DNA of 64,000 nt from Pseudorhodoplanes sinuspersici (lineage in GTDB: Bacteria; Pseudomonadota; Alphaproteobacteria; Rhizobiales; Xanthobacteraceae). The notes under the pieces were generated by a model, which worked only from the letters and a program-made list of their open reading frames with translations, did not search any database and was not told where the DNA came from. The position numbers were made by a program, and so were the translations under genes. The stretch lies in assembly GCF_002119765.1 (NCBI RefSeq), contig NZ_CP021112.1, positions 3,838,501 through 3,902,500 on the forward strand, in the 5' to 3' direction. Shown piece after piece: positions 1-64,000 of this stretch. Positions within the stretch are counted from its first letter, which is position 1; the number at the start of each line of letters is the position of its first letter.

Positions 1-269
1 CCCAGTGAGGCAAGCACAATGGCGGCGGCCACCGCAGTCACTGCGGTGACGCGTCGTAGAAGAAAAGACAAGAGCTGGGCGCTGGTCGTCATGGTTGTAC
101 TACTCATCCACGTTGTGAGGGGCAGAGCGGGATTGAGGGGCAGGCTCGATTGCGTCGGAATGACACAGGGCATGATTGGAAATCGGTTCGGCTGCTGTTT
201 ATCTAAATTGAGTGTGCCGATGGCCTCCAGGGCCTTCGCGACGGCCATCGGTCGATGATGGAGGTCGCA
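1..269. other. No supportable gene at left edge
   Basis: I see no convincing coding region here. A 79-codon open frame exists on the plus strand, but its protein is basic and low in complexity with no family resemblance. The stretch probably holds the promoter and leader of the SPW protein that follows. Confidence 0.4.
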
Positions 270-632
270 ATGGAATGGAAGAATGAACGGATTTGCGACG
301 TTTTGAATCTCCTGCTGGGGGCGTTTCTGCTGATTTCGCCGTGGCTGCTCGGGTTTGCGGCCGGGGCGGAAACCCAGAACGCCGTCATTTGCGGGATCAT
401 CATCGTCGCGCTTTCACTGGCGGCGCTTGCCGCGTTCGCCGAGTGGGAGGAATGGCTCAATCTCATTGTCGGTGTTTGGGTGTTCGTAGCCCCTTGGGCT
501 CTCGGCTTTACCGGGTCGAACACATGGGCCATGGGCGTTCATGTCGTGATCGGCCTGTTGGTCGCGGTGATTGCAGCCATCGAGGTTTGGATGCTGCATC
601 GCACGCCGCCTCGTTTGACCGCCGGAGGCTAG
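270..632 (+). CDS. SPW repeat membrane protein
   Basis: Small integral membrane protein of 120 residues with four hydrophobic segments and two SPW-like motifs: SPWLLGF after the first helix and APWALGF after the third. This is the duplicated pattern of the SPW repeat family (PF03779). The function of the family is unknown. In-frame ATGs lie at 255, 258 and 270. I chose 270 because GGAGG at 260-264 sits five bases upstream, while the earlier two ATGs overlap that ribosome site. A terminator-like hairpin follows directly, so it is probably a single-gene transcript. Confidence 0.8.
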   Translation: MEWKNERICDVLNLLLGAFLLISPWLLGFAAGAETQNAVICGIIIVALSLAALAAFAEWEEWLNLIVGVWVFVAPWALGFTGSNTWAMGVHVVIGLLVAVIAAIEVWMLHRTPPRLTAGG

Positions 633-646
633 TTCGAGGTGCAAGA

Positions 647-683
647 AGCCTCGCCCGGCTCAACGCTCCGGCGGGGCTTTTTG
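647..683 (+). terminator. Rho-independent terminator after SPW gene
   Basis: GC-rich stem with arms near AGCCTCGCCCGG and CCGGCGGGGCT, imperfect by one mismatch and one bulge, followed by a run of T. It lies 15 bases after the SPW stop and just before the convergent uraD-uraH stop, so it may serve both. Confidence 0.65.
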
Positions 684-692
684 CGATCACGA

Positions 693-1577
693 TCAGCTCC
701 CGCGATAGGTTGAATAGCTCCAGGGCGTGACCAGCAGCGGCACGTGATAATGCCCTTCCGCCTCGGCGACGGAGAAACGGATCGGCACGATCCCAAGAAA
801 GGCCGGGTCGGCCTGCACCGTCTTGTTCGCCGCGAAATAAGCCGCGACCTCGAACTGCAATTCGTAGGTGCCGATCCGCAACGGCTCACCGGCAACGAAG
901 GGCTGATCGGTGCGGCCGTCGGAATTGGTGACGGCCTTCGCTAACAAGCTGCGGGCGCTCGCGCCCACTTCATAAAGCGAGATCGTCACGCCCTGTGCTG
1001 GCTGGCCGCTGACATTATCGAGCACATGGGTCGAGATGCGACCAGTCGTTTTCGGCTTGCCGGGGCCATCGACCTTGTCGACAAGCCGCAGCCGCGTGAT
1101 CAGCGCGATTTCGTCGAGCGCGGCTTTGCGTTCTGCATCGGCATCGTTCGCGAGCCGCCGCTCGAATTGCCGCAGGATCGAATCGCGCGTGTGCCGCCGC
1201 ACGCAGATGATGAAGGGGAAGCCGAACTTCTCGCGATAGGCCTTGTTCAAGTCTGAGAATTTCGTGAATTCGGCGTCGCTCAGGCGGTCGAGCCCGAGGC
1301 TGCCCTGTTCGGACTGCGATTCAGTGGTCCAATCGAGCCGCTTCACCTTGGAGCCGAGCTCCGGATGCGCCCGGATGAAAGCGAGCTGGCGCTCAGCCGG
1401 GCTCTCCCGCACCACCGCGACCATGGCGTCATGCAGGGCGGTGACGGTCGGGAAGGGACGCCGCCCGGCCGCGCCTTCGGCGACCCAGGGGGCATGCTCG
1501 AAAATGTCTCCGACAGCGCCGACAAAGGCGGTCTCGGAAAGGGAGTTCAGCGAATCTAAAGTGAACGTGGCGGCCAT
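693..1577 (-). CDS. Bifunctional OHCU decarboxylase / 5-hydroxyisourate hydrolase
   Basis: Fusion of the last two enzymes of urate-to-allantoin conversion. Residues 1-165 are the OHCU decarboxylase (UraD) domain with HAPWV (28-32), HPELG (71-75, catalytic His) and FGFPFIICV (118-126). Residues 180-294 are the transthyretin-like 5-hydroxyisourate hydrolase (UraH) domain with STHVLD (His184), GHYHVPLLV and the diagnostic C-terminal YRGS. Together they convert 5-hydroxyisourate through OHCU to S-allantoin. In many bacteria these are separate genes of about 165 and 115 residues; here both lengths are preserved with a short linker. It is transcribed away from the ECF sigma gene. No other purine genes are visible nearby. 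Confidence 0.93.
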   Translation of the reverse strand: MAATFTLDSLNSLSETAFVGAVGDIFEHAPWVAEGAAGRRPFPTVTALHDAMVAVVRESPAERQLAFIRAHPELGSKVKRLDWTTESQSEQGSLGLDRLSDAEFTKFSDLNKAYREKFGFPFIICVRRHTRDSILRQFERRLANDADAERKAALDEIALITRLRLVDKVDGPGKPKTTGRISTHVLDNVSGQPAQGVTISLYEVGASARSLLAKAVTNSDGRTDQPFVAGEPLRIGTYELQFEVAAYFAANKTVQADPAFLGIVPIRFSVAEAEGHYHVPLLVTPWSYSTYRGS

Positions 1578-1774
1578 GAATCACGACGATACCTGATAAG
1601 CCCTGAAAAACCATTGATAACAATCGCGAAATTGCCCGCTTGGGAATATTCGCCCGTTGCATTAGGAAGGGCTGGGGCGAATTTTCTCTTCCTGACGCCC
1701 CGCCGAACTTTCGCTCACATCCATTTGAACCGGACCCGCGTTAACCGCGACCAAACCATGAGCCGGCCGTCACG

Positions 1775-2335
1775 ATGCAGCAGACATCAGACGAAGTCCT
1801 GATCCAGCGGATCGCAGGTGGTGACAGGCTCGCCATGCAGGTGCTGTTCGCGCGGCACCATGTACGGGTCTACCGGTTCATCCTTCGCATGGTGCGTAAT
1901 GAAGCCACTGCGGAGGATTTGATCAGCGAGGTCTTCCTCGATGTCTGGCGTCAAGCCGGGCGCTTCGAGGGACGGAGTGCCGTCTCGACCTGGCTGCTCG
2001 CGATCGCGAGGTTCAAGGCTCTTTCGGCCCTTCGGGGACGCAAGGAGGCTGAACTGGACGATGACTTTGCAGAGGCGATCGAGGATATTTCCGACACCCC
2101 CGAAGCGTCGATGCAAAAGAAGGATACGAGCGAGATCCTGCGCAAGTGCATTGAAACACTGACGCCGGATCATCGGGAGATTATCGATCTCGTCTACTAC
2201 CACGAGAAGTCCGTGGAAGAAGTCGCCGAGATCGTCGGTATCCCGGAGAATACCGTCAAAACGCGCATGTTTTATGCGCGGAAAAAATTGGCGGAATCCT
2301 TGAAGGCGGCGGGAATCGAGAGAGGTTGGCCATGA
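1775..2335 (+). CDS. ECF-type RNA polymerase sigma factor
   Basis: 186-residue sigma-70 family protein. Region 2 includes the helix around AEDLISEVFLDVWRQ (core binding and -10 recognition). Region 4 is an HTH around VEEVAEIVGIPENTVKTRM (-35 recognition). Region 3 is absent, as expected for ECF factors. The stop overlaps the next start (ATGA at 2332-2335), so it is translationally coupled to its anti-sigma partner. The 1578-1774 gap divergent from uraD-uraH should hold its promoter, possibly autoregulated; a GAACTT at about 1702 resembles an ECF -35 element but is weak evidence. The following secreted protease and nuclease are likely in the same transcript. Confidence 0.92.
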   Translation: MQQTSDEVLIQRIAGGDRLAMQVLFARHHVRVYRFILRMVRNEATAEDLISEVFLDVWRQAGRFEGRSAVSTWLLAIARFKALSALRGRKEAELDDDFAEAIEDISDTPEASMQKKDTSEILRKCIETLTPDHREIIDLVYYHEKSVEEVAEIVGIPENTVKTRMFYARKKLAESLKAAGIERGWP

Positions 2336-3003
2336 ACGCAACAGTGAACAAAGCGCCAGAGAATAGCGAAGAGATCGAGTTGCTGCTGCCGTGGTATGCT
2401 GCCGGCACGCTGAGCCGTCGCGATGCTGCGCGGGTGGAAAGCGCGCTGGCCAAGGATGCGGAGCTTGCCCGCCGTTTCGAGATGGTGCGCGAGGAACTCG
2501 GCGAAACCATTCGCGGCAATGAATCGCTGGGTGCGCCGTCGGCGCGGGCGATGAAGAATCTGTTTGAAAAGATCGATGCCGAACCGGCCCGGCGCGTGGC
2601 GCCGTCCGTGAGCTTCATGACCCGGGTTTCGGAATTCATGGCGAGCTTCTCGCCCCGGACCCTCGCTTATGCCGGCGGCATCGCGGCGCTGGCGATCGTG
2701 CTGCAGGCCGGCGTCATCGGCAGCCTGATCGGGGAGCGGACCGGAACTTCGCCGCAGCTGGCCTCGACCGAGAAGGTGGCGCCGCTCAGCGGAGGCGTCG
2801 AAGCCCTGGTACAGTTTGCACCGCAGGCGAGCGCCGCGGATATCGCAGCCTTCCTGGAGGCCAACAAGGCGACCATCGTCGGCGGCCCGGCGGCTGGCAA
2901 TTTCCGCATCCGGGTTGCGTCTGCGACCAAGGAGCAGACTGCCGAAATCGTGAAAAAGCTGCAGGGCAGCAAGGTGATAAGCTTCGCCGCGCCTGCCAAT
3001 TAA
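2332..3003 (+). CDS. Membrane anti-sigma factor (zinc-less type)
   Basis: 223-residue single-pass membrane protein. The N-terminal cytoplasmic part (EIELLLPWYAAGTLSRRDAARVE) resembles the sigma-binding helices of anti-sigma factors but lacks the HxxxCxxC zinc motif. A transmembrane helix follows at about 118-140, then a periplasmic tail of about 80 residues that could sense an envelope signal. The ATG at 2332 overlaps the sigma stop; a TTG at 2326 in the same frame is less likely. It should sequester the upstream ECF factor at the membrane until the periplasmic domain is triggered. The assignment rests mainly on architecture and coupling. Confidence 0.8.
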   Translation: MNATVNKAPENSEEIELLLPWYAAGTLSRRDAARVESALAKDAELARRFEMVREELGETIRGNESLGAPSARAMKNLFEKIDAEPARRVAPSVSFMTRVSEFMASFSPRTLAYAGGIAALAIVLQAGVIGSLIGERTGTSPQLASTEKVAPLSGGVEALVQFAPQASAADIAAFLEANKATIVGGPAAGNFRIRVASATKEQTAEIVKKLQGSKVISFAAPAN

Positions 3004-3085
3004 TGGGCGAACCAGCGCAAGCCGAGCGCGCCTGATTGGGTGCGCTCCAAGGCGGGACCACGATTTCCCTTTAAGGCACACCATC

Positions 3086-4543
3086 ATGCGTTATCGTTCC
3101 GGACATCCGATCGGCCTTGCAATCTCGGTTCTTGCCGCCGCCGGCTTGATCGCCTCTGTTGCGCCATCGGCTTTCGCCCAAGGTTACGGATATGGTGGCG
3201 GCTATGGCGGTGGAGATTACCGCGGCGGCGGTTACCGGACGCAAAGCGCACCGAGCAATCCGGCACCGGTGCGCAAACCTGTTCGCACGGTGAAGCCGAT
3301 CGAGGATACGCGTGCGCAACCGGCAAGGCCCGGGCCCGCAACACGCAGCCTTTCCAAATCCACGAAGTCCGATGCGCCGCGGGCGGCGCGGCGTGAAAGC
3401 GGCGAGGCGCCGGCCGGCGAACGCCGCTTCACCGACAATGAAGTCGTAATCGAAGTCGCCGGTACACCGACGCCGCAGCAGGTCGATGCGCTGGCGCGCC
3501 GCCATGGTCTCAATCGCGAAGAGTCACAGAGTTTCGATCTGAGCGGTACCACGATGTTCCGCTGGACCATCCCGGACGGCCGCAACGTCAATACCGTGAT
3601 CCGCCGCCTGGAGACCGATTCCAGCATTCTTTCTGTGCAGCCGAACTATCGCTATACGCTGCAGCAATCAAAAACCGGCGATGGCATTCAATATGCGGTC
3701 GAGAAATTGCGGCTGCCGCGTGCGCATGAACTGGCGCAAGGCGAGCGTGTTCTGGTCGCGGTGATCGATTCCGGCATCGATGCGAAGCATCCCGAGATCG
3801 TCGGCACCGTCGCCGACAGTTTCGACCCTGCCGGCGGCAGCGGCGATGCGCATTCACACGGCACCGGCATTGCCGGAGCGATCGTCGCGCATGCGCGCCT
3901 GACCGGCGTTGCGCCGCGCGCGCGCATCCTGGCGGTCCGCGCCTTCGATCCCAACGGGGCGAGCGCGGAAGGCACGACCTTCAACATTCTGAAGGGGCTC
4001 GAATGGGCCACGAAGAGAGGCGCCCGCGTCATCAATATGAGCTTTGCCGGTCCGCGCGATCCGGTGATCGGCCGCGCGCTCGCCGCCGCCAACAAGAAGG
4101 GCATCGTGCTGATCGCGGCAGCGGGAAATTCAGGTCCGAAATCGCCGCCGCTTTATCCTGCGGCCGACCTTAACGTCATCGCCGTCACAGCGACGGATAC
4201 GCAGGATCATCTTTTCCCGATGTCGAACCGCGGCAATCATGTTGCTATTGCGGCGCCAGGCGTCGATGTGCTGCTGCCGACGTCCGGCGGCAGCTATCAG
4301 ATGGCGACCGGTACGTCCTTCGCGTCGGCTTATATCAGCGGTATTGCCGCGCTGCTGCTTGAACGTGAACCGGGATTGTCGCCGGACGCTGTGCGCGGCG
4401 TTCTGCTTCGGACCGCACGCGATCTCGGACCAAAGGGCCGCGACAAGGATTTCGGCGCGGGTCTTGCCGATGCTTTCGAGGCCGTAACATCGCTCGGCGG
4501 CAAGCCGGCCGATGGATTGTCGGCCAGCTCCAACCGGCAATAA
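3086..4543 (+). CDS. Secreted subtilisin-like S8 serine protease
   Basis: 485-residue secreted peptidase. A Sec signal peptide ends near AFAQ (about residue 32) and is followed by a Gly/Tyr-rich stretch. A propeptide/inhibitor-I9-like region covers about 110-195. The catalytic domain has Asp228 in VIDSGID, His258 in SHGTGIAG and Ser411 in GTSFAS, with the oxyanion Asn likely in AAGNSGP. It lies 82 bases after the anti-sigma gene. The order sigma, anti-sigma, protease, nuclease suggests an exported hydrolytic response under one ECF regulator. The protease might instead feed back on the anti-sigma factor; the sequence does not decide. Confidence 0.9.
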   Translation: MRYRSGHPIGLAISVLAAAGLIASVAPSAFAQGYGYGGGYGGGDYRGGGYRTQSAPSNPAPVRKPVRTVKPIEDTRAQPARPGPATRSLSKSTKSDAPRAARRESGEAPAGERRFTDNEVVIEVAGTPTPQQVDALARRHGLNREESQSFDLSGTTMFRWTIPDGRNVNTVIRRLETDSSILSVQPNYRYTLQQSKTGDGIQYAVEKLRLPRAHELAQGERVLVAVIDSGIDAKHPEIVGTVADSFDPAGGSGDAHSHGTGIAGAIVAHARLTGVAPRARILAVRAFDPNGASAEGTTFNILKGLEWATKRGARVINMSFAGPRDPVIGRALAAANKKGIVLIAAAGNSGPKSPPLYPAADLNVIAVTATDTQDHLFPMSNRGNHVAIAAPGVDVLLPTSGGSYQMATGTSFASAYISGIAALLLEREPGLSPDAVRGVLLRTARDLGPKGRDKDFGAGLADAFEAVTSLGGKPADGLSASSNRQ

Positions 4544-4561
4544 CGGGAAGCGCGCGCGACG

Positions 4562-5143
4562 ATGCGTTGGCTGATTTCGCTTTCAATCGTTGGCGGTCTC
4601 TTGTTTCCGGTTCAGGTCCACGCCAGCGGCGTCTCTCTCGCCGATGGCGATTCGTTCCGGATCGGTGAGTATCGCTATCGGCTTCACGGCATCGACGCGC
4701 CGGAGCTGCATCAGGAATGCAAGGACATTGACGGGCGAGTATGGCCCTGCGGCACACGGGCCCGCACCGAACTGCGGCGCATCATCGCCACCGATCCGCT
4801 CGAATGCCGTTCCGTTACAACCGATCGCTTTGGCCGGATCGTCGCAACGTGCCTTGCGGGCAGCCGGGATATCGCCGAAGAGATGGTGCGTGCCGGTTAT
4901 GCCATTGCGTCAGGGCGTCACGGCGCTCCCAGTCCTTATGAAGACGCACAGAGGCAGGCCCGCGACGCCAAGCGCGGAATATGGGCCGGGACATTCGAGA
5001 CGCCGCGCGAGTGGCGGCGCGGCAATCCGCGAAGTGATGAGCCAGAACGATCGGTGATCACCCCGCGCGCCTGGCTCGATCGAAAGATCGCCGAGATTCG
5101 CAAGACCCTGGCGGAATGGTTTCCTTCGATCTTCGGCCGGTGA
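4562..5143 (+). CDS. Secreted thermonuclease-family nuclease
   Basis: 193-residue staphylococcal-nuclease-fold protein with a signal peptide (residues 1-22). Visible motifs are ADGDSF (27-32, Ca-binding Asp), GIDAPE (43-48) and DRFGR (88-92, active-site Arg), then the family's usual ending AKRGIWAG. It should cleave nucleic acid in the periplasm or outside the cell. An extra basic tail of about 45 residues follows the domain. It starts 18 bases after the protease stop, so the two are probably co-transcribed and perhaps ECF-controlled. Confidence 0.88.
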   Translation: MRWLISLSIVGGLLFPVQVHASGVSLADGDSFRIGEYRYRLHGIDAPELHQECKDIDGRVWPCGTRARTELRRIIATDPLECRSVTTDRFGRIVATCLAGSRDIAEEMVRAGYAIASGRHGAPSPYEDAQRQARDAKRGIWAGTFETPREWRRGNPRSDEPERSVITPRAWLDRKIAEIRKTLAEWFPSIFGR

Positions 5144-5319
5144 ACCACTTCAGGATCACGATGACGGCCGAGAGCACGTTGGCCAAGAACATGTTGGCGA
5201 GAGCATGATGGCCAAGAACATGCCGGCCAAGTGCATGATGCCGAAAAGCGCCACGCGGGCTTGAACCCGCAGCCGCTATCCCGCGACCAATTCCTGCAGA
5301 CAGACTTGCGGTGCGCCAT

Positions 5320-5404
5320 TTCGCAACGGCCAGGCCTTCGCAACGGCCAGGCCTTCGCAACGGCCAGGCCATTCGCAATGGCCAAGCCTTCACAAAGGCC
5401 TGCC
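5320..5404. repeat. 17-bp tandem repeat array
   Basis: Three perfect head-to-tail copies of TTCGCAACGGCCAGGCC, then a fourth (18 bp, two changes) and a decayed fifth. There are no spacers, so this is a minisatellite, not a CRISPR array. It does not sit in a recognisable gene. Confidence 0.85.
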
Positions 5405-5456
5405 GCCCCGCGTGTGATCGGCGTCGCGCCCCTTCCACCCAGCGCCGGTCTCACTT

Positions 5457-5494
5457 GGCCCGTCCGGCATGTCCCCGCCGGGCGGGTCTTTTCT
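5457..5494 (+). terminator. Terminator-like hairpin
   Basis: Arms GGCCCGTCCGGC and GCCGGGCGGGTC with one wobble and one mismatch, an 8-base loop, then TCTTTTCTT. It could end the sigma/protease/nuclease transcript about 350 bases after the nuclease stop. Confidence 0.5.
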
Positions 5495-5832
5495 TGGGCG
5501 GGAGCACGGCTTTAGCCGGTACCCATTTCGCTCGAAAACGCCGTTGCCGGTAACGCGCAATTTCATCGACCTTTCATCGCCGGCAGGATACCGGTCGGAC
5601 GGGCTTGCCTGGTTTTCGCATTCGAGGGGATAGCGGACGTACGGTATGCTGAGACGAGAGGGGATGCTGACCGGACAACGGCCAGACAATGGGTTTCACC
5701 TTGGATTTTACCTTGGGCCTGACCTTGGAATTTGCATTGCGACGATTGAACGCGACCCGCCGGCGCGCACACCAACAAACGACACGGCGCAATGACGCCG
5801 CGCGTCGCAACGACTTGTCATGGGAGACCACA

Positions 5833-8229
5833 ATGAACGGTCGTCAACGAGTGAATAGCCCGGTTCAGGGTTTGGCGGTGGCGGCCGTTTTCGGCCTCGC
5901 GCTGACTTTGGCAGGCTCCGCCTTCGCGCAATCGAACGAGCCGGCGCCTGCCGACGAGCCGCCCGCAGCGGCTGCCCCCCTCGATCCGCCACCGCCCATT
6001 GCACCGCCTCCGGCATTGCCCGTCAAAGCTCCGGCCGGTGCTGTGGACGTGCCGAGCGACCCGGTGGCAAAAGCAGCTTTCGAAGTTCTGGAAAAACATT
6101 GCGCGCGCTGCCATCAGGAAGGCGCGCTTTCCGCGCGCGAACGGCCGGCGAAAAATTTCGGCAACGTGCTGAAGCTGGATGAGATCGCGGCCAACCCGCA
6201 TTACGTCCTGCCGGGCAATCCGTTCGGCTCGAAAGTGTTCAAGCAGATCGTCGACAAGGAGATGCCTTACGACGTCGAGTATGAAGGCGAGACCAAATAT
6301 CCGAGCGTGACGCCGGACGAACTCAAGGCGCTGGAGACCTGGATCGCCCAGCTCGGCACCCAAACGGCCGCCGCCTGCGACGCGCGCAAATTCGTCAGCA
6401 ACGAAGACATGCTGAACCTCGTCGTCGGCGATCTCTCCAAGCTGCCGAACGCGCGCAAGAAGGGGACGCGCTATCTGACGCTGACACACTTGAAGAATGC
6501 CTGCCTGGATGAACAGGCCATGAAGGTGTTCCGTCAGGGTGCCGTGAAGCTGATCAACAGCCTCAGCCGTTCGTCGGATGTCGTGCGTCTCGAGACCATC
6601 GATCCGGATGAATCGATCATCCGCATCAACCTCGACGATATCGGCTGGGAGGCGAAGGATTGGGACGAGGTTCTCGCTGTCTATCCGTATAACCTGCAGC
6701 CCGAGAGCGATCTCAAGGCGGTGCTGACCAACGCATCCGGCACGCAATTGCCGTATGTGCGCGCCGACTGGTTCGCCTTCACCGCCTCGCAGCCGCCGCT
6801 CTATGACAAGCTGCTGAAGCTGCCGAACACCTTCCAGGAAGTTGCCAAACAGGAAGGCGTCGATGTCGAGGGCAACATCAAGCGGTTCATCGCGCAGCGT
6901 TCCGGCTTCCAGCGCTCGGGCGTCAGCCAGAACAACCGCATGATCGAACGTCACCCCTCGCGCGCCGGTTATTTCTGGACCTCGTATGATTTCGCCGGCA
7001 ATCGCGGCAAGCAGAGCTTCTTCGAGCATCCGCTGGGTCCGAAGGGCGAGAATGGCTTCGAGCATGACGGTGGTGAGACCATCTGGTCGCTGCCGAACGG
7101 CTTCCAGGCCTATTACCTGAACACGGCCGACGGCAAGCGGCTCGACAAGGGCCCGACCCAGATCGTGCGCGACCTGTCGCGCAAGGACCTGACGGTGACC
7201 AACGGCATCTCCTGCATGGGCTGTCACGATCAGGGTATCCGCAAGGCCAAGGACGAAGTGCGGCAGGTTGTGCTGTCGGGCAGGTCCTTCAACAAGCAGA
7301 CCCGCGAAGCGGTCGAGGCGCTCTATATTCCGACCGAGAAGATGGATGCGATCCTGGAAAGCGATACCAAGAAATTCCAGGATGCGATGTACCGTGCGGG
7401 CCTCGAGCCGAGCCTCAAGCTCAATGGCGTGGAGATGATCAATGCTCTGGCCAAGCGCTATGAGGACGATCTCGATCTGACGCTTGCGGCAGCCGAGTTC
7501 GGGTTCAGCAAGAAGGAGTTTGAGGATGCGGCCGACGATGCCGACCGCAAATTCCGGCCGCTGATCCGCCGCCTGCAGCAAGGCTCGATCCCGCGCGACC
7601 AGTTCGAGAACAACTACCGCGAACTGGCAATCGCCATCACCGATCAGGAAGCTGTACCGGGAACCGGCGGCAGCGCTCCAGGTGGTGCCCCGGGAGCGGT
7701 TGCTGTCGCAACGCCGGTGAGCAACGAGGCGTTGTCGCTGACCTCGGACAAGAATGCCTATAAGGTTGGCGATACGCCGGTGTTCACGGTACTGGCGAAG
7801 AAGTCGTGCTTCCTGACCCTGGTGAATCTGGACGACAAGGGCACGGCGACCGTGCTCCTGCCGAACAAATTCCAGCAGGACAACCGGGTGAAGGCGGGCC
7901 AGGAAATCCAGTTCCCCGGACAGAAGGCTCCGTTCCAGTTCCGGATGCAGGACAAGGGCTTCGAGCAGGTGATCGCCACCTGCAGCGAAAGCGCCGAAGT
8001 CGACGGCATCAAGAACAACTTCGCCAAGAATGCCCTGACCACCGTGCCGAACTTTACCCGGACTGTTGCCGGTGCGGTTCAGGCTGATGCGAAGAAAAAG
8101 GGCACACGGGCGATCGCTGTCGAGGGCACCAAGGCTGCCGGCGCCCCGACCACACCACAGAACGCCAAGGCGGTTCCGGCCGACAAGCGTGACGTGGCCC
8201 GTGCCGCGATCAAGGTCGAGGTCAAATAA
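5833..8229 (+). CDS. Periplasmic di-heme c-type cytochrome with C-terminal DUF4384
   Basis: 798-residue exported protein. The start at 5833 is set by GGGAG at 5822-5826 and begins a clear signal peptide ending near AFAQ; an upstream in-frame ATG at 5689 gives an implausible leader. A Pro/Ala-rich linker is followed by a first heme motif CARCH (from Cys90) and a second CMGCH (from Cys461). The last 190 residues contain a DUF4384 domain (KVGDTPVFTVLAKKSCFLTL and following), a beta-sandwich usually found on secreted or envelope proteins. It probably carries electrons or binds a ligand in the periplasm; the substrate is unknown. It is monocistronic with a strong terminator. Confidence 0.78.
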   Translation: MNGRQRVNSPVQGLAVAAVFGLALTLAGSAFAQSNEPAPADEPPAAAAPLDPPPPIAPPPALPVKAPAGAVDVPSDPVAKAAFEVLEKHCARCHQEGALSARERPAKNFGNVLKLDEIAANPHYVLPGNPFGSKVFKQIVDKEMPYDVEYEGETKYPSVTPDELKALETWIAQLGTQTAAACDARKFVSNEDMLNLVVGDLSKLPNARKKGTRYLTLTHLKNACLDEQAMKVFRQGAVKLINSLSRSSDVVRLETIDPDESIIRINLDDIGWEAKDWDEVLAVYPYNLQPESDLKAVLTNASGTQLPYVRADWFAFTASQPPLYDKLLKLPNTFQEVAKQEGVDVEGNIKRFIAQRSGFQRSGVSQNNRMIERHPSRAGYFWTSYDFAGNRGKQSFFEHPLGPKGENGFEHDGGETIWSLPNGFQAYYLNTADGKRLDKGPTQIVRDLSRKDLTVTNGISCMGCHDQGIRKAKDEVRQVVLSGRSFNKQTREAVEALYIPTEKMDAILESDTKKFQDAMYRAGLEPSLKLNGVEMINALAKRYEDDLDLTLAAAEFGFSKKEFEDAADDADRKFRPLIRRLQQGSIPRDQFENNYRELAIAITDQEAVPGTGGSAPGGAPGAVAVATPVSNEALSLTSDKNAYKVGDTPVFTVLAKKSCFLTLVNLDDKGTATVLLPNKFQQDNRVKAGQEIQFPGQKAPFQFRMQDKGFEQVIATCSESAEVDGIKNNFAKNALTTVPNFTRTVAGAVQADAKKKGTRAIAVEGTKAAGAPTTPQNAKAVPADKRDVARAAIKVEVK

Positions 8230-8269
8230 GGCGGGCCGATCGTCGCCCCCCTGCCTAAAGACTCATCTA

Positions 8270-8302
8270 AGCTCGCCCACGTTTTTGCGTGGGCGGGCTT
8301 TA
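8270..8302 (+). terminator. Rho-independent terminator after cytochrome gene
   Basis: Stem CGCCCACG / CGTGGGCG around a TTTTT loop, extended by AGC/GCT outer pairs with one mismatch, then TTTATTATTT. It lies 40 bases after the stop codon. Confidence 0.8.
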
Positions 8303-8404
8303 TTATTTCCGGCGGTGCGTGCAGACTTTGCCGAAAGATTAAAGAACGGACGTGCGTGAACGCGTGATCCGGTCATTGATACGCTTGGGAGGGCGTGCCG
8401 GTTG

Positions 8405-9160
8405 ATGGGTGCCGAGATCATTCTCGAAACGCGGGATCTCACAAAGGAATTTGCCGGCTTTGTTGCGGTCAATGGCGTTAACCTGCAGGTTGAACGTGGA
8501 ACCATTCACGCACTGATCGGTCCGAACGGGGCTGGCAAGACCACCTGTTTCAATCTCCTCACCAAGTTCCTGAACCCGACGCGGGGGAAAATCTTCTACA
8601 AGGGACAGGATATTACAGCGATGCAGCCGGCCGATGTGGCGCGGCTGGGTGTCGTGCGTTCGTTCCAGATATCGGCGGTGTTTCCGCACCTTACGGTTCT
8701 GGAAAATGTGCGCGTCGGCCTGCAACGCAAACGCGGCGGCTCGTTCGATTTCTGGCGCTCGCGCGCGGTGCTCGATCAGTTCAATGCCCGCGCAATGTCG
8801 CTGATCGAGGATGTCGGTCTGACCGGCTTCGCCAATATACCGGCGGTGGAATTGCCGTATGGCCGCAAGCGCGCTTTGGAAATCGCGACCACGCTCGCAC
8901 TCGACCCGGACATGCTGCTGCTCGATGAGCCGACCGCCGGCATGGGCCATGAGGACATCGACCGCATCGCGGAGTTGATCAAGACCGTTTCCGCCGACCG
9001 CACCGTCCTGATGGTCGAGCATAATCTGTCGGTGGTCTCGAACCTGTCACACAAGATCACGGTGCTGACGCGCGGCCGCGTGCTGGCCGAGGGCGATTAC
9101 GAGACGGTGTCGAATAATCCGCAGGTGCGCGAAGCCTATATGGGGACCGGCCATGCTTGA
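8405..9160 (+). CDS. Branched-chain amino acid-type ABC transporter ATPase (LivG-like)
   Basis: 251-residue ATP-binding subunit. Walker A is GPNGAGKT, Walker B is MLLLDEPTAG, and the switch His is in MVEHNLSVV. The signature position reads LPYGRKRALEIA, as in LivG proteins. First gene of a five-gene importer. The start could also be the TTG at 8402; GGGAGG at 8389-8394 suits either. The family imports amino acids, urea, amides or aromatic acids. The last 8 bases overlap the next ATPase gene. Confidence 0.9.
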   Translation: MGAEIILETRDLTKEFAGFVAVNGVNLQVERGTIHALIGPNGAGKTTCFNLLTKFLNPTRGKIFYKGQDITAMQPADVARLGVVRSFQISAVFPHLTVLENVRVGLQRKRGGSFDFWRSRAVLDQFNARAMSLIEDVGLTGFANIPAVELPYGRKRALEIATTLALDPDMLLLDEPTAGMGHEDIDRIAELIKTVSADRTVLMVEHNLSVVSNLSHKITVLTRGRVLAEGDYETVSNNPQVREAYMGTGHA

Positions 9161-9869
9161 TCTGCGCAAGGCCTTGCTGGCCGTCGAAGATCTTCAGGCC
9201 TGGTATGGTGAATCGCACATTCTCCATGGCGTGAATTTTGAAGTCTATCCGGGCGAGGTGGTGACGCTGCTCGGGCGCAATGGCGCCGGCAAGACGACGA
9301 CGCTGAAATCGATCATGGGCATTGTCGGCAAGCGCACGGGATCCGTGCGGTTCGAAGGGCAGGAATTGATCAGTCTTGCCTCGAACCAGATCGCGCGGGC
9401 CGGTATTGCGTTGTGCCCTGAAGAGCGCGGCATTTTCGCGAGCCTTAGTGTCGAGGAAAACTTGATGTTGCCGCCGGTCATAAAGCCGGGTGGATTGCCG
9501 CTCGATCGGATCTTCACCCTGTTTCCGAACCTGAAGGAACGGCTCGGCTCCAGCCAGGGCACGAAATTGTCCGGCGGCGAACAGCAGATGCTGGCGATTG
9601 CCCGGATTTTACGCACCGGTGCACGGCTGCTTCTGCTCGATGAACCGACCGAAGGGCTTGCGCCTGTCATCATTCAGCAGATCGGCAACACCATTCGCGC
9701 TTTGAAACAGGAGGGCTTCACCATCCTGCTGGTGGAGCAGAACTTCCGTTTCGCGGCGACCGTGGCGGACCGCTATTATGTGATGGAACACGGGCGGGTC
9801 GTCGAGAGGCTGCACAGTTCGGAACTCGAGGCGAATCTCGGGAAGCTGCACGATTATCTTGGTGTTTGA
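9153..9869 (+). CDS. Branched-chain amino acid-type ABC transporter ATPase (LivF-like)
   Basis: 238-residue second ATPase. Walker A is GRNGAGKTTT, the signature LSGGEQQMLAIAR, Walker B LLLLDEPTEGLAP and the switch His-equivalent region LLVEQNFRF. Gln replaces the switch His, which is normal for LivF (VEQN). It should form a heterodimer with the upstream LivG-like subunit. The 8-base overlap indicates coupled translation. Confidence 0.9.
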   Translation: MLDLRKALLAVEDLQAWYGESHILHGVNFEVYPGEVVTLLGRNGAGKTTTLKSIMGIVGKRTGSVRFEGQELISLASNQIARAGIALCPEERGIFASLSVEENLMLPPVIKPGGLPLDRIFTLFPNLKERLGSSQGTKLSGGEQQMLAIARILRTGARLLLLDEPTEGLAPVIIQQIGNTIRALKQEGFTILLVEQNFRFAATVADRYYVMEHGRVVERLHSSELEANLGKLHDYLGV

Positions 9870-9912
9870 GGAATCGAAGAGCCGCAAAGGCTTCGACAAA
9901 GGAGGAATGGGA

Positions 9913-11121
9913 ATGAAACGCCTTATGATCACTACGGCGCTTGCGCTTGTCGTCAGCGCCGGTACAGCGGCCGCACAGACGACCGTGAAGATCGGTGTGC
10001 TGACGGACATGTCGAGCCTTTATGCCGATCTGGCCGGGCCGGGTTCGGTCACCGCGGCGCGCATGGCTGCCAACGAGTTCATGGCCAATAACAAGGATTT
10101 CAAGGTCGAGATCATCAGCGGCGATCATCAGAACAAGCCGGACATCGGCTCCAACATCGCCAACCAATGGTACGATGTCGAAAAGGTCGATCTGATTGTC
10201 GACACACCGAATTCCGGCGTTGCGCTTGCGGTGAACGAGATTACCCGCAACAAGAACAAGGTGTTCATCAATTCAGGCGCGGCCTCATCCGATCTCACCG
10301 GACCGAAATGCTCACCGAACACCGTGCACTGGACCTACGATACCTGGATGCTGGCGAACGGCACTGGCAAGGCGATCGTCAAGACTGGCGGTGATAGCTG
10401 GTTCTTCCTCACGGCCGATTATGCGTTCGGTCATGCGTTGGAGCGCGATACGGCGGCAGTAGTGGAGAAGAATGGCGGCAAGGTAGTCGGCAAGGTGCGT
10501 CACCCGCTGAATGTGCAGGACTTCTCGTCATTCCTGCTGCAGGCGCAGAGCTCGAAGGCCAAGGTGATCGGCCTTGCCAATGCCGGCGGTGATACCATCA
10601 ACTCGGTCAAGCAGGCCGCCGAATTCGGCATTACCAAGGGTGGTCAGAATCTTGCGGGCCTCTTGGTGTTTGCGAGCGACGTGAACTCTCTTGGCCTGAA
10701 GAACGCACAGGGCCTGATTCTGACCGAGACCTGGTATTGGGACCTGAACGATGGTTCGCGCGAATGGACCAAGCGCTGGCAGAAGGAACGCAACGCCGCC
10801 GGCAAAATCCCGAGCATGGTGCAGGCTGGCGTGTACGCCGGCGTGACGCATTACCTGAAGGCGGTCGCGGCGTTGAAGAGCGCCGCCGATGGCAAGGCCG
10901 TGGTCGCGAAGATGAAGGAAATTCCGACCGACGATCCGCTGTTCGGCAAGGGCACCGTGCGGGCCGACGGCCGCAAGATCCACGACGCATATCTGTTTGA
11001 GGTGAAGTCGGAGAAGGAATCGAAATATCCGGGCGACTTCTACAAGACCCGCGCCACCATTCCGGCGGCTGAAGCTTTCCGCCCGCTGAAGGATGGCAGT
11101 TGCCCGCTGGTGAGTGGGTGA
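9913..11121 (+). CDS. ABC transporter periplasmic substrate-binding protein (Peripla_BP_6)
   Basis: 402-residue binding protein of the Leu/Ile/Val-binding superfamily. The start at 9913 is fixed by GGAGG at 9901-9905, seven bases upstream, and opens a textbook signal peptide (MKRLMITTALALVVSAGTAAAQ region). The mature part starts VKIGVLTDMSSLYADLAGPG and keeps the family's NSGAASSDLTG segment. Relatives in Rhodopseudomonas-type bacteria often bind aromatic acids, and an ene-reductase-like gene ends this operon, so an aromatic or unsaturated substrate is possible. The ligand cannot be read from sequence. Confidence 0.88.
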   Translation: MKRLMITTALALVVSAGTAAAQTTVKIGVLTDMSSLYADLAGPGSVTAARMAANEFMANNKDFKVEIISGDHQNKPDIGSNIANQWYDVEKVDLIVDTPNSGVALAVNEITRNKNKVFINSGAASSDLTGPKCSPNTVHWTYDTWMLANGTGKAIVKTGGDSWFFLTADYAFGHALERDTAAVVEKNGGKVVGKVRHPLNVQDFSSFLLQAQSSKAKVIGLANAGGDTINSVKQAAEFGITKGGQNLAGLLVFASDVNSLGLKNAQGLILTETWYWDLNDGSREWTKRWQKERNAAGKIPSMVQAGVYAGVTHYLKAVAALKSAADGKAVVAKMKEIPTDDPLFGKGTVRADGRKIHDAYLFEVKSEKESKYPGDFYKTRATIPAAEAFRPLKDGSCPLVSG

Positions 11122-11130
11122 TCTTTCTTA

Positions 11131-11301
11131 TCCCTCTCCCTGAAAGGGGGAGGGTGGCGGTGGCGATCCCTCTCCCTGAAAGGGGGAGGGTGGCGAGCGA
11201 ATGCGAGCCGGGTGCGGGTCATCACGGCATCCGAAAAACTGACCCCCACCCGATTTGCTTCGCGGCGCTTGCAAATCGACCTCCCCCTTTCAGGGGGAGC
11301 T
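11131..11301. repeat. Direct and inverted copies of a purine/pyrimidine palindrome inside the importer operon
   Basis: Two direct copies of CCCTCTCCCTGAAAGGGGG plus AGGGTGGCG (11131-11159 and 11167-11195) and an inverted third copy near 11279-11300 (CTCCCCCTTTCAGGGGGAG). Each copy is itself a hairpin, and the outer copies can pair with each other. The set separates the binding-protein gene from the permease genes. A related element lies at 62107. Confidence 0.8.
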
Positions 11302-11328
11302 AGGACCCACCGCGGGATTGCAAACTTC

Positions 11329-12216
11329 ATGTTCGAAATCTTCGGCATTCCATCGCAAGCCTTGTTCGGTCAGCTCCTGATCGGGCTGATCAACGGTTCG
11401 TTCTATGCCGTGCTCAGTCTCGGCCTTGCCGTCATCTTCGGCATGCTCAACATCATCAATTTCTCGCACGGCGCCCAATACATGATGGGTGCGTTCTGCG
11501 CGTTCTTCCTGTTGCACTATGCCGGACTGAATTACTGGGCCGCTCTGGTCCTCGCGCCCATTGCAGTTGGCTTTACCGGTATTCTGGTCGAGCGCGCCTT
11601 TCTGCAATGGCTCTACAAGCTCGATCATCTCTACGGGCTGCTGCTCACCTTTGGCCTGGCGCTGATCATCGAAGGCGTGTTCCGGAATTATTTCGGCGCT
11701 TCGGGCCTGCCTTACGCCGTGCCGGAATCGTTGCAGGGCGGCATCAATCTCGGTTTCATGTTTCTGCCGATCTATCGCGCCTGGGTGATCGGCTTTTCGC
11801 TCGTGGTCTGCCTGGCCACCTGGTTCATCATCGAACGCACGCGGCTTGGCGGCTATCTGCGCGCCGCAACCGAAAACCCGACACTGGTTCGCTCTTTCGG
11901 CATCAACGTTCCGCGCATGATCACGCTGACCTATGGTTTCGGCGTCGGCCTCGCTGCCTTGGCGGGCGTGATGGCGGCGCCGATCTACAACGTGTCGCCG
12001 CAGATGGGCGCGGACCTGATCATCGTGGTCTTCGCCGTCGTTGTGATCGGCGGCATGGGCTCGATCATGGGCGCGATCGTTACCGGGTTCGGTCTCGGCA
12101 TCATCGAAGGATTGACCAAGGTGTTCTTCCCCGAAGCGTCCAACACGGTGATCTTCGTCATCATGGCGATTGTTCTGTTGATCCGGCCCGCGGGCCTGTT
12201 TGGCAGGGCAGCATGA
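11329..12216 (+). CDS. Branched-chain amino acid-type ABC permease (LivH-like)
   Basis: 295-residue inner-membrane permease with about eight hydrophobic segments. It opens with LLIGLINGSFYAVLSLGLAVIFG and NIINFSHGA, hallmarks of LivH, and ends IVLLIRPAGLFG. The start at 11329 matches the family N-terminus; the frame is open back to 11212 only through the repeat. It forms the channel with the following LivM-like protein. Confidence 0.9.
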   Translation: MFEIFGIPSQALFGQLLIGLINGSFYAVLSLGLAVIFGMLNIINFSHGAQYMMGAFCAFFLLHYAGLNYWAALVLAPIAVGFTGILVERAFLQWLYKLDHLYGLLLTFGLALIIEGVFRNYFGASGLPYAVPESLQGGINLGFMFLPIYRAWVIGFSLVVCLATWFIIERTRLGGYLRAATENPTLVRSFGINVPRMITLTYGFGVGLAALAGVMAAPIYNVSPQMGADLIIVVFAVVVIGGMGSIMGAIVTGFGLGIIEGLTKVFFPEASNTVIFVIMAIVLLIRPAGLFGRAA

Positions 12217-12231
12217 GATTGGGAGCGTGAG

Positions 12232-13269
12232 ATGACGAGCGTGAATATGGACAGCGTCGATCCCAAGCTCGCTGTCGGCGAACAGCCACGCAGTTATGCC
12301 GTGCCGATCGCCTTCGTGATCATGCTCGCCTTGCTGCTGCTTGCGCCGTTCGTCACCTATCCGCTGATCGTGATGCAGGCCTTGTGCTTTGCGCTGTTCG
12401 CCTGCGCCTTCAATCTGCTGATCGGCTATGTCGGCCTTCTGTCGTTCGGCCACGCGTTGTATTTCGGTTGGGCCAGCTATGTTTGCGCGCATCTCGCCAA
12501 GGTCGGCACGATCGCGCTGCCGTATTGGGCGGGAAGCTGGCAATGGCTGACGATTCCGCTGCCGCCGTTGCCGCCTGAATTGGCGATCCTCGGTGGCACG
12601 GCGGTCGCTGCGATCTTCGGGCTGATCGCCGGCTCGCTCGCCATCCGCCGGCAGGGCATCTACTTCGCCATGATCACGCTGGCGCTGGCGCAGATGATGT
12701 ATTTCTTCGCGCTGCAGGCGCCGTTTACCCACGGCGAAGACGGCATCCAGGCGGTGCCGCGCGGCCGGCTGTTCGGGGTGTTCGATCTCTCGAATCCGAG
12801 CGTGCTCTATGTCGCGGTGCTCGGTATCTTCCTCCTCGGATTTCTCCTGATCTACCGCATCATCCATTCGCCATTCGGTGAGGTGCTGAAAGCGATCCGC
12901 GAGAACGAGGCCCGCGCGATTTCGCTGGGTTACAAGACCGACCGCTACAAGCTCGTCGCCTTCGTGCTGTCGGCGGCGCTGGCCGGGCTCGCTGGATCGA
13001 CCAAGGCGATCGTGTTCCAGCTGGCCTCGCTGACCGATGTCCATTGGGCAATGTCCGGCGAGGTCATACTGATGACGCTGGTCGGTGGGCTCGGTACGAT
13101 CTTCGGCCCGGTCGCCGGTGCCTTCGTCATCATCGCCATGCAGAATTATTTCAGCGCGCTCGATCAGTGGGTGACGGTGATCCAGGGCATCATCTTTGTC
13201 GCTTGCGTGCTGCTCTTCCGGCGCGGCCTCGTCGGCGAACTCGCGGCTCTGCTGCGGATCAAACTTTAG
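12232..13269 (+). CDS. Branched-chain amino acid-type ABC permease (LivM-like)
   Basis: 345-residue second permease with around ten hydrophobic segments. Typical LivM motifs are CFALFACAFNLLIGYVGLLS, FGHALYFG, AIRRQGIYFAMITLALAQ and FGEVLKAIRENEARAISLGY. A short hydrophilic N-terminus of about 25 residues precedes the first helix. It follows LivH by 15 bases. Confidence 0.9.
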   Translation: MTSVNMDSVDPKLAVGEQPRSYAVPIAFVIMLALLLLAPFVTYPLIVMQALCFALFACAFNLLIGYVGLLSFGHALYFGWASYVCAHLAKVGTIALPYWAGSWQWLTIPLPPLPPELAILGGTAVAAIFGLIAGSLAIRRQGIYFAMITLALAQMMYFFALQAPFTHGEDGIQAVPRGRLFGVFDLSNPSVLYVAVLGIFLLGFLLIYRIIHSPFGEVLKAIRENEARAISLGYKTDRYKLVAFVLSAALAGLAGSTKAIVFQLASLTDVHWAMSGEVILMTLVGGLGTIFGPVAGAFVIIAMQNYFSALDQWVTVIQGIIFVACVLLFRRGLVGELAALLRIKL

Positions 13270-13282
13270 CGGCGAGGGGTAT

Positions 13283-14383
13283 GTGAACTCTGCGTTATTC
13301 GAGCCGATCCGGCTTGCCGGCCTTGATCTGGCAAACCGCATCGTCGTCTCGCCGATGTGCCAGTATTCCGCCGACGATGGCTGCGCCAGCGACTGGCATA
13401 TGACGCATCTCGGCATGCTGGCCAATTCCGGCGCCGGTCTTGTCGTGGTCGAGGCGACCGGTGTCGAGCGCCATGGCCGCATCACCCATGGTTGCACCGG
13501 GCTTTATTCCGATCACAACGAAGCGGCGATGAGTCGTGTGATCGATCATGGCCGCCGCATCGGTACCGCGAAATTCGCCATCCAGATCGCCCATGCCGGC
13601 CGCAAAGGATCGGCGCTGCGGCCATGGCAGGGTGGGGGACCGCTGCCGGCAATGGACGATCCCTGGCAGACGCTTGCGCCATCGGCATTGCCATTCGGGC
13701 CGAACTGGCATGTGCCGCGCGAGATCGCGATCGATGAGATTGCACGTGTGCGGGATTCATTCGTCAGTGCGGCGGAGCGCGCGGTGCGGGTCGGCTTTGA
13801 CGCGATCGAGATGCATTTCGCGCACGGTTATCTGCTGCACGAATTCTTTTCGCCGGTATCGAACAAGCGCAACGATGCCTATGGCGGTTCGCTGGAGAAC
13901 CGCATGCGCTTTCTGCGCGAGACGGCGCAGGCCGTGCGCGCTGCCGTGCCGGGCCACATCGCGCTGGGCGCGCGCATCACCGCCAGCGACTGGCTCGATG
14001 GTGGCGTCACGATCGAGGATGCCGTTGTTCTCGCCAAAGCGCTGAAGGCCGACGGCCTCGATTATCTGTGCGTGTCATCCGGCGGCCTGACGGCGGAGGC
14101 GCGCAATCCGAATGCACCCGGCTACAACGCCGATCTGGCCGCGCGCATTCGTGCCGAAGCGGATATCCCGGTGCGGGTCGTCGGCCTGATCGTCGATCCA
14201 AAACAGGCGAATGAAATCATCGCGCAAGGCAAGGCCGATATGGTCGCATTGGCGCGGGCGATGCTCGACAATCCGCATTGGGGCTGGCTTGCAGCCGATG
14301 TGCTGGGCGCTGAGGTCGCCCGCCCGCCGCAATACCAGCGCGCTGGACCCAAGCTCTGGGCGGGCAGGGCGTTACAATTGTAA
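13283..14383 (+). CDS. NADH:flavin oxidoreductase, old yellow enzyme family (YqjM-like)
   Basis: 366-residue FMN-dependent TIM-barrel enzyme reducing activated C=C bonds. From the GTG start at 13283 the protein has SPMCQYSA with Cys26 and Tyr28, the redox-tuning and substrate residues of the YqjM subclass. It also has HAGRKGS, HFAHGYLLHEFFSP and NKRNDAYGGSLENRMRF. An ATG at 13281 is in another frame; GAGGGG precedes the GTG. It begins 13 bases after livM, so it is probably co-transcribed and may act on the imported compound. Confidence 0.88.
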   Translation: MNSALFEPIRLAGLDLANRIVVSPMCQYSADDGCASDWHMTHLGMLANSGAGLVVVEATGVERHGRITHGCTGLYSDHNEAAMSRVIDHGRRIGTAKFAIQIAHAGRKGSALRPWQGGGPLPAMDDPWQTLAPSALPFGPNWHVPREIAIDEIARVRDSFVSAAERAVRVGFDAIEMHFAHGYLLHEFFSPVSNKRNDAYGGSLENRMRFLRETAQAVRAAVPGHIALGARITASDWLDGGVTIEDAVVLAKALKADGLDYLCVSSGGLTAEARNPNAPGYNADLAARIRAEADIPVRVVGLIVDPKQANEIIAQGKADMVALARAMLDNPHWGWLAADVLGAEVARPPQYQRAGPKLWAGRALQL

Positions 14384-14421
14384 CAACAACATCCGCTTGC
14401 GATCATTTCTGCAAAAGTCAG

Positions 14422-14955
14422 CTACCAGTTGTCACGCCAGCGCCAGAAGTGGCGACTTCCTGGCGCATTCGCATTCAGCTTCGCTTTCTGCTCATCGTTG
14501 AGAGAATTGTAGAAGGCATCGAATGCCGGCCGCACCAGCTTCACGGCCTGCAATGACGCTTCCATCCGCTTTTCCATGATCTCCAATCGCGCCGTCGGCG
14601 TTGCCGGAAATTCCGTTGGACAGGCATCGCGGATCATCTCTGCCGCCTTTGCCGATGCGGCTTCGAGTTCGCTCAATTTCGTACGCTGCGTATCGTCCGG
14701 CTTGAGCGCCTGTTCGATGGCCTTGATCCGCCATGCCGAAAAGCCAAGTCCACCGGGACCTCCACACATGCGACCGTGCATGCCGCGACCGCGCATCATG
14801 CCTGGTCCCATCATCATGCCGGGACCAAAGCCGCCATCGAAACCTTGACCGCCGGGCCCACCGGGGCCGCGCATCGGCTGTGCAGCGACGGGCGCCAAGT
14901 TCAAAAGTACGGTCGAAACAAAGATTCCAAGACAGATACGAAAGCGATTTGTCAT
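14422..14955 (-). CDS. Spy/CpxP-like periplasmic protein (LTXXQ-type)
   Basis: 177-residue exported protein with a signal peptide (cleavage near AAQP). A Gly/Met/Arg-rich stretch of GPGG and GPGMM units covers about 27-70, then a helical region with DDTQRTKLSEL and SLNDEQKAKLN, the duplicated L-T-x-x-Q-like motif of Spy/CpxP proteins. The family chaperones periplasmic proteins or senses metals and envelope stress. The Met-rich segment could bind copper or another soft metal (inference). It is convergent with the oxidoreductase gene. Confidence 0.75.
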   Translation of the reverse strand: MTNRFRICLGIFVSTVLLNLAPVAAQPMRGPGGPGGQGFDGGFGPGMMMGPGMMRGRGMHGRMCGGPGGLGFSAWRIKAIEQALKPDDTQRTKLSELEAASAKAAEMIRDACPTEFPATPTARLEIMEKRMEASLQAVKLVRPAFDAFYNSLNDEQKAKLNANAPGSRHFWRWRDNW

Positions 14956-15109
14956 CGGACGCTCTCCTTCAGATGCCGTCTGAAGAATTCTGGCGCGTCG
15001 TGGCAGATCCAGCTTTGCGATTTGTCAACGGTTGATCGCGATTGCGGCTCACAGATGCGGGCCGCATGCCAGCCCACGTCGCAACAGCGCTCCGCGTGAG
15101 CCAGTCTGT

Positions 15110-15209
15110 GTTTTGCGCGGCCGGTCCGGGCCATAACACTTCAGGATCTCGGCCGGCTTCATGCTCATGCGATAGCGAAACCGCATCAGCCACATCATCC
15201 GCAATGTGG
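15110..15209 (-). pseudogene. Truncated 3' remnant of a glycosyltransferase like the one at 16099
   Basis: On the minus strand this reads LRMMWLMRFRYRMSMKPAEI and then LKCYGPDRPRK, nearly identical to the C-terminal part of the glycosyltransferase encoded at 16099-16869 (LRMMWLMRFRYRMGMKPAEI, LKRYGPDRPRK). The rest of the gene is missing and the adjacent sequence is unrelated. The DNA match spans about 95 bases with scattered substitutions, so this is an old partial duplication, or what is left of a second copy after a deletion. Confidence 0.85.
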
Positions 15210-15220
15210 GGATTGGGTGA

Positions 15221-15256
15221 CCCCTAAGTTGTCTATAGTACTAGACAACTTTGGGG
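15221..15256. promoter_or_regulatory. Operator-like palindrome upstream of EamA transporter
   Basis: Perfect 10-bp arms AAGTTGTCTA and TAGACAACTT around TAGTAC, extended by CCCC/GGGG outside one mismatch. The core TTGTCTA-N6-TAGACAA ends 46 bases before the transporter start. The spacing and symmetry fit a dimeric repressor site (GntR/HutC-type sites have a similar TNGTCTA half). No T-run follows, so a terminator is less likely. The regulator is not identifiable here. Confidence 0.55.
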
Positions 15257-15296
15257 CTTTCCGTCATGAAGGGCAGGTTCTGCCGGAAGCCCGCCC

Positions 15297-16139
15297 GTGG
15301 ACCTCACCGTCTTCCTTGCTGTCCTGTTTGCCGCCGTCTGTCACGCCGGCTGGAACGCGGCGATCAAGACCGGTCTCGATCCGCTGTCATCGACCGTATT
15401 GATCACGAGCGGTGCGGGTATCGTGTCCTTTGCACTGATGCCGTTTGCGGGGCTGCCACCAGCCGCCGCTTGGCCCTGGGTAGCCGCATCAATCGTCATT
15501 CATCTGTTCTATTTCGCAGGACTTGCCGAAGCCTATCAGACCGGCGATCTCGGCCAGGTCTATCCGCTGGCGCGCGGTGCAGCGCCGCTGATGACGGCAA
15601 CGGCAACGACGCTGTTGCTCGGAGAGCATCTGGGACCCGCTGGCTGGCTGGGCATTGTAACACTTGCGTTAGGTGTGCTGCTGCTGTCGCTGCGCGGCGG
15701 AAGCGGACTTACCGTCGATCGACGCGCGGTCGGCTTTGCCTTGTTCACGGCGCTGACGATTTGCCTTTATTCCATCGTCGACGGCATCGGTGGTCGCACG
15801 GCAATAGACCCGCATCCGTATACATTGGCGTGGTTCGCCGGCAATGGCGTGGTGATGGCGGTCTATTTCCTTATCCGTCGCGGCACGATGCCGATCGTGC
15901 CGATGTTGCGCAACTGGCCGGTCGGTCTGTTCGGCGGCAGCCTGCAGCTTCTCTCCTACGGCATCGCCATCTGGGCGATGACGCTGGCGCCGATCGCGCT
16001 GGTCGCGGCCTTGCGCGAGACCAGTGTGCTGTTCGGGGCTGCCATCGCGATCGTGTTTCTGAAAGAGCCGTTGCGTCCAGCGCGTATTTTGGCCGCTTTC
16101 ATGATCGTTTGCGGGCTGGTGCTGATCCGCGTGAGCTAG
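15297..16139 (+). CDS. EamA/DMT-family inner-membrane transporter
   Basis: 280-residue protein with ten hydrophobic segments in two EamA-like halves. It opens VFLAVLFAAVCHAGWNAAIK and ends with PLRPARILAAFMIVCGLVLI, both typical of the family. The start is a GTG at 15297. The family exports or imports metabolites such as amino acids and nucleosides; no substrate can be assigned. The 3' end overlaps the convergent glycosyltransferase gene by 41 bases, and a palindrome upstream suggests dedicated regulation. Confidence 0.82.
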   Translation: MDLTVFLAVLFAAVCHAGWNAAIKTGLDPLSSTVLITSGAGIVSFALMPFAGLPPAAAWPWVAASIVIHLFYFAGLAEAYQTGDLGQVYPLARGAAPLMTATATTLLLGEHLGPAGWLGIVTLALGVLLLSLRGGSGLTVDRRAVGFALFTALTICLYSIVDGIGGRTAIDPHPYTLAWFAGNGVVMAVYFLIRRGTMPIVPMLRNWPVGLFGGSLQLLSYGIAIWAMTLAPIALVAALRETSVLFGAAIAIVFLKEPLRPARILAAFMIVCGLVLIRVS

Positions 16140-16869
16140 CCTTTTTCTTGCGTGGCCGATCTGGCCCATAACGCTTCAAGATCTCGGCCGGCTTCATGCC
16201 CATGCGATAGCGAAAGCGCATCAGCCACATCATCCGCAATGTGGTCCAGAAGCCTTCGCGATCGAAGCGCCTCGCCGGCACGGTGACGCGCGAGGCAACG
16301 CAGATCGGCGGCGAGATTGCCTTCAGCCGTTTCGACATCTCGACATCGTCCATGACCGGCATGTCAGGAAATCCACCGAGGCGGAAGAACGTCTCGCGCT
16401 GTATGAAGATGGCTTGTTCGCTCGAGGCGATGCCGGACATGCGCGAACGCCAGTTCAGGATCCGAGCGGCAATTGGCAAAAGTGCATGCTGCCCGGTGAG
16501 ACGCATGTCGAAACGTCCCCACACGGACGTGTCGCGCGCACGGCCATACATCACCTGCGTGTCGGCATCGGCGGGCAGGGTGATCTCGCTTGGCAGGAAC
16601 AGGAAGATAAATCCGCTGGCGGCCTTGGCGCCCTCATTCATCTGCGCGGCGCGTCCGCGCGGCCCCCGGATCACGCGATCGGCCAGCGGCTGTGCAAGCT
16701 GTGCCGTGTCATCGTCACTGCCACCATCGACCACGATCACTTCCACGCCGCGCTGACGAAACGGCTTCAGCGCCGTCAGCGCATTCGTGATCGTGCGCGC
16801 CTCGTTCAGCACCGGCACGATAATGGAGAGAACTGGCGAATTGGTCTGAAGCGAATTGGTCTTGCGCAT
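16099..16869 (-). CDS. Family 2 glycosyltransferase (TIGR04283-like)
   Basis: 256-residue GT-A fold protein. The N-terminus LSIIVPVLNEARTI and VVDGGSDDDT are the nucleotide-sugar binding motifs. GRAAQMNEGA and FPDMPVMDDVEMSKR (metal/acceptor Asp region) match the TIGR04283 subgroup. There is no obvious membrane helix. The basic tail KKKASSRGSAPARKRS overlaps the 3' end of the convergent EamA gene. The substrate is unknown. A decayed copy of its C-terminus lies at 15110-15209. Confidence 0.85.
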   Translation of the reverse strand: MRKTNSLQTNSPVLSIIVPVLNEARTITNALTALKPFRQRGVEVIVVDGGSDDDTAQLAQPLADRVIRGPRGRAAQMNEGAKAASGFIFLFLPSEITLPADADTQVMYGRARDTSVWGRFDMRLTGQHALLPIAARILNWRSRMSGIASSEQAIFIQRETFFRLGGFPDMPVMDDVEMSKRLKAISPPICVASRVTVPARRFDREGFWTTLRMMWLMRFRYRMGMKPAEILKRYGPDRPRKKKASSRGSAPARKRS

Positions 16870-16929
16870 GCGTCGGTCTGGTCGCTCCCCGGCGTGCGGC
16901 CGAAAGAATCAACGCCGATACAATGAACT

Positions 16930-17730
16930 TTAGCGCTGTGGCGCAAGCGCGGCATTGGCCGTCGACGACGGCAAGCCGATCCGGCCAAAGCCCGGCAGTT
17001 TCAGCGCCGGATCGCGGAGATCGAGCCCGGCAACAAGACCGAGGACATTGACCTCGAGTCCTTCGACCCACCCGGCCTTCACACCAAGCAAGCCATAGAG
17101 ATTGGCTTCGAGGCCGGTGCCACTGTCGGTCCGGCCGAAATAGGGGCCAGGCCGGAAATCGCGGCCGATCGCATTCGGCGGCATCGTCACCTGAATGTCC
17201 GGAATGTCGCGCAGCACCGCGGCGACGAAGGAATTGCTGTTGGGACCGGGCCAGAGGCGATAATCACCGGCGTTGGAGTAACGGTAATCTTTCACGGCTT
17301 TTTCGATCGCCGGGATGATCGCTTGTGCTTTCGCGCCTTTGATGTCGGCGATGACGGTCGGCGCGGTGCCATACCAGCGGCCGTCCGGCGCCCAGCCATT
17401 GAGGCGCACTGGATTACCCCAGCCGACGACATCATAGCGCGTCCAGCTTGTCGCACCCTCGCGCTTGAACACCACCCAGCTATGGACCGCGACCACGCCT
17501 TTCCACCCGCCGGTGCGGCCGGACAGGATCAGGACGCGTGCGTCGGGATGTGCGGAAGGAGCGGGCAGCGCGCCGATGCTCGACCAGTCGGCATTCCGCC
17601 AGCCGTTCGGCCTGTCCTCGAAAGCGAACAAGGCGGCGCGGGCGGCGACCGGGAGAAGGAACAGGACGAGGAAGGAAATAATCAAGATCTTGCGGCCGGA
17701 GCGGCGTTGCGGGGCGGGCGGCTGCGTCAT
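16930..17730 (-). CDS. DUF3750-type membrane-anchored protein
   Basis: 266-residue protein with one N-terminal transmembrane or uncleaved signal segment (IISFLVLFLLPVAARAALF). The large exported domain includes WKGVVAVHSWVVFKREGA and WPGPNSNSFVAAVLRDIP. The latter has the look of a papain-like NlpC-type fold (conserved His then NSNSF region) and matches my recollection of the DUF3750 family. The function is unknown. It lies in the same direction as the glycosyltransferase, 60 bases upstream of it. Confidence 0.7.
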   Translation of the reverse strand: MTQPPAPQRRSGRKILIISFLVLFLLPVAARAALFAFEDRPNGWRNADWSSIGALPAPSAHPDARVLILSGRTGGWKGVVAVHSWVVFKREGATSWTRYDVVGWGNPVRLNGWAPDGRWYGTAPTVIADIKGAKAQAIIPAIEKAVKDYRYSNAGDYRLWPGPNSNSFVAAVLRDIPDIQVTMPPNAIGRDFRPGPYFGRTDSGTGLEANLYGLLGVKAGWVEGLEVNVLGLVAGLDLRDPALKLPGFGRIGLPSSTANAALAPQR

Positions 17731-17824
17731 GGGACAAAAAGCTAGTATGGGATTTGCGACCGAACAATGGCGCGGCGAGAAAGCTTTCCGGGATTTAATG
17801 TTGGTTGTGGCTGGGCAACGTCTC

Positions 17825-17995
17825 TCCGCTCATTCCCGCACCCGGGTCTGCGCATCCAAGTCGGTTATAGCCGACTTGGACAACGAACTTGCCGATCTCG
17901 GGTAAACCCGAGATCGGAGCGCAGCCCGGGTGTAAACTCCGGCGGGAATCCAGCGCGTGACTCTGGGTCCCCGCTTTCGCGGGGGACGAGCGGAT
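17825..17995. repeat. Composite dispersed palindromic repeat
   Basis: Intergenic element with two perfect hairpins: TCCAAGTCGG/CCGACTTGGA with loop TTATAG (17855-17880) and a 12-bp arm CCGATCTCGGGT/ACCCGAGATCGG with a 2-base loop (17892-17917). They are followed by the GGGAATCCAGCG and GGGTCCCCGCTTTCGCGGGG segments common between genes of this bacterial group. It holds no gene. Confidence 0.8.
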
Positions 17996-18005
17996 ATTCA
18001 ATCGA

Positions 18006-19358
18006 TCACCGCACGCGATTGCCGCTCAATGTCAGTTGCGTGTATTTGCCGACGCCATCCTTGGTCATGTCACCCGTCACGCGCTTCTCCCATTCCATGC
18101 CGACAATGGCGCCGATGCTGGCTTCGGCAATCAGGTTGTCGATGATCATCGCGGTGCCTGCGCCTTGCGCGACACTGACGGCGACGCCGATGCCTGTGCC
18201 GCGTACGACATTGTTGCTGACGATCACATCGCGCAGATAAGGCCCGTAACCGATGGCGATGCCGATCTCCGGCGCCTTTTCGATCACATTGCCGGAGACG
18301 ACGCTGTCAGCGGCAATAGCGATCCCGAGGCCGCCACCTGGCTTGTCAGGCACAAGATTGCGCAGCAGATTGCCGGTCACGGTCGCAAGGCGTCCGCCGA
18401 CATCGAAATTGGTGACCGAAATGCCGGCCGCCGCACCATCGACGGTGTTGTTGGCGATCACCGCGCCTTCGAACGAGAACTCCGAATAGATCGCGACTTC
18501 GCCAAGCCGCGTGCAGGTGTTGCCGGTGATCTGGATGTTGCTCGCCGAATTGCCTCGGATCGCGGAAAAGGCTGCCTTGTCGATGCGATTGCCGCGCACC
18601 ATCACATTGCCGGCGCGGAACACCGAAATGGCATTGCCATAGGGGCCATCGCCACCGGAATCGGCGCGCGTATCCTCGATACGATTGTCGATCACCTGCG
18701 TGCCGTCGTCCCCCGGAGACGAGCGCCAGACCTGAATGCCGTTATTCCCGGAGCGGCGCACCACATTGCCGGATATGATGAGTCCCTGGGAATTGATCGC
18801 AAACAAGGCGCCGTCGCCGGCTTCCTGAATCGTGCATCCGCTGACGCTGCCGCCAATGCTTTCGAGCGTAATGCCATTGCGGCCGGCATTGTTGATTTCG
18901 CAATCGGTGATGCGGATGCCGGTACCCCGGATGAGATGGACGAGAGCGCGTCCTTCCGGCGGAAGGCGTTTGCCACCGTCCAGGACGAGACTGTTCAGAT
19001 CGATATTGTCGGCGCGGTTCGATGTGAACAGCGATGCATTGCGCGTCAGTTCGATGCGCGTTGCGCCGCGTGTGCCGTGCAGCTTGGCGTTCGATGGCAG
19101 GCGCAATTCGCCACAACGATAAGTGCCGGGCGGCAGGACCAAGGGTGTGCGTTCCCGCGCGGCACGATCGATCGCGCGCTGTAGGAGCATGGTCTGCTCC
19201 TCCGGCGCGTCCGGCTTCAGGCCCAGATCGCTGGCATCGATGCCGAATGCCACGCTCTGGGCCGCATTCGCGGGGGCGGCCTGCGCTTGTGCAATGGTCG
19301 CGGTCGAGGTTGCGCCAATAGCAGAAGCAGCGATGAAATTGCGGCGGCTGACGCTCAT
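18006..19358 (-). CDS. Tat-exported parallel beta-helix repeat protein (TIGR03808-like)
   Basis: 450-residue protein beginning with the twin-arginine signal SRRNFIAASA and an alanine-rich stretch to about residue 35. The body is a right-handed parallel beta-helix of about 20-25 residue rungs with repeated SGN/ITGN-type turns (ISGNVVRRSGNNGI, ITGNTCTRLGEVAI, VTGNLLRNL). This matches the twin-arginine repeat family TIGR03808, which is uncharacterised. Beta-helices of this kind usually bind or cleave polysaccharide, but no catalytic triad is evident to me. It is folded before export. Confidence 0.85.
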   Translation of the reverse strand: MSVSRRNFIAASAIGATSTATIAQAQAAPANAAQSVAFGIDASDLGLKPDAPEEQTMLLQRAIDRAARERTPLVLPPGTYRCGELRLPSNAKLHGTRGATRIELTRNASLFTSNRADNIDLNSLVLDGGKRLPPEGRALVHLIRGTGIRITDCEINNAGRNGITLESIGGSVSGCTIQEAGDGALFAINSQGLIISGNVVRRSGNNGIQVWRSSPGDDGTQVIDNRIEDTRADSGGDGPYGNAISVFRAGNVMVRGNRIDKAAFSAIRGNSASNIQITGNTCTRLGEVAIYSEFSFEGAVIANNTVDGAAAGISVTNFDVGGRLATVTGNLLRNLVPDKPGGGLGIAIAADSVVSGNVIEKAPEIGIAIGYGPYLRDVIVSNNVVRGTGIGVAVSVAQGAGTAMIIDNLIAEASIGAIVGMEWEKRVTGDMTKDGVGKYTQLTLSGNRVR

Positions 19359-19451
19359 ATTGATGCTCCCGGCGGTCCGGCATCAAGATAGTGCCTCGCC
19401 GCGCAAGCTGCGCCCGAGCCCAACAAAGTATCGGTCCGTAAGGTTAAGCGG

Positions 19452-20150
19452 TTAACGGCGGGCTTTGGCCGCCTTGATCATCACAGTCGCAATGGCTTCT
19501 GCGGCAGTCACAAAATTGTCAATCGTGCGGGCGGAGCGGGCTGTTTTCGGTGCGTCCAGCGGCGGCACATGGATGAAGGCCGCACGGTGCGGGCCGCCGG
19601 TGCGGCCGACCGATTCCAGGGCATGCCAATAGAGATAATTGCAGAGATAATTCCCGGCATTGACCGACAGCCGCGCGGGCAGGTCGCTTGATTTTGCTGC
19701 CCGCAGCAGGGCTGCCTTCGGCGCGCGGATGGGGATGGTTCGCGGTCCGCCGTTGGCGATCTTTCGCGCTTCGGGGATGATGCCGGCGGCATCGGGAAAA
19801 GGAGCGATGCGGTTGCGCGCTTGCGTTTCTATTCTGAGACCGCGTGATTGCGTCGCAAGTCCGAACATCAACAGCGTGTCCGGCTTCTTGCGTGCGATGA
19901 GGCGCGGCAGGTTGCGATCGACGGCGGCATAGGTGGTGCGGAAGACATGTGTGTCGACTTGTACATCGGGATGCGATCGCAGCTTGCGCTTCAGTGCGCG
20001 GATGAGTGGACCGGTCGGATTCTTCGGTGCTCCCGGAAAAGGGCCGAAGCCGGTGATCAAGAGTTTGACGCGCGATGCTCTTGTACGCGATGTCGCGCGT
20101 TTGAATGTCTTGTGCGTTTTGCTTGCCGATGCCTTTTTCGTCGTCGCCAT
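19452..20150 (-). CDS. Pyroglutamyl-peptidase-like cysteine peptidase (family C15)
   Basis: 232-residue protein. After a basic N-terminal tail of about 35 residues it starts KLLITGFGPFPGAPKNPTG, the opening of family C15. Candidate catalytic residues are Glu in RIETQARNR, Cys in NAGNYLCNYLYWHAL and His in AAFIHVPP. The enzyme removes N-terminal pyroglutamate from peptides. I chose the ATG at 20150, eight bases after the meaB stop; the frame is open further upstream but that reading overlaps meaB. It is probably co-transcribed with the mutase genes. Confidence 0.82.
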   Translation of the reverse strand: MATTKKASASKTHKTFKRATSRTRASRVKLLITGFGPFPGAPKNPTGPLIRALKRKLRSHPDVQVDTHVFRTTYAAVDRNLPRLIARKKPDTLLMFGLATQSRGLRIETQARNRIAPFPDAAGIIPEARKIANGGPRTIPIRAPKAALLRAAKSSDLPARLSVNAGNYLCNYLYWHALESVGRTGGPHRAAFIHVPPLDAPKTARSARTIDNFVTAAEAIATVMIKAAKARR

Positions 20151-20158
20151 GGGCAATG

Positions 20159-21193
20159 TCACAACCCCATCGCGTCGGCGATCTCGTCCACGGCCAGCAT
20201 CGGCGAGAGCTTGCCGGCGGCGACCGCCTTTTCGAGCTGCGGCAACCGTTTTTTCAGTTCCGGATCGGCGTGAAGCTTTGCGAGCAAACGGTCCTCCAGC
20301 ATCGACCACATCCAGGTGATCTGCTGCTGCTTGCGTTTGGCGGCGAACTCGCCTGAAGCCGACATCTTGTCCCGATAATCGCAGATGTTCTGCCAGATCG
20401 TGGACAGACCGTCGCCGGTCAATGCAGAATAAGTGACCACCGGCGGCGCCCAGCTCTCGCTCGCCGGTTTGAGGATATGCAAAGCGGCGCGATATTCCGC
20501 CGCCGCCTGTTTCGCCCGCTTGATGTTGTCACCGTCCGCCTTGTTCACGGCAATCATGTCGGCGAGTTCGACCACGCCTTTCTTGATGCCCTGCAATTCA
20601 TCGCCGGCGCCTGGCAGCATCAGCACCAGGAAGAAATCCGTCATGCCGGCGACGGTGGTTTCCGACTGGCCGATGCCGACCGTCTCGACGAGGATGACAT
20701 CGTAGCCGGCCGCCTCACACAGCAGCATGGTTTCGCGCGTTTTCGCCGCGACACCGCCGAGCGTGCCCGATGACGGTGAGGGGCGGATGAAGGCGTTGTC
20801 GTCCGCGGACAGCCTGGCCATCCGCGTCTTGTCGCCGAGGATCGAGCCGCCGGTGCGGGTGGACGACGGATCGACGGCCAGCACCGCGACCTTGTGGCCT
20901 TTGCCGGTGAGATGGCTGCCCAGCGCATCGATGGTGGTCGATTTGCCGACACCGGGCGAGCCGGTGATGCCGATGCGGATCGCCTTGCCGGTCTGAGGCA
21001 ATAGATCCTGCACCAGTTGGTGGGCCTGCTTGCGATGGTCTTCGCGCTTGCTTTCGATCAGCGTGATGGCGCGCGCCAGCGTTGCGCGATCGCCGGCGCT
21101 GATGCGGGCGGCAAGATCGGCGGATGGTGGCACGCGGGCCGTCATGGAGCGGGCTGTGATGGACAATGACGGGTCATTCCGCCGCTTTGCCAT
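20159..21193 (-). CDS. meaB: Methylmalonyl-CoA mutase-associated GTPase MeaB
   Basis: G3E-family GTPase that gates adenosylcobalamin loading and protects methylmalonyl-CoA mutase from inactivation. 344 residues with Walker A GSPGVGKS (78-85), [19 protein letters not shown], the ETVGIGQSE switch region and NKADG base recognition. The C-terminal dimerisation arm is present. The start at 21193 overlaps the mutase stop by 20 bases; Met17 (21145) is an alternative that avoids the overlap. Its position directly after the mutase supports the role. Confidence 0.95.
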
Positions 21194-23330
21194 AGCCCAG
21201 ACGCGTGTTGAGCTTGCCGATCAGGTCCTCGGCGGCGTCGGCGATCACCGTACCGGGCGGAAAGATGGCCTCCGCGCCGGCAGCTTTCACGGCTTCCCAG
21301 TCCTGCGGCGGCACGACGCCGCCGACCACGATCATGATGTCGCCGCGGCCCTGCTTCTCAAGTTCGGCCTTCAGCTCCGGCACGGCGGTGAGATGGGCTG
21401 CGGCGAGCGACGACACGCCCACAATATGCACGTCGTTCTCGACCGCCTGCCGCGCGGCCTCGGCCGAGGTGGCGAAGAGCGGGCCGATATCGACGTCGAA
21501 GCCGAGATCGGCGAAGGCCGAGGCGATCACCTTCTGGCCGCGGTCGTGCCCATCCTGGCCGATCTTGGCGACCAGGATGCGCGGCCTGCGGCCCTCGTCG
21601 GCTTCGAATTGCGTGACGAGCTTTTGCACCCGCGCGACGCTGTCGGACATGCCGCCGACCTCCCGTTTATAGACGCCGGAGATCGCCTTGATCTCTGCGC
21701 GATGTCGCCCGAATACCGTCTCAAGTGCGGCTGAAATCTCGCCGACCGTGGCTTTGGCGCGCGCGGCCTCGACCGCCAGCGCGAGGAGGTTGCCGCCTTG
21801 CGTCGCGCCATTGGTCAACGCGGTGAGGGCGCTTTCGACCTGCTTTGGGTCGCGTTCCTTCTTCAAACGTGACAGCTTGTCGATCTGCAGCGTCCGGACG
21901 GCCGAATTATCCACTTTAAGGACATCAATCGGCGCTTCAGAAGTTGGCTTGTACTTGTTGACGCCGATCACGGATTGCATGCCGGCATCGATGCGGGCCT
22001 GCGTCTTGGCGGCGGCTTCTTCAATGCGAAGCTTGGGAATCGAGGCTTCGATGGCCTTCGCCATGCCGCCCAGTTCTTCCACTTCCTGGATATGTCCCCA
22101 GGCTTTTTCCGCAAGCTCCGCTGTCAGTCTCTCCACATAAAACGAGCCGCCCCACGGGTCGATGATGCGGGTGGTACCGGATTCCTGCTGCAGCACGATC
22201 TGGGTGTTGCGGGCAATGCGGGCGGAGAAATCGGTCGGCAGCGCCAGCGCTTCATCGAGCGCATTGGTATGCAGCGACTGGGTATGGCCCTGCGTTGCCG
22301 CCATCGCCTCGATCATGGTGCGGGCGACATTGTTGAATACGTCTTGCGCGGCGAGTGACCAACCCGAGGTCTGGCAATGGGTTCGCAGCGACAGCGAACG
22401 CGCATCATGCGGGGAAAACTCCTTCATCAGCTTGGCCCAGAGGAGGCGCGCGGCGCGCAGCTTGGCGACTTCCATGAAGAAGTTCATGCCGATCGCCCAG
22501 AAGAAGGACAGGCGCGGCGCGAACTTGTCGATCGGGATGCCGGCGGCCATGCCGGCGCGGACATATTCGACGCCGTCGGCGAGCGTGTAGGCGAGTTCGA
22601 GATCCTGCGTCGCCCCGGCCTCCTGCATGTGATAGCCGGAGATCGAAATCGAATTGAATTTCGGCATGTTAGCCGAGGTATATGAGAAGATATCCGAAAT
22701 GATCCGGAGCGACGGCGCGGGCGGATAAATGTAGGTGTTCCGCACCATGAACTCTTTCAGAATGTCGTTCTGGATGGTGCCGGCGAGTTTTTGCGGCGGC
22801 ACGCCCTGTTCTTCCGCCGCCACAATGTAGAGCGCGAGAACGGGCAGAACGGCGCCGTTCATCGTCATAGAAACCGTCATCTGATCCAGCGGAATACCGG
22901 AGAACAGCGTCCTCATGTCGTAGATCGAGTCGATCGCAACGCCGGCCATGCCGACATCGCCGGAGACGCGCGGATGGTCCGAGTCATAGCCGCGATGGGT
23001 GGCGAGGTCGAAGGCGACGGAGAGGCCCTTCTGCCCAGCGGCGAGATTGCGCCGGTAGAAGGCGTTGGAATCCTCGGCCGTGGAGAAGCCGGCATATTGC
23101 CGGATCGTCCAGGGCTGGTTCACGTACATGGTCGGATAGGGGCCGCGCAGATAGGGCGCGATGCCGGGCCAGGTGTCGAGGAAGTCGAGACCGGCGACAT
23201 CGCCCGGACCATAGGCGGGCTTTACCGGAATGCTCTCGGGTGTGATCCAGTCACTGGCATCGCCGGTCTGAAGGCCACCCGCTTTCGGGGCCTGCCAGTC
23301 AATGCGCGTGAAATCAGGCAGTCGGCTCAT
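21174..23330 (-). CDS. Methylmalonyl-CoA mutase large (catalytic) subunit
   Basis: 718-residue adenosylcobalamin enzyme interconverting methylmalonyl-CoA and succinyl-CoA in propionate and odd-chain or branched-chain catabolism. The N-terminal TIM barrel starts in [20 protein letters not shown] and includes the substrate-binding RNTYIYPP and YHMQEAGA segments. The C-terminal B12-binding Rossmann domain has DGHDRG (His about residue 595, the cobalt ligand) and GVSSLAAAH. The small subunit gene lies upstream but is separated by about 1.06 kb carrying two small genes and a repeat. Confidence 0.96.
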
Positions 23331-23350
23331 CGGGTCCTAAACCTCAGTCC

Positions 23351-23456
23351 GTAGCCCGCATGGGAGCAAAGCGGAATGCGGGTCCATGTTCCCGGATTTC
23401 GTGGAGTTCACCGTCGGGCGCGCCTTTGGCGCGACCCGATGGCTCATCCGGGCTAC
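23351..23456. repeat. Dispersed repeat with GTAGCCCG ends
   Basis: Element of about 106 bases with inverted ends GTAGCCCGCATG and CATCCGGGCTAC and internal GCGGAATGCGGGTCC and GGGCGCGCCTTTGGCGCGACCC hairpins. This is a common intergenic element in Bradyrhizobium-like genomes. It sits between the frameshifted small membrane gene and the mutase start. Confidence 0.8.
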
Positions 23457-23491
23457 GAAGGTTCGCAGGCTACCACATTTTGTGCAGGGCA

Positions 23492-23925
23492 TCATGGCCC
23501 TTTCGAGCGGAGCAGGGCCTCCCGCTTGGCGATCGCCTGCTCCAGCTTGAGCCGCCGGGCGGTCTTGCGGTCGGGTTTGTCGTCGGTTGGGAAGTCGGGA
23601 ACATCTTCGAACAGGACGATCAGCAGCGCCATGACGATCAGGCCGGCCAGAGCGAACCACCGCCGCCCGATCAGCCAGATCAGCGCGCCGCAAGCGATCG
23701 CCAGCAGGATCGAGACGTGCAGCGCGAAGATTCGAGATGCAGCTTCCAGCCGACGAGAAAGCACAACAACGCCAGCGACGGAATGGAGAGCACTGCGCAG
23801 ACGATTTCCCATGTCCGAATATGCGACTGCATGGCGTAGAGCGCCCGCAACTCGCGTTCGATGCGCCAGCGGCGCGGGGCAACTTTACCATGTCTTTCTA
23901 CTTGCAGCCTTGCTGCTTCCGTCAT
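23492..23925 (-). pseudogene. Small multi-helix membrane protein, frameshifted
   Basis: Two overlapping reading frames make sense only when joined. The 5' frame from ATG 23925 gives a charged helix and a first membrane segment (WEIVCAVLSIPSLALLCFLVGW). Near 23722-23760 the plausible reading passes to the next frame, which gives two more membrane segments (FALHVSILLAIACGALIWLI, WFALAGLIVMALLIVLF) and a charged tail with LEQAIAKREALL. The neighbour at 23995 has the same plan and a similar tail (LEKRIAKREKRLAEL). It is either a true frameshift mutation or a sequence error. Function unknown. Confidence 0.65.
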
Positions 23926-23994
23926 GAAATAAGTTTCGCGATCGGTCGTTCGATTATGTTGCCTACAGGCGGATTTAATAGCGGCAGACGGCGC

Positions 23995-24390
23995 TTATAG
24001 TTGAGCCTTCAATTCAGCGAGACGTTTCTCGCGCTTCGCGATCCTCTTCTCCAGAACGATGGCGTAGCTCTTTTCGGGGTATCCAACCATGCCCGTTTTT
24101 CTGCTAAGCGGCGAAGCAATATCCACAAGGCGACCGGTCCATGCCGTGTGAGCGAAGGCCGTGAGAATGAAAAAACACATCAATGCAATTCCAAATGCGA
24201 GGAATTCCTCTGTGAAAAGACCATAAGTCCCAATCGCTATAACAACCAAAAACATAGCGATCAGTGATGGCCAGATAACGCGCCTGGCCCACTTCTCGAT
24301 ATTGCCCAGCTTTTCACGAAGCATGGCAATCTCGTGTTCGAGATTGGCGATCTCCATGTAAGCGGGCAATTGAGGTTGGTCTTGGCTCAT
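23995..24390 (-). CDS. Small membrane protein with terminal coiled coils
   Basis: 131-residue protein with no family that I recognise. It has an N-terminal helix with heptad-like spacing (IANLEHEIAMLREKLGNIEKW), two or three membrane segments (WPSLIAMFLVVIAIGTYGLF, LAFGIALMCFFILTAFAHTA) and a C-terminal charged helix (LEKRIAKREKRLAELKAQL). The ATG at 24390 overlaps the last base of the mutase small-subunit stop, so translation is coupled. It shares its layout and tail with the frameshifted neighbour, suggesting tandem paralogues. A link to mutase function is only positional. Confidence 0.65.
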   Translation of the reverse strand: MSQDQPQLPAYMEIANLEHEIAMLREKLGNIEKWARRVIWPSLIAMFLVVIAIGTYGLFTEEFLAFGIALMCFFILTAFAHTAWTGRLVDIASPLSRKTGMVGYPEKSYAIVLEKRIAKREKRLAELKAQL

Positions 24391-26213
24391 CAAGTTTCCA
24401 AAATATCGTACGCTGCTTTCAATGTTCCCAGCGCATCACAGCCAGCATAAATGAAATCCTGAATGCCGGCTTGGCGGAAGGCGTCGCCCGGCCGGCCTGC
24501 GAGATAGATGTGGTTTGCCCCGGCTGCCGCCAAGGCTTGCGCGGAACCCGCCGCCTCTTGCGCATAGACCTCGTCCGACGAGCACAGACAGACGAGGGTG
24601 GCGTCAGAGGCTTTGAAGCTTTCGGTCAGATTGTTGCCGGTGAATTCCACCGCCTCGATGCCGCCGGCTTCGAAGAAATTGCGAGCGAAGGTCGCGCGCG
24701 CGATGAAGTCGGACGGCTGGCCGAGGGTGGCGAGAAAGACTTTCGGCCGCGCGCCTGTCGCCTTCAAAATCGCGTCAGAGGCATCGCGCAGCTTTTCGAA
24801 CGGCTCGGCGAGGCGGATCGACGGCAGCGCATTTTCAGGAAACGCTGGAGCGACCTGCGATGCCGGTTGAAGCACCTTCACCGAATTCTCGGAAAGATGC
24901 GGGAACTCGCTGGTGCCCGTGAGAGGATCCCTGCGCGTGGCGATCGCTTTTTCGCGCGCGCGTCTTGTCTCCGCGACCTTGTTCTGAATCAATCCGGATT
25001 CGAGTGCCGAGGCAATGCCGCCGGCTTTCTCGATGTCCTGAAACAATGTCCAGGCCGCGCGGCAGAGCTGGTCGGTCAGATCCTCGATGCCGCCCGAACC
25101 CGCGGCCGGATCGGATACCTTCGCGAGATTGGATTCTTCAAGCAGGATGAGTTGCGTGTTGCGCGCCACGCGGCGCGCGAAGGCGTCGGGCAAACCGAGC
25201 GCGGCGGTGAACGGCAACACCGTCACGGCATTGGCGCCGCCGAGGCCGGCAGCGAAAGCGGCGATCGTCACGCGCAGCATGTTCACGTAGGGATCGCGCT
25301 GCGTCATCATCCGCCACGCGGTTTCGGCGGCGATGAATATAGGCTGCGGTGTGAGACCCGATGCTTCCTCCACGCGCGCCCATAGTTTCCGCAGCGCGCG
25401 GAACTTTGCCATGGTCATGAACTGATCGGCGTCGGCGGAGTGGCGGAAGAAGATCATCCGCCGCGCGTCGTCGAGCGCAACGCCGCCAGCTTCCAATGCG
25501 CGCCAATAGGCGACCGCGACACTCAACGCATAAGCCAGCTCCTGAACTTCCGAACCGCCGGCATTATGGATCACGCGCGCATCGGCTGCAGCAAAGGGGC
25601 CACGGAAACCGTCGTCCGCGAGCGCACGCGTCATCCGCGCGAACAAGGGTGCGATGTCGCTCCATGGTGCCGGGGCAGACGCGCCGGCGGCCATCAAGCC
25701 GATCGGATCGAAACCGATGCGCAGATCGCATGCGGCGGGATCGAGCCCGCGCTGCCTGATGATCGCGGCAACGTGCGCGGGCACGTCCTTGGCTTCGCGC
25801 GTGAGCTGGAATTCGATCGGCGCACCGGCATCGAGATAGATGCCATCGAGAATATGGGCGAGGCCGTCGGCCGATGTATCGATGCCGAAACCTTGCGATC
25901 CGATGGAGCCGGGACACACGAGAACGAGGCCATTGGCGCCGTTTTCCAGATCCTCCAGCGCCTGTACATTCGCGACCTTCGGATCGGGATTGTCCACCCG
26001 CATCATCACCTGCCACGGCGCAGCAGGGGCGCGGCCGGAAAGCGCGCTTGCATCGGCGCGCCTTCCGTAAAGCGGCTCGATCGTCAGGCCGTCATAGGTT
26101 TTCGAGACGAGCGTCTTCTCGAAAGATGCGCCTTTCAGCACACCATCGACGAGCTTTCGCCATTGCTCGCGGGTCGCGGGCGGGAATTCGGAGGCGAGGG
26201 GGAGGTCGGTCAT
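24390..26213 (-). CDS. Methylmalonyl-CoA mutase small subunit
   Basis: 607-residue homologue of the mutase catalytic subunit that lacks B12 binding. The barrel region resembles the large subunit (HSADADQFMTMAKFRALR, NTQLILLEESNLAKVSDPAAGSGG). At the place where the large subunit has GQDGHDRGQ this protein reads GQPSDFIAR, so the cobalt-ligating His is gone, as expected for the beta chain of heterodimeric mutases. Its partner is encoded at 21174-23330. The two are normally adjacent; here small membrane-protein genes separate them. Confidence 0.92.
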   Translation of the reverse strand: MTDLPLASEFPPATREQWRKLVDGVLKGASFEKTLVSKTYDGLTIEPLYGRRADASALSGRAPAAPWQVMMRVDNPDPKVANVQALEDLENGANGLVLVCPGSIGSQGFGIDTSADGLAHILDGIYLDAGAPIEFQLTREAKDVPAHVAAIIRQRGLDPAACDLRIGFDPIGLMAAGASAPAPWSDIAPLFARMTRALADDGFRGPFAAADARVIHNAGGSEVQELAYALSVAVAYWRALEAGGVALDDARRMIFFRHSADADQFMTMAKFRALRKLWARVEEASGLTPQPIFIAAETAWRMMTQRDPYVNMLRVTIAAFAAGLGGANAVTVLPFTAALGLPDAFARRVARNTQLILLEESNLAKVSDPAAGSGGIEDLTDQLCRAAWTLFQDIEKAGGIASALESGLIQNKVAETRRAREKAIATRRDPLTGTSEFPHLSENSVKVLQPASQVAPAFPENALPSIRLAEPFEKLRDASDAILKATGARPKVFLATLGQPSDFIARATFARNFFEAGGIEAVEFTGNNLTESFKASDATLVCLCSSDEVYAQEAAGSAQALAAAGANHIYLAGRPGDAFRQAGIQDFIYAGCDALGTLKAAYDILET

Positions 26214-26225
26214 GCGTTCGCCTTC

Positions 26226-26672
26226 TTATCTCGCCGGCTTTTGCGATTTTGCTACGGGCCCTAGTTTCTCAACTTCTTTTCGAACGATGTTCGTTGCGGC
26301 AAGAAGCTCGTCGAGGAGCCGAAGGTCAGGGTCGAAATATCCCTCGTATTCGGCAAGATTTCTTCTGCTATGCGACTTGTCCAGAATGCGTGCCATTTCG
26401 GGAGCAAGGCTAAGAGTGTGCACCAGCGCCTGAAAGACGACAAAGCGCTGCTTATCAGGACGGTATCCGTGCCAGCGCATCGCCGCTAGGGAAAGAGCAT
26501 GCGCCGCATTGTAGGCAAGATCGAAGCGGCTTTCGAACGACAAAGCCTTGTTGCCGGCATCTGTCAGACGGTGTTGGCCGGACTGAACGAGACTATCGAA
26601 CTCCCGCTGGTCCGGCGGTTCGGCTTTCAGGACGCCTGTGCGGACCAGGTTGTCGAGCTCAGGCAATGGCAT
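26226..26672 (-). CDS. HEPN-domain protein, candidate toxin of an MNT/HEPN pair
   Basis: 148-residue all-helical protein. Helices around FDLAYNAAHALSLAAMRWHG and the segment SHSRRNLAEYEG fit the HEPN fold, with R-N-x(3)-Y in place of the usual RNase R-x(4)-H motif. It overlaps the upstream nucleotidyltransferase gene by 14 bases, the usual coupling of MNT/HEPN toxin-antitoxin modules. In studied pairs HEPN is an RNase toxin silenced by AMPylation of a Tyr near the motif; the Tyr in LAEY is a candidate (inference). Confidence 0.72.
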   Translation of the reverse strand: MPLPELDNLVRTGVLKAEPPDQREFDSLVQSGQHRLTDAGNKALSFESRFDLAYNAAHALSLAAMRWHGYRPDKQRFVVFQALVHTLSLAPEMARILDKSHSRRNLAEYEGYFDPDLRLLDELLAATNIVRKEVEKLGPVAKSQKPAR

Positions 26673-27264
26673 GCGCGTCGCCCATGACGAACAGATGCGG
26701 TTGGCTGATTATCCTTGTCACGAATGAATTCTGCTCGTCGTGTCGGCGGCGCCAGTCCTGCAAGGTCATGACGCTGGGATTGATCGGGCGATGCAGGACA
26801 GCCTCGGCGTCTTGTAGCGCTTTGAAGATCTCTCCGTAGGTGACGTCATCGGTGATGATCATCAGATCGATATCGCTTGTGGCCGTGTCTGTTGCTTTCG
26901 CCACCGAACCATAGACGAAAGCGGCGTCGATGCGATCCGCAAATCGTGTAAGGGCTGCCCGGATCGGTTCAACGAGGCCGACGGTCTTGCGAACCAGGCT
27001 CTGCAACTCTTCAAAGACAGGAGACTCCCGATTGACGGAGTAGAGTTTCCGGTTTCCCGACATTTCGACATTCAGGATTTTGACATCTGCCAGCCGCTGC
27101 AACTCGCGTTGGACGGCGCCAGAGCCGGATGCAGCGAGTTTGATGATTTCGGACGCATTAAACGAGCGATCGGGGTGGCCAAACAAGATCGCCAGCACGC
27201 GGAGTTGCACGCGTGAGAATAAAGCCTTCGCCAGGCCGGAGGGGGTGCCCGATTTCTTACCCAT
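26659..27264 (-). CDS. Winged-helix plus MNT nucleotidyltransferase, candidate antitoxin and autoregulator
   Basis: 201 residues from the ATG at 27264. The first 80 residues form an ArsR-like winged helix (LRVLAILFGHPDRSFNASEI, GAVQRELQRLADVKIL). The second half is a minimal nucleotidyltransferase with YGSVAKATDTATSDIDLMI, the GS-x(10)-D-x-D metal/nucleotide motif. An ATG at 27300 is in frame, but a 34-bp palindrome lies between the two, so translation from 27264 would leave that site as an operator over the start. The fused DNA-binding domain suggests it represses its own operon and modifies the HEPN partner. Confidence 0.78.
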   Translation of the reverse strand: MGKKSGTPSGLAKALFSRVQLRVLAILFGHPDRSFNASEIIKLAASGSGAVQRELQRLADVKILNVEMSGNRKLYSVNRESPVFEELQSLVRKTVGLVEPIRAALTRFADRIDAAFVYGSVAKATDTATSDIDLMIITDDVTYGEIFKALQDAEAVLHRPINPSVMTLQDWRRRHDEQNSFVTRIISQPHLFVMGDAHAIA

Positions 27265-27292
27265 TTTGGGAATGATATTACCCAAAATGGGT
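27259..27292. promoter_or_regulatory. Operator palindrome over the MNT/HEPN start codon
   Basis: Perfect 12-bp arms ACCCATTTTGGG and CCCAAAATGGGT separated by ten A/T-rich bases. It covers the second in-frame ATG of the winged-helix/MNT gene and is placed to block both promoter and translation start. It is the natural candidate site for the winged helix of that protein. Confidence 0.65.
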
Positions 27293-27310
27293 ATTTTCAA
27301 GCCTCTGGCT

Positions 27311-27793
27311 TTATGCCAGCCGCTCGATCCCGCCCCGGTCCAGTCGCTCCAGCACTTCCCGCAAGGACCGGCCGGCGATCACCGCGTCCGGCGCGATTTC
27401 GCTGAGCGGCACCAGCACGAAAGCGCGTTCGAACATGCGCGGATGGGGCAGGGTCAGCTTCGGATCGTCGAGGGTCTCGTCGCCATACGTGATGAGGTCG
27501 ATGTCCAGGGGGCGCGGACCCCAGCGTTCTTCCTTGTGCCGGTCGCGGCCGAAGGCGCGTTCGACCTCGTGGGCGCGATCGAGCAGGCCGAGCGGTGTCA
27601 GTGCCGTGTCGATGGCGATACAGGCATTGATGAACGCGGGTTGGTCGGTCTTGCCCCAGGGCGGCGTTTTGTAATCCGAAGAGCGTGCGATCAGGCGAAC
27701 GCGATCGCCGTCGCAGAATTGCGCAATGCCGCGCGCAATGGTGTCGCGCGCATCGCCAACATTACCCCCGAAGGCGACGAACGCGCGCGGCAT
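27311..27793 (-). CDS. folK: 6-hydroxymethyl-dihydropterin pyrophosphokinase
   Basis: 160-residue HPPK, transferring pyrophosphate from ATP to 6-hydroxymethyl-7,8-dihydropterin in folate synthesis. Motifs are FVAFGGNVGDA at the N-terminus, FINACIAIDT, RWGPRPLDIDLITYG (the metal-binding D-x-D signature) and LPHPRMFERAFVLVPL. Normal length. Last gene of folP-folB-folK, starting one base after the folB stop. Confidence 0.95.
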   Translation of the reverse strand: MPRAFVAFGGNVGDARDTIARGIAQFCDGDRVRLIARSSDYKTPPWGKTDQPAFINACIAIDTALTPLGLLDRAHEVERAFGRDRHKEERWGPRPLDIDLITYGDETLDDPKLTLPHPRMFERAFVLVPLSEIAPDAVIAGRSLREVLERLDRGGIERLA

Positions 27794-27794
27794 G

Positions 27795-28166
27795 TCAGCG
27801 CCCGCGCGTGATGATCACGCCGACATCGTCGAAGGTTGCGGCAATCGGGGCATGCGGCTTGTGCACCGTGAGCCGGATTTTCATGATCTGCGGGAATTTC
27901 TCGAGCAGGGCGTCGATGACCGCGCCGGCTGCCGCTTCGATCAGGCGAAAGCGTTGCGCGCAGAAGGCTTCGCTCGCGATTTCGGTGACCGTGCCATAAG
28001 ACACCGTATGCGCGAGCCGGTCGGACCGCGAGGCCTGGCCCAGATCGATATCGATCAGGATGTCCAGTGTGAAGGTCTGGCCGACCTTGGCCTCATGCGC
28101 CATCACGCCGTGATAGGCATGCAGCGCGAGGCCGGTGATGAAGATGTTGTCGGTGGTCTTGCTCAT
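27795..28166 (-). CDS. folB: Dihydroneopterin aldolase
   Basis: 123-residue aldolase converting dihydroneopterin to 6-hydroxymethyl-dihydropterin and glycolaldehyde. It has the typical opening IFITGLALHAYHGVMAHEAKVGQ, the central VSYGTVTEIA and the C-terminal VHKPHAPI with conserved Lys. The ATG overlaps the folP stop (ATGA). Middle gene of the folate operon. Confidence 0.94.
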   Translation of the reverse strand: MSKTTDNIFITGLALHAYHGVMAHEAKVGQTFTLDILIDIDLGQASRSDRLAHTVSYGTVTEIASEAFCAQRFRLIEAAAGAVIDALLEKFPQIMKIRLTVHKPHAPIAATFDDVGVIITRGR

Positions 28167-29005
28167 TGTGCGTCCCTGATCGCTTCCGCCACGCGCAGCG
28201 CCTGCATCGTTTCGGCGACATCGTGCGTGCGGACGATTGTTGCGCCGGCCTGCACTGCCAAAAGGTGACCTGCGATCGAACCGCCCAGCCGCTGATCGGG
28301 TTCGGACGGCACGATGGACGCAATGAACCGCTTGCGCGACAGGCCGATCAGGATCGGCAGGCCGAAATGCTTGAATTTGTGCAGTTGCGCGACGGCGATG
28401 ATGCTTTGTTCGGGCACTTTGCCGAAGCCGATGCCAGGATCGAGCACGATCTGCTCGCGGCGAAGGCCGGCCTTCGCAGCGATATCGAGCGAGCGCTCGA
28501 AGAAGGCGTTCATGTCGGCGATAATGTCGATGGCCGGATCGGCTGTCTCGCGATTGTGCATGACGATCACCGGCACGCCGTGTCTGGCGACCACAGGCGC
28601 CATGTCGGGATCGCGATGCAGGCCCCAGACGTCATTGGCAATCGCCGCGCCCTGACCGATGGCCCAGTCGGCGACCTCGGCTTTCATCGTGTCGATCGAG
28701 ACCGGCTTGCCGAGCGCAACGACGGCGGAGAGGACGGGTTCCAGCCGTTCACGTTCGATCTGCGCCGTCACCGGCGCCATGCCGCCATAGGGCCGCGTCG
28801 ATTCCGCGCCCACATCGATAATGTCGGCGCCTTCGGCAATCATTCTCTTGGCGTGGGTAATCGCAAGCAGCGGATCGATGAACCGGCCGCCGTCGGAAAA
28901 AGAATCCGGCGTCAGGTTGAGGACACCCATCACCGTCGCACGTTTCGGCGAAAGCAGGCGGTCCAGCAACGGCGATTGTGCGGCGTCGGCGATTGGATTG
29001 GTCAT
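28163..29005 (-). CDS. folP: Dihydropteroate synthase
   Basis: 280-residue TIM-barrel enzyme condensing hydroxymethyl-dihydropterin pyrophosphate with p-aminobenzoate, the sulfonamide target. Signatures are MGVLNLTPDSFSDGGRF, DVGAESTRPYG, the VMHN segment, DPGIGFGKVPEQ and LSRKRFIA. Normal length. It is first in the folP-folB-folK operon; its upstream region carries a dispersed palindrome. Confidence 0.95.
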   Translation of the reverse strand: MTNPIADAAQSPLLDRLLSPKRATVMGVLNLTPDSFSDGGRFIDPLLAITHAKRMIAEGADIIDVGAESTRPYGGMAPVTAQIERERLEPVLSAVVALGKPVSIDTMKAEVADWAIGQGAAIANDVWGLHRDPDMAPVVARHGVPVIVMHNRETADPAIDIIADMNAFFERSLDIAAKAGLRREQIVLDPGIGFGKVPEQSIIAVAQLHKFKHFGLPILIGLSRKRFIASIVPSEPDQRLGGSIAGHLLAVQAGATIVRTHDVAETMQALRVAEAIRDAQ

Positions 29006-29070
29006 GGCCCGGCGCTTCTATCAGATCGATCGCTAAAGTCTGCTTCAGACTCTAGCTTATCTTTTTGTTT

Positions 29071-29119
29071 GAGCATGATCTTTTCGGAAAGCCGGTGCCC
29101 ACTTTTCCGGTTCATGCTC
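29071..29119. repeat. Dispersed GAGCATGATC palindrome
   Basis: Inverted ends GAGCATGA and TCATGCTC around CTTTTCGGAAAGCCGGTGCCC, a common intergenic element of Hyphomicrobiales. A second member is at 47525-47572. It lies between folP and the DUF4332 gene. Confidence 0.8.
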
Positions 29120-29176
29120 TGAAAATCGTGTGCCTTGCAGATCTGTGCAAGGTGAGGGCAGGGCGCCGCCGTGTTT

Positions 29177-29584
29177 TCAATAGGAAATCTTCTGCGGCAA
29201 TTTCTTCGCCGCTTCGACCCAGCGGCCCACCGCCTTTTCGGTCGGAACCAGGCGCACCAGTTTGAGCTTGTCATTCTTCTCGCGCATCGCCGCGGCAAGC
29301 TTTTCCGGGTTGCGATATTTCAGTTCCCGCACCGTATCGACGCCGACACGGCAGAGCAGTTCGGCATAGCCTTCGCCAAGGCCCTTGACCCGCAGCTTGT
29401 CGGCGAGATTGGCAAAGCGAAGGAGGCGGGCCTGATCGATTCCAGTCTTGGCCGATAATTCCTTGCGACCCTTCGGGCTCTTCGCGGCTTCCAGAAGCTT
29501 CTCCGATGTGCGGATGCCGGCCGATTTCAGGCTCAGGATCACGTCCGAGCCAAGCCCATCCAGATTCTTCAGCGATTTTGACAA
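29177..29584 (-). CDS. DUF4332 domain protein
   Basis: 135 residues from a TTG at 29584 (a TTG five codons earlier at 29599 is possible; no ATG is available). The sequence reads as two helix-hairpin-helix-like units: LKNLDGLGSDVILSLKSAGI with RTSEKLLEAAKSPKGRKEL, then LRVKGLGEGYAELLCRVGVD with TVRELKYRNPEKL. This is the DUF4332 pattern, related to non-catalytic nucleic-acid-binding HhH domains. The function is unknown. It follows the DUF2267-like gene by about 20 bases. Confidence 0.8.
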   Translation of the reverse strand: MSKSLKNLDGLGSDVILSLKSAGIRTSEKLLEAAKSPKGRKELSAKTGIDQARLLRFANLADKLRVKGLGEGYAELLCRVGVDTVRELKYRNPEKLAAAMREKNDKLKLVRLVPTEKAVGRWVEAAKKLPQKISY

Positions 29585-29605
29585 AGCAGGAGACCCCAAA
29601 ACAGA

Positions 29606-29956
29606 TCAGGCGAATTGCGACAGGCCCGGGATCGCACCGACCAATTCGCCGACCGCGTCTTCACCCACTTTCTCGCGCGCAAACGCAAGGAGTGTGCGGG
29701 CAACGCCCTGCACCTCACCCATGCTGAGGCCCAGTCCCATCAATTGGGTGCCGACACCCATGATGCCGCCAAACATGCCACCGGCAGGCGCAGCGGCCGC
29801 AGCTTCTGCCGCACCAGGCATGGCATCCATCAACGGCTTGATGGTATCAGCCGGGGCTTCCTTGACGAGGAAAGCGAGAATGATACCGACAGCCTTTTCG
29901 GCGACGTCGCGATCGATACCGAGTTCGGCGACAAGTCGCCCGACGAGTTCGTCCAT
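29606..29956 (-). CDS. DUF2267-like small protein
   Basis: 116 residues from ATG 29956, chosen because GGGAGGGGG lies about nine bases upstream. The helical N-terminus MDELVGRLVAELGIDRDVAE with AVGIILAFLVKEAP and the C-terminal IPGLSQFA resemble alphaproteobacterial DUF2267-type proteins. A Gly/Met-rich middle (GGMFGGIMGVGTQLMGLGL) separates the two helical parts. There is no signal peptide. The function is unknown. Confidence 0.65.
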   Translation of the reverse strand: MDELVGRLVAELGIDRDVAEKAVGIILAFLVKEAPADTIKPLMDAMPGAAEAAAAAPAGGMFGGIMGVGTQLMGLGLSMGEVQGVARTLLAFAREKVGEDAVGELVGAIPGLSQFA

Positions 29957-30191
29957 GTTGTTGGCCCCCTCCCGCACTGTCGGCGGGTTTGTAGCGATCA
30001 TTGATAATGAAATCGGGGCGAAAGGAAATACATCCACTGACAAATATGCAACTGTGTGACACCGTAGCAACGATCCGTGATCGACATTGACAAAGCAGGT
30101 TGCAATGCGAAGTAAACGCGGTGCGTTGGCCGGCCTACGCGTTCATTTGAAAAAATGGTATTGATTTCAAGAGGCCAGTACGAGGACTGCG

Positions 30192-31925
30192 ATGGCGAAG
30201 TCGACCAAGAAGACGAAATCAGCGGCGGCTGACAAGCCGGCAGCAGAGGCGATCGAGACGCCGACGAAGGCGACGGCAAAGACGACAAGAAAATCAGCAG
30301 CAAAGTCCGCAGCACCAGCGCAGCCGGTCAAGGCCGCCGAACCGCTCGAATTGCCGGGAACGATCTTCGTCGGCGAGAGTGTCAAGCCGGAACGGCTGAC
30401 GCTTGCACTCGCCAATCGGCACGGACTTGCAACCGGTGCGACCGGAACGGGCAAGACCGTGACGTTGCAAGTGCTTGCGGAAGGTTTTTCACGCCATGGT
30501 GTGCCGGTCTTTGCCGCCGATATCAAAGGCGACCTGTCTGGTATCTCTGAACCAGGCGAAGCCAAGCCGGCTCTGCTCGAACGTGCGCAGAGCATGGGGC
30601 TGGAATACCAGCCCGATCAATTCCCGACCATCTTCTGGGATCTGTTCGGCGAACAGGGGCATCCGATCCGCGCCACCGTCACCGAGATGGGACCTCTGCT
30701 GCTGGCGCGGCTGCTCGATCTCAACGAGGTGCAGGAGGGGGTGCTCAATATCGCCTTCAAGATCGCCGACGACGAAGGCTTGCCGCTGCTCGACTTCAAG
30801 GATTTGCGCGCGATCCTCGACGCCATTGCGCCGTTCGGCAGCAAGCGCGAAGCCGAAGAGGGGTCGGGAAATGCGATCGTCGATCAGATCAAGCAGACGG
30901 TGGGGAAATACGGCAACGTCACCAAGCAGACGGTCGGGACCATTCAGCGCGCGCTGCTGGTGTTGGAGAACCAGGGCGGCGAGAAATTCTTCGGCGAGCC
31001 GGCGCTCGACCTGAAGGACTTCATGCGCACCGATCGCGATGGCCGCGGCTATGTCAGCATTCTCGCCGCCGACAAGCTGATGGCCAATCCGCGGCTCTAT
31101 GCGACCTTCCTGTTATGGCTTCTCTCCGAATTGTTCGAGGAATTGCCGGAAATCGGCGATCCGGACAAGCCGAGGCTCGTGTTCTTCTTCGATGAGGCGC
31201 ATCTTCTTTTTGATGATGCCCCGAAAGCCTTGCTCGACAAGATCGAACAGGTGGTGCGCCTCGTGCGCTCGAAGGGCGTCGGCGTCTATTTCGTCACCCA
31301 GAACCCGCTCGACGTGCCGGACAAGGTGCTGGCGCAGCTCGGCAACCGCGTGCAGCACGCGCTCCGCGCCTTCACGCCGCGCGACCAGAAGGCGGTGCAG
31401 ACTGCGGCCGATACCTTCCGTCCCAATCCGGATCTCAACACCGCCAAGGTGATCACCGAGCTTGGCAAGGGCGAAGCTTTGGTGTCGTTCCTCGAAGGCA
31501 ACGGTACGCCGTCGATGGTCGAGCGTACGATGATCCGTCCGCCGTCAGCGCGGATGGGCCCAATCAGCCCGGTCGAGCGCGCAGCCATCATCGCGGCCAG
31601 TCCGGTCAAGGGTAAATACGATACAGTGATCGACAGCGACTCCGCTTACGAGAAGCTGAGCGAGCGTGTCGAGAAGGAGGCCGCGCCGGCGGATCAGGGC
31701 GGCGGCATCGGCGACTGGATCGGCAGCATCTTCGGCACCAATCGCAAGCGCGGCGAGCGCCTCACGACCAGCCAGACGATTGCCCGCGAAGTGACACGTA
31801 CGGTCACCGGGCGAGTCGCCGGCGGCATTGCCGCCTCGATTGGCAAGAAGATCGGCGGCTCGGCGGGCTCCTCGATCGGCCGCGCGATCGTGCGTGGTAC
31901 GCTCGGTGGGATATTGAGGCGGTGA
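30192..31925 (+). CDS. HerA-like/DUF853 P-loop ATPase
   Basis: 577-residue ATPase of the HerA/FtsK superfamily (YjgR/DUF853 group). A Lys/Ala-rich N-terminal tail of about 50 residues is followed by Walker A GATGTGKT (82-89), [11 protein letters not shown], Walker [13 protein letters not shown] and [13 protein letters not shown]. The C-terminal 90 residues end in a Gly/Ile-rich repeat ([20 protein letters not shown]) of the membrane-association type. Possibly a DNA or protein pump; the role of this branch is unproven. Confidence 0.88.
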
Positions 31926-31932
31926 TTAGCTC

Positions 31933-32031
31933 GTCATCCTGAGGTGCGAAGGCGCAACGCGCCTGAGCCTCGAAGGATGATGGGCCGTCGCCCTTCGAGG
32001 CCATCGCTATGCGATGGCACCTCAGGGTGAC
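31933..32031. repeat. Dispersed repeat with GTCATCCTGAGGTGC ends
   Basis: Terminal inverted repeats GTCATCCTGAGGTGC and GCACCTCAGGGTGAC enclose shorter palindromes (GCGCAACGCGC, CGCTATGCG). It is a typical intergenic element in this group, filling the gap between the HerA-like gene and the peptidase. Confidence 0.85.
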
Positions 32032-32052
32032 GGTACATAGATGGAGTGGATG

Positions 32053-33447
32053 ATGACCCCGACCGACGCCCTGCCCAAAGTCCTCGACCGCATCGACGCC
32101 GATCTCGACAACAGCCTCGCGCGGCTGTTCGATTTTCTGAAAATTCAATCGATCTCGACCGATCCGGCTTATGCAGATCAATGCAAGAGCGCGGCGGCCT
32201 TCGTGGCAAGGGATCTTGAAACGCTCGGACTGAAAGCCGAAATGCGACCGACCAGCGGGCATCCGGTGGTGATCGGCAAGCCCGAAAAGCCGAATGGCGG
32301 GCCGCGCGTTCTGTTCTATGGACATTACGATGTGCAGCCGGTCGATCCGCTGGATCTGTGGCAGACGCCGCCGTTCGATCCGCGCATCGAAGATCTCGGC
32401 AATGGCCGCAAGATCATCGTCGCGCGCGGCGCCTGCGACGACAAGGGCCAGCTCATGACGTTCCTGGAAGCCTGCCGCGCCTATAAGGCGGTGACCGGCA
32501 CGCTGCCGCTCGACATCACGGTGATGATCGAGGGCGAGGAAGAATGCGGATCGAAAGGTCTGTTCTCGTTCGTGAAAGAGAATGCCGACGAATTCAAGCT
32601 CGACATGGCTTTGGTCTGCGACACCGCCATGTGGTCGCCGACAACCCCGATGGTCACGACATCGCTGCGCGGGCTTGTCTATGAAGACGTGACGGTGACG
32701 GCGGCGGACCGCGATCTGCATTCCGGTCTGTTCGGCGGCGCGGCGCAAAATCCGATCCGCGTACTCACCAAAGCGCTGGCAGCCATTCACGATGACGATG
32801 GCCGCATCACCATTCCCGGCTTCTACGATGGCGTTCCGGAATTGCCGGACGATATCAAGGCCGATCTGAAGGCACTCAATCTCACAGCCGAAGAATTTCT
32901 CGGCCAGATCGGGCTCAGTATCCCGGCCGGCGAAAAGGGCCGCCTGCTGATCGAGATGATCTCGACGCGGCCGACCTGCGATATCAACGGCATCATCGGC
33001 GGCTATACCGGTGAGGGCGCCAAGACCGTGATCGCTTCGCAGGCGAAAGCGAAAGTCTCGTTCCGGCTTGTCGGCGATCAGGACCCGGTCAAGGTGCAGC
33101 AGGCCTTCCGCGACTTTATCCGCGCGCGCATCCCGGCAGACTGCAAGGTGGAGTTCGAGAACCATGGTCTCGCACCGGCACTGCAATTGCCGTTCGACAG
33201 CCCGGCGATCGTCAAGACGCGCAAGGCGTTGCAGGACGAGTGGGGTCACAAGGCGGTGACGGTCGGCGCCGGCGGCTCGATCCCGATCGTCGGCGATTTC
33301 AAGCGCGTGCTCGGCATGGACTCGCTCATGGTCGGCTTCGCGCTCGACGACGATCGCGTGCATTCGCCGAACGAGAAATACGATCTCACCTCGTTCCACA
33401 AAGGCACGCGCAGCTGGGCGCGGATTTTGGCGGCGCTGGCAGGGTAG
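32053..33447 (+). CDS. M20 family dipeptidase
   Basis: 464-residue zinc metallopeptidase. Ligand segments are YGHYDVQP (His), ARGACDDKGQ (bridging Asp), MIEGEEECGS (catalytic and ligand Glu pair), CDTAMW (Asp) and the C-terminal FHKGTRSW (His). This fits the carnosinase-like dipeptidase branch. In-frame ATGs lie at 32041, 32050 and 32053; GGAG at 32043-32046 sits six bases before 32053, which I prefer. A decayed copy of the C-terminus occurs at 35647. Confidence 0.92.
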   Translation: MTPTDALPKVLDRIDADLDNSLARLFDFLKIQSISTDPAYADQCKSAAAFVARDLETLGLKAEMRPTSGHPVVIGKPEKPNGGPRVLFYGHYDVQPVDPLDLWQTPPFDPRIEDLGNGRKIIVARGACDDKGQLMTFLEACRAYKAVTGTLPLDITVMIEGEEECGSKGLFSFVKENADEFKLDMALVCDTAMWSPTTPMVTTSLRGLVYEDVTVTAADRDLHSGLFGGAAQNPIRVLTKALAAIHDDDGRITIPGFYDGVPELPDDIKADLKALNLTAEEFLGQIGLSIPAGEKGRLLIEMISTRPTCDINGIIGGYTGEGAKTVIASQAKAKVSFRLVGDQDPVKVQQAFRDFIRARIPADCKVEFENHGLAPALQLPFDSPAIVKTRKALQDEWGHKAVTVGAGGSIPIVGDFKRVLGMDSLMVGFALDDDRVHSPNEKYDLTSFHKGTRSWARILAALAG

Positions 33448-33518
33448 GTCGCTGGCCCTCGCGCTCAGACGCGACAATGCAGACGGACAAGGATTTGACG
33501 GACTATCATCCGAAATGA

Positions 33519-33544
33519 GTTGGTTCCCGCGTACGGGAACCAAC
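33519..33544. terminator. Perfect hairpin between convergent genes
   Basis: 11-bp arms GTTGGTTCCCG/CGGGAACCAAC with a CGTA loop, located between the M20 peptidase and porin stops. There is no T-run on either side, so termination is plausible only by position. Confidence 0.35.
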
Positions 33545-33628
33545 CGCCTTGGCTCGTTCGTGCAATGTCTTCATACGGGGGATGTGAAGACAATCAGCCG
33601 CGCGGGTGATCGGCTGATTGCGTTGCAC

Positions 33629-35140
33629 TCACGGCCAGAAGCTGCGCTGGACACGAAGCGCCGCAGACCAAACCCCTTGATCTTCCAGGGCGTAGGAACC
33701 GGCAGCGAGCCCGTTATTGGAAGAGGTCAAGGTGGCTGTCGAACCTCCGAACGCGGTATTCACCTCTGTGTAGGCCACTTCGAGGCCCACATCGAAATTG
33801 CGGACAGGAGTCCACATGGTGCGGGATGAGACGCGCCATGTCGAGAAATCCGGATCGCAGGCCGCGGGGTTGCTGATCACGACATTGGTGCCGATGCAGC
33901 GGGAGCCCAGATTGGCGATCAAGGCCTTGGCCCGGTCGGTGTACTGAACACTCATGTAACCAAAGACCCATGACGTCCTCAGGCTGGGTGTCCAGTAATG
34001 CTGGAACGCGACCGAACCGCCCCAGGTCTCAGTCAGTTCGAGCTCGGTCGAACCGCCCTCCGCCGGAGTAACGCCGCCGAACACCGCGTCGTTGAAGGCA
34101 CCGAGTGCAAGACCGCCGCTTGTGTGCAGCGCGTTGTTCGAGTTCGCGAAAGCGACATAGCTCGAAGCGCCCTTTGCGTAGGCGATCTGGCCGGACAGCG
34201 TATCCTTGGAATCCCAGGGCATCTTCAGGGTCAAGCCGGCACCAACCGCCCAACCCCATTTTTCGTCCGGGTGGCCGCACGATGTCGTATTGGTGCCGCC
34301 GCCATTGCAGGTCGGCGATGAGTTGGTGAAATTATAACGCGCACCGACCTCGCGCAGCGCACCCATGATCTGGGCGGAGCCCCAGGCCTGGTCGACGCGG
34401 ATATTGCCGACGAAATCAGGCATCCGCGCGCCCATGCTGTCGCTTGCGTTCGACGAGAATGGTGCAGCACCAAGCACGCCGGCGGTGTTCGCCGCGTTGC
34501 CGAGATCGACGACGCCCTTGCTGTGCGCATTGGAGTCTTCAAGCGATAGACTGGCCGAGAGGCCATTGCCGAACTGCCACGTATAGGCGGCGAGGTTCAT
34601 GCCCGTTGAGCTGGTGCCGCCGTCGAAGGTGCCGGTGAGAAGTCCAAAGGACGATGCGCTGTAATGTGCGAAGAACGTTTCGGAGCGGCCAAAGGTGAAA
34701 CCCGCGAACTGAATGAAGGCGCGCTCCAGAGCAACCGATGTGCTGGGTGCACCGTTCTCAATGGCGTTGTTTCTGACATTGACGCCGAAATTGAAGTATG
34801 ACCTCAGCGTGCCGTATTCGGTCTGCGTGCGCGCATCCGCAGAGAGCCGGAAGCGCGACTGCATCGCGAAGGTGTTGGGGAGGCGGGTGAAGACGCCGGT
34901 TGCGTTGTTGACCGGATAAGCTCCCTGAGGCGCGTTGTGGTAGGCTTCAAAGCGGACATAGCCGCCGATCTTGATACAGGTGTCTGTGCCGGGGATGTAA
35001 TAATAGCCGGCACCATACAGACTGCAGATCCTGACATATTCGACCGCTTTGGCCTTCACAGGAAGATCGGCGGATTGCGCAGCGGCTGCTGTCAACACGC
35101 TAGCCGCGGAGGCGGCGAGAATTGTCTTCATCAAGTTCAT
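33629..35140 (-). CDS. Outer-membrane porin (Porin_2 family)
   Basis: 503-residue beta-barrel porin. A signal peptide (MNLMKTILAASAASVLTAAA) is followed by the family's mature start SADLPVKAKAVEYVRICSLY with GAGYYYIPGTDTCIKIGGYVR. Alternating strands end in the C-terminal Phe-x-Pro of RVQRSFWP, close to the usual terminal aromatic. A GTG at 35152 is also in frame; ATG 35140 gives a normal signal peptide. It forms diffusion channels for small solutes. A long AT-richer upstream region suggests complex regulation. Confidence 0.92.
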   Translation of the reverse strand: MNLMKTILAASAASVLTAAAAQSADLPVKAKAVEYVRICSLYGAGYYYIPGTDTCIKIGGYVRFEAYHNAPQGAYPVNNATGVFTRLPNTFAMQSRFRLSADARTQTEYGTLRSYFNFGVNVRNNAIENGAPSTSVALERAFIQFAGFTFGRSETFFAHYSASSFGLLTGTFDGGTSSTGMNLAAYTWQFGNGLSASLSLEDSNAHSKGVVDLGNAANTAGVLGAAPFSSNASDSMGARMPDFVGNIRVDQAWGSAQIMGALREVGARYNFTNSSPTCNGGGTNTTSCGHPDEKWGWAVGAGLTLKMPWDSKDTLSGQIAYAKGASSYVAFANSNNALHTSGGLALGAFNDAVFGGVTPAEGGSTELELTETWGGSVAFQHYWTPSLRTSWVFGYMSVQYTDRAKALIANLGSRCIGTNVVISNPAACDPDFSTWRVSSRTMWTPVRNFDVGLEVAYTEVNTAFGGSTATLTSSNNGLAAGSYALEDQGVWSAALRVQRSFWP

Positions 35141-35849
35141 CGTAAGACGCACCCCATTTCAAAGGTCAGTTACATTCGGCATTCGTTGCCTGGGCCTGAA
35201 TGTCGGTGCTGCATTACAGTCGGATGACACGCGCATAAGCGTTACGCGCATTCGGTGTCGTCGCACGGCGTTTCATTTCGCGTTGTTGTTGCGCTGGCGG
35301 ATCGATGCGACGGAGCGTGAGATGTCGCTCAGTTGCTCTTTATTGTCTCTTTGAATGACATGTTGTTCCGATCGCGATCGATCGGGAAGACACGCTCGTG
35401 CGTCATACGCGATACGATTGTATCGCAAGCTACTTTATGGTGTGTGGCGATATGACCCGCGCATGCGGCTGCAACGGCAGATGTGTGATCCATCAGCAAC
35501 GCATTTGCGCTGCGCGTCATCATCGAATTCGGTGATGGACATCATCGTGCTGTAGATCAAGCGCTGCTGTGTTGGCGACTTGATCCCGATCATTGATGGT
35601 CGGATTCGTGCGCGACGATGACCGCGCGTATTCTCGTCACGAGACAGACAATCTCATGTCATTCCACAAAGGCACACGAAGCTGAGTGCGCATTCTGGCG
35701 AACTGATGCGCGCCGCAGCTTGTCGGCTTGTTTTCAAATCCGTTCGCTGCGCTATCTTCGCATGATGAATGATCGCGTTGTGATGTTCGCACGTGTCGCG
35801 GTGTTGCGCCGTCTGATCGCTCCGATGATCGGCGAACGCGCTTCAATCG
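35141..35849. other. Porin upstream region with a gene remnant
   Basis: About 700 bases. The first part should hold the porin promoter. A decayed M20 peptidase tail lies at 35647-35706. A frame at about 35762-35845 (MMNDRVVMFARVAVLRRLIA) may be the displaced beginning of the His-rich protein. I see nothing else. Confidence 0.45.
35647..35706 (+). pseudogene. Decayed C-terminal remnant of an M20-type peptidase
   Basis: Reads DNLMSFHKGTRS, stop, VRILAN, against YDLTSFHKGTRSWARILAAL at the end of the peptidase at 32053-33447. About 41 of 57 bases match, with TTCCACAAAGGCAC identical over 14. An in-frame stop replaces Trp. The rest of the gene is gone. It is either a partial duplication of the neighbour or the stump of a lost paralogue. 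Confidence 0.65.
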
Positions 35850-36089
35850 TTGATCGCGGGGTTGCTGATGGGTGCCGGCGTCTGGCTCCACCTGACGGAA
35901 GTGCACGACCACGACCGTGACCATGAACCGATGGCGCATGTTCATGGCCACGTGCACGACATTCAGCACCGGCACATGCACGGTTCCGATAGTCCTCCTG
36001 GGGAGCCGCATTCCCACCGCCACAAGCATGTCCGGCTGCGGCACAGGCATTCTCACGTGCCCGACATGCATCATACGCACCGGCACTGA
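35850..36089 (+). CDS. His-rich membrane-anchored metal-binding protein
   Basis: 79 codons from a TTG at 35850. A short hydrophobic anchor (LIAGLLMGAGVWLHL) is followed by a tail in which about one residue in three is His (HDHDRDHEPMAHVHGHVHD, PPGEPHSHRHKHVRLRHRHS). His-rich tails of this kind bind zinc, nickel or cobalt. There is no good ribosome site, and the upstream frame ending near 35845 may carry the original N-terminus, so a frameshift is possible. It resembles unnamed proteins of related genomes. Confidence 0.5.
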   Translation: MIAGLLMGAGVWLHLTEVHDHDRDHEPMAHVHGHVHDIQHRHMHGSDSPPGEPHSHRHKHVRLRHRHSHVPDMHHTHRH

Positions 36090-36245
36090 CGCTTCTGCAG
36101 GTGACGCAATGCTGGCGCATCGGCGCCTGGAACTTTGACTGGGCCCATCCGTCCTTGTCGCGCGGGCGGGATGCCCCATCTTCCGCCAACGCATGCCCCT
36201 TTTACCGGCACCGTGCTAAGCACCCCGCCAGCCGGGATTACGATA

Positions 36246-37475
36246 ATGACGCCGACCACCATTGCCGCCGCTCCAACGCGTTCGACCGATTTTCGGGCGA
36301 TCGGCCTCATCGGCGCGGCCCATTTCGTCAGCCACGTCTATATGCTCGTGCTGCCGCCGCTGTTTCCGTATGTGCGGGCCGAGTTCAATGTCAGCTATCT
36401 CGAACTCGGCTCGGTCATTGCCGTATTCAACATCATTTCCGCGGTGTTGCAGACGCCGGCCGGCTTTCTGGTGGACCGCACCTCGGCGCGGACGGTGCTG
36501 ATCGGCGGCCTGCTGATCGGTTCGGCCGCCTTGGCCGCCGCGGGGCTGGTCTCGGGTTTCCTCGCTTTCGGCGTGATGTTCGCGCTGCTGGGGCTCGCCA
36601 ATACCGTTTATCACCCGGCCGATTATGCCCTGTTGTCGAATCGGATCTCCGGGCCGCGGCTGAGCCAGGCTTTCTCGATCCACATCTTTGCCGGCTTCAT
36701 CGGTACGGCGCTGACGCCGGCGGCGATGATCATGCTCGCAAGTTCGCTCGGATGGCGCGGGGCGTTCCTTGCGACCGCCATTCTCGGTTTCGTCGTTGCG
36801 CTTGCGCTGATGGCGTTCGGCGGGCCGCTGGCGGGGCGTGAAGCGGCGCGGGCCAAAGCCGCCACCGGCGGCACAGCGCCGGGGGCGGGCGACTGGCGCG
36901 TGCTGATGACCTGGCCGGTCATGCTCAACCTCTTGTTCTTCGTGCTGATTTCCGGCGTGTCGGTTGGCGTGCAGAATTACAGCATCGTCGCGCTTCAGGC
37001 CTTGTGGGGAACGCCAATCTCGTTCGGTACGACCGCCTTAACGGCTTACCTTCTGTGCTCCGCTTTTGCGGTCCTGGCCGGTGGCTGGATCACGACGCGG
37101 ACGCATCGCCATGACCTTGTGGCGACGACCGGTCTCGCTCTCAGCGGCTTTACCTTGCTGCCGGTTGCCTTCTTCGACCTCGGCGCCGCTTTGCTATTGT
37201 TCTTCATGGGCTTGTCGGGCTTCTTCAATGGCGCGCTTCAGCCCTCCCGCGACATGATCGTGCGACAGGTGACGCCGCCCGGCGCGTTCGGGCGGGTGTT
37301 CGGCTTCGTCACCACTGGCTTCAATATCGGTGGCATCATCGCCCCGCCGGCCTTCGGCTATATGATGGACAGTGGTTCTCCCCGGGCGATTTTCATCGGC
37401 TCCGCCTTGCTGTCGCTCGCCGCTATCCCGACGGTGATGGCCACGGTTGCGAATCGCCCGCGCAAGGCGGCATAA
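36246..37475 (+). CDS. MFS transporter
   Basis: 409-residue permease with twelve hydrophobic segments. It has HFVSHVYMLVLPPLFPYVRA in helix 1, GFLVDRTSARTVLIGG (the A-motif-like loop between helices 2 and 3) and GLANTVYHPADYALLSNRI. The last resembles the fosmidomycin-resistance (Fsr) branch, where YHP is conserved. It probably effluxes a small molecule; the substrate is unknown. I chose ATG 36246; the frame is open to 36135 but the extra residues look non-coding. Confidence 0.85.
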   Translation: MTPTTIAAAPTRSTDFRAIGLIGAAHFVSHVYMLVLPPLFPYVRAEFNVSYLELGSVIAVFNIISAVLQTPAGFLVDRTSARTVLIGGLLIGSAALAAAGLVSGFLAFGVMFALLGLANTVYHPADYALLSNRISGPRLSQAFSIHIFAGFIGTALTPAAMIMLASSLGWRGAFLATAILGFVVALALMAFGGPLAGREAARAKAATGGTAPGAGDWRVLMTWPVMLNLLFFVLISGVSVGVQNYSIVALQALWGTPISFGTTALTAYLLCSAFAVLAGGWITTRTHRHDLVATTGLALSGFTLLPVAFFDLGAALLLFFMGLSGFFNGALQPSRDMIVRQVTPPGAFGRVFGFVTTGFNIGGIIAPPAFGYMMDSGSPRAIFIGSALLSLAAIPTVMATVANRPRKAA

Positions 37476-37948
37476 GCCACTGGCAGAATCTTAATGTTCA
37501 GTAAGCGTAACAACCGCATGATGTTGCGGGAGATTTCGTCACAACGGCGATGATTGCTGCCATTGCAGCTTCGTCGGTTGTCTCTCGTTCGCTCAAGCGC
37601 GCGGCATGTGGTTGCGTACAGACGTTGTGAGCGAAAAGCAGCTCCGGTGCGTTTGCTACCGGCGTTTGTATTGCTGTCGGTGGTGTGCGGGGTGGTGCGT
37701 TCGGTGTTTGGAATCTGTCACGTCGTGACTGGGAATGTTGGCATGACCGGCGTCACCTGCGCCGCTGCCAAATCGATTGCAGTTATCGATACTTGGTCGT
37801 CGCTTCGCATGGAGCGATCCGTCTGCTGCGCTGCGACAGACAGACAACATCTCGGCAAAACATTTGTGAATAAGGCGGTGGATAACAATTCACCCCTTAC
37901 GCAACGCGTCGGACCTCGCTTAGGATCGTTGTTGGTGGAGGTTGCGTC
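37476..37948. other. Intergenic region without recognisable features
   Basis: About 470 bases between the MFS gene and the small zinc-ribbon-like gene. Open frames here are short, with unusual composition (many Cys/Arg), and I can support none of them. Confidence 0.4.
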
Positions 37949-38131
37949 GTGTTGAAGTACAGATGCTCGCGAAGCGGCCGAGAAGTTACAACGAGTATCG
38001 AGACCGATACCGTCACGTTGCTTGAGATGCGCAACATGAAGTTGTCGGTTTGGTGCCCGCATTGCTCGACGTCGCATCAGATCAAAGTGAGCGAAGCCTA
38101 TCTGGAGTCATTCGCGCTCGCGGCGGAATGA
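37949..38131 (+). CDS. Small CPHC zinc-ribbon-like protein
   Basis: 60-residue protein starting with GTG, supported by GGAGG at 37937-37941 seven bases upstream. It has a partial N-terminal half-site (YRCSRSGREVTTSIETD) and a CPHCSTSHQIKVSEAYL motif, giving Cys pairs typical of a short zinc ribbon, although only three Cys are present. Similar unnamed proteins are common in Bradyrhizobium-like genomes. The function is unknown. Confidence 0.65.
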   Translation: MLKYRCSRSGREVTTSIETDTVTLLEMRNMKLSVWCPHCSTSHQIKVSEAYLESFALAAE

Positions 38132-38744
38132 TTGATCGGTAAGGCTGGCGTATGTGCCGGCGGTGTATGGTCGATACGCCGTGGTCAAACTTGCGCGATG
38201 TCGAAGCCAATCCGTTGCTGATAAAAATTGATGTGCGATCATTCTCATGCATGATCATGATCGCTATTTACTCCAGCTATTCATTCTACATGTCCGCGGA
38301 CTGCGAACCGCATACGCAGACGAAGTGATCCCGGAGAGGACAATCGAAGATCGTACCCGACGCGTCGGGCGGTGTCGTTCTTGTCTAGGGCGTAAACCTG
38401 ATCTGGCCGCCGCGGAGATATCATAGCTGAGAGCGTTTCGAGCGAAGTGGACATCGGTCTTCGCTGGCCATAGCCGGCTTCGTCCGGCGACGGCCGGCTC
38501 GTGTGAAGAAAACGCGTCAAAACAAAGAGCCGGCCCCCCGGCTTTGATGCCATCAAAACCGGAAGGCCCTAGCCACACGAGTCATCGGCGTGCTGTTGCA
38601 GGTTGGCGTCTTATGCGCTTTCGTGGGCCTCTCCGCCATTTCTTCTGGCGTCGATGATCGCGGGCACGGCCGTGCTTCAGGACGCTTTTGACCCAGGCTA
38701 GCTGGGCCTTGCCGTCAACGACACATACTTCTGACCCGGCTGTC
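38132..38744. other. Intergenic region with a split dispersed repeat
   Basis: About 610 bases with no supportable gene. The only clear feature is the interrupted AGAGCGTTT repeat at 38430-38529, followed by a small AGCCGG/CCGGCT hairpin at about 38527-38542. Confidence 0.5.
38430..38529. repeat. AGAGCGTTT...AAACAAAGAG dispersed repeat, interrupted
   Basis: The left part AGAGCGTTTCGAGCGAAGTGG and the right part GTGTGAAGAAAACGCGTCAAAACAAAGAG are the two halves of an element common in this bacterial group. About 40 GC-rich bases rich in GCCGG are inserted between them. A second, uninterrupted member forms the 3' end of the gene at 45335. Confidence 0.7.
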
Positions 38745-39779
38745 TCACACGAAGAACTGGAAGTCCGCCTCGGTCAGGAGGGTCACGCCATACACCGTAA
38801 TGTTATTCGCGTGGTCGAACTGAATGAGGCTGCTATCCGCAACGTGATCTCCATCGGTATCTATGGTTTTGATGTCGAGATCCGAAAACGATGCAAGACG
38901 GCGCCTCGAAAAGCCGCTCAGTTCGATGATGTCCTGACCTTGATGGAAGTCATGGACGTAGTCGCAGCCGTTATGCGGTGAGAACACAAATGTGTCTTCG
39001 CCCAGAAGGGAGACACTATCCGTGATTTGTGCATCACCCCACATGTGATCGGTCGTGCGGGCGGCGCTGATCAAGCGGTCGTCTCCAGCGTCCGTTGCGG
39101 TGATGGTGTGGCCCTCTCCGTACATGTAGTTGACGCCTCCCATACCGCCGATCAGCGTATCGTCGCCACCAATTCCGTTATTCAACCAGCCGGCGTCGCC
39201 GTAGATCAAGTTTGTGCTCTTTGCGCCGCCGATCAACAGATCGTTTCCACCTGTGCAACCGACGTTGAAGCCTCCGGCATCTCCGCTCAAGGTGTTTGTG
39301 GAGTTTCTCCCACCTATGATCGTGTCATTGCCGCCTCTGGAAAAAAATATATCCTCGGCGTCACCACATGCGAAGTTCTCGGAATTGTCGCCTCCGATAA
39401 TGAGGTCATTTCCGCCGGTTGATGAGGATCGTGGCAGAGCATCCATCCGCTCTCCGTCGCCACTCAGATGGTTCTCGGAATTCTTGCCGCCTGTGATGAT
39501 GTCATTGCCGCCTATCGCATTCGTCATCTGCCCGGCATCCCCCCACACGAAGTTCAGGGAGTTGTTGCCTCCGACAATGATGTCATTTCCACCGGTCGCT
39601 TCCTGCAACCCGCCAGCATCGCCAAACAAGTGGTTTTCGGACTTGTTGCCTCCGATGACTGCGTCGTTTCCTGGTGTTTGCTGGAAGAGCTGACCTTCAA
39701 AATCGCCAAAGACAAAGTTCGTCTCGCGATTGCTCCCCTTCAAAATCTCATTCGCCAATGTTCCGACAATTATTGCCAT
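38745..39779 (-). CDS. RTX-like secreted repeat protein with GGND-x-IIGG-xNS units
   Basis: 344 residues, almost entirely eight imperfect repeats of 26-32 residues of the form GGNDxIIGGxNSxNxxxGDA (for example GGNDIIVGGNNSLNFVWGDA and GGNDTIIGGRNSTNTLSGDA). The GGxDxIxGG core is that of Ca-binding RTX nonapeptides, but each unit carries a long insert instead of tight tandem nonamers. The C-terminal 90 residues (DTFVFSPHNGCDYVHDFHQG to TEADFQFFV) resemble a type I secretion signal region. A good ribosome site (GGAGAA) precedes ATG 39779. No export genes are nearby; the function is unknown. Confidence 0.8.
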   Translation of the reverse strand: MAIIVGTLANEILKGSNRETNFVFGDFEGQLFQQTPGNDAVIGGNKSENHLFGDAGGLQEATGGNDIIVGGNNSLNFVWGDAGQMTNAIGGNDIITGGKNSENHLSGDGERMDALPRSSSTGGNDLIIGGDNSENFACGDAEDIFFSRGGNDTIIGGRNSTNTLSGDAGGFNVGCTGGNDLLIGGAKSTNLIYGDAGWLNNGIGGDDTLIGGMGGVNYMYGEGHTITATDAGDDRLISAARTTDHMWGDAQITDSVSLLGEDTFVFSPHNGCDYVHDFHQGQDIIELSGFSRRRLASFSDLDIKTIDTDGDHVADSSLIQFDHANNITVYGVTLLTEADFQFFV

Positions 39780-40096
39780 GACGCATTCTCCTTTTGGATC
39801 GAACGCCAGTCACTCGTGTTAGTTTGATACGGAGCTCGCTTGTTCAATTGATGAGGATCAATTTTGGGAATGCATCGCCGTCGGCAGCATTCACCGTCAT
39901 GATAATCTCAATATGGATGTATGGTGGGCGGAACTGCATCGACCCGTTGATGGCCGTGGACTTTGCTCGGAAGCCCTGACGTCGCGACAAATTTCAAGGG
40001 GTAACATGCGCGAAATTTGCTTGTCTGTCGTGCGAAGACGGCCGATTGAACGCACTCAAGAAGACCGTCCAGAATAATATTTAACGCGCGGACACC
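39780..40096. other. Intergenic region upstream of the RTX-like gene
   Basis: About 315 bases, AT-richer than the surroundings, containing the RTX-like gene's promoter region. No gene or repeat is recognised. Confidence 0.4.
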
Positions 40097-41806
40097 TTAA
40101 TGTGTAATCGGCGGCTCCGTGAACAGGCTGGGAATGTTGCGGCCGCGAATATCGTAAACGCGAGCAAAGACAACGCCGTCGCGTTCGATCTTCACAAGCT
40201 CCGGTGCGTTCAGTTCGGCGCAATAGAACTCGCCAAGCATTAGCGCGAAGTCAGCGCCCTTGGTGTTCCAGGTGATGACGAAATCGGAGCCGAGTTCGGC
40301 TTCAGCCGGCGGGTGCGGGCCGCACACGGCGATGACCCATCGCCGCCCTTCGGGGGTCGCGATGCCTTTTTCCTCAAGCACAGTCAGCAATTGGTCGGCG
40401 GCTTCCTTGAACGACAAGCCCCAGTAATCGAGCATGTAATGGTGGTTGGCACCGCGCATACCGCCACTGACGCGATTGTAGTGGGTGTATTGATAGGGGT
40501 GGAGACCGACCATATCGACGGCCGGGACGGCGAAGCCGGCGACCATCACCACAGCGGCGACCGCTGTGGCAAGGCGGGAGCGTTCGGCCAGCCAATGGAG
40601 CAGCCAGGCACCGGCAAGACCGCCCAGCACGGTCAGCGGCGGCAGCACGAAGATGAAATGCCGGATGCCGTTATAGAGAGCCGGCCGCGTGATGATGGTG
40701 ATGCCGATCGGGATTGCGAAGGCCCCCGCCAGCAGCACCATCGTGGCGCGCCGGCGAACGGGAATGTCGTGGCGAACCGAGAGCCCGATGCCGGCGATGA
40801 GGCCGGGAATGCCAAGCAGCAGAAGAATTTCCGTGAGCTTCAAGCCGAACAGGGTCGGCAGGTAACTGCGCGGCATGTCCGGGACGGAAATGAGTTGTCC
40901 GTCGAACATTTCCTTCCAGGGCTTTTCGAAGAAGTGCGAGAAATAGCCGACGGCGCGGATCGGATTGAGCGGCTCCCGGATGCACCACGGCCAGATTACC
41001 GCCATCACGGCATAGGCGAGCAGGAATCCCGGAAGAAGCCGCAGCAGGAAGGCACCAAAATTGACCGCTGCCGGTTTCGCACCATCGGCGCGCATATCGT
41101 GGACGATCAGAAGCGCCATCGGCAACACCATGTAAAGTGCGGCCATGCCGCCCATGATGCGTGTGCCGAGCGTCAGGCCAAGACCGAGGGCGAAGATCAA
41201 GACGGTCACTGGTCTCGGCTTGGGATAATCCTCGAGGAGGCGCACCAGTCCGAACAACAGCACCGCCATCGCGACGGCGAACGGGGCGTCCTTCGCATTG
41301 ATGAAGATATGTCCGTAATAGAGCGGCGTCGTTGCAAGCAGCGCCAGTGCGATCAAGCCGGCGACCGGCCCGCCGATGCGGCGAGCGAGTCGCCATATGA
41401 CGAACAAACCGATGATGCCGACGGCTGCACCCACAAGGCGCCGGGTTTCGAACAGATCGTAGGGGAGGAGCTTGGCGATCAGGGCCGCCAGCATATCGAA
41501 GCCGCCGCCATACATGTAGAGATTGACGAAGGACAGCGCGCGGGTGTCGGTCAAGCCGGAAGCATAATAGTCGAGCAGCAATTGCCCGTATTGCGAATGG
41601 GTATAGTCGTCCCATCCGAGGCCGTAATCGTCGAAGGTAAGATAGGCGATGAGGACGACCGCGAGGAGGATAGCCCAGGCCGCGGCATCAAGGGCTCGCG
41701 TTGCCGAAAAGGACAAGCTTCCGGCCGCACCTTTCGCCGACGGTGCGGACGAAATAGCGGCCGCCGGGACTGGCGGCCGCACATTCGCTTGTTGGATGTT
41801 GCTCAA
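40097..41806 (-). CDS. GT39-like polytopic membrane glycosyltransferase
   Basis: 569-residue protein with about eleven hydrophobic segments. The first periplasmic loop has the acidic pair GLGWDDYTHSQYGQLLLDYY, as in GT-C fold enzymes (ArnT, PMT) that use polyprenyl-phosphate sugars. A C-terminal soluble domain of about 130 residues follows the last helix. The start appears to be a TTG at 41806. Acceptor and sugar are unknown; lipid A, a glycan or an envelope protein are options. It follows sodB by 18 bases, so it may be co-transcribed. Confidence 0.8.
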   Translation of the reverse strand: MSNIQQANVRPPVPAAAISSAPSAKGAAGSLSFSATRALDAAAWAILLAVVLIAYLTFDDYGLGWDDYTHSQYGQLLLDYYASGLTDTRALSFVNLYMYGGGFDMLAALIAKLLPYDLFETRRLVGAAVGIIGLFVIWRLARRIGGPVAGLIALALLATTPLYYGHIFINAKDAPFAVAMAVLLFGLVRLLEDYPKPRPVTVLIFALGLGLTLGTRIMGGMAALYMVLPMALLIVHDMRADGAKPAAVNFGAFLLRLLPGFLLAYAVMAVIWPWCIREPLNPIRAVGYFSHFFEKPWKEMFDGQLISVPDMPRSYLPTLFGLKLTEILLLLGIPGLIAGIGLSVRHDIPVRRRATMVLLAGAFAIPIGITIITRPALYNGIRHFIFVLPPLTVLGGLAGAWLLHWLAERSRLATAVAAVVMVAGFAVPAVDMVGLHPYQYTHYNRVSGGMRGANHHYMLDYWGLSFKEAADQLLTVLEEKGIATPEGRRWVIAVCGPHPPAEAELGSDFVITWNTKGADFALMLGEFYCAELNAPELVKIERDGVVFARVYDIRGRNIPSLFTEPPITH

Positions 41807-41824
41807 GGTCGCATGGAAGGCTGC

Positions 41825-42427
41825 TTACTTGGCGGCCTTCTCGTACATTTCGGCAACGTAATCCCAGTTCACCAGATGATCGACAAACGCCTTCAGATAA
41901 TCCGGACGGCGATTGCGATAATCGATGTAATAGGAATGCTCCCACACGTCGCAGCCGAGGATCGGCGAGGCGCCCTGAACCAGCGGGCTTTCGCCATTGG
42001 CAGACTTCATGATGGCGATCTTGCCGTCCTTGACGGCAAGCCAGCACCAGCCTGAACCGAACTGGGTGACACCGGCCTGGGCGAAGTCTTCCTTCATCTT
42101 CTCGACCGAGCCGAGGTCCGCGATGATCTTCTTCTCGAGATCACCCGGAATCTTGCTGCCGCCGCCATTCGGCTTCATCCATTTCCAGAAATGGATGTGG
42201 TTGTAATGCTGGCCGGCATTGTTGAAGAGGCCGGGATTCTTGCCGAAGGAGCCCTTCACGATCTCTTCCAGCGGCTTGCCTTCCCACTCGGTGCCGGCAA
42301 GCAGCTTATTGCCATTGTCGACATAAGCCTTGTGATGCTTGTCGTGATGATATTCGAGCGTTTCGCGCGACATGTAGGGCGCGAGAGCGTCGTAAGAATA
42401 GGGGAGGTCGGGCAGCGTAAAGGCCAT
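41825..42427 (-). CDS. sodB: Iron-type superoxide dismutase
   Basis: 200-residue Fe/Mn superoxide dismutase. Metal ligands lie in LEYHHDKHHKAYV (His), QHYNHIHFW (His), and CDVWEHSYYIDYRNRRPDYL (Asp and His). Gln in FNNAGQHYNH at the position used by Fe enzymes favours iron. Normal length and a cytoplasmic protein. The ATG at 42427 gives the standard start MAFTLPDLPYSYDAL. Confidence 0.94.
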   Translation of the reverse strand: MAFTLPDLPYSYDALAPYMSRETLEYHHDKHHKAYVDNGNKLLAGTEWEGKPLEEIVKGSFGKNPGLFNNAGQHYNHIHFWKWMKPNGGGSKIPGDLEKKIIADLGSVEKMKEDFAQAGVTQFGSGWCWLAVKDGKIAIMKSANGESPLVQGASPILGCDVWEHSYYIDYRNRRPDYLKAFVDHLVNWDYVAEMYEKAAK

Positions 42428-42786
42428 GATAGCGTGCTCGCTTCTCGGGTGACTTGCGGATGACGATAAGAAGGAAGGCAAACCTTCCTGCCCGGCGATT
42501 GTGGCGCCAAGGCAGCATTCAGTTAGGCGCTGGGTCATGATGAAGCAATTAATATTGTAGGTATTTTGCAGCAGAGGCGGCTGCCCTGCAATCCGGCTCG
42601 TGCGCAGGACGGCGAGGAACGAACCGGGCGGACGGCGCGTTAAGTGTGGTTAAGCCGGCCGTTCGATTTGGGCGTTAACGAAATTATAAGGTTTCACATG
42701 GCCCGGTCGGTCAACGGCTTGCTTGGGGCCGGGAACAACGTCACAATTCATTTAGAAATGTGGCGGCGGGCTTTGAGGACGACGGT
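42428..42786. other. Divergent promoter region, sodB and membrane protein
   Basis: About 360 bases between divergent genes. It should hold both promoters. I see no clear operator or repeat. Confidence 0.4.
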
Positions 42787-43563
42787 ATGTCTTTTGTGTT
42801 GATGCTGGTCGGAATTCTGGCGACCGCTCTGGGCGCGATTCTGATTGGATTCGGCATTCCGATCAATGAGTTCAGCCTGGGTAACACTCTCATTCTGGCG
42901 GGCACCGTCACCGCCGCAGGCGGGGTCATTATCTTCGCGCTGAGCCGCGTGGTCGCCCAGCTCTCCCGCATTGCGGATCAGCTTGCCAGCCGGCCGGTGG
43001 CTTCGGCGATAGCCGCCGGAGCAGAGGCGTTTGATCCATCCCGTTCGCCAATGGCTCCTCGGCCGCCGGCCCCGCGCGCGCCGGAACCCCGCTTGCAGGC
43101 TCCCGAGTTTGATATGCCGCCCGCCCGTCCGACGGAGGAGCACGAGGAGGCTCCCCTGTCGCCACGGGCTCCCGTTCGCGCGGCGCAATCGACACCTGAA
43201 ACAGCCGCCCCGGCCGGCTGGCGGCCTCCGCGTCCGTCGGCGGAGCCGGCACAGCCGAAACCCGAACCTCGCCGGGCCGCCGCTGCTCCGCAAGTTGGTG
43301 CTGAAAATCCGTTCGAAGCCACATGGCCGGGCGGACGCAAGCCGGCGGCGGCTCTGCGCCGTGAACCGGTGATCGAACCGGCGCCGGAAGCACCGGCTGA
43401 GGCTCCCAAGCCGGAGCCCGTCAGCATCCTTAAATCCGGCGTCGTCGACGGCATGGCCTATACGCTTTACACCGACGGCTCGATCGAAGCCGAACTGGCG
43501 CAGGGCGTGGTGCGGTTTGGCTCGATCGAAGAGCTGCGCAATCATCTCGAAAAGAGCGCGTAA
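42787..43563 (+). CDS. Two-helix membrane protein with Pro/Ala-rich linker
   Basis: 258 residues from ATG 42787, supported by GAGG about nine bases upstream. Two membrane helices (FVLMLVGILATALGAILIGF, GNTLILAGTVTAAGGVIIFA) are followed by about 130 residues rich in Pro, Ala and Glu. The short conserved-looking C-terminal module is GMAYTLYTDGSIEAELAQGV with FGSIEELRNHLE. The plan suggests a membrane anchor displaying a small interaction domain on a flexible linker. I do not recognise a named family. A strong terminator follows. Confidence 0.75.
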   Translation: MSFVLMLVGILATALGAILIGFGIPINEFSLGNTLILAGTVTAAGGVIIFALSRVVAQLSRIADQLASRPVASAIAAGAEAFDPSRSPMAPRPPAPRAPEPRLQAPEFDMPPARPTEEHEEAPLSPRAPVRAAQSTPETAAPAGWRPPRPSAEPAQPKPEPRRAAAAPQVGAENPFEATWPGGRKPAAALRREPVIEPAPEAPAEAPKPEPVSILKSGVVDGMAYTLYTDGSIEAELAQGVVRFGSIEELRNHLEKSA

Positions 43564-43596
43564 CCGTCACACGGCCGTATTCGCATTCGTTTTCAT

Positions 43597-43628
43597 CGCC
43601 CGCGTGACAGCCTCACGCGGGCGTTTTC
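43597..43628 (+). terminator. Rho-independent terminator
   Basis: Perfect 11-bp stem CGCCCGCGTGA/TCACGCGGGCG with a 5-base loop followed by TTTTC, 34 bases after the membrane-protein stop codon. Confidence 0.88.
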
Positions 43629-43914
43629 ACGCACCGTACCTCCTGTGGTGGGAGGATCGCTGTGAGCCAAGCGAATGGTGGGTGATCAACGCCAGAGCGG
43701 GCTCTTGACAAAATTCCTATAAGATTATATACCTAGTCCGTCTTGCTCAGGTGAGGGGTGCCGTCCGGAGGCGTGCGCTGCAGAGCCGGGACGCGAGATT
43801 GTCGCCACTTCTTCGCCAGGGCGGACCGTTGCTGTAAAGGCTGCAATATTGGAATTCGCGAATACTGGCCTATTCTATGGTCTTCGATTCCATGATTGCA
43901 GGTGGCCGTTTCAG
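43629..43914. other. mucR upstream region
   Basis: About 285 bases, AT-rich around 43708-43735, probably the mucR promoter. MucR-type regulators often repress themselves through AT-rich upstream sites. No other feature is seen. Confidence 0.35.
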
Positions 43915-44322
43915 ATGACCAACGACAACAAATTCATCGATCAGACGGCCAGCATCGTTGCCGCTTATGTCAGCCACAACACGATTGCGGCCGATCAGGT
44001 GCCGGCGCTCATTGCCAAGGTGCACGCAGCCTTATCGCAGGTCTCGGGCGGACAAGCTGTCGCCGGCGGCGGTGGTGAGCCTTTGACGCCGGCGGTGCCG
44101 GTCAAGCGGTCGGTGTTTCCCGATTATCTCATCTGCCTGGAGGACGGGAAGAAGTTCAAATCCCTGAAGCGGCATCTGCGAACGCAGTACAAGATGTCGC
44201 CGGAGCAATATCGCGAGCGCTGGAACCTGCCGGCCGATTATCCGATGGTGGCGCCGAACTATGCCAAGACCCGCTCGCAGCTGGCCAAGAAGATGGGCCT
44301 CGGTCAGCAGCGCAAGCGCTGA
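43915..44322 (+). CDS. MucR/Ros-family transcriptional regulator
   Basis: 135-residue DNA-binding protein of the Ros/MucR family, a global repressor binding AT-rich sites. The N-terminal half (IVAAYVSHNTIAADQVPALI) is the dimerisation/oligomerisation region. The DNA-binding part is ICLEDGKKFKSLKRHLRTQY and MSPEQYRERW. The canonical zinc ligands Cys-x2-Cys and His-x(4)-His are altered: the second Cys is Asp and the last His is replaced by Gln-Tyr, as in some Mesorhizobium homologues that fold with altered or no zinc. The start is ATG 43915. Confidence 0.92.
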   Translation: MTNDNKFIDQTASIVAAYVSHNTIAADQVPALIAKVHAALSQVSGGQAVAGGGGEPLTPAVPVKRSVFPDYLICLEDGKKFKSLKRHLRTQYKMSPEQYRERWNLPADYPMVAPNYAKTRSQLAKKMGLGQQRKR

Positions 44323-44368
44323 GGCTGTCTGGCAATTCGCTCGTGCAACCAGCCCCGGACCGGGGTGT

Positions 44369-44752
44369 TCAAGCGACCCTGGCCAGCCCGGCCCCTGCAG
44401 CGTGATCGATCGCGTAGCGCCATGTTCCATCGGACTGCCTGCGCACGATTTCCGCCGAACTGCCGGACACGACGACGGTCCCATCGCTGCCGATGAACGT
44501 CCAATCTGCGCGCAGCAAAGCAATATCGCCGTGCTCAATGCAGAAGTTATTGTTGGAGATCATGGTTCCTGGCATTTGCATCAGTGCGTTCAGCTCGTCC
44601 GCGATCTCGCTTCGACCGCTCAGCGTTTTCTCGCTCGCATCCACTCTCAGCTTGGCGTCATGCTCATAAAGAGCAAGCAGGCTGTCGATGTTGCGGCTGT
44701 TGAAGGCACGGGCGAAGGCTTGGTTCATGAATCGGGGATTTGTCACAATCAT
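44369..44752 (-). CDS. SnoaL/NTF2-like protein
   Basis: 127-residue cone-shaped NTF2-like fold. The opening NQAFARAFNSRNIDSLLALY with DAKL is followed by the second half LRADWTFIGSDGTVVVSGSS with WRYAIDHA. This is the polyketide-cyclase-like/DUF4440 group, whose members act as small hydrolases, isomerases or ligand-binding proteins. Divergent from an HxlR regulator with only 58 bases between, so probably regulated by it. Confidence 0.78.
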   Translation of the reverse strand: MIVTNPRFMNQAFARAFNSRNIDSLLALYEHDAKLRVDASEKTLSGRSEIADELNALMQMPGTMISNNNFCIEHGDIALLRADWTFIGSDGTVVVSGSSAEIVRRQSDGTWRYAIDHAAGAGLARVA

Positions 44753-44810
44753 CGCTTATCTCCTCTCGGCTTTGCGCGAACGCATAGACGAGTGGTTCGG
44801 AGCTATCCAA

Positions 44811-45194
44811 ATGGAAAGGAACGAATCCAAGGACCCAAACATGGCACAGCACACAGCTTCGCTTCGTCTCGACGAGCCCTCTGCGCGTCGTCCGCCGGAA
44901 TGCCCTGTCGAAGACTGGTTAGCTTTCCTCGGACATCGATGGAACGCGCTTGTTTTATGGCATCTCAAGGATGGGCCGAAACGCCATGGCGAACTCGCCT
45001 CGCTCCTGCCGGGAATCACGCCAAAGGTTCTGGTGGAGCGCCTGCAGGGGCTGGAAAATCGCGGCCTGGTCCTGCGATCGCCGCGTCTGGCATATCCGCG
45101 CAGTGTAACCTACGCGTTGTCGCGCCGCGGCGAGCAATTGACCCGCATCCTCGATCAGATCGAAACATGGTCGGCACTGATGGAGCGGCGGTGA
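44811..45194 (+). CDS. HxlR-family winged-helix regulator
   Basis: 127 residues from ATG 44811 (GGAG eight bases upstream) or 117 from ATG 44841 (AAGGA eight bases upstream). The HxlR pattern is clear: ECPVEDWLAFLGHRWNALVL, GPKRHGELASLLPGITPKVL, ERLQGLENRGLVLRS and YALSRRGEQL. The Cys near the N-terminus could sense electrophiles, as in HypR or YodB relatives. Likely controls the divergent SnoaL-like gene. Confidence 0.85.
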   Translation: MERNESKDPNMAQHTASLRLDEPSARRPPECPVEDWLAFLGHRWNALVLWHLKDGPKRHGELASLLPGITPKVLVERLQGLENRGLVLRSPRLAYPRSVTYALSRRGEQLTRILDQIETWSALMERR

Positions 45195-45303
45195 CCTCGA
45201 TTTCGCGACGATTTCCCCACCTATAGTGCCGGATCTGCCGCCGCGGCGCGGTTTTTCAAAGCCGAAGAAAAAAGTTATCCCCGCACGGTCTGACCCATTG
45301 CAT

Positions 45304-45327
45304 TCTGTAGGTATTAAGTCCTACAGA
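45304..45327. promoter_or_regulatory. Palindrome overlapping the ribosome site of the DnaA-domain gene
   Basis: Perfect 8-bp arms TCTGTAGG/CCTACAGA around TATTAAGT. The right arm runs into the AGAGG ribosome site at 45325-45329, five bases before ATG 45335. It could be an operator (autorepression by the encoded DNA-binding protein is possible) or a translation-blocking hairpin. Confidence 0.5.
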
Positions 45328-45334
45328 GGTGCAA

Positions 45335-45790
45335 ATGGTCCATTCAGCGATCTTGCCGGCAACCCCGGCCGATACCAGCCCCGCCGCGGTCAATCTCATC
45401 TGCCCATCCGCGAACCGGCAGCGTGGAGTCATCTCCAGCGTTGTGTCCGCCGCTTTCGACGTTCCAGTAAAAGATCTGCGTTCGCCGAAACGGGGACGTG
45501 CCAAGGTGGCGCTCGCCCGCCAGGTGGCGATGTATCTCTCCCATGTCGTTCTGCGCATGACCTTGTGCGATGCCGGCCGCCTGTATGGCCGCGATCGCAC
45601 GACGGCAGCGCACGCCTGCAGGCTCGTTGAGGATCTGCGTGATGAGCAGCGTTTCGATACCCTGCTGTCACTTTTGGAAAACATGGTGCGGGCGGAGATC
45701 ATTCATCGCGCGGCCAGAGCGTTTTCAAGCGAAGGGGGCACAGGTTCACCTGAAGAAAACGCGACAACACAAAAGGACGGCGGGCGATGA
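45335..45790 (+). CDS. DnaA domain IV-like DNA-binding protein
   Basis: 151 residues. About 30-105 matches the C-terminal DNA-binding domain of DnaA: VISSVVSAAFDVPVKDLRSP, RQVAMYLSHVVLRM and the HTH signature GRLYGRDRTTAAHACRLVED. Domains I-III (including the ATPase) are absent, so it can bind DNA but not initiate replication alone. It may act as a regulator at DnaA-box-like sites. The last 25 residues are encoded by a dispersed repeat (45716-45776). The stop overlaps the next ATG (ATGA). Confidence 0.85.
   Translation: MVHSAILPATPADTSPAAVNLICPSANRQRGVISSVVSAAFDVPVKDLRSPKRGRAKVALARQVAMYLSHVVLRMTLCDAGRLYGRDRTTAAHACRLVEDLRDEQRFDTLLSLLENMVRAEIIHRAARAFSSEGGTGSPEENATTQKDGGR
45716..45776. repeat. 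AGAGCGTTTTC...AACACAAAA dispersed repeat inside a coding region
   Basis: Same family as 38430-38529: AGAGCGTTTTCAAGCGAAGG, then GGTTCACCTGAAGAAAACGCG and ACAACACAAAA. It forms the 3' end of the DnaA-like gene in frame, giving the tail AFSSEGGTGSPEENATTQK. Confidence 0.75.
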
Positions 45791-46566
45791 CGGTGCATAG
45801 CACCTCGCTCAAGCGTTCTGCGTTGCGCCTCCTGGAGCAGCTTGCCCCCGGTCAGCGCCCGGTAGCGTCAGCGCAGCAGGCTGATGCGGATCTTCTGGTG
45901 AAGAACGATCTTGCGACAATGCCGTCGCAGGGTTGCCTTGCGTTGACGGACGCGGGAAGGGCCTTCCTCACCCGAAGAGCTCATGCGCAGCAGGATCGTG
46001 GGGCTTCGCAGGTCGACGCGTTCCGTGCGCAGCATCTGTCGATCGTGAGCGCGGATGCATCGGCAAGAAGCGGCCTAGGGCCGAAATTCGATGAATCGGA
46101 AAGTCCGCTTGTGTGGCTCGCCCGGCGGAAGGGAACGGACGGCCGGCCGCTGATCGAACCGCATCAATTGCAGGCCGGTGAGCGGCTGCGCGCGGAATTC
46201 ACTGCCGCGCAGATGATGCCGCGCACCACATCGAACTGGCATGCGCCGATCGCCGGGCGCAGACGCGATGGACATGCAGGCGAGCACATGACCGACCATA
46301 TGGTGGCGGCGCGCCAGCGCATGCGGCATGCGCTCGATGCGGCGGGGCCGGAATTCTCAGGCCTGTTGCTGGACGTCTGCTGCTTTCTGAAGAAACTGGA
46401 TGAGGTCGAGCGCGAGCGCCGCTGGCCAGCGCGTTCCGCCAAGGTCGTGCTGCAATTGGCGCTCGAACGGCTGGCCCGGCATTTCGGCTATCAGCGTGAT
46501 GCGACCGGAAAGGCTGCGGCGGCTGTCCGCACCTGGGCGGCAGACGATTTCCTGTCGGAGATTTGA
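45787..46566 (+). CDS. DUF6456 domain protein
   Basis: 259-residue protein common in Hyphomicrobiales. The N-terminal part resembles a winged helix (LKRSALRLLEQLAPG, LALTDAGRAFLTRR). The C-terminal half carries the DUF6456 domain (LVWLARRKGTDGRPLIEPHQ, AGERLRAEFTAAQM, LLLDVCCFLKKLDEVERERR, QLALERLARHFGY). It reads like a helical DNA-binding module and is probably a transcriptional regulator. Coupled by ATGA to the DnaA-domain gene, suggesting joint function. Confidence 0.82.
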   Translation: MTVHSTSLKRSALRLLEQLAPGQRPVASAQQADADLLVKNDLATMPSQGCLALTDAGRAFLTRRAHAQQDRGASQVDAFRAQHLSIVSADASARSGLGPKFDESESPLVWLARRKGTDGRPLIEPHQLQAGERLRAEFTAAQMMPRTTSNWHAPIAGRRRDGHAGEHMTDHMVAARQRMRHALDAAGPEFSGLLLDVCCFLKKLDEVERERRWPARSAKVVLQLALERLARHFGYQRDATGKAAAAVRTWAADDFLSEI

Positions 46567-46648
46567 GGCAGGACTCATGAATTGAGATCACGACCCGCGC
46601 GAGCGGAAGCCTCAAGCCGACCCGCACCGAAGTCTCTGCGGCTTTCCT

Positions 46649-46942
46649 TCAACTGCCGAAGAGACTGAATATCGCAGCGAAGAAAGCAGCGATCGCGCCA
46701 AGCACACCAAAAACAACTGCGGCAATGGCATCCAGAACCATTTCGACAAGATCGGACGCCGCGCTTGCCGCAACCACGACAATGCCGAAACCGGCTGCGA
46801 TCAGCAGAGACGTGAGAACGCTGAGAGCCATGAACCACAGCAGGAGGAAGATCAGCCCGCTCACGATCACCGTCGCCACGAGGCGTCGAGCCATGGCGCT
46901 CGCTGACGCAGGCCGCGTGACCGGCTCATGAGGTGCGTTCAT
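46649..46942 (-). CDS. Small three-helix membrane protein
   Basis: 97 residues. After a polar N-terminus of about 20 residues there are three hydrophobic segments (LVATVIVSGLIFLLLWFMAL, LLIAAGFGIVVVAASAA, AAVVFGVLGAIAAFFAAIF). There is no named family I recognise. It lies upstream of sufE in the opposite reading order, with a 40-base gap; both are on the minus strand. Confidence 0.6.
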   Translation of the reverse strand: MNAPHEPVTRPASASAMARRLVATVIVSGLIFLLLWFMALSVLTSLLIAAGFGIVVVAASAASDLVEMVLDAIAAVVFGVLGAIAAFFAAIFSLFGS

Positions 46943-46981
46943 AACCGGTTCTCCGGGGATCTGTGCATCGTGTCGCGGGGT

Positions 46982-47407
46982 CTAGGCGACGGCCATCGCG
47001 GCTCGGGCGTCCGACTGAATACGATCGACCATGGCGCGGAAGCCGTTCGAGCGCTGCGGCGTCAAATGCTCGCGCAGGCCGAGCTTTTCGAACAGGGAAT
47101 GTGCGTCGGTCGACAAAATCTGCGTCGCAGATTTCCCGGAATACAGCGCGAACAGGATCGCGATCAGCCCGCGCACGATATGCGCATCGCTGTCGCCCTG
47201 GAACTCCAGAACGGGGCCGGCCGCACCGTTAGGCTGCACGGCGGTTTTCATCCAGACCTGGCTGGCGCAGCCGCGGACCTTGTTGGCCTCGGTCCGGGCC
47301 TCGTCCGGCAATTCGGGCAATGCACGGCCCAGCTCGATGATGTACCGGTAGCGGTCGTCCCACTCATCAAGCAGCTCGAAATTGTCAGTGATCTCTTCGA
47401 TCGTCAT
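46982..47407 (-). CDS. sufE: SufE family sulfur acceptor
   Basis: 141-residue protein that takes persulfide sulfur from a cysteine desulfurase for Fe-S cluster assembly. It has ITDNFELLDEWDDRYRYIIE, the catalytic Cys in NKVRGCASQVWM, and ILSTDAHSLFEKLGLREHL with SNGFRAMVDRI near the end. I chose ATG 47407; an upstream TTG at 47437 is unlikely. The suf operon itself is not in this window, as is common for stand-alone sufE. Confidence 0.92.
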   Translation of the reverse strand: MTIEEITDNFELLDEWDDRYRYIIELGRALPELPDEARTEANKVRGCASQVWMKTAVQPNGAAGPVLEFQGDSDAHIVRGLIAILFALYSGKSATQILSTDAHSLFEKLGLREHLTPQRSNGFRAMVDRIQSDARAAMAVA

Positions 47408-47460
47408 CAGTCCGTCCGGTTCTGGGATTTTCCTCAAGATATAAGCAGCCGGACGGGCCA

Positions 47461-47572
47461 GATCACGATGATTTTGGATCGGAACCGATCCAAAATCATA
47501 AACGTGATCGATTCTAATAAGTTAGAGCATGATGTCGTCCGAAAACCGCTTCGCACTTTCGGCATCATGCTC
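47461..47572. repeat. Composite dispersed repeat of two hairpins
   Basis: A perfect 15-bp-arm hairpin ATGATTTTGGATCGG/CCGATCCAAAATCAT with loop AA (47468-47499) is flanked by outer GATCACG/CGTGATC arms. A GAGCATGATG...CATCATGCTC palindrome (47525-47572) of the same family as 29071-29119 follows. Fills the gap upstream of sufE. Confidence 0.85.
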
Positions 47573-47603
47573 GCGCAAAAGCGTGGATATGGTTCCCGAA
47601 CGG

Positions 47604-47999
47604 TCAGGTGGGACGGCGCGGGTCCTTCGGCGGCATCGGACCGCGCCATTCCGGATTGAGATCGGCCGGCGTCAATGTGTTTTGCGACTGCGGCAGCGGG
47701 CCGGAACGGCCAATCGAGCCGGTCTGCGCGGGTGCGAGGCTGTCCTGCAGCAGGTCGAACAGATAGCGCGCGCCGGCCTGGGCGCGTTGACCGAAGGCAA
47801 CGGCCGCTTGGCCTCCCACCTGGCAGGCCTCCGGCTGACGCTCGCAGAAGCCACTCATGTCCGAGACGGCCGCGCTTGCCGCGCTCACCGCATCGGCGGC
47901 GCCGATCGCCGGTGCCTGACTCTCAGCTTGATATTTTCCGCTTGGCAGAAGGACGAGCACGATGCTCAGCCAGAATGCCACCCGCAGCAGAAAGAACAT
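47604..47999 (-). CDS. DUF5330 protein
   Basis: 131-residue protein with an N-terminal membrane or signal segment (MFFLLRVAFWLSIVLVLLPS), a central helix with a Cys pair in GFCERQPEACQVGGQAAVAF, and a Pro-rich tail ending in PEWRGPMPPKDPRRP. This is the DUF5330 pattern of Hyphomicrobiales. The conserved Cys pair probably forms a disulfide outside the cytoplasm. The function is unknown. Divergent from the histidine kinase. Confidence 0.78.
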   Translation of the reverse strand: MFFLLRVAFWLSIVLVLLPSGKYQAESQAPAIGAADAVSAASAAVSDMSGFCERQPEACQVGGQAAVAFGQRAQAGARYLFDLLQDSLAPAQTGSIGRSGPLPQSQNTLTPADLNPEWRGPMPPKDPRRPT

Positions 48000-48350
48000 G
48001 ACGCAAACCCCGAAACTCCCCGGCGGCTCGTTTGGCCGCTTGTCCGACAGGTATCAGGCGCGGCTGAAAAGCCAGTTTTGGTTTTTGGGCTTATTCGATG
48101 AGAATGATCGGAGATTTTGAATAGAATTTGAATCATTTCTTAGCGCAAGCGACGCCAAAAGGCCTTGTGTTTCCGCGCGATGGCCGGAATCCACTACCGT
48201 GACGGACCCGGCCCAATTTCACCATTCGTTCACGATGAAGCGCGGCCACGGATTATTTTTGCCGAGCCAGGAGCGCGGCGACGCCGCAAAGTCCGTTCCC
48301 TTAGCGTTCGCTTAAGCCGGGTCTGACACGATCCCGGTCCTAAATGGGGA
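48000..48350. other. Divergent upstream region, DUF5330 and histidine kinase
   Basis: About 350 bases. A TCATTTCTTAGCGCAAG stretch and an AT-rich patch at 48085-48140 may belong to promoters; no firm site is identifiable. Confidence 0.35.
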
Positions 48351-50198
48351 GTGTGTCAGCCAAGGCTGCTGACGCAGTGGGTTGCTTTGAGTCTGGTTCA
48401 GCCGTTTCGCGACTATATCGACGGCCTCGTTCATCCGTCCGTCCAGCATGATGCGCTGGCGGCGCGGCGGCATCGCGCATTCATCGCGCCGCGGCTTTTG
48501 GGTTCGCTGATCGCGATCGCGGCTTTTCCGGTTTATCTCGCGACGCGCGGTGTTCCGACGGCGCTCGAGATCGCGATCTTCGCCTGGCTCGTGGTGCCGA
48601 TCCTTGTCGCCTATTTCCTGTCGCGGACCGGCCAATATGAAAGCGCGCATATTCTCTCGTCGCTGTCGCTGACCGGGCTGGTTTTCGCCGTCGCCTGCGC
48701 AACCGGAGGCATTGCATCCTTTGCCGCGATCTGGCTGGTTGTCGTTCCGCTGGAAGCGGCCCTGTCTGTATCACGCCGCGCGGTCGGTATTGCCTCGATC
48801 TTCGCGCTGATGGCGGCGGGCGTGCTGCTGGTCCTGACCAACTTTGGCGTGTTGCCGGGCTTCGACGGCCTGAATGGCGCGGCACTGACAGCGCTTGGCA
48901 TTATATCGGCGTCGCTTTACGCAACCGGTCTTGCCCTCGGCACGGAGTCTCTCGCCCGCACCAGCTCGTCGCTGCTCAATGCCGAAGAAGAGCGCTATCG
49001 TTTGCTTGCTCGCAACATGACCGACGCGATCACGCGGCATGCGCGCAACGGTGCGGTGTTGTTCGTCTCGCCCGCGGCCGAGCCGTTATTCGGTGCGCGC
49101 ATTGAGGATCTGATGGGCCACGGCCTGTTCGATCGCGTGCATGTCGCTGACCGGCCGGCCTATCTTAAGGCGCTATCCGATGCGGCGATGCTCGGCAGCC
49201 AGCAATCGGTGGAGTTTCGCGTCAAACGCCCGCAGAGCGATGCGGAACACGCTGTCGAATTTGTCTGGCTGGAAATGCGGTGCCGGCCATTTGATGATCA
49301 AAAAGCTGCTATGGACAATTCGCGCGAGGTAGTTGCCGTGATGCGCGACGTGTCCGACCGTAAAAGGCAGGAACACGCGCTTCATCTCGCCCAGGCCGAA
49401 TCCGATCGCGCGCATGCGGCGAAGACGAAATTTCTCGCGACCATGAGCCACGAACTGCGCACGCCCTTGAACGCCATCATCGGCTTCTCCGATATGCTAG
49501 TGAATGAAGAGCAGATGCGGCTTGATGCAGCGCGCCGAAAGGAATATGCGCAATTGATCAACGATTCAGGCAGCCATCTGCTGTCGGTGGTCAACGGCAT
49601 TCTCGACATGTCGAAAATGGAAACCGGCGATTTCGAGATCACGCCGGAGCCGTTCGCGCCCGCTGCCGTGATCAACAATTGCTGCGATATCCTGGCCCTG
49701 AAAGCCCGCGATGCCGATATCGATCTGATCGTCCGCAATGCTGCAGGTTTGCCCGATGTCGTGGCCGACAAGCGCGCGTTCAAGCAGATCATGCTCAACC
49801 TTTTGTCCAACGCCATCAAGTTCAGCAACCGCGGCGGCCAGATCACGGTCGTCTCCCGCGTCGACGGTGCGCGGCTCATGGTGTCCGTCGAGGACAACGG
49901 CATCGGCATTGCTTCAACCGATCTTCCGCGGATCGGCAATCCGTTCTTCCAGGCGAGGTCCGCTTACGATCGCCGGCATGACGGCACCGGCCTTGGTCTG
50001 TCCATTGTCAAAGGGTTGCTGGAGCTTCATGGCGGTGAATTGAAGGTCTCGAGCGAACTCGGGAAGGGGACTTCCATTTCGATCTATCTTCCGCTCGACT
50101 GCGAGACGGTTACGGTTCTAAAAAAGCCAGAGGCTGCGCCCCCTCACGTGGAGACGGCGGTCGCGGCGGATGAAATGACGGTTCGTAAAAGTGCGTAA
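48351..50198 (+). CDS. DivJ-like PAS sensor histidine kinase
   Basis: 615-residue membrane kinase. Several membrane helices cover about 45-205, a PAS domain about 215-340 (YRLLARNMTDAITRHARNGA), the dimerisation/phosphoacceptor domain has ATMSHELRTPLNAIIGFSDM with His367, and the ATPase domain has NLLSNAIKFSN, VEDNGIGI and GTGLGLSI. The layout and H-box resemble DivJ/PleC-type kinases that phosphorylate DivK in alphaproteobacterial cell-cycle control. The start is GTG 48351 or TTG 48387. Followed by a peptidoglycan-binding protein with an 8-base overlap. Confidence 0.85.
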   Translation: MCQPRLLTQWVALSLVQPFRDYIDGLVHPSVQHDALAARRHRAFIAPRLLGSLIAIAAFPVYLATRGVPTALEIAIFAWLVVPILVAYFLSRTGQYESAHILSSLSLTGLVFAVACATGGIASFAAIWLVVVPLEAALSVSRRAVGIASIFALMAAGVLLVLTNFGVLPGFDGLNGAALTALGIISASLYATGLALGTESLARTSSSLLNAEEERYRLLARNMTDAITRHARNGAVLFVSPAAEPLFGARIEDLMGHGLFDRVHVADRPAYLKALSDAAMLGSQQSVEFRVKRPQSDAEHAVEFVWLEMRCRPFDDQKAAMDNSREVVAVMRDVSDRKRQEHALHLAQAESDRAHAAKTKFLATMSHELRTPLNAIIGFSDMLVNEEQMRLDAARRKEYAQLINDSGSHLLSVVNGILDMSKMETGDFEITPEPFAPAAVINNCCDILALKARDADIDLIVRNAAGLPDVVADKRAFKQIMLNLLSNAIKFSNRGGQITVVSRVDGARLMVSVEDNGIGIASTDLPRIGNPFFQARSAYDRRHDGTGLGLSIVKGLLELHGGELKVSSELGKGTSISIYLPLDCETVTVLKKPEAAPPHVETAVAADEMTVRKSA

Positions 50199-50994
50199 GC
50201 CCATAAACAGAAAGACGGTTGCGGCGAAGGCGAAGGCCGCGCCAGCTTCCAGTTCTTTCTTTCAGCGCAAGGACATTATTGCCGGTGCGCTGGCTTTTGC
50301 GGCGGCAACGGCAATTGTCGCCAATGCGGCCTTCCTGCAGGCCGGACCGCATCCAGCGCCGATGTTTGCCGGGAGCGTGGGCGCTCCGGGTCCTGCTTTG
50401 AAGTCGATCCCAAAATCGATCCGTGTGGTCGGACAGGACATCACCGGTCCGGCGCCTTTGCCAATTGCGGCCCCCAAGGCGCGTCCGGCCGAACCCGAAT
50501 GGCCGAAGGTTGAGCCTGCGGCTCCTGCGGCAGCGCGGCCGCGCAACGAAATCATGGCCGACATCCAGCGCGAACTGTCGCAGCGTGGCTTCTATGACGG
50601 CAGCATCGACGGGGTTCACGGCCCCAAGACCGATGCGGCGATGCGCGATTTCGAACAGGCGGCCGGGCTCAAGCCCGGCTCGGAGCCCAATGATGTGTTC
50701 CTGCGGGCCTTGACGCGCTCGCAGGCCAAGGCTTCGGCTCCCGCCGCCGCGCAGCCAACCCGCAACGACCCGATTGCCGAACTGATCGCGCCGTCATCCA
50801 AACGTGTTCTGGCGGTTCAGCGCGCGCTCGCTGAGTATGGCTATGGGCAGATCAAGCCCAACGGCACATTCGGTCCCGAGACCAAGGATGCGATCGAGCA
50901 ATTCGAGCGCGCGCGCAAAATGCCTATCACGGGTCAGATTTCGCCGCGCCTGGTGCGGGAATTGTCCGCTCTCACCGGACGACCATTGGAATAG
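50191..50994 (+). CDS. Membrane-anchored peptidoglycan-binding protein
   Basis: 267 residues starting with GTG inside the kinase stop region. An N-terminal membrane segment (IIAGALAFAAATAIVANAAF) and a Pro/Ala-rich spacer precede two PG_binding_1 domains: IQRELSQRGFYDGSIDGVHG with PKTDAAMRDFEQAAGL, and VQRALAEYGYGQIKPNGTFG with PETKDAIEQFERARKM. It should tether to cell wall from the inner membrane. The tight coupling to a DivJ-like kinase suggests a role in wall growth or polarity signalling. Confidence 0.87.
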   Translation: MRKPINRKTVAAKAKAAPASSSFFQRKDIIAGALAFAAATAIVANAAFLQAGPHPAPMFAGSVGAPGPALKSIPKSIRVVGQDITGPAPLPIAAPKARPAEPEWPKVEPAAPAAARPRNEIMADIQRELSQRGFYDGSIDGVHGPKTDAAMRDFEQAAGLKPGSEPNDVFLRALTRSQAKASAPAAAQPTRNDPIAELIAPSSKRVLAVQRALAEYGYGQIKPNGTFGPETKDAIEQFERARKMPITGQISPRLVRELSALTGRPLE

Positions 50995-51072
50995 CCGCGG
51001 CCTTGCGTCCAACATCGTTTCGCGGGAAGAGCGATCAGCCAAAACCTGCCGCCGTCACAAGATCTGTCGCGC

Positions 51073-51420
51073 ATGAGATTGAAATCGTCGATCTGGGTTT
51101 CTGCCTATATCCGGCGCTGCATGATCGAAGGCGCTTATGCGGTCGTGCGACGGCGGGGTGCGGAAGAGGCCGGCGCCATTTTCGTCAAAGTCGACCGGCT
51201 TGACGGGACATCCGACCTGTTCGGTCCCGCGCCGCAAACCGAATTTGACGATGCGCAACCGACGGACCGCGCATTCATGGCCAGCCTGCGCGATCAGCCC
51301 AAGCCGAATGATGAGATCGAGACCTATCTCGGCCGTCAGATCAAATTCGACCCCGATATCTGGATCGTCGAGGTCGAAGACCGGAACGGCCGAAATTTTC
51401 TCGAGCGGATCGTCGGGTAA
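51073..51420 (+). CDS. DUF1491 family protein
   Basis: 115-residue cytoplasmic protein of a family almost confined to alphaproteobacteria. It has LKSSIWVSAYIRRCMIEGAY, RRRGAEEAGAIFVKVDRLDG and the C-terminal IWIVEVEDRNGRNFLERIVG. Function unknown. It lies 78 bases after the peptidoglycan-binding gene and ends back-to-back with the convergent DUF2336 gene (stops at 51420 and 51421). Confidence 0.88.
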   Translation: MRLKSSIWVSAYIRRCMIEGAYAVVRRRGAEEAGAIFVKVDRLDGTSDLFGPAPQTEFDDAQPTDRAFMASLRDQPKPNDEIETYLGRQIKFDPDIWIVEVEDRNGRNFLERIVG

Positions 51421-52416
51421 TCAGGAACCTGATGGCGTGCGACGCTGGGTTACATTCGTGGCCGCCGTTTGATCATCGGCTCGCTGCTGATCGTGCTGCG
51501 TCTTGTCCCGCGTTCGCAGGTCGGTTTCCGGCCAATGCAACGGACGATGAGAAGCCTTTCTCGCCTCCAGGCGATCGGCGGCCCGCCAGATCGCAACCAT
51601 CTGAAGGGCCGCAGGCAACGGCAACGCCTCGAACAGATCCGACAATTCATAGACCCGATCGACCGAGTGGCTGATGGATGGATTGAGGAACATCAGGATG
51701 CGCTGGAAGGCGTCCGCCGGCATCGCCATGGCTTTAGCCGACACGGCGAATGGTTCACCCAGTGGATCGGCGATGACCCGCCCGGTGATCGCACGGGACG
51801 TTCCCAGCGATTGCTGGAGCAGGGTGGTGAATTCCTGGAAGCGTCCGGCGAGCGCGGCCTGTTCGAGATAGCGTACGACATTCGTGCCCTGCGCCAAAGG
51901 CACGTGCTGAATGTCGGTTGAATAGTCGAGCTTGAGCAGGATCATGCGGCGCTCGCGCGAATCGGAAGCGAAGAACGCATCCCGTTGCGCAACATAGTCG
52001 TCGGCAAGCTGTGCGGTCGCAGACGCGGCTGGATTTGATGCGGATTGCTTCTTGACGGGTTCGAAGATGCCGAGATCATCTTCAAGCCATGGATCAACGG
52101 GTGTTGTTGGGGCCGGCTTTTGCGACAGCGTATTCTCGACCGACACACCAAGCCGACGTAGCACGTCTTCCGGCGCACCGGGATAGCTTTTCAGTTTTTC
52201 CGCCACAGTCGCGCAGGTGGCGGCATCGACGACATCGATCAGCCGGAGCGCCAGTTCGGTATAGTGGCGGACTTCTTCCGGCGTGTGCGATGGCTTCTGG
52301 ATATAGAGATCCGTGAGCACACGCAGCAGGATTGGACGCGTGTCGACACCCGTCCGGTCAGTCAATCCGGCAAGACCGGTCAGACCATCAAGATTTTCGA
52401 GACTTAAGGATTTCAC
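51421..52416 (-). CDS. DUF2336 protein
   Basis: 331 residues from the GTG at 52416 (a TTG at 52428 is also open). The helical-repeat architecture includes LRVLTDLYIQKPSHTPEEVR, HYTELALRLIDVVDAATC and VAEKLKSYPGAPEDVLRRL, the HEAT-like pattern of DUF2336. The function is unknown in most members; related proteins interact with two-component or motility systems. Convergent with DUF1491. Confidence 0.82.
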   Translation of the reverse strand: MKSLSLENLDGLTGLAGLTDRTGVDTRPILLRVLTDLYIQKPSHTPEEVRHYTELALRLIDVVDAATCATVAEKLKSYPGAPEDVLRRLGVSVENTLSQKPAPTTPVDPWLEDDLGIFEPVKKQSASNPAASATAQLADDYVAQRDAFFASDSRERRMILLKLDYSTDIQHVPLAQGTNVVRYLEQAALAGRFQEFTTLLQQSLGTSRAITGRVIADPLGEPFAVSAKAMAMPADAFQRILMFLNPSISHSVDRVYELSDLFEALPLPAALQMVAIWRAADRLEARKASHRPLHWPETDLRTRDKTQHDQQRADDQTAATNVTQRRTPSGS

Positions 52417-52539
52417 GGCACCACCCAACGCATAATGGTGGACTTTATCCGTGAGGCCGTTAGCAGAGCGTTAACCTTGAGGGTTTCTTAATCCACTCAG
52501 ACAGACCGGCCATCGCATCGGCCGGCGGGGGCTGAGACA

Positions 52540-52737
52540 ATGGGTATTGTCATCGACTTTCCAGTGCGTGAGGCCGCGTCTGTATCGCGTGGCGAGACTT
52601 TTCTGAACCATCGCGCCGAGGTTGTCATTCTGCCGGTTGTTCGGATCGAGCGTTACGACGATCATTCGGCCTTCATACCGCCGACGAGAACGGGCGATAC
52701 AAGCCGCAGACGTCGCCGTCGTGCTGCACGTTCGTGA
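52540..52737 (+). CDS. Small conserved-looking protein
   Basis: 65 residues with MGIVIDFPVREAASVSRG, VVILPVVRIERYDD and an Arg-rich tail (SRRRRRRAARS). Similar unnamed proteins with a V-V-I-L-P-V-x-R-I-E-R segment are frequent in Bradyrhizobium-like genomes. The function is unknown. It is soluble, with no motif that I can assign. Confidence 0.6.
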   Translation: MGIVIDFPVREAASVSRGETFLNHRAEVVILPVVRIERYDDHSAFIPPTRTGDTSRRRRRRAARS

Positions 52738-52778
52738 CCTTGCGGTCGGTTCTCGAAACATTTTTTGGAATAGCGGAC

Positions 52779-53519
52779 ATGCCGCGGAAAATACGACTGG
52801 CGCGGATGCGGGTTCTTCTCTGTGTCCCGATTCTCGGCTGCATCAACGCCGACTTTGGACGTGTCCGGCCGTCCTTACGCACCGACGACATGCATTCGTG
52901 GATGGGCCCCGCGATCGCCGAGCGCTATGGTGAGCCCGCATCGCAGTTCCGTTTGACCGATGAAGAACGCAGCTTGCGCGATCTTGCTTATCCCCTGATC
53001 GAGCCGCCGTATGAGCGCCAGCGCTGGTACAGCGTCCTCAACGAATATGGAATCTCGCGAATTTTCCAGCGTGACTGGTGGGCCTACGACGAGACCGCCT
53101 ATACGACCGCGATGTTCGGCAACCCGGCACGTTCGACCCAAACCTATTACAACCGTCTGATCGACGATATCCGGAACGATATCGTCCGCATCGGTCCTTT
53201 CGCCGCCAACGCGCGTTATATCAGCGATATGGACCTGAGGCGTGAGAAGAGTTTGCGGTATGTGTCAAACCTGAGCCCCAGCGAAAGCGGTAACACGCTC
53301 GCGCGCATCGCCGAGAATTCGCTGATCGCACGCTGGGTGAATCAGTCGCTGATGCAGCGGGCGAATTCCTATCAGTTCGCTTTGGAGCGTCTGGTGATTT
53401 CAGCGCCGTCGCCGATGGCGGCGGAAGCCGAGCGTCAATTGCAACTGATGCGGATTGCGATTGCCGAAGCCGCATTGGTGCCGCGCGGCGCGCCACCAAT
53501 GCCGTTGATCACCAAATAA
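52779..53519 (+). CDS. Putative lipoprotein
   Basis: 246 residues from ATG 52779. The N-terminus MRVLLCVPILGC fits a lipoprotein signal (lipobox ILGC, Cys24). The body includes LRTDDMHSWMGPAIAERYGE, LTDEERSLRDLAYPLIEPPY, RQRWYSVLNEYGISRIF and long helices. It resembles an unnamed lipoprotein family in this order. No catalytic motif is visible. An upstream in-frame ATG (52734) lacks a good leader. Confidence 0.7.
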   Translation: MPRKIRLARMRVLLCVPILGCINADFGRVRPSLRTDDMHSWMGPAIAERYGEPASQFRLTDEERSLRDLAYPLIEPPYERQRWYSVLNEYGISRIFQRDWWAYDETAYTTAMFGNPARSTQTYYNRLIDDIRNDIVRIGPFAANARYISDMDLRREKSLRYVSNLSPSESGNTLARIAENSLIARWVNQSLMQRANSYQFALERLVISAPSPMAAEAERQLQLMRIAIAEAALVPRGAPPMPLITK

Positions 53520-53522
53520 CAA

Positions 53523-54080
53523 TTATGGTGTGAAGGATTCGCAGCGGGCACCGGATAATGCGTTGACCGCCGCCGGCATCATCCCGGGTTCCGACGCAAG
53601 AGCGCGCAGCACGATGAGACCTGTCTGCGTGGGCGATTCGACGATCAGTCGGTCCGCTGCGGCGATTTCCTCGTCGTCGGGAAGCTGTGCGCGTTGCGCG
53701 CTCGTCATTAGATCGAGCTCGATGGTGCGGCGACCGGCAGCACGATCGTTGATCGCATAATAGGCGATGTCCTTGTTGGTGTAGAACGTCACCGACGTGT
53801 AGGCGGGACTGACCGGTGTCGTCAGCTTGAGCGGGCTTTCCCTCAGGTCATAACGGCACACGGCCGCCGCGAAGGCCGGATCCATCAGCGGCACGACTGC
53901 CTTGCCGGCGATTGGTGCGGGCAGGGGAACGACCTTGTTGACCGGTGCGATTTCGGAAATTTTTGTGTAGGCATTTTGTGTCGCCGTGTTCGGCAGATAG
54001 AGGATCGTCACGAAATGGACGATGCCGCCGAGCAGCAATCCGGCCAAGAGCCACAACACCCACCGGATCATGGCCGGCAT
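53523..54080 (-). CDS. DUF1254-type membrane-anchored protein
   Basis: 185 residues. An N-terminal membrane helix (VLWLLAGLLLGGIVHFVTIL) is followed by a domain with ATQNAYTKISEI, FAAAVCRYDLRESPLKL and YTSVTFYTNKDIAYYAINDR. This is the short form of DUF1254, commonly encoded beside DUF1214. The function is unknown. It starts 16 bases after the DUF1214 stop, so the pair is one operon. Confidence 0.78.
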   Translation of the reverse strand: MPAMIRWVLWLLAGLLLGGIVHFVTILYLPNTATQNAYTKISEIAPVNKVVPLPAPIAGKAVVPLMDPAFAAAVCRYDLRESPLKLTTPVSPAYTSVTFYTNKDIAYYAINDRAAGRRTIELDLMTSAQRAQLPDDEEIAAADRLIVESPTQTGLIVLRALASEPGMMPAAVNALSGARCESFTP

Positions 54081-54096
54081 CTCATGCGTCGGCGGC

Positions 54097-54675
54097 TTAG
54101 GGACATTTGATCACCTTGATCGACGGCATCGGGGTCTCGCGGCCAGTACGCGAGGCGGCGCTGATCGGCGAATCGTAAAAGCGCATCACCAGGATATAGC
54201 GATCGACGCCGCCGGTCGGCAGCCAGTTGCCCGAGCGAGCGCGTGGGGCGACTGACACATTGATGAGCCCTTCGGAATTGCGCACTATCTCTTGACTCGT
54301 GAAGCCGTGGCGGGCGAGCGCGTTGCCGACCAGCTTGCCATCCGGTTCGTAGAGCGTGAGGGTCCAGAAGCGCGCCTGCGGTGTAACACCGGTCACGGTG
54401 ACATCGCAGCGGCCATCAAGCGCTGCACCATTGTCGTCTTTGGTCGCAACAAAGGCGATGCCGTCGCCGGCGCCCATCGGCAATTCGCCGCTGCGCGCGA
54501 CCAACGCTCGTGCATAGGGATCGATGTCGGATGTGCCGGTGCGCGGCCATGCCGTCCACGTGCCTACAGTGAAGGCGCCGAACGGGGTTCCTTCACGCAG
54601 CGCGAACAATGTTGTACCGAGGCCGACGGCTGCAGCGACCGCGAATGCCAACAGCAATCCGATAAGCAATCGCAC
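54097..54675 (-). CDS. DUF1214-type membrane-anchored protein
   Basis: 192 residues from a GTG at 54675. There is one N-terminal helix (LLIGLLLAFAVAAAVGLGTT) and then a beta-rich domain with DIDPYARALVARSGELPMGA, ARFWTLTLYEPDGKLVGNAL and RYILVMRFYDSPIS, the DUF1214 pattern. In longer fusions DUF1254-DUF1214 forms one exported protein; here they are split and adjacent. Function unknown. Confidence 0.8.
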   Translation of the reverse strand: MRLLIGLLLAFAVAAAVGLGTTLFALREGTPFGAFTVGTWTAWPRTGTSDIDPYARALVARSGELPMGAGDGIAFVATKDDNGAALDGRCDVTVTGVTPQARFWTLTLYEPDGKLVGNALARHGFTSQEIVRNSEGLINVSVAPRARSGNWLPTGGVDRYILVMRFYDSPISAASRTGRETPMPSIKVIKCP

Positions 54676-54739
54676 GAGACGTCCGGGTCAATGGTGATGG
54701 AATAGGTGCAAAAGGCAATCGCCGGATTTGCACGCGCTG

Positions 54740-56977
54740 TCAATTGCGGCGCGGCGTGCGGCCCTCGGATGCTGCGATGATACCGCCGGTGCGGGCGGGG
54801 CCATTCGGCTGGTTCTCTGCCGTGCCGGGACCTTTGACACCAAGCTCACGACTGGCCTCTTCAAGCGCCTTCTCGATGCGGACGAGAATGTCCGCTCCGC
54901 GCCGCGTCAAGAGGATCGGGCGGGGGATCTCGTCACCGGGACGCGCCCCCGGTTCGGCGGCGACATGAGGTCCGAGCGGCCCCGGGTTCGGCGCCACGCC
55001 TGGCATTTGTTTCAACTCGATACCCTGGTGCGCATAGGCCATGATTTTTTTCCAGGTCATGGCCGGGAGCGAACCGCCGGTCATGCGGTTGGTCGGAGCA
55101 TAGTCATCATTGCCGAACCAGACAGCGGCGACCATGTTGCCCGTATAGCCGGCAAACCAGGCATCGCGATAAGCGTTGGTGGTGCCGGTTTTGCCCGCTG
55201 CCTTGACGCCGTCGAGCATGGCTCGTTTGCCCGTACCAGCTTCAACGGCCTGGTTGAGAATCATGTTGATGTCGGCCGCCACTTGCGCCGGCATGACGCG
55301 GCGCGGCTTTGGCCCGTCGCGATCGAAACGCCAGATCGGATCGCCAGTCGCGCTACGGACTTCAAGAATTGCGTGCGGTGTCACAGCCATCCCGCCATTC
55401 GGGAAGGTTGCGAAGGCGCCGGTATGGTCGAACACGGTTACCTCATCGGCACCGATCGGCAGGGACGGCGTATCCGGGAGGGGGCTGCGGATACCCATGC
55501 TCCTGGCGAGCGCAACGATCTTGGCGCGACCGGCCTTTGGATTGCCGTTGCCGATCATGATCGAAAGCCGGACTGGAACGGTGTTGATCGAGCGCACCAA
55601 GGCGCTCGTCAAAGTCTGCGTTCCGGAATAACCGCCCGAATAGTTATGGGGGCACCAATTGCCGATGCAGATCGGTCCATCGACGATCGTCGTCGTTGGT
55701 TTCAGGCCGTGAATGAAGGCGGCCGAATAGACATAGGGTTTGAACGATGAGCCAGGCTGACGCTGTGCGTCGGTTGCGCGATTGAACTGGCTTTCGCTGT
55801 AATCACGGCCGCCGACAATCGCACGGACGGTGCCATCGTTTTCCATGACCGTGGTCGCGGCCTGTCGCGTACCGTATTGCCGGCCATAATCACGCAGCGT
55901 TTCCTCGACCGCGTTTTCCGCCTGGCGCTGCAAATTCACATCGAGACCAGTACGCACGATAAAAACGCGCTCGGTCACCGACTTCGGAAGCTTTTCAACC
56001 AGCTTCTTGAGCTCGTCATAAGCGTAATCGAGATAGAAACTCGGCTGGCGTTCGTCGCGGCGGTCGATGGCGACGGCAGGATTGCGCCGCGCACCAAAAA
56101 CTTGACCTTCCGTCATCATTCCGGACTCGATCAGATTGTCGAGCACGGTATTGGCGCGCGCACGGGCGGCAGGCAGATTAATATGCGGCGCATAGCGCGT
56201 CGGCGCCTTGAACATGCCGGCCAGCATCGCCGCTTCTGCGAGATTGACCTCGCGCGCGGACTTGCCGAAATAATATTGGGCGGCGGCATCGACGCCGAAG
56301 GCGCCGGCACCAAGATAAGCTCTGTCGAGATAAAGCTTGAGTATCTGGTTTTTCGTCAGCCGCGTCTCGAGCCACATCGCAAGGAAGGCTTCCTTGACCT
56401 TGCGTTCGATCGTCCGCTCATTACTTAGAAACAGGTTCTTGGCGAGCTGCTGGGTTAGGGAGGAGCCGCCCTGCACGACGCCGCCGGCCCGCGCATTGAT
56501 GAAAATCGCGCGGATCGTGCCCGGCACGTCGATGCCGAAATGCTCGTAGAACCTGCGGTCCTCGGTCGCCAGCGTCGCCTTGATCAGATGGTCCGGAAAC
56601 TCTTCCAGCGGGATGGAATCGTTATGCTTGATGCCCCGCGCGCCGACCTCGTTGCCGTAGCGATCAAGGAACTGCACCGCCAGTTCCGACTTCTTCAGCC
56701 AGTCCTCGTCGCGCGTCTCGTAGAAGGCCGGGATCGCCAGCGCCAGCATCAGCACGAGGCCGACGGCGCCGAACGTGGCCATCTCCGACAACGGCTCGAC
56801 GAACACCCAGCGCCGCCAGCCGCCGACATGGAACCGGTCCATGAAGGTGACGAAGCGCTCCCACAATTCCCGCGACCAGCGGCCGGCCTCGAACAGCCCC
56901 GAATCGATGCGCGCGTCGAGATCGAGAAAGAAGCGCCGGAGGCGTTCCATGAAGCTGATGGGCCTTGGCTCGGGCAA
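54740..56977 (-). CDS. Class A penicillin-binding protein, PBP1A family
   Basis: 745-residue bifunctional wall synthase. A cytoplasmic N-terminus of about 65 residues leads to one membrane helix (GAVGLVLMLALAIPAF). The GT51 transglycosylase follows (ATEDRRFYEHFGIDVPGTIR with catalytic Glu; GGSSLTQQLAKNLF), then the transpeptidase with SSFK (PGSSFKPYVYSAAF), SxN (VRSINT) and KTG (GKTGTTNAYRDAWFAGYT). It polymerises and cross-links peptidoglycan in the periplasm. The long cytoplasmic arm is an unusual extra. Normal overall length. Confidence 0.95.
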   Translation of the reverse strand: MPEPRPISFMERLRRFFLDLDARIDSGLFEAGRWSRELWERFVTFMDRFHVGGWRRWVFVEPLSEMATFGAVGLVLMLALAIPAFYETRDEDWLKKSELAVQFLDRYGNEVGARGIKHNDSIPLEEFPDHLIKATLATEDRRFYEHFGIDVPGTIRAIFINARAGGVVQGGSSLTQQLAKNLFLSNERTIERKVKEAFLAMWLETRLTKNQILKLYLDRAYLGAGAFGVDAAAQYYFGKSAREVNLAEAAMLAGMFKAPTRYAPHINLPAARARANTVLDNLIESGMMTEGQVFGARRNPAVAIDRRDERQPSFYLDYAYDELKKLVEKLPKSVTERVFIVRTGLDVNLQRQAENAVEETLRDYGRQYGTRQAATTVMENDGTVRAIVGGRDYSESQFNRATDAQRQPGSSFKPYVYSAAFIHGLKPTTTIVDGPICIGNWCPHNYSGGYSGTQTLTSALVRSINTVPVRLSIMIGNGNPKAGRAKIVALARSMGIRSPLPDTPSLPIGADEVTVFDHTGAFATFPNGGMAVTPHAILEVRSATGDPIWRFDRDGPKPRRVMPAQVAADINMILNQAVEAGTGKRAMLDGVKAAGKTGTTNAYRDAWFAGYTGNMVAAVWFGNDDYAPTNRMTGGSLPAMTWKKIMAYAHQGIELKQMPGVAPNPGPLGPHVAAEPGARPGDEIPRPILLTRRGADILVRIEKALEEASRELGVKGPGTAENQPNGPARTGGIIAASEGRTPRRN

Positions 56978-57357
56978 GCGCCGTCTCCGGAAATGGGCTC
57001 TTTACATGGGGTGGCGGCCGCCGCCACCGGGCCGTCTTGTCAATCCTTGGCCGATCTCGCAAGCCGTCCCGTAAGCGTTTGAAGGGCTTTGAGAAATGCC
57101 TGCAATCTCGCCTTGTCTAGCCGATCCCTGCGGCCAGGGCCATGCCACCAGAGCCACACAGGATGTCGAAATTGCGAAGAAGCATGCAAAATCACCCCCG
57201 ATTCCTCAAGGAATCACTAAGACTTGTGCTGTGATCGCGGCAAAACTGTCCGTGATCGCAAACAGTCCGTAACCGGATGAGCCGCCCGCGTGCCGCCCGG
57301 AGAACCGCTTAAGAGAGCCGCCCAAAAAAACCGCAGAGGGCGGCCGGAGACTTTTCA
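56978..57357. other. Divergent upstream region, PBP1A and ycgN
   Basis: About 380 bases with no gene or repeat I can support. It should contain the promoters of both divergent genes. Confidence 0.4.
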
Positions 57358-57942
57358 GTGACCAAGGCCCTGTCCAGAACCCAGCCCCGGAAGACCGCCA
57401 CCCCCAAGGCCGGCGCCACCAAGACCGCCGCCACCAAGGCCGCGGTCCGGCCGAAGGCGCGCGCGGCCGACGATCGTCCGTTCTGGAAGCGCAAGACGCT
57501 CGACGAGATGACCCCGGCCGAATGGGAAAGCCTGTGCGACGGCTGCGGCCGCTGCTGCCTCAACAAGCTGGAGGAGGAGGACACCGGCAAGCTGTTCTTC
57601 ACCGATGTCGCCTGCAAGCTGCTCGACCATGAGAGCTGCCGCTGCAAGAACTACAAGACGCGGTTCAAGAAGGTGCCCGATTGCGTGTCGCTGACGCCCA
57701 AGGAGGTGCGCAAGATCGACTGGCTGCCGCCGACCTGCGCCTATGATCTGCTCGCCAAGGGCAAGGACCTCTATTGGTGGCACCCGCTGGTCTCCGGCGA
57801 TCCCGACACGGTGCACAAAGCCGGCGTCTCGGTGCGCGGCCGCGTCGGCGCGAGCGAGAAGGATGTGCCGGACGCCGAGCTGGAAAACTGGATTGTGAAA
57901 TGGCCGGGGAAGGTTCCGAAGGGGGCGGCGAGGAAGCGGTGA
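57358..57942 (+). CDS. YcgN/UPF0260 cysteine-cluster protein
   Basis: 194 residues from a GTG start. After a basic, Ala/Lys-rich tail of about 40 residues comes the conserved [20 protein letters not shown] and the Cys cluster [15 protein letters not shown]. Further Cys follow ([40 protein letters not shown]). The eight or so Cys suggest a metal or Fe-S site. The family (YkgJ-like) has no firm function. Last gene before the AT-richer island. Confidence 0.9.
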
Positions 57943-58001
57943 TCTGTTAAGTTAAGTATTTTCATTCTCCAGAAATTTCTTTATTTGGATTGGATTAGTT
58001 C

Positions 58002-59210
58002 TTGACGCGCGACGTATCAGCAGAAGACCGAGTTATTGTCTTAGGCAGCGGCTTGGCGCCGATTCCAGAGCGCTTGCTGCTTGCACACGCGCGAGGCGAA
58101 GTTCTGTTCATTTGCGGTGCGGGAGTTTCCAAGCCAGCAGGGCTGCCAGATTTTCGTGAGCTAGTGCTCGATGTTTACCGTGCTCTTGATGCCAGTGTTC
58201 ATACAGTCATTGCTTCCTTGCCACGTGGAGCATGTAACCGGTGGGAAGTGGATTGCTCAACTCTAAATGATAGACAGAAGGCAGAGGTTAAGCGGTTCAT
58301 CAACGGCGACTATGACGTTGTTCTTGGCATGCTTGAAAGGCGTCTTGATGATCAGACACGTGGCGATAGCCAGGTTAGGTTCGAAGTAGCTAAGCGTTTG
58401 CGAGCAGGTCAAAACAAACCCGCTTCGATCCATCGTACGCTTATGCGCTTGGCTGACCGAGGTGGCACAACGACCATTGTGACGACTAACTTTGACCTTC
58501 TGCTTCAGAGGGCAGCACTACGGCGTACGTCCTTAATTCAAACCTACTCGCTTGGCTCGATCCCTAGACCAACGCGGAACGCAGAGTTTTCTGGAGTGTT
58601 GCATATTCACGGGGCTCTAAGTGCAAATCCAAGCCGGGTCTCGGAGCTTGTCCTTTCAGATCAAGACTTTGGCGAATTCTACCTTCGTCGGCGCGTGGTT
58701 CCTGATTTTATCTATGATGCCGCTCGTCTTTTTCACTTAGTTTTGGTTGGCTACAGCGCTTCCGATCCACCAATGCGCTATCTGTTGAATGCAGTCGCGG
58801 CCGACGGGACACGCTTTGACGACTTGAAGGAGCGCTTCACTTTTTTCGGAACAAGCGAGCCAGATCCAGTCGCGCTTGAGGACTGGAAAGCGCGCGGCAT
58901 TACCCCAGTCCATTACAGGGGAGAGAATAATCATTCGGCTCTACGAGAGACACTGGAGCGATGGGCGGAATTTTCTGCAATCAATGGAAGGAAAGATCGC
59001 GTCGATGCCAAGATGCGTCGAATCGTAAAAGCGCCCAGAGCGGCAGCGCTCGATGAGGATCGCGATTTGTTTGATCACTTCATTAGGCGAAGCAACATGA
59101 GTGAGCGAGTCAGACTATCGGCTTTGGTGTCCGAGGCAAAGGCTGACCTTGGGTGGCTCGATGCGATCGTCAAGATTGGTGCGGAAAGAGAGCGGGAACA
59201 GCGACCATGA
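58002..59210 (+). CDS. SIR2-like NAD-hydrolase domain protein, candidate defence effector
   Basis: 402 residues from a TTG at 58002 (a TTG at 58052 is also possible). The SIR2 Rossmann fold is clear: LFICGAGVSKPAGLPDF (36-51, NAD-binding), VTTNFDLLL (160-168, Asn163/Asp165), LHIHGAL with His203 as the catalytic base, and VGYSASDPP (249-257). There is no zinc ribbon Cys4 module, so it is not a classical deacetylase; it belongs with prokaryotic SIR2 proteins that destroy NAD in phage defence. It overlaps the next gene by ATGA. Base composition is visibly AT-richer than the flanks, indicating acquisition. Confidence 0.85.
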   Translation: MTRDVSAEDRVIVLGSGLAPIPERLLLAHARGEVLFICGAGVSKPAGLPDFRELVLDVYRALDASVHTVIASLPRGACNRWEVDCSTLNDRQKAEVKRFINGDYDVVLGMLERRLDDQTRGDSQVRFEVAKRLRAGQNKPASIHRTLMRLADRGGTTTIVTTNFDLLLQRAALRRTSLIQTYSLGSIPRPTRNAEFSGVLHIHGALSANPSRVSELVLSDQDFGEFYLRRRVVPDFIYDAARLFHLVLVGYSASDPPMRYLLNAVAADGTRFDDLKERFTFFGTSEPDPVALEDWKARGITPVHYRGENNHSALRETLERWAEFSAINGRKDRVDAKMRRIVKAPRAAALDEDRDLFDHFIRRSNMSERVRLSALVSEAKADLGWLDAIVKIGAEREREQRP

Positions 59211-61948
59211 TCCCGGCTTGGGCTTATCTCAACGATGAGGATCGTGCGGCGTTTAGAGCCGCGGTCGCGTTTCTTAATAAGCGCCTTGCGGAACAGGCGA
59301 CGATAGATTGGGCGCTTAGTTTGAAGCGCACCCAGCGTATAGAACGTCTTGCAATCGAGGATTTGCTGGACAGTCCCAGTGCGATCAATCTTGATGAACC
59401 TTGGGCGACTGCGTGGAGATTGATCGAAGAAGGCTGGTCTGCCCCGTTGATGGAAGAAGGTGCGTCGACGGCAATATATGGCATCCAGAAGCGGCTTCGA
59501 GCAGGGGATCGTTCAGGCGCAGTCATCTCTAACATTGTTGGTCTTGTTGCGCCCAGCCTTAAGGTTGAGCCGCTTGATGCTTGGCGTTGGCAGCTAGTAA
59601 AAAAGCCTCGGCACCCAAAGACTTTTGATCAGCTGCTTCATGCAACGCTGACCAGCGGAGATCTTGTAGATTTAAATGTCTTAAATATAGCAAGCCTGAC
59701 AGATGTTGCCTTCCTAAGATCGTTAGGAAGTGCGCTTGAGTACGCCGTTAATCACGGACTCGAAATAGCCAAGAGGCTTGGGTGGGATGGACAGCGGTCG
59801 CTGTGGCGGCTCGGGTTCTTAAGTCGTGTGTATTATACTCAAGCCGCGAGAAGGTATGGAGAAACAAGTGAGCCTGATGCTTATCACCGTGGCATCGCCC
59901 CCTCGGTCAAGCTTCTCTGGACGGTGGTTGCGCGTCTAGCTGAGTTGGAAGCTCAAGATGCGATGCCGTTCATTCACCGTTGGCGGATGGCTGAAACCGT
60001 TGTCCATACGCGACTATGGGCAGCGGCGGCCCGAAACTCTAATCTTGTCGGCCCGGAAGAAGCGGGCGCATTCCTGAAGAATCTTGATGATCGTCATTTC
60101 TGGGATTTGGATGCATTTCCGGAAATCGCTGAGCTTCGTTCGATACGGTTTTCCGATCTCGCTCCTAATGTTCAGAAGGCGATAGCAAAAAGAGTTCGAA
60201 AAGGGCCTCCTCGCAATCATTGGCCACGTAAGGCAGACGAAGCAAAGGTAGGAAATTTTCAGCTTTATTGGACTGTGCGCGAGCTTAAGCGGATAGAGGT
60301 TGCCGGTGGTGATTTGCCCGCGGATGAGCGGAGTTGGTTGAATGTTAACATTGGCCAGTTTTCAGATCTGGCCCAGATGAATATTGAAGAAGGATTCTCA
60401 AGAGCGTCTGAGGTCTATACTGTTCTTCCAAATCCAGATGAGAAGCTTGACGCTCTTAGCGGGTTAGCACGTTTGCGTGCGTTGGAAGTTGCGTTTTCAA
60501 CTGCTCGCAATGGTTGGGGTGATGATCCCGCCGAGCGCGCTAGCGAATGGCTTCGGCAGCCGGGAAGAATTCAGCTTTTGATTGGTGAATTGGAAGCAAC
60601 TGGGAATGGTGGAAATGATTTCCCCCATATTTGGAGCCGTTTCGGCTGGGCGCATTCGCCGAAGGACGAGCAGCATGCGACGGCAAGCTCGCAACGAAAT
60701 TTGCAAGCAGAAGCTAATCGCGTTCTCGTACTTCTAAACGAACTATCCAAAGCTACCCTGGCAGCCGCAATTGAGGGTATTAGCGCTTGGCTCGATGCAT
60801 GGGAGAAACAAGTCGTTGCATCCGCCTTGGGGTTGGCGGTGTGGCTGAGGATTTGGCCGATTGCGGTTGAAGCCACGAATGCGAGACCGGAGAAGGAGGG
60901 CGACGCAAATCTCAGCGTAACGGCCAGCAATGCTGACGATGATAGCGATTCGATGGATATCGATACGCTGAATACACCCACTGGCAAGCTCGTCGGCGTT
61001 TTCCTCGCTGCATGCCCGTCTCTTAACGATGCGCCGAGGCCATTCGAAAGTAGCAGCGCTGTGCACCAAATGCGTGGTGCTATGATTGATGCCGCCGGCC
61101 GATCCGGTTTGATCGTGCGGCACCGATTGATTGAGGCTCTGCCGTATTTTCTCCGAGCTGATCGCTCGTGGGCAGAGCAATATCTTATATCGCCTCTATT
61201 AAAAGATGATGGGGCGTCGCTAGCTTTGTGGCGCGCAATTGCGCGTCGAACACACTTCACCGAAGTCTTGAAGATTATCGGTAACGCTATGGCCGAAAGG
61301 TCGACTGATCGTCGCTTGGGGCGTGAAACTCGGCAGCAGCTGGTGTTTAGCCTTGTTATTGAAAGTTTACATGCGTTTCGCGAGGGTCGCGAGGCGGCAG
61401 TATCCAATCCGCGTGTTCAACAAATGCTTCGGACAATCGATGACGAGGTTCGTGCCTATGCGGCGAACGCCATCCAACGGTTCATCTATGATCTTTCCGT
61501 GGATAAGTCAGGCACTGGGCAAGCGCCAAGCGCCGCCGATTTGTTCCGGTCCGCTGCTGCGCCTTTTCTCCAGCATGTTTGGCCGCAAGAGCGTTCGTTG
61601 GCTACGCCGGGCGTCAGCAGCGCGTTTGCGGACCTCCCTGCGACATCAGGAGAAGCATTTGTAGAGGCTGTCGACGCTATCGAGCGTTTTTTAGTTCCTT
61701 TCGAATGCTGGTCGATGCTTCAATACGGCCTTTATGGTGAAGATGGAGGGAAAAAGAAGCTCACTATCATCAACACAGAGGCTAAAGCGGAAGCTTTGCT
61801 TCGCTTGTTTGATTTAACAATTGGAAACTCTGAGGGCTCGGTGATACCTTACAATTTGACTGACGCACTGGATCGAATCCGATCCGTTGCGCCGGAACTT
61901 GCGAAAGGTTCGATCTACCGACGTCTTTCTACCGCCGCCAGGCGCTAG
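59207..61948 (+). CDS. Large helical partner of the SIR2 protein (DUF4020-like C-terminus)
   Basis: 913 residues, predicted mainly alpha-helical, with no P-loop, nuclease or membrane motif visible. The C-terminal 125 residues (VWPQERSLATPGVSSAFADL from about 791, then INTEAKAEALLRLFDLTIG) resemble DUF4020, a domain found with SIR2 domains; I hold this with moderate confidence. An acidic stretch (NADDDSDSMDIDTLN) divides the protein near residue 580. ATGA coupling to the SIR2 gene implies a fixed stoichiometric partner, probably sensor or scaffold. AT-richer than the chromosome around it. Confidence 0.75.
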   Translation: MIPAWAYLNDEDRAAFRAAVAFLNKRLAEQATIDWALSLKRTQRIERLAIEDLLDSPSAINLDEPWATAWRLIEEGWSAPLMEEGASTAIYGIQKRLRAGDRSGAVISNIVGLVAPSLKVEPLDAWRWQLVKKPRHPKTFDQLLHATLTSGDLVDLNVLNIASLTDVAFLRSLGSALEYAVNHGLEIAKRLGWDGQRSLWRLGFLSRVYYTQAARRYGETSEPDAYHRGIAPSVKLLWTVVARLAELEAQDAMPFIHRWRMAETVVHTRLWAAAARNSNLVGPEEAGAFLKNLDDRHFWDLDAFPEIAELRSIRFSDLAPNVQKAIAKRVRKGPPRNHWPRKADEAKVGNFQLYWTVRELKRIEVAGGDLPADERSWLNVNIGQFSDLAQMNIEEGFSRASEVYTVLPNPDEKLDALSGLARLRALEVAFSTARNGWGDDPAERASEWLRQPGRIQLLIGELEATGNGGNDFPHIWSRFGWAHSPKDEQHATASSQRNLQAEANRVLVLLNELSKATLAAAIEGISAWLDAWEKQVVASALGLAVWLRIWPIAVEATNARPEKEGDANLSVTASNADDDSDSMDIDTLNTPTGKLVGVFLAACPSLNDAPRPFESSSAVHQMRGAMIDAAGRSGLIVRHRLIEALPYFLRADRSWAEQYLISPLLKDDGASLALWRAIARRTHFTEVLKIIGNAMAERSTDRRLGRETRQQLVFSLVIESLHAFREGREAAVSNPRVQQMLRTIDDEVRAYAANAIQRFIYDLSVDKSGTGQAPSAADLFRSAAAPFLQHVWPQERSLATPGVSSAFADLPATSGEAFVEAVDAIERFLVPFECWSMLQYGLYGEDGGKKKLTIINTEAKAEALLRLFDLTIGNSEGSVIPYNLTDALDRIRSVAPELAKGSIYRRLSTAARR

Positions 61949-62002
61949 GGAATCCGGTCCCGGTATTAATCCCTTGGAATCCTTTGAAAAGGAAAATAAT
62001 CC

Positions 62003-62031
62003 TTGACAGCGTGACGCTGCCGGGATAGGGT
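62003..62031 (+). promoter_or_regulatory. Sigma-70-like promoter
   Basis: TTGACA (62003-62008), 17 bases, then TAGGGT (62026-62031). The -35 is consensus; the -10 matches at three of six. It would give a leader of about 125 bases before the gene at 62163, containing the palindrome at 62107. Confidence 0.45.
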
Positions 62032-62106
62032 TTCGGCAATCTCCACAATTGCATCGGCAGCGCGCGATGGCGCTGCACCCCCCCTCCCGACGCGCTGCGC
62101 ACGTCG

Positions 62107-62129
62107 ACCTCCCCCGCAAGGGGGGAGGT
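62107..62129. repeat. ACCTCCCCC/GGGGGAGGT palindrome
   Basis: 9-10 bp arms around GCAA, of the same general family as the elements at 11131-11301. It lies in the leader of the gene at 62163, with GGGGGGAGG 25-40 bases before the start. Confidence 0.7.
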
Positions 62130-62162
62130 GAACCGTGTGCGCGGCCCGCATCCGAGATTCCC

Positions 62163-62702
62163 ATGGCCTTATCCGACCATATCAAGCCCGAGCCCAATCC
62201 GCCGCTGACGCGCGAGCGCGTGATCCTGGCGCGCGAGATGTATGCCGAAGGCTTCGCCGTCGCGCGCATTATGGCCCAATGTCTGATGTCGCTCGGCACG
62301 CTCTATGCCTGTCTCGACGGTGTGCCGTTCGGCGCCGACGGCGAACAATGGCCGCCCTTGCCGCGGCGGCGGCAGACCCTGCATCAGAAGCGGCGGGCGC
62401 TGAAGGCCGATGCCGTGTCGCTGGCCAACCGGCTGACGCGCACCGCCGAGCGGCAGGTGCGCGATATCGAAATGCGGCTGTCGGCGCGGACGATCGCGCC
62501 GGTCGATCGCGAGCGCGATGTGCGCATGCTGGCCCAGCTCGCGCGCACGCTGCGCGATTTGCGTTTGCTGGGCGCGGCCGATGCGGCCGGTGCGGCGCGC
62601 AAGGCACAGGATGAGCCAAAGCGGGACATCGCGGAATTGCGGGCTTCGGTGGCGCGCAAGCTGGAAGCGATCATCGCCCAGCGCGACAACCGGCAGACCT
62701 GA
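62163..62702 (+). CDS. Small HTH protein, possibly terminase-small-subunit-like
   Basis: 179 residues from ATG 62163. The N-terminal region REMYAEGFAVARIMAQCLMS with LGTLYACLDGVP reads like a helix-turn-helix of the kind in phage and gene-transfer-agent small terminases. A long charged helical second half follows (ERQVRDIEMRLSARTIAPVD, VRMLAQLARTLRDLRLLG). I recall similar proteins near packaging genes in this order, but no terminase, portal or capsid gene is adjacent here. Assignment tentative. Confidence 0.5.
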   Translation: MALSDHIKPEPNPPLTRERVILAREMYAEGFAVARIMAQCLMSLGTLYACLDGVPFGADGEQWPPLPRRRQTLHQKRRALKADAVSLANRLTRTAERQVRDIEMRLSARTIAPVDRERDVRMLAQLARTLRDLRLLGAADAAGAARKAQDEPKRDIAELRASVARKLEAIIAQRDNRQT

Positions 62703-62706
62703 TATG

Positions 62707-62786
62707 TGCTAGTGGTCCGATTCTAACGTTCGCATCCCGTTTCAACAGGCACCGTTGCGAACGTTAGAATCAAAGGACCACTAGCA
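62707..62786. repeat. Hairpin 1 of a three-hairpin array
   Basis: Left arm 62707-62734 (TGCTAGTGGTCC then GATTCTAACGTTCGCA) and right arm 62756-62786 are complementary throughout, except for a three-base AAA bulge in the right arm 12 bases from the end. The loop is 21 bases. Confidence 0.9.
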
Positions 62787-62797
62787 AACCTATGATT

Positions 62798-62874
62798 CTA
62801 GTGTGGTTTGGTTCGGAAATCCGCTTGACGAGCTCGCCGCAACAATGAAGCGGATTTCCGAACCACCACACTAG
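62798..62874. repeat. Hairpin 2 of a three-hairpin array
   Basis: Left arm 62798-62826 (CTAGTGTGG, TTTGG, TTCGGAAATCCGCTT) pairs with 62848-62874 throughout, except a two-base TT bulge in the left arm. The loop is 21 bases. The right end CTAG is shared with hairpin 3. Confidence 0.9.
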
Positions 62875-62947
62875 TGGAGTTTTGGATTTGACATTCGCTT
62901 TGCGAGCCTTTCGGTTAACAGGGTGGCGAATGTCAAATCCACTCCAC
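62874..62947. repeat. Hairpin 3 of a three-hairpin array
   Basis: Left arm 62874-62898 (GTGGAG, TTT, TGGATTTGACATTCGC) pairs with 62926-62947 throughout, except a three-base TTT bulge in the left arm. The loop is 27 bases. The outer end lacks the CTA seen at the other ends, so it may be trimmed. Confidence 0.9.
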
Positions 62948-62995
62948 CGGCGTTGAACGGCTTGCGCGGACCCGCGCTTCGGGCGAAGAGACGGC

Positions 62996-64000
62996 ATGGA
63001 TAAAAAGACGCCGAAACAGAAGCCTCCGAAAGGCAAGGAGGGCAAAACCGCTGCGCCCGCCGAGGGAAAGCCGCAGCCGCAAAAGCCGCTGCCCCCGAAG
63101 CCGCTGACGCATGTGGAGGTCCGCACGGTCGTCATCGGCCTGATGCTGACCATGTTTCTCGGCGCGCTGGACCAGACCATCGTCGCCACCGCCTTGCCGA
63201 CCATCGGCCGCGCCTTCCACGACGTCGAGAATTTGTCCTGGGTGGTGACGGCGTATCTGCTCACCGCCACCGCCAGCACGCCGCTGTACGGCAAGCTGTC
63301 GGACATCTATGGCCGGCGCACGGTGATGCTGACCGGCATCGGCATCTTCATCCTGGGTTCGATCGTCTGCGGCCTGGCGCCGAACATGTGGACGCTGATC
63401 CTCGGCCGCGCGGTGCAGGGGCTCGGCGGCGGCGGCCTGATGTCGCTCGCGCAAACGATCATCGCCGACATCGTGACGCCGCGGGAGCGCGGCCGCTATC
63501 AGGGCTATATCGGCGCGGTGTTCGCCTCATCCTCGGTCGGCGGGCCGGTGCTGGGCGGGGTGTTGACCGAGCATCTTCACTGGTCGCTGATCTTCTGGAT
63601 CAACCTGCCGCTCGGCCTGATCGCGCTCGGCATGACCAGCAACGCGCTGCGCCATGTGCCGCTGCACAAGCGCGATCACGCGCTCGATCTGTTCGGCGCG
63701 GCGCTGATGATGTCGGCGGCGGTCTCGTTGCTGCTGGCGCTGACCTGGGGCGGCGTGCGCTTTCCGTGGCTGAGCTGGCCCATCTTCGCGCTGCTGCTCG
63801 GCTCGGTGTTTTTGTGGTCGTTGTTCTCGTGGCGGCTGGTCTCGGCGCGCGAGCCGTTCCTGCCGATGACGGTTCTCGCCAATCCGATCGTGCGCTGCGC
63901 GACGCTCGCCGGCACCTGCTGCATGGGCACGCTGGTCGGCATGACGATTTTCATCCCGCTGTATTTCGAGACGATCCTGCATTTCTCCGCCAGCCAGTCC
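62996..64000 (+). CDS. DHA2-family MFS drug exporter (EmrB/QacA-like), partial
   Basis: The first 335 codons; the gene runs off the window. After a Lys/Pro-rich cytoplasmic tail of about 45 residues come the first membrane helices with MFLGALDQTIVATALPTIGR (motif D1-like), WVVTAYLLTATASTPLYGKL with SDIYGRRTVM (motif A), RAVQGLGGGGLMSLAQTIIA (motif B) and GPVLGGVLTEHLHWSLIFWI (motif C). This is the 14-helix drug:proton antiporter branch. The start at 62996 is the first ATG after the hairpin array. Confidence 0.9.
   Translation, partial: MDKKTPKQKPPKGKEGKTAAPAEGKPQPQKPLPPKPLTHVEVRTVVIGLMLTMFLGALDQTIVATALPTIGRAFHDVENLSWVVTAYLLTATASTPLYGKLSDIYGRRTVMLTGIGIFILGSIVCGLAPNMWTLILGRAVQGLGGGGLMSLAQTIIADIVTPRERGRYQGYIGAVFASSSVGGPVLGGVLTEHLHWSLIFWINLPLGLIALGMTSNALRHVPLHKRDHALDLFGAALMMSAAVSLLLALTWGGVRFPWLSWPIFALLLGSVFLWSLFSWRLVSAREPFLPMTVLANPIVRCATLAGTCCMGTLVGMTIFIPLYFETILHFSASQS

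Follow-up and report, generated by a model that had tools for sequence, protein, structure and literature searches.

Among sirtuin (SIR2) defenses, DSR2 is reported to suffice by itself and DSR1 to be a single-gene system; in DSR2, the C-terminal domain senses and the SIR2 domain acts (PMC10973363; this and the other papers are cited from the accessible parts of their text). DSR2 joins its SIR2 effector to a helical region with HEAT repeats, and its catalytic residues are N133, Y134, D135, and H171 (PMC11263360). On its own, the SIR2 domain of DSR2 is monomeric, and one study reported that NADase activity requires assembly (PMC10973363), whereas another reported tetramerization to be dispensable (PMC11263360). 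SIR2-HerA (Nezha) is a two-gene SIR2 NADase in which the active-site Asn/His and the partner, a HerA helicase/ATPase, are needed (PMC11559045). Here, we report a pair of adjacent genes that, judged by homology, is a two-gene split Dsr1. We consider it a candidate antiphage defense with a sensor-released SIR2 NADase (probability, about 0.75).

The gene pair and its SIR2 half

The pair lies between two conserved genes, with the following features:

57358..57942, + strand, ycgN, left border of the variable slot, outside the system
58002..59210, + strand, SIR2-domain gene (402 aa, TTG start), N-terminal part of the split Dsr1
58488..58496, + strand, catalytic N163-F164-D165 codons, putative counterpart (by motif) of DSR2 N133-Y134-D135
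58608..58613, + strand, catalytic H203-G204 codons, putative counterpart (by motif) of DSR2 H171
59207..59210, + strand, ATGA overlap from the ORF coordinates, large-gene start on the SIR2-gene stop
59207..61948, + strand, large gene (913 aa), C-terminal part of the split Dsr1
62166..62702, + strand, small conserved gene, right border of the slot, outside the system

An in-frame TAG at 57996 precedes the TTG start of the SIR2 ORF, and the ATGA overlap is likely to couple translation of the two genes. GC content of the pair is 52.9%, versus 60.9% in the left flank and 64.9% in the right, the lowest of any 3.9-kb stretch in the window (the whole 64,000 nucleotides analyzed; mean 60.5, SD 1.9). 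A preliminary description, made from the sequence, had proposed a SIR2 domain lacking a zinc ribbon, joined by ATGA to a 913-residue helical protein with no recognized enzymatic motif, in genes AT-richer than their flanks; these points were borne out.

Pfam matched the 402-aa protein to SIR2_2 (6.3e-17) and SIR2 (1.8e-05) and to no other family; the Dsr1 models of NCBIfam (3.6e-60, best stretch model 55-304) and PADLOC (2.4e-48) also matched. In its AF2 model (pLDDT 82.6), the best 50 listed PDB folds (Foldseek) were all DSR2, KomC/HAM-SIR2, or ThsA, with Bacillus subtilis DSR2 (PDB 8w56, 8wyb, and others) on top. Asn163 and Asp165, like His203 and Gly204, were invariant in 44/44 split and 21/21 fused sequences. 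The SIR2 half, as modeled, thus retains the fold of the DSR2/ThsA NADases together with their catalytic residues, and the protein is likely an NAD hydrolase, the effector of the pair.

A metabolic or protein-deacylase sirtuin beside an unrelated partner, with no role in defense, is very unlikely. Deacylase sirtuins also use Asn and His, appeared among the PDB sequence matches, and would fit the Pfam SIR2 match. Against this, the CxxC zinc ribbon of such deacylases was absent from all 44 split SIR2 sequences (the 402-aa protein has 3 Cys), the best listed folds are defense NADases, both halves are Dsr1 homologous, and the pair is sporadic and plasmid borne, in a restriction-rich slot.

Thoeris ThsA and HAM1-SIR2 (KomBC) share the SIR2 NADase fold, but neither protein here carries a SLOG, TIR, or HAM1 domain (Pfam). 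The 913-aa protein, which has no Pfam domain, likewise differs from the HerA partner of Nezha and from the partners of SIR2-pAgo, with neither APAZ nor PIWI.

The large protein and homology to Dsr1

The AF2 model of the 913-aa protein (pLDDT 83.8) is helical almost throughout and forms a HEAT-like solenoid. Its fold matches were weak (HEAT/karyopherin; TM 0.11-0.27 among the best 50 of 813), and DSR2 was absent from those best 50. Pfam returned no family at E≤1, and the protein alone had no sequence match in the PDB. The 45-row large-protein profile A4 also drew no PDB sequence at E≤10, with DSR2 chains in the searched set; A4 omits L026, L033, L051, L052, and L070 (broken or partial), L040 (fused), and the plasmid loci, and A5 omits L026, L040, L051, L052, L054, L055, L070, and the plasmid loci. 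Pfam includes a DUF4020 model, and the DUF4020-like end proposed earlier found no Pfam match; the term was absent from the open PMC papers searched. Given no PDB sequence match, weak folds, and DSR2 unlisted, the likely role of this protein as sensor and scaffold rests on Dsr1 homology and on analogy.

That homology spans both genes. The NCBIfam Dsr1 model matched the 913-aa protein at 1.1e-25 (best stretch model 889-1262, also 647-780). With hhalign, the SIR2 alignment matched fused-Dsr1 columns 20-366 (E 2.4e-65) and the large-protein alignment matched columns 419-1257 of single-gene Dsr1 (E 2.3e-54). At the level of sequence, each protein is homologous to one part of single-gene Dsr1, in collinear order: an N-terminal SIR2 with the same catalytic Asn, Asp, and His, and a large C-terminal helical region. 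Since both halves match Dsr1 models and align collinearly, we class the pair as a split Dsr1. The arrangement had not been recognized earlier as a named system; the pair is, however, a homologue of Dsr1 along almost all of its length, with the coding sequence parted into two genes.

Dsr1 itself is a single chain of ~1263 aa rather than separate proteins of 402 and 913 aa. The pair scores 203.9 and 89.6 bits, respectively, far under the curated NF041818 cut-off of 1400 bits. DSR2 is also a single protein, activated by tail tube protein. In the SIR2 tree, split pairs form their own deep clade, set off at 100/100 from that of single-gene Dsr1. Beyond that clade, the 23 "fused" rows are 21 distinct sequences (L087/L112 and L088/L113 occur twice), and L078 and L085 are labeled "split" by ORF length only, L078 having two stops. 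A two-gene Dsr1 was not found in the family models searched or among the titles and abstracts in limited listings of open PMC papers, one of them largely off-topic.

Census of related loci

Both genes were present at 55 distinct loci labeled with five phyla, confirming that the pair co-occurs across genomes; 54 were split and one was fused (L040, 1292 aa). The genome scan was run with two peptide patterns derived from aligned split-clade proteins; the 54/55 proportion therefore holds for the split clade and not for Dsr1 at large; the duplicates L018, L025, and L031 were left out. In split loci, the gene ends were −29 to +1 nt apart, and the genes overlapped by 4 or 1 nt in 42 of the 55 distinct loci. 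Three frame relations were seen among split loci (42, 11, and 1) besides the fusion; the L052 junction (ATGA at 8992-8995, class ATG −4) is counted within the 42. A large-protein match without SIR2 occurred in 5 of 55 genome-scan loci, two at contig ends (L069 and L073) and three partial (L060, L072, and L074). A three-gene variant, L118, was set aside as a singleton, whose closest listed relatives fall within a single annotated SIR2 gene or a single long ORF.

A single-gene Dsr1 recently broken by an indel or assembly error would make the pair a decaying gene. The combined length of 1315 aa is near the 1263 of the Dsr1 model, and some copies elsewhere are broken: L078 carries two stops, L051 has a frame break, and L026 and L033 each have one stop in the large gene. 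The split nevertheless falls at the same place in 54/55 distinct loci, in differing frame relations and with one fusion, within a deep clade. In nine of 10 pairs with usable dS, dN/dS was 0.04-0.41 for SIR2 and 0.10-0.29 for the large gene. We give a recent break almost no credence and regard it as refuted, because the junction is common to distant hosts. The sequences instead show a two-gene form of long standing that is maintained by purifying selection.

There is also a slim chance that a programmed frameshift joins the ORFs, the working product being a single Dsr1 polypeptide, as one frame relation in 42/55 loci and the natural fusion might suggest. However, 12 loci have another frame relation, so one type of frameshift would be insufficient, and ATGA, GTGA, and TGATG are common stop-start coupling motifs.

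The in-clade fusion L040 argues for a physical complex of the two proteins. Synonymous divergence differs several-fold between the genes in three near pairs (L014/L028, L015/L064, and L066/L067), which favors recombination over strict coinheritance. Between loci, distances for one protein track those for the other (r 0.966, 43 loci), as expected of any coinherited pair.

Genomic slot and proposed function

The full pair was found in 3/198 genomes of the host family, its own included, and in none of the seven other genomes of the genus. The left flank was confirmed as ycgN (NCBIfam YcgN, 8.2e-78), a core gene present in 7/8 genus genomes, own included. In three genomes (G038, G071, and G092), homologues of the small right-border gene follow different cargo on its far side. 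Its position as a small right-flanking gene stood, while the "GTA-like" label proved weak, as a sister-genome homologue reached 20.0 bits for Terminase_5, under the cut-off of 20.3.

Restriction or methylase genes lie behind ycgN in four of six sister genomes; cargo there includes a C5-methylase with Vsr, an N4/N6 methylase, an MmeI-type IIG enzyme, Mrr, and, in one genome, VapBC. Sister genome G111 had no defense match behind ycgN. The pair is accessory in its distribution, sister genomes carry restriction-type genes in its slot, and the counter-case of a conserved core operon with no defense neighborhood does not describe it. Neighbors of related pairs elsewhere include ZorA, LmuB, and a Type I specificity subunit, in a hand-picked, nonrandom set of ten of which 6/10 had no match. 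PADLOC families matched numbered 253 for 140 near proteins (197 called) and 55 for 105 far proteins (117 called), counts unusable as a rate because one protein matches many models. All five plasmid loci fetched were on plasmids typed conjugative, and no relatives of the pair were found among the viral contigs or phage records searched.

We propose that the coupled genes would yield both proteins together in one complex, in which the solenoid would assemble SIR2 subunits and hold them inactive. Binding of a phage protein or component by the solenoid would open the SIR2 pocket, and the opened enzyme would hydrolyze cellular NAD+ and stop phage growth. The earlier proposal of a NAD-depleting defense whose effector and likely sensor are separate proteins is retained as a candidate.

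The large protein could instead be an antitoxin-like inhibitor of a free, active, and toxic SIR2, which would act once phage removes or degrades its partner. Separate genes with the enzyme first make free SIR2 possible, and VapBC occupies the same slot in one sister genome. We consider this unlikely: the reported monomeric state of DSR2 SIR2 alone and its need of assembly for NADase activity (PMC10973363; but see PMC11263360) speak against it, and Dsr1 homology predicts a sensor-activator.

Returning to the sensor-released NADase, we suggest tentatively, at a little under even odds, that the split pairs make up a two-protein branch of their own within the Dsr1 superfamily, in which a separate HEAT-like solenoid sensor arms a free SIR2 NADase; this branch would have spread horizontally over several phyla and would have its own class of phage trigger. 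With the sensor in its own gene, sensors could be exchangeable between effectors, as the unequal synonymous divergence hints.

In annotated plasmid records, the genes are called "SIR2 family protein" and "hypothetical protein," or else both are "hypothetical"; with such names, and with the two proteins described here scoring far under the Dsr1 cut-off, surveys may overlook split pairs. Because a natural two-gene Dsr1 puts effector and sensor in different genes, which half senses or restrains the NADase, and whether SIR2 needs assembly, become testable by gene removal and mixing. The pair would be a variant of Dsr1 with enzyme and likely sensor as separate proteins, an arrangement that recurs at related loci in several bacterial phyla.

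Two genes matching successive parts of Dsr1

The pair comprises the following genes:
58002-59210, + strand: SIR2 gene, a 402-aa ORF with a TTG start
59207-61948, + strand: large-protein gene, a 913-aa ORF overlapping the SIR2 gene through ATGA

Because a TAG lies in frame at 57996, two codons upstream, and conservation among relatives begins at residue 8, the TTG at 58002 is the sole fitting start of the SIR2 gene. The SIR2 protein matched Pfam SIR2_2; the Pfam search found no family for the large protein. The NCBIfam Dsr1 model NF041818 matched both proteins (SIR2, 204 bits, best model stretch 55-304; large protein, 90 bits, best model stretch 889-1262, with a second piece at 647-780), each far under the curated cut-off of 1400 bits, and the PADLOC Dsr1 models concurred on both. 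By profile comparison against 21 aligned single-ORF Dsr1-like proteins, an alignment of SIR2 proteins (44 rows) aligned to columns 20-366 (E 2.4e-65) and one of large proteins (45 rows) to columns 419-1257 (E 2.3e-54). From these profile matches we identify the window's two genes, on sequence grounds, as two parts of one Dsr1, cut at about position 370-420. When NF041818 itself was run against 398 genomes of the phylum, 44 had a match, 9 of them above the cut-off; none of the 14 control genomes had one.

Asn163, Asp165, and His203 were identical in all 44 split (two-gene) and all 21 fused (single-ORF) sequences, and CxxC was absent from the 44 split SIR2 sequences. The DSR2 pocket residues named in a section of PMC11263360 are N133, Y134, D135, and H171. 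For the SIR2 half, the AF2 model (pLDDT, 82.6; pTM, 0.83) matched DSR2, KomC/HAM-SIR2, and ThsA, which made up all of the best 50 of 88 fold matches (E<=0.001). That of the large protein (pLDDT, 83.8; pTM, 0.58) was nearly all helix and weakly resembled HEAT-type solenoids, e.g., karyopherins (TM 0.11-0.27, best 50 of 813 matches); DSR2 was absent among those 50, and sequences of solved structures gave no match. HEAT repeats are also described in the helical region of DSR2 (PMC11263360). Out of four stretches of the large protein compared, residues 581-913 were the most conserved and residues 371-580 the most variable, making the latter a candidate sensing surface.

Census, junction, and phylogeny

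A contig scan of genomes, with patterns built from split-clade proteins, gave 55 loci, 50 with a SIR2 match directly upstream; in the other five, the match lay at a contig end (L069, L073) or was partial (L060, L072, L074). Scan loci, the window, and four plasmid loci, minus 3 duplicates, formed a junction census of 55 distinct loci. Two genes were present in 54 of them; the distance between gene ends was −29 to +1 nt (depending on the start codon chosen by script), overlaps of 4 or 1 nt were seen in 42, and the three frame relations in 42, 11, and 1 loci. The sole one-ORF member was L040 (Latescibacteria; 7795-11673, 1292 aa). Partial large-protein matches at L060, L072, L138, and L139, with no SIR2 match within the 19.6, 18.5, 3.2, and 3.2 kb examined, are likely remnants of the pair. 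Separately, L118 (G107:C16:793500-801000), at 1280-4969, held a three-gene Dsr1 whose ORFs (336, 575, and 320 aa, ends overlapping) each matched PADLOC Dsr1 and were 42-56% identical to consecutive parts of single-ORF L091; a search for relatives left this form in one genome only.

The SIR2 tree (82 rows) separated a 56-row clade (55 split, 1 fused) from the other 26 rows (23 single-ORF Dsr1, 21 of them distinct, and 3 short or multi-ORF) with support of 100/100. The tree is unrooted, so either form may be ancestral, and long branches make internal placements on the fused side unsure. Because fused L040 is nested deep within the split clade, we read it as a natural re-fusion, which hints at physical association of the two proteins. 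Hosts, by record label, were Pseudomonadota, Thermodesulfobacteriota, Nitrospirota, Chlorobiota, and Latescibacterota, the last two from metagenome-assembled genomes only; Nitrospira defluvii (L044), Pelotalea (L038), and Malonomonas (L050) carried no metagenome label. Pseudomonas rows were nested among alphaproteobacteria and phyla were intermixed, which fits horizontal transfer.

SIR2 and large-protein distances correlated across 43 loci (r 0.966; 0/2000 permutations as high), as expected of any co-inherited pair. In 9 of 10 tested pairs (the tenth was saturated), dN/dS ranged over 0.04-0.41 in the SIR2 gene and 0.10-0.29 in the large gene, which had the greater value in 8 of the 9. Several-fold gaps in dS (SIR2 vs large gene) in L014/L028 (0.163 vs 0.034), L015/L064 (0.014 vs 0.094), and L066/L067 (0.139 vs 0.387) suggest recombination or partner exchange.

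Distribution and neighborhood

GC content of the pair was 52.9%, the window minimum for that length (mean, 60.5; sd, 1.9), and fell below that of the flanks in 35 of 42 related loci having at least 8 kb of flank (mean difference, −3.8 points). The large protein was absent from all 7 other genus genomes. Across 198 family genomes, 11 had a match of any kind, full-length in 3 of them (own included); across 397 order genomes, the match was full-length in 4 (own included; one of them, G826, carries an in-frame stop) and partial in 2. We read the slot behind ycgN in the 7 genus genomes carrying that gene, own included.

Cargo of the ycgN slot
Own genome (window 57942-62166): the pair
G038: C5-methylase and Vsr
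G071: N4/N6 methylase and unknown 767-aa protein
G128: MmeI-type IIG enzyme; reading ends before right border
G143: Mrr among other genes
G092: VapBC
G111: DUF2201/VWA protein, not a defense match; reading ends before right border

Restriction or methylase genes thus occupied the slot in 4 of 6 sister genomes and a toxin-antitoxin pair in 1 of 6; the slot (window; L129, L131, L132, L133, L134) looks like a hotspot for such cargo within the genus. The 767-aa protein (L132:1084-3387, +), which adjoins the DNA methylase, had no Pfam (E<=0.01) or PADLOC match and is possibly an unknown defense gene. A second copy of the small right-border gene, 45% identical, lies ~6 kb downstream (L121:6812-7291). 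Of 10 hand-picked large neighbors at other loci, 4 gave a hit: ZorA at L028, LmuB at L063, a type I specificity subunit at L050, and, at L038, a partial match to a type II REase, which Pfam assigns to AAA_5. Plasmids classified as conjugative also carried the pair, one each in Bradyrhizobium, Rhizobium, and Sinorhizobium and two in Agrobacterium, where an N-6 methylase lay nearby.

Proposed mechanism and novelty

For the pair, homology to Dsr1, conservation of both the active-site residues and the gene coupling, and an accessory distribution are established, and we put the probability that it is a coupled two-protein NADase defense at about three in four. The two proteins would form a complex in which the solenoid would do the sensing, and NAD+ would be hydrolyzed on infection. 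The main rival is that the large protein is an inhibitor. For DSR2, passages of PMC10973363 describe a SIR2 domain that is monomeric by itself, assembly as essential for activity, and sensing by the CTD; contrary to this, tetramerization was found dispensable in a section of PMC11263360. Because DSR1 reportedly inhibits phage without killing the cell (a passage of PMC10952713, citing Garb et al.), the proposal of a coupled NADase defense commits to no cell outcome.

Full-length Dsr1 models were the only ones in PADLOC 2.0.0 and NCBIfam 20.0 that matched the large protein, and no two-gene Dsr1 was among the results of literature searches limited to open-access papers. Whereas DSR1 is classed with single-gene systems in a section of PMC10973363, the pair is a Dsr1 homologue divided over two genes, and this two-gene form of a known system is what is new here.
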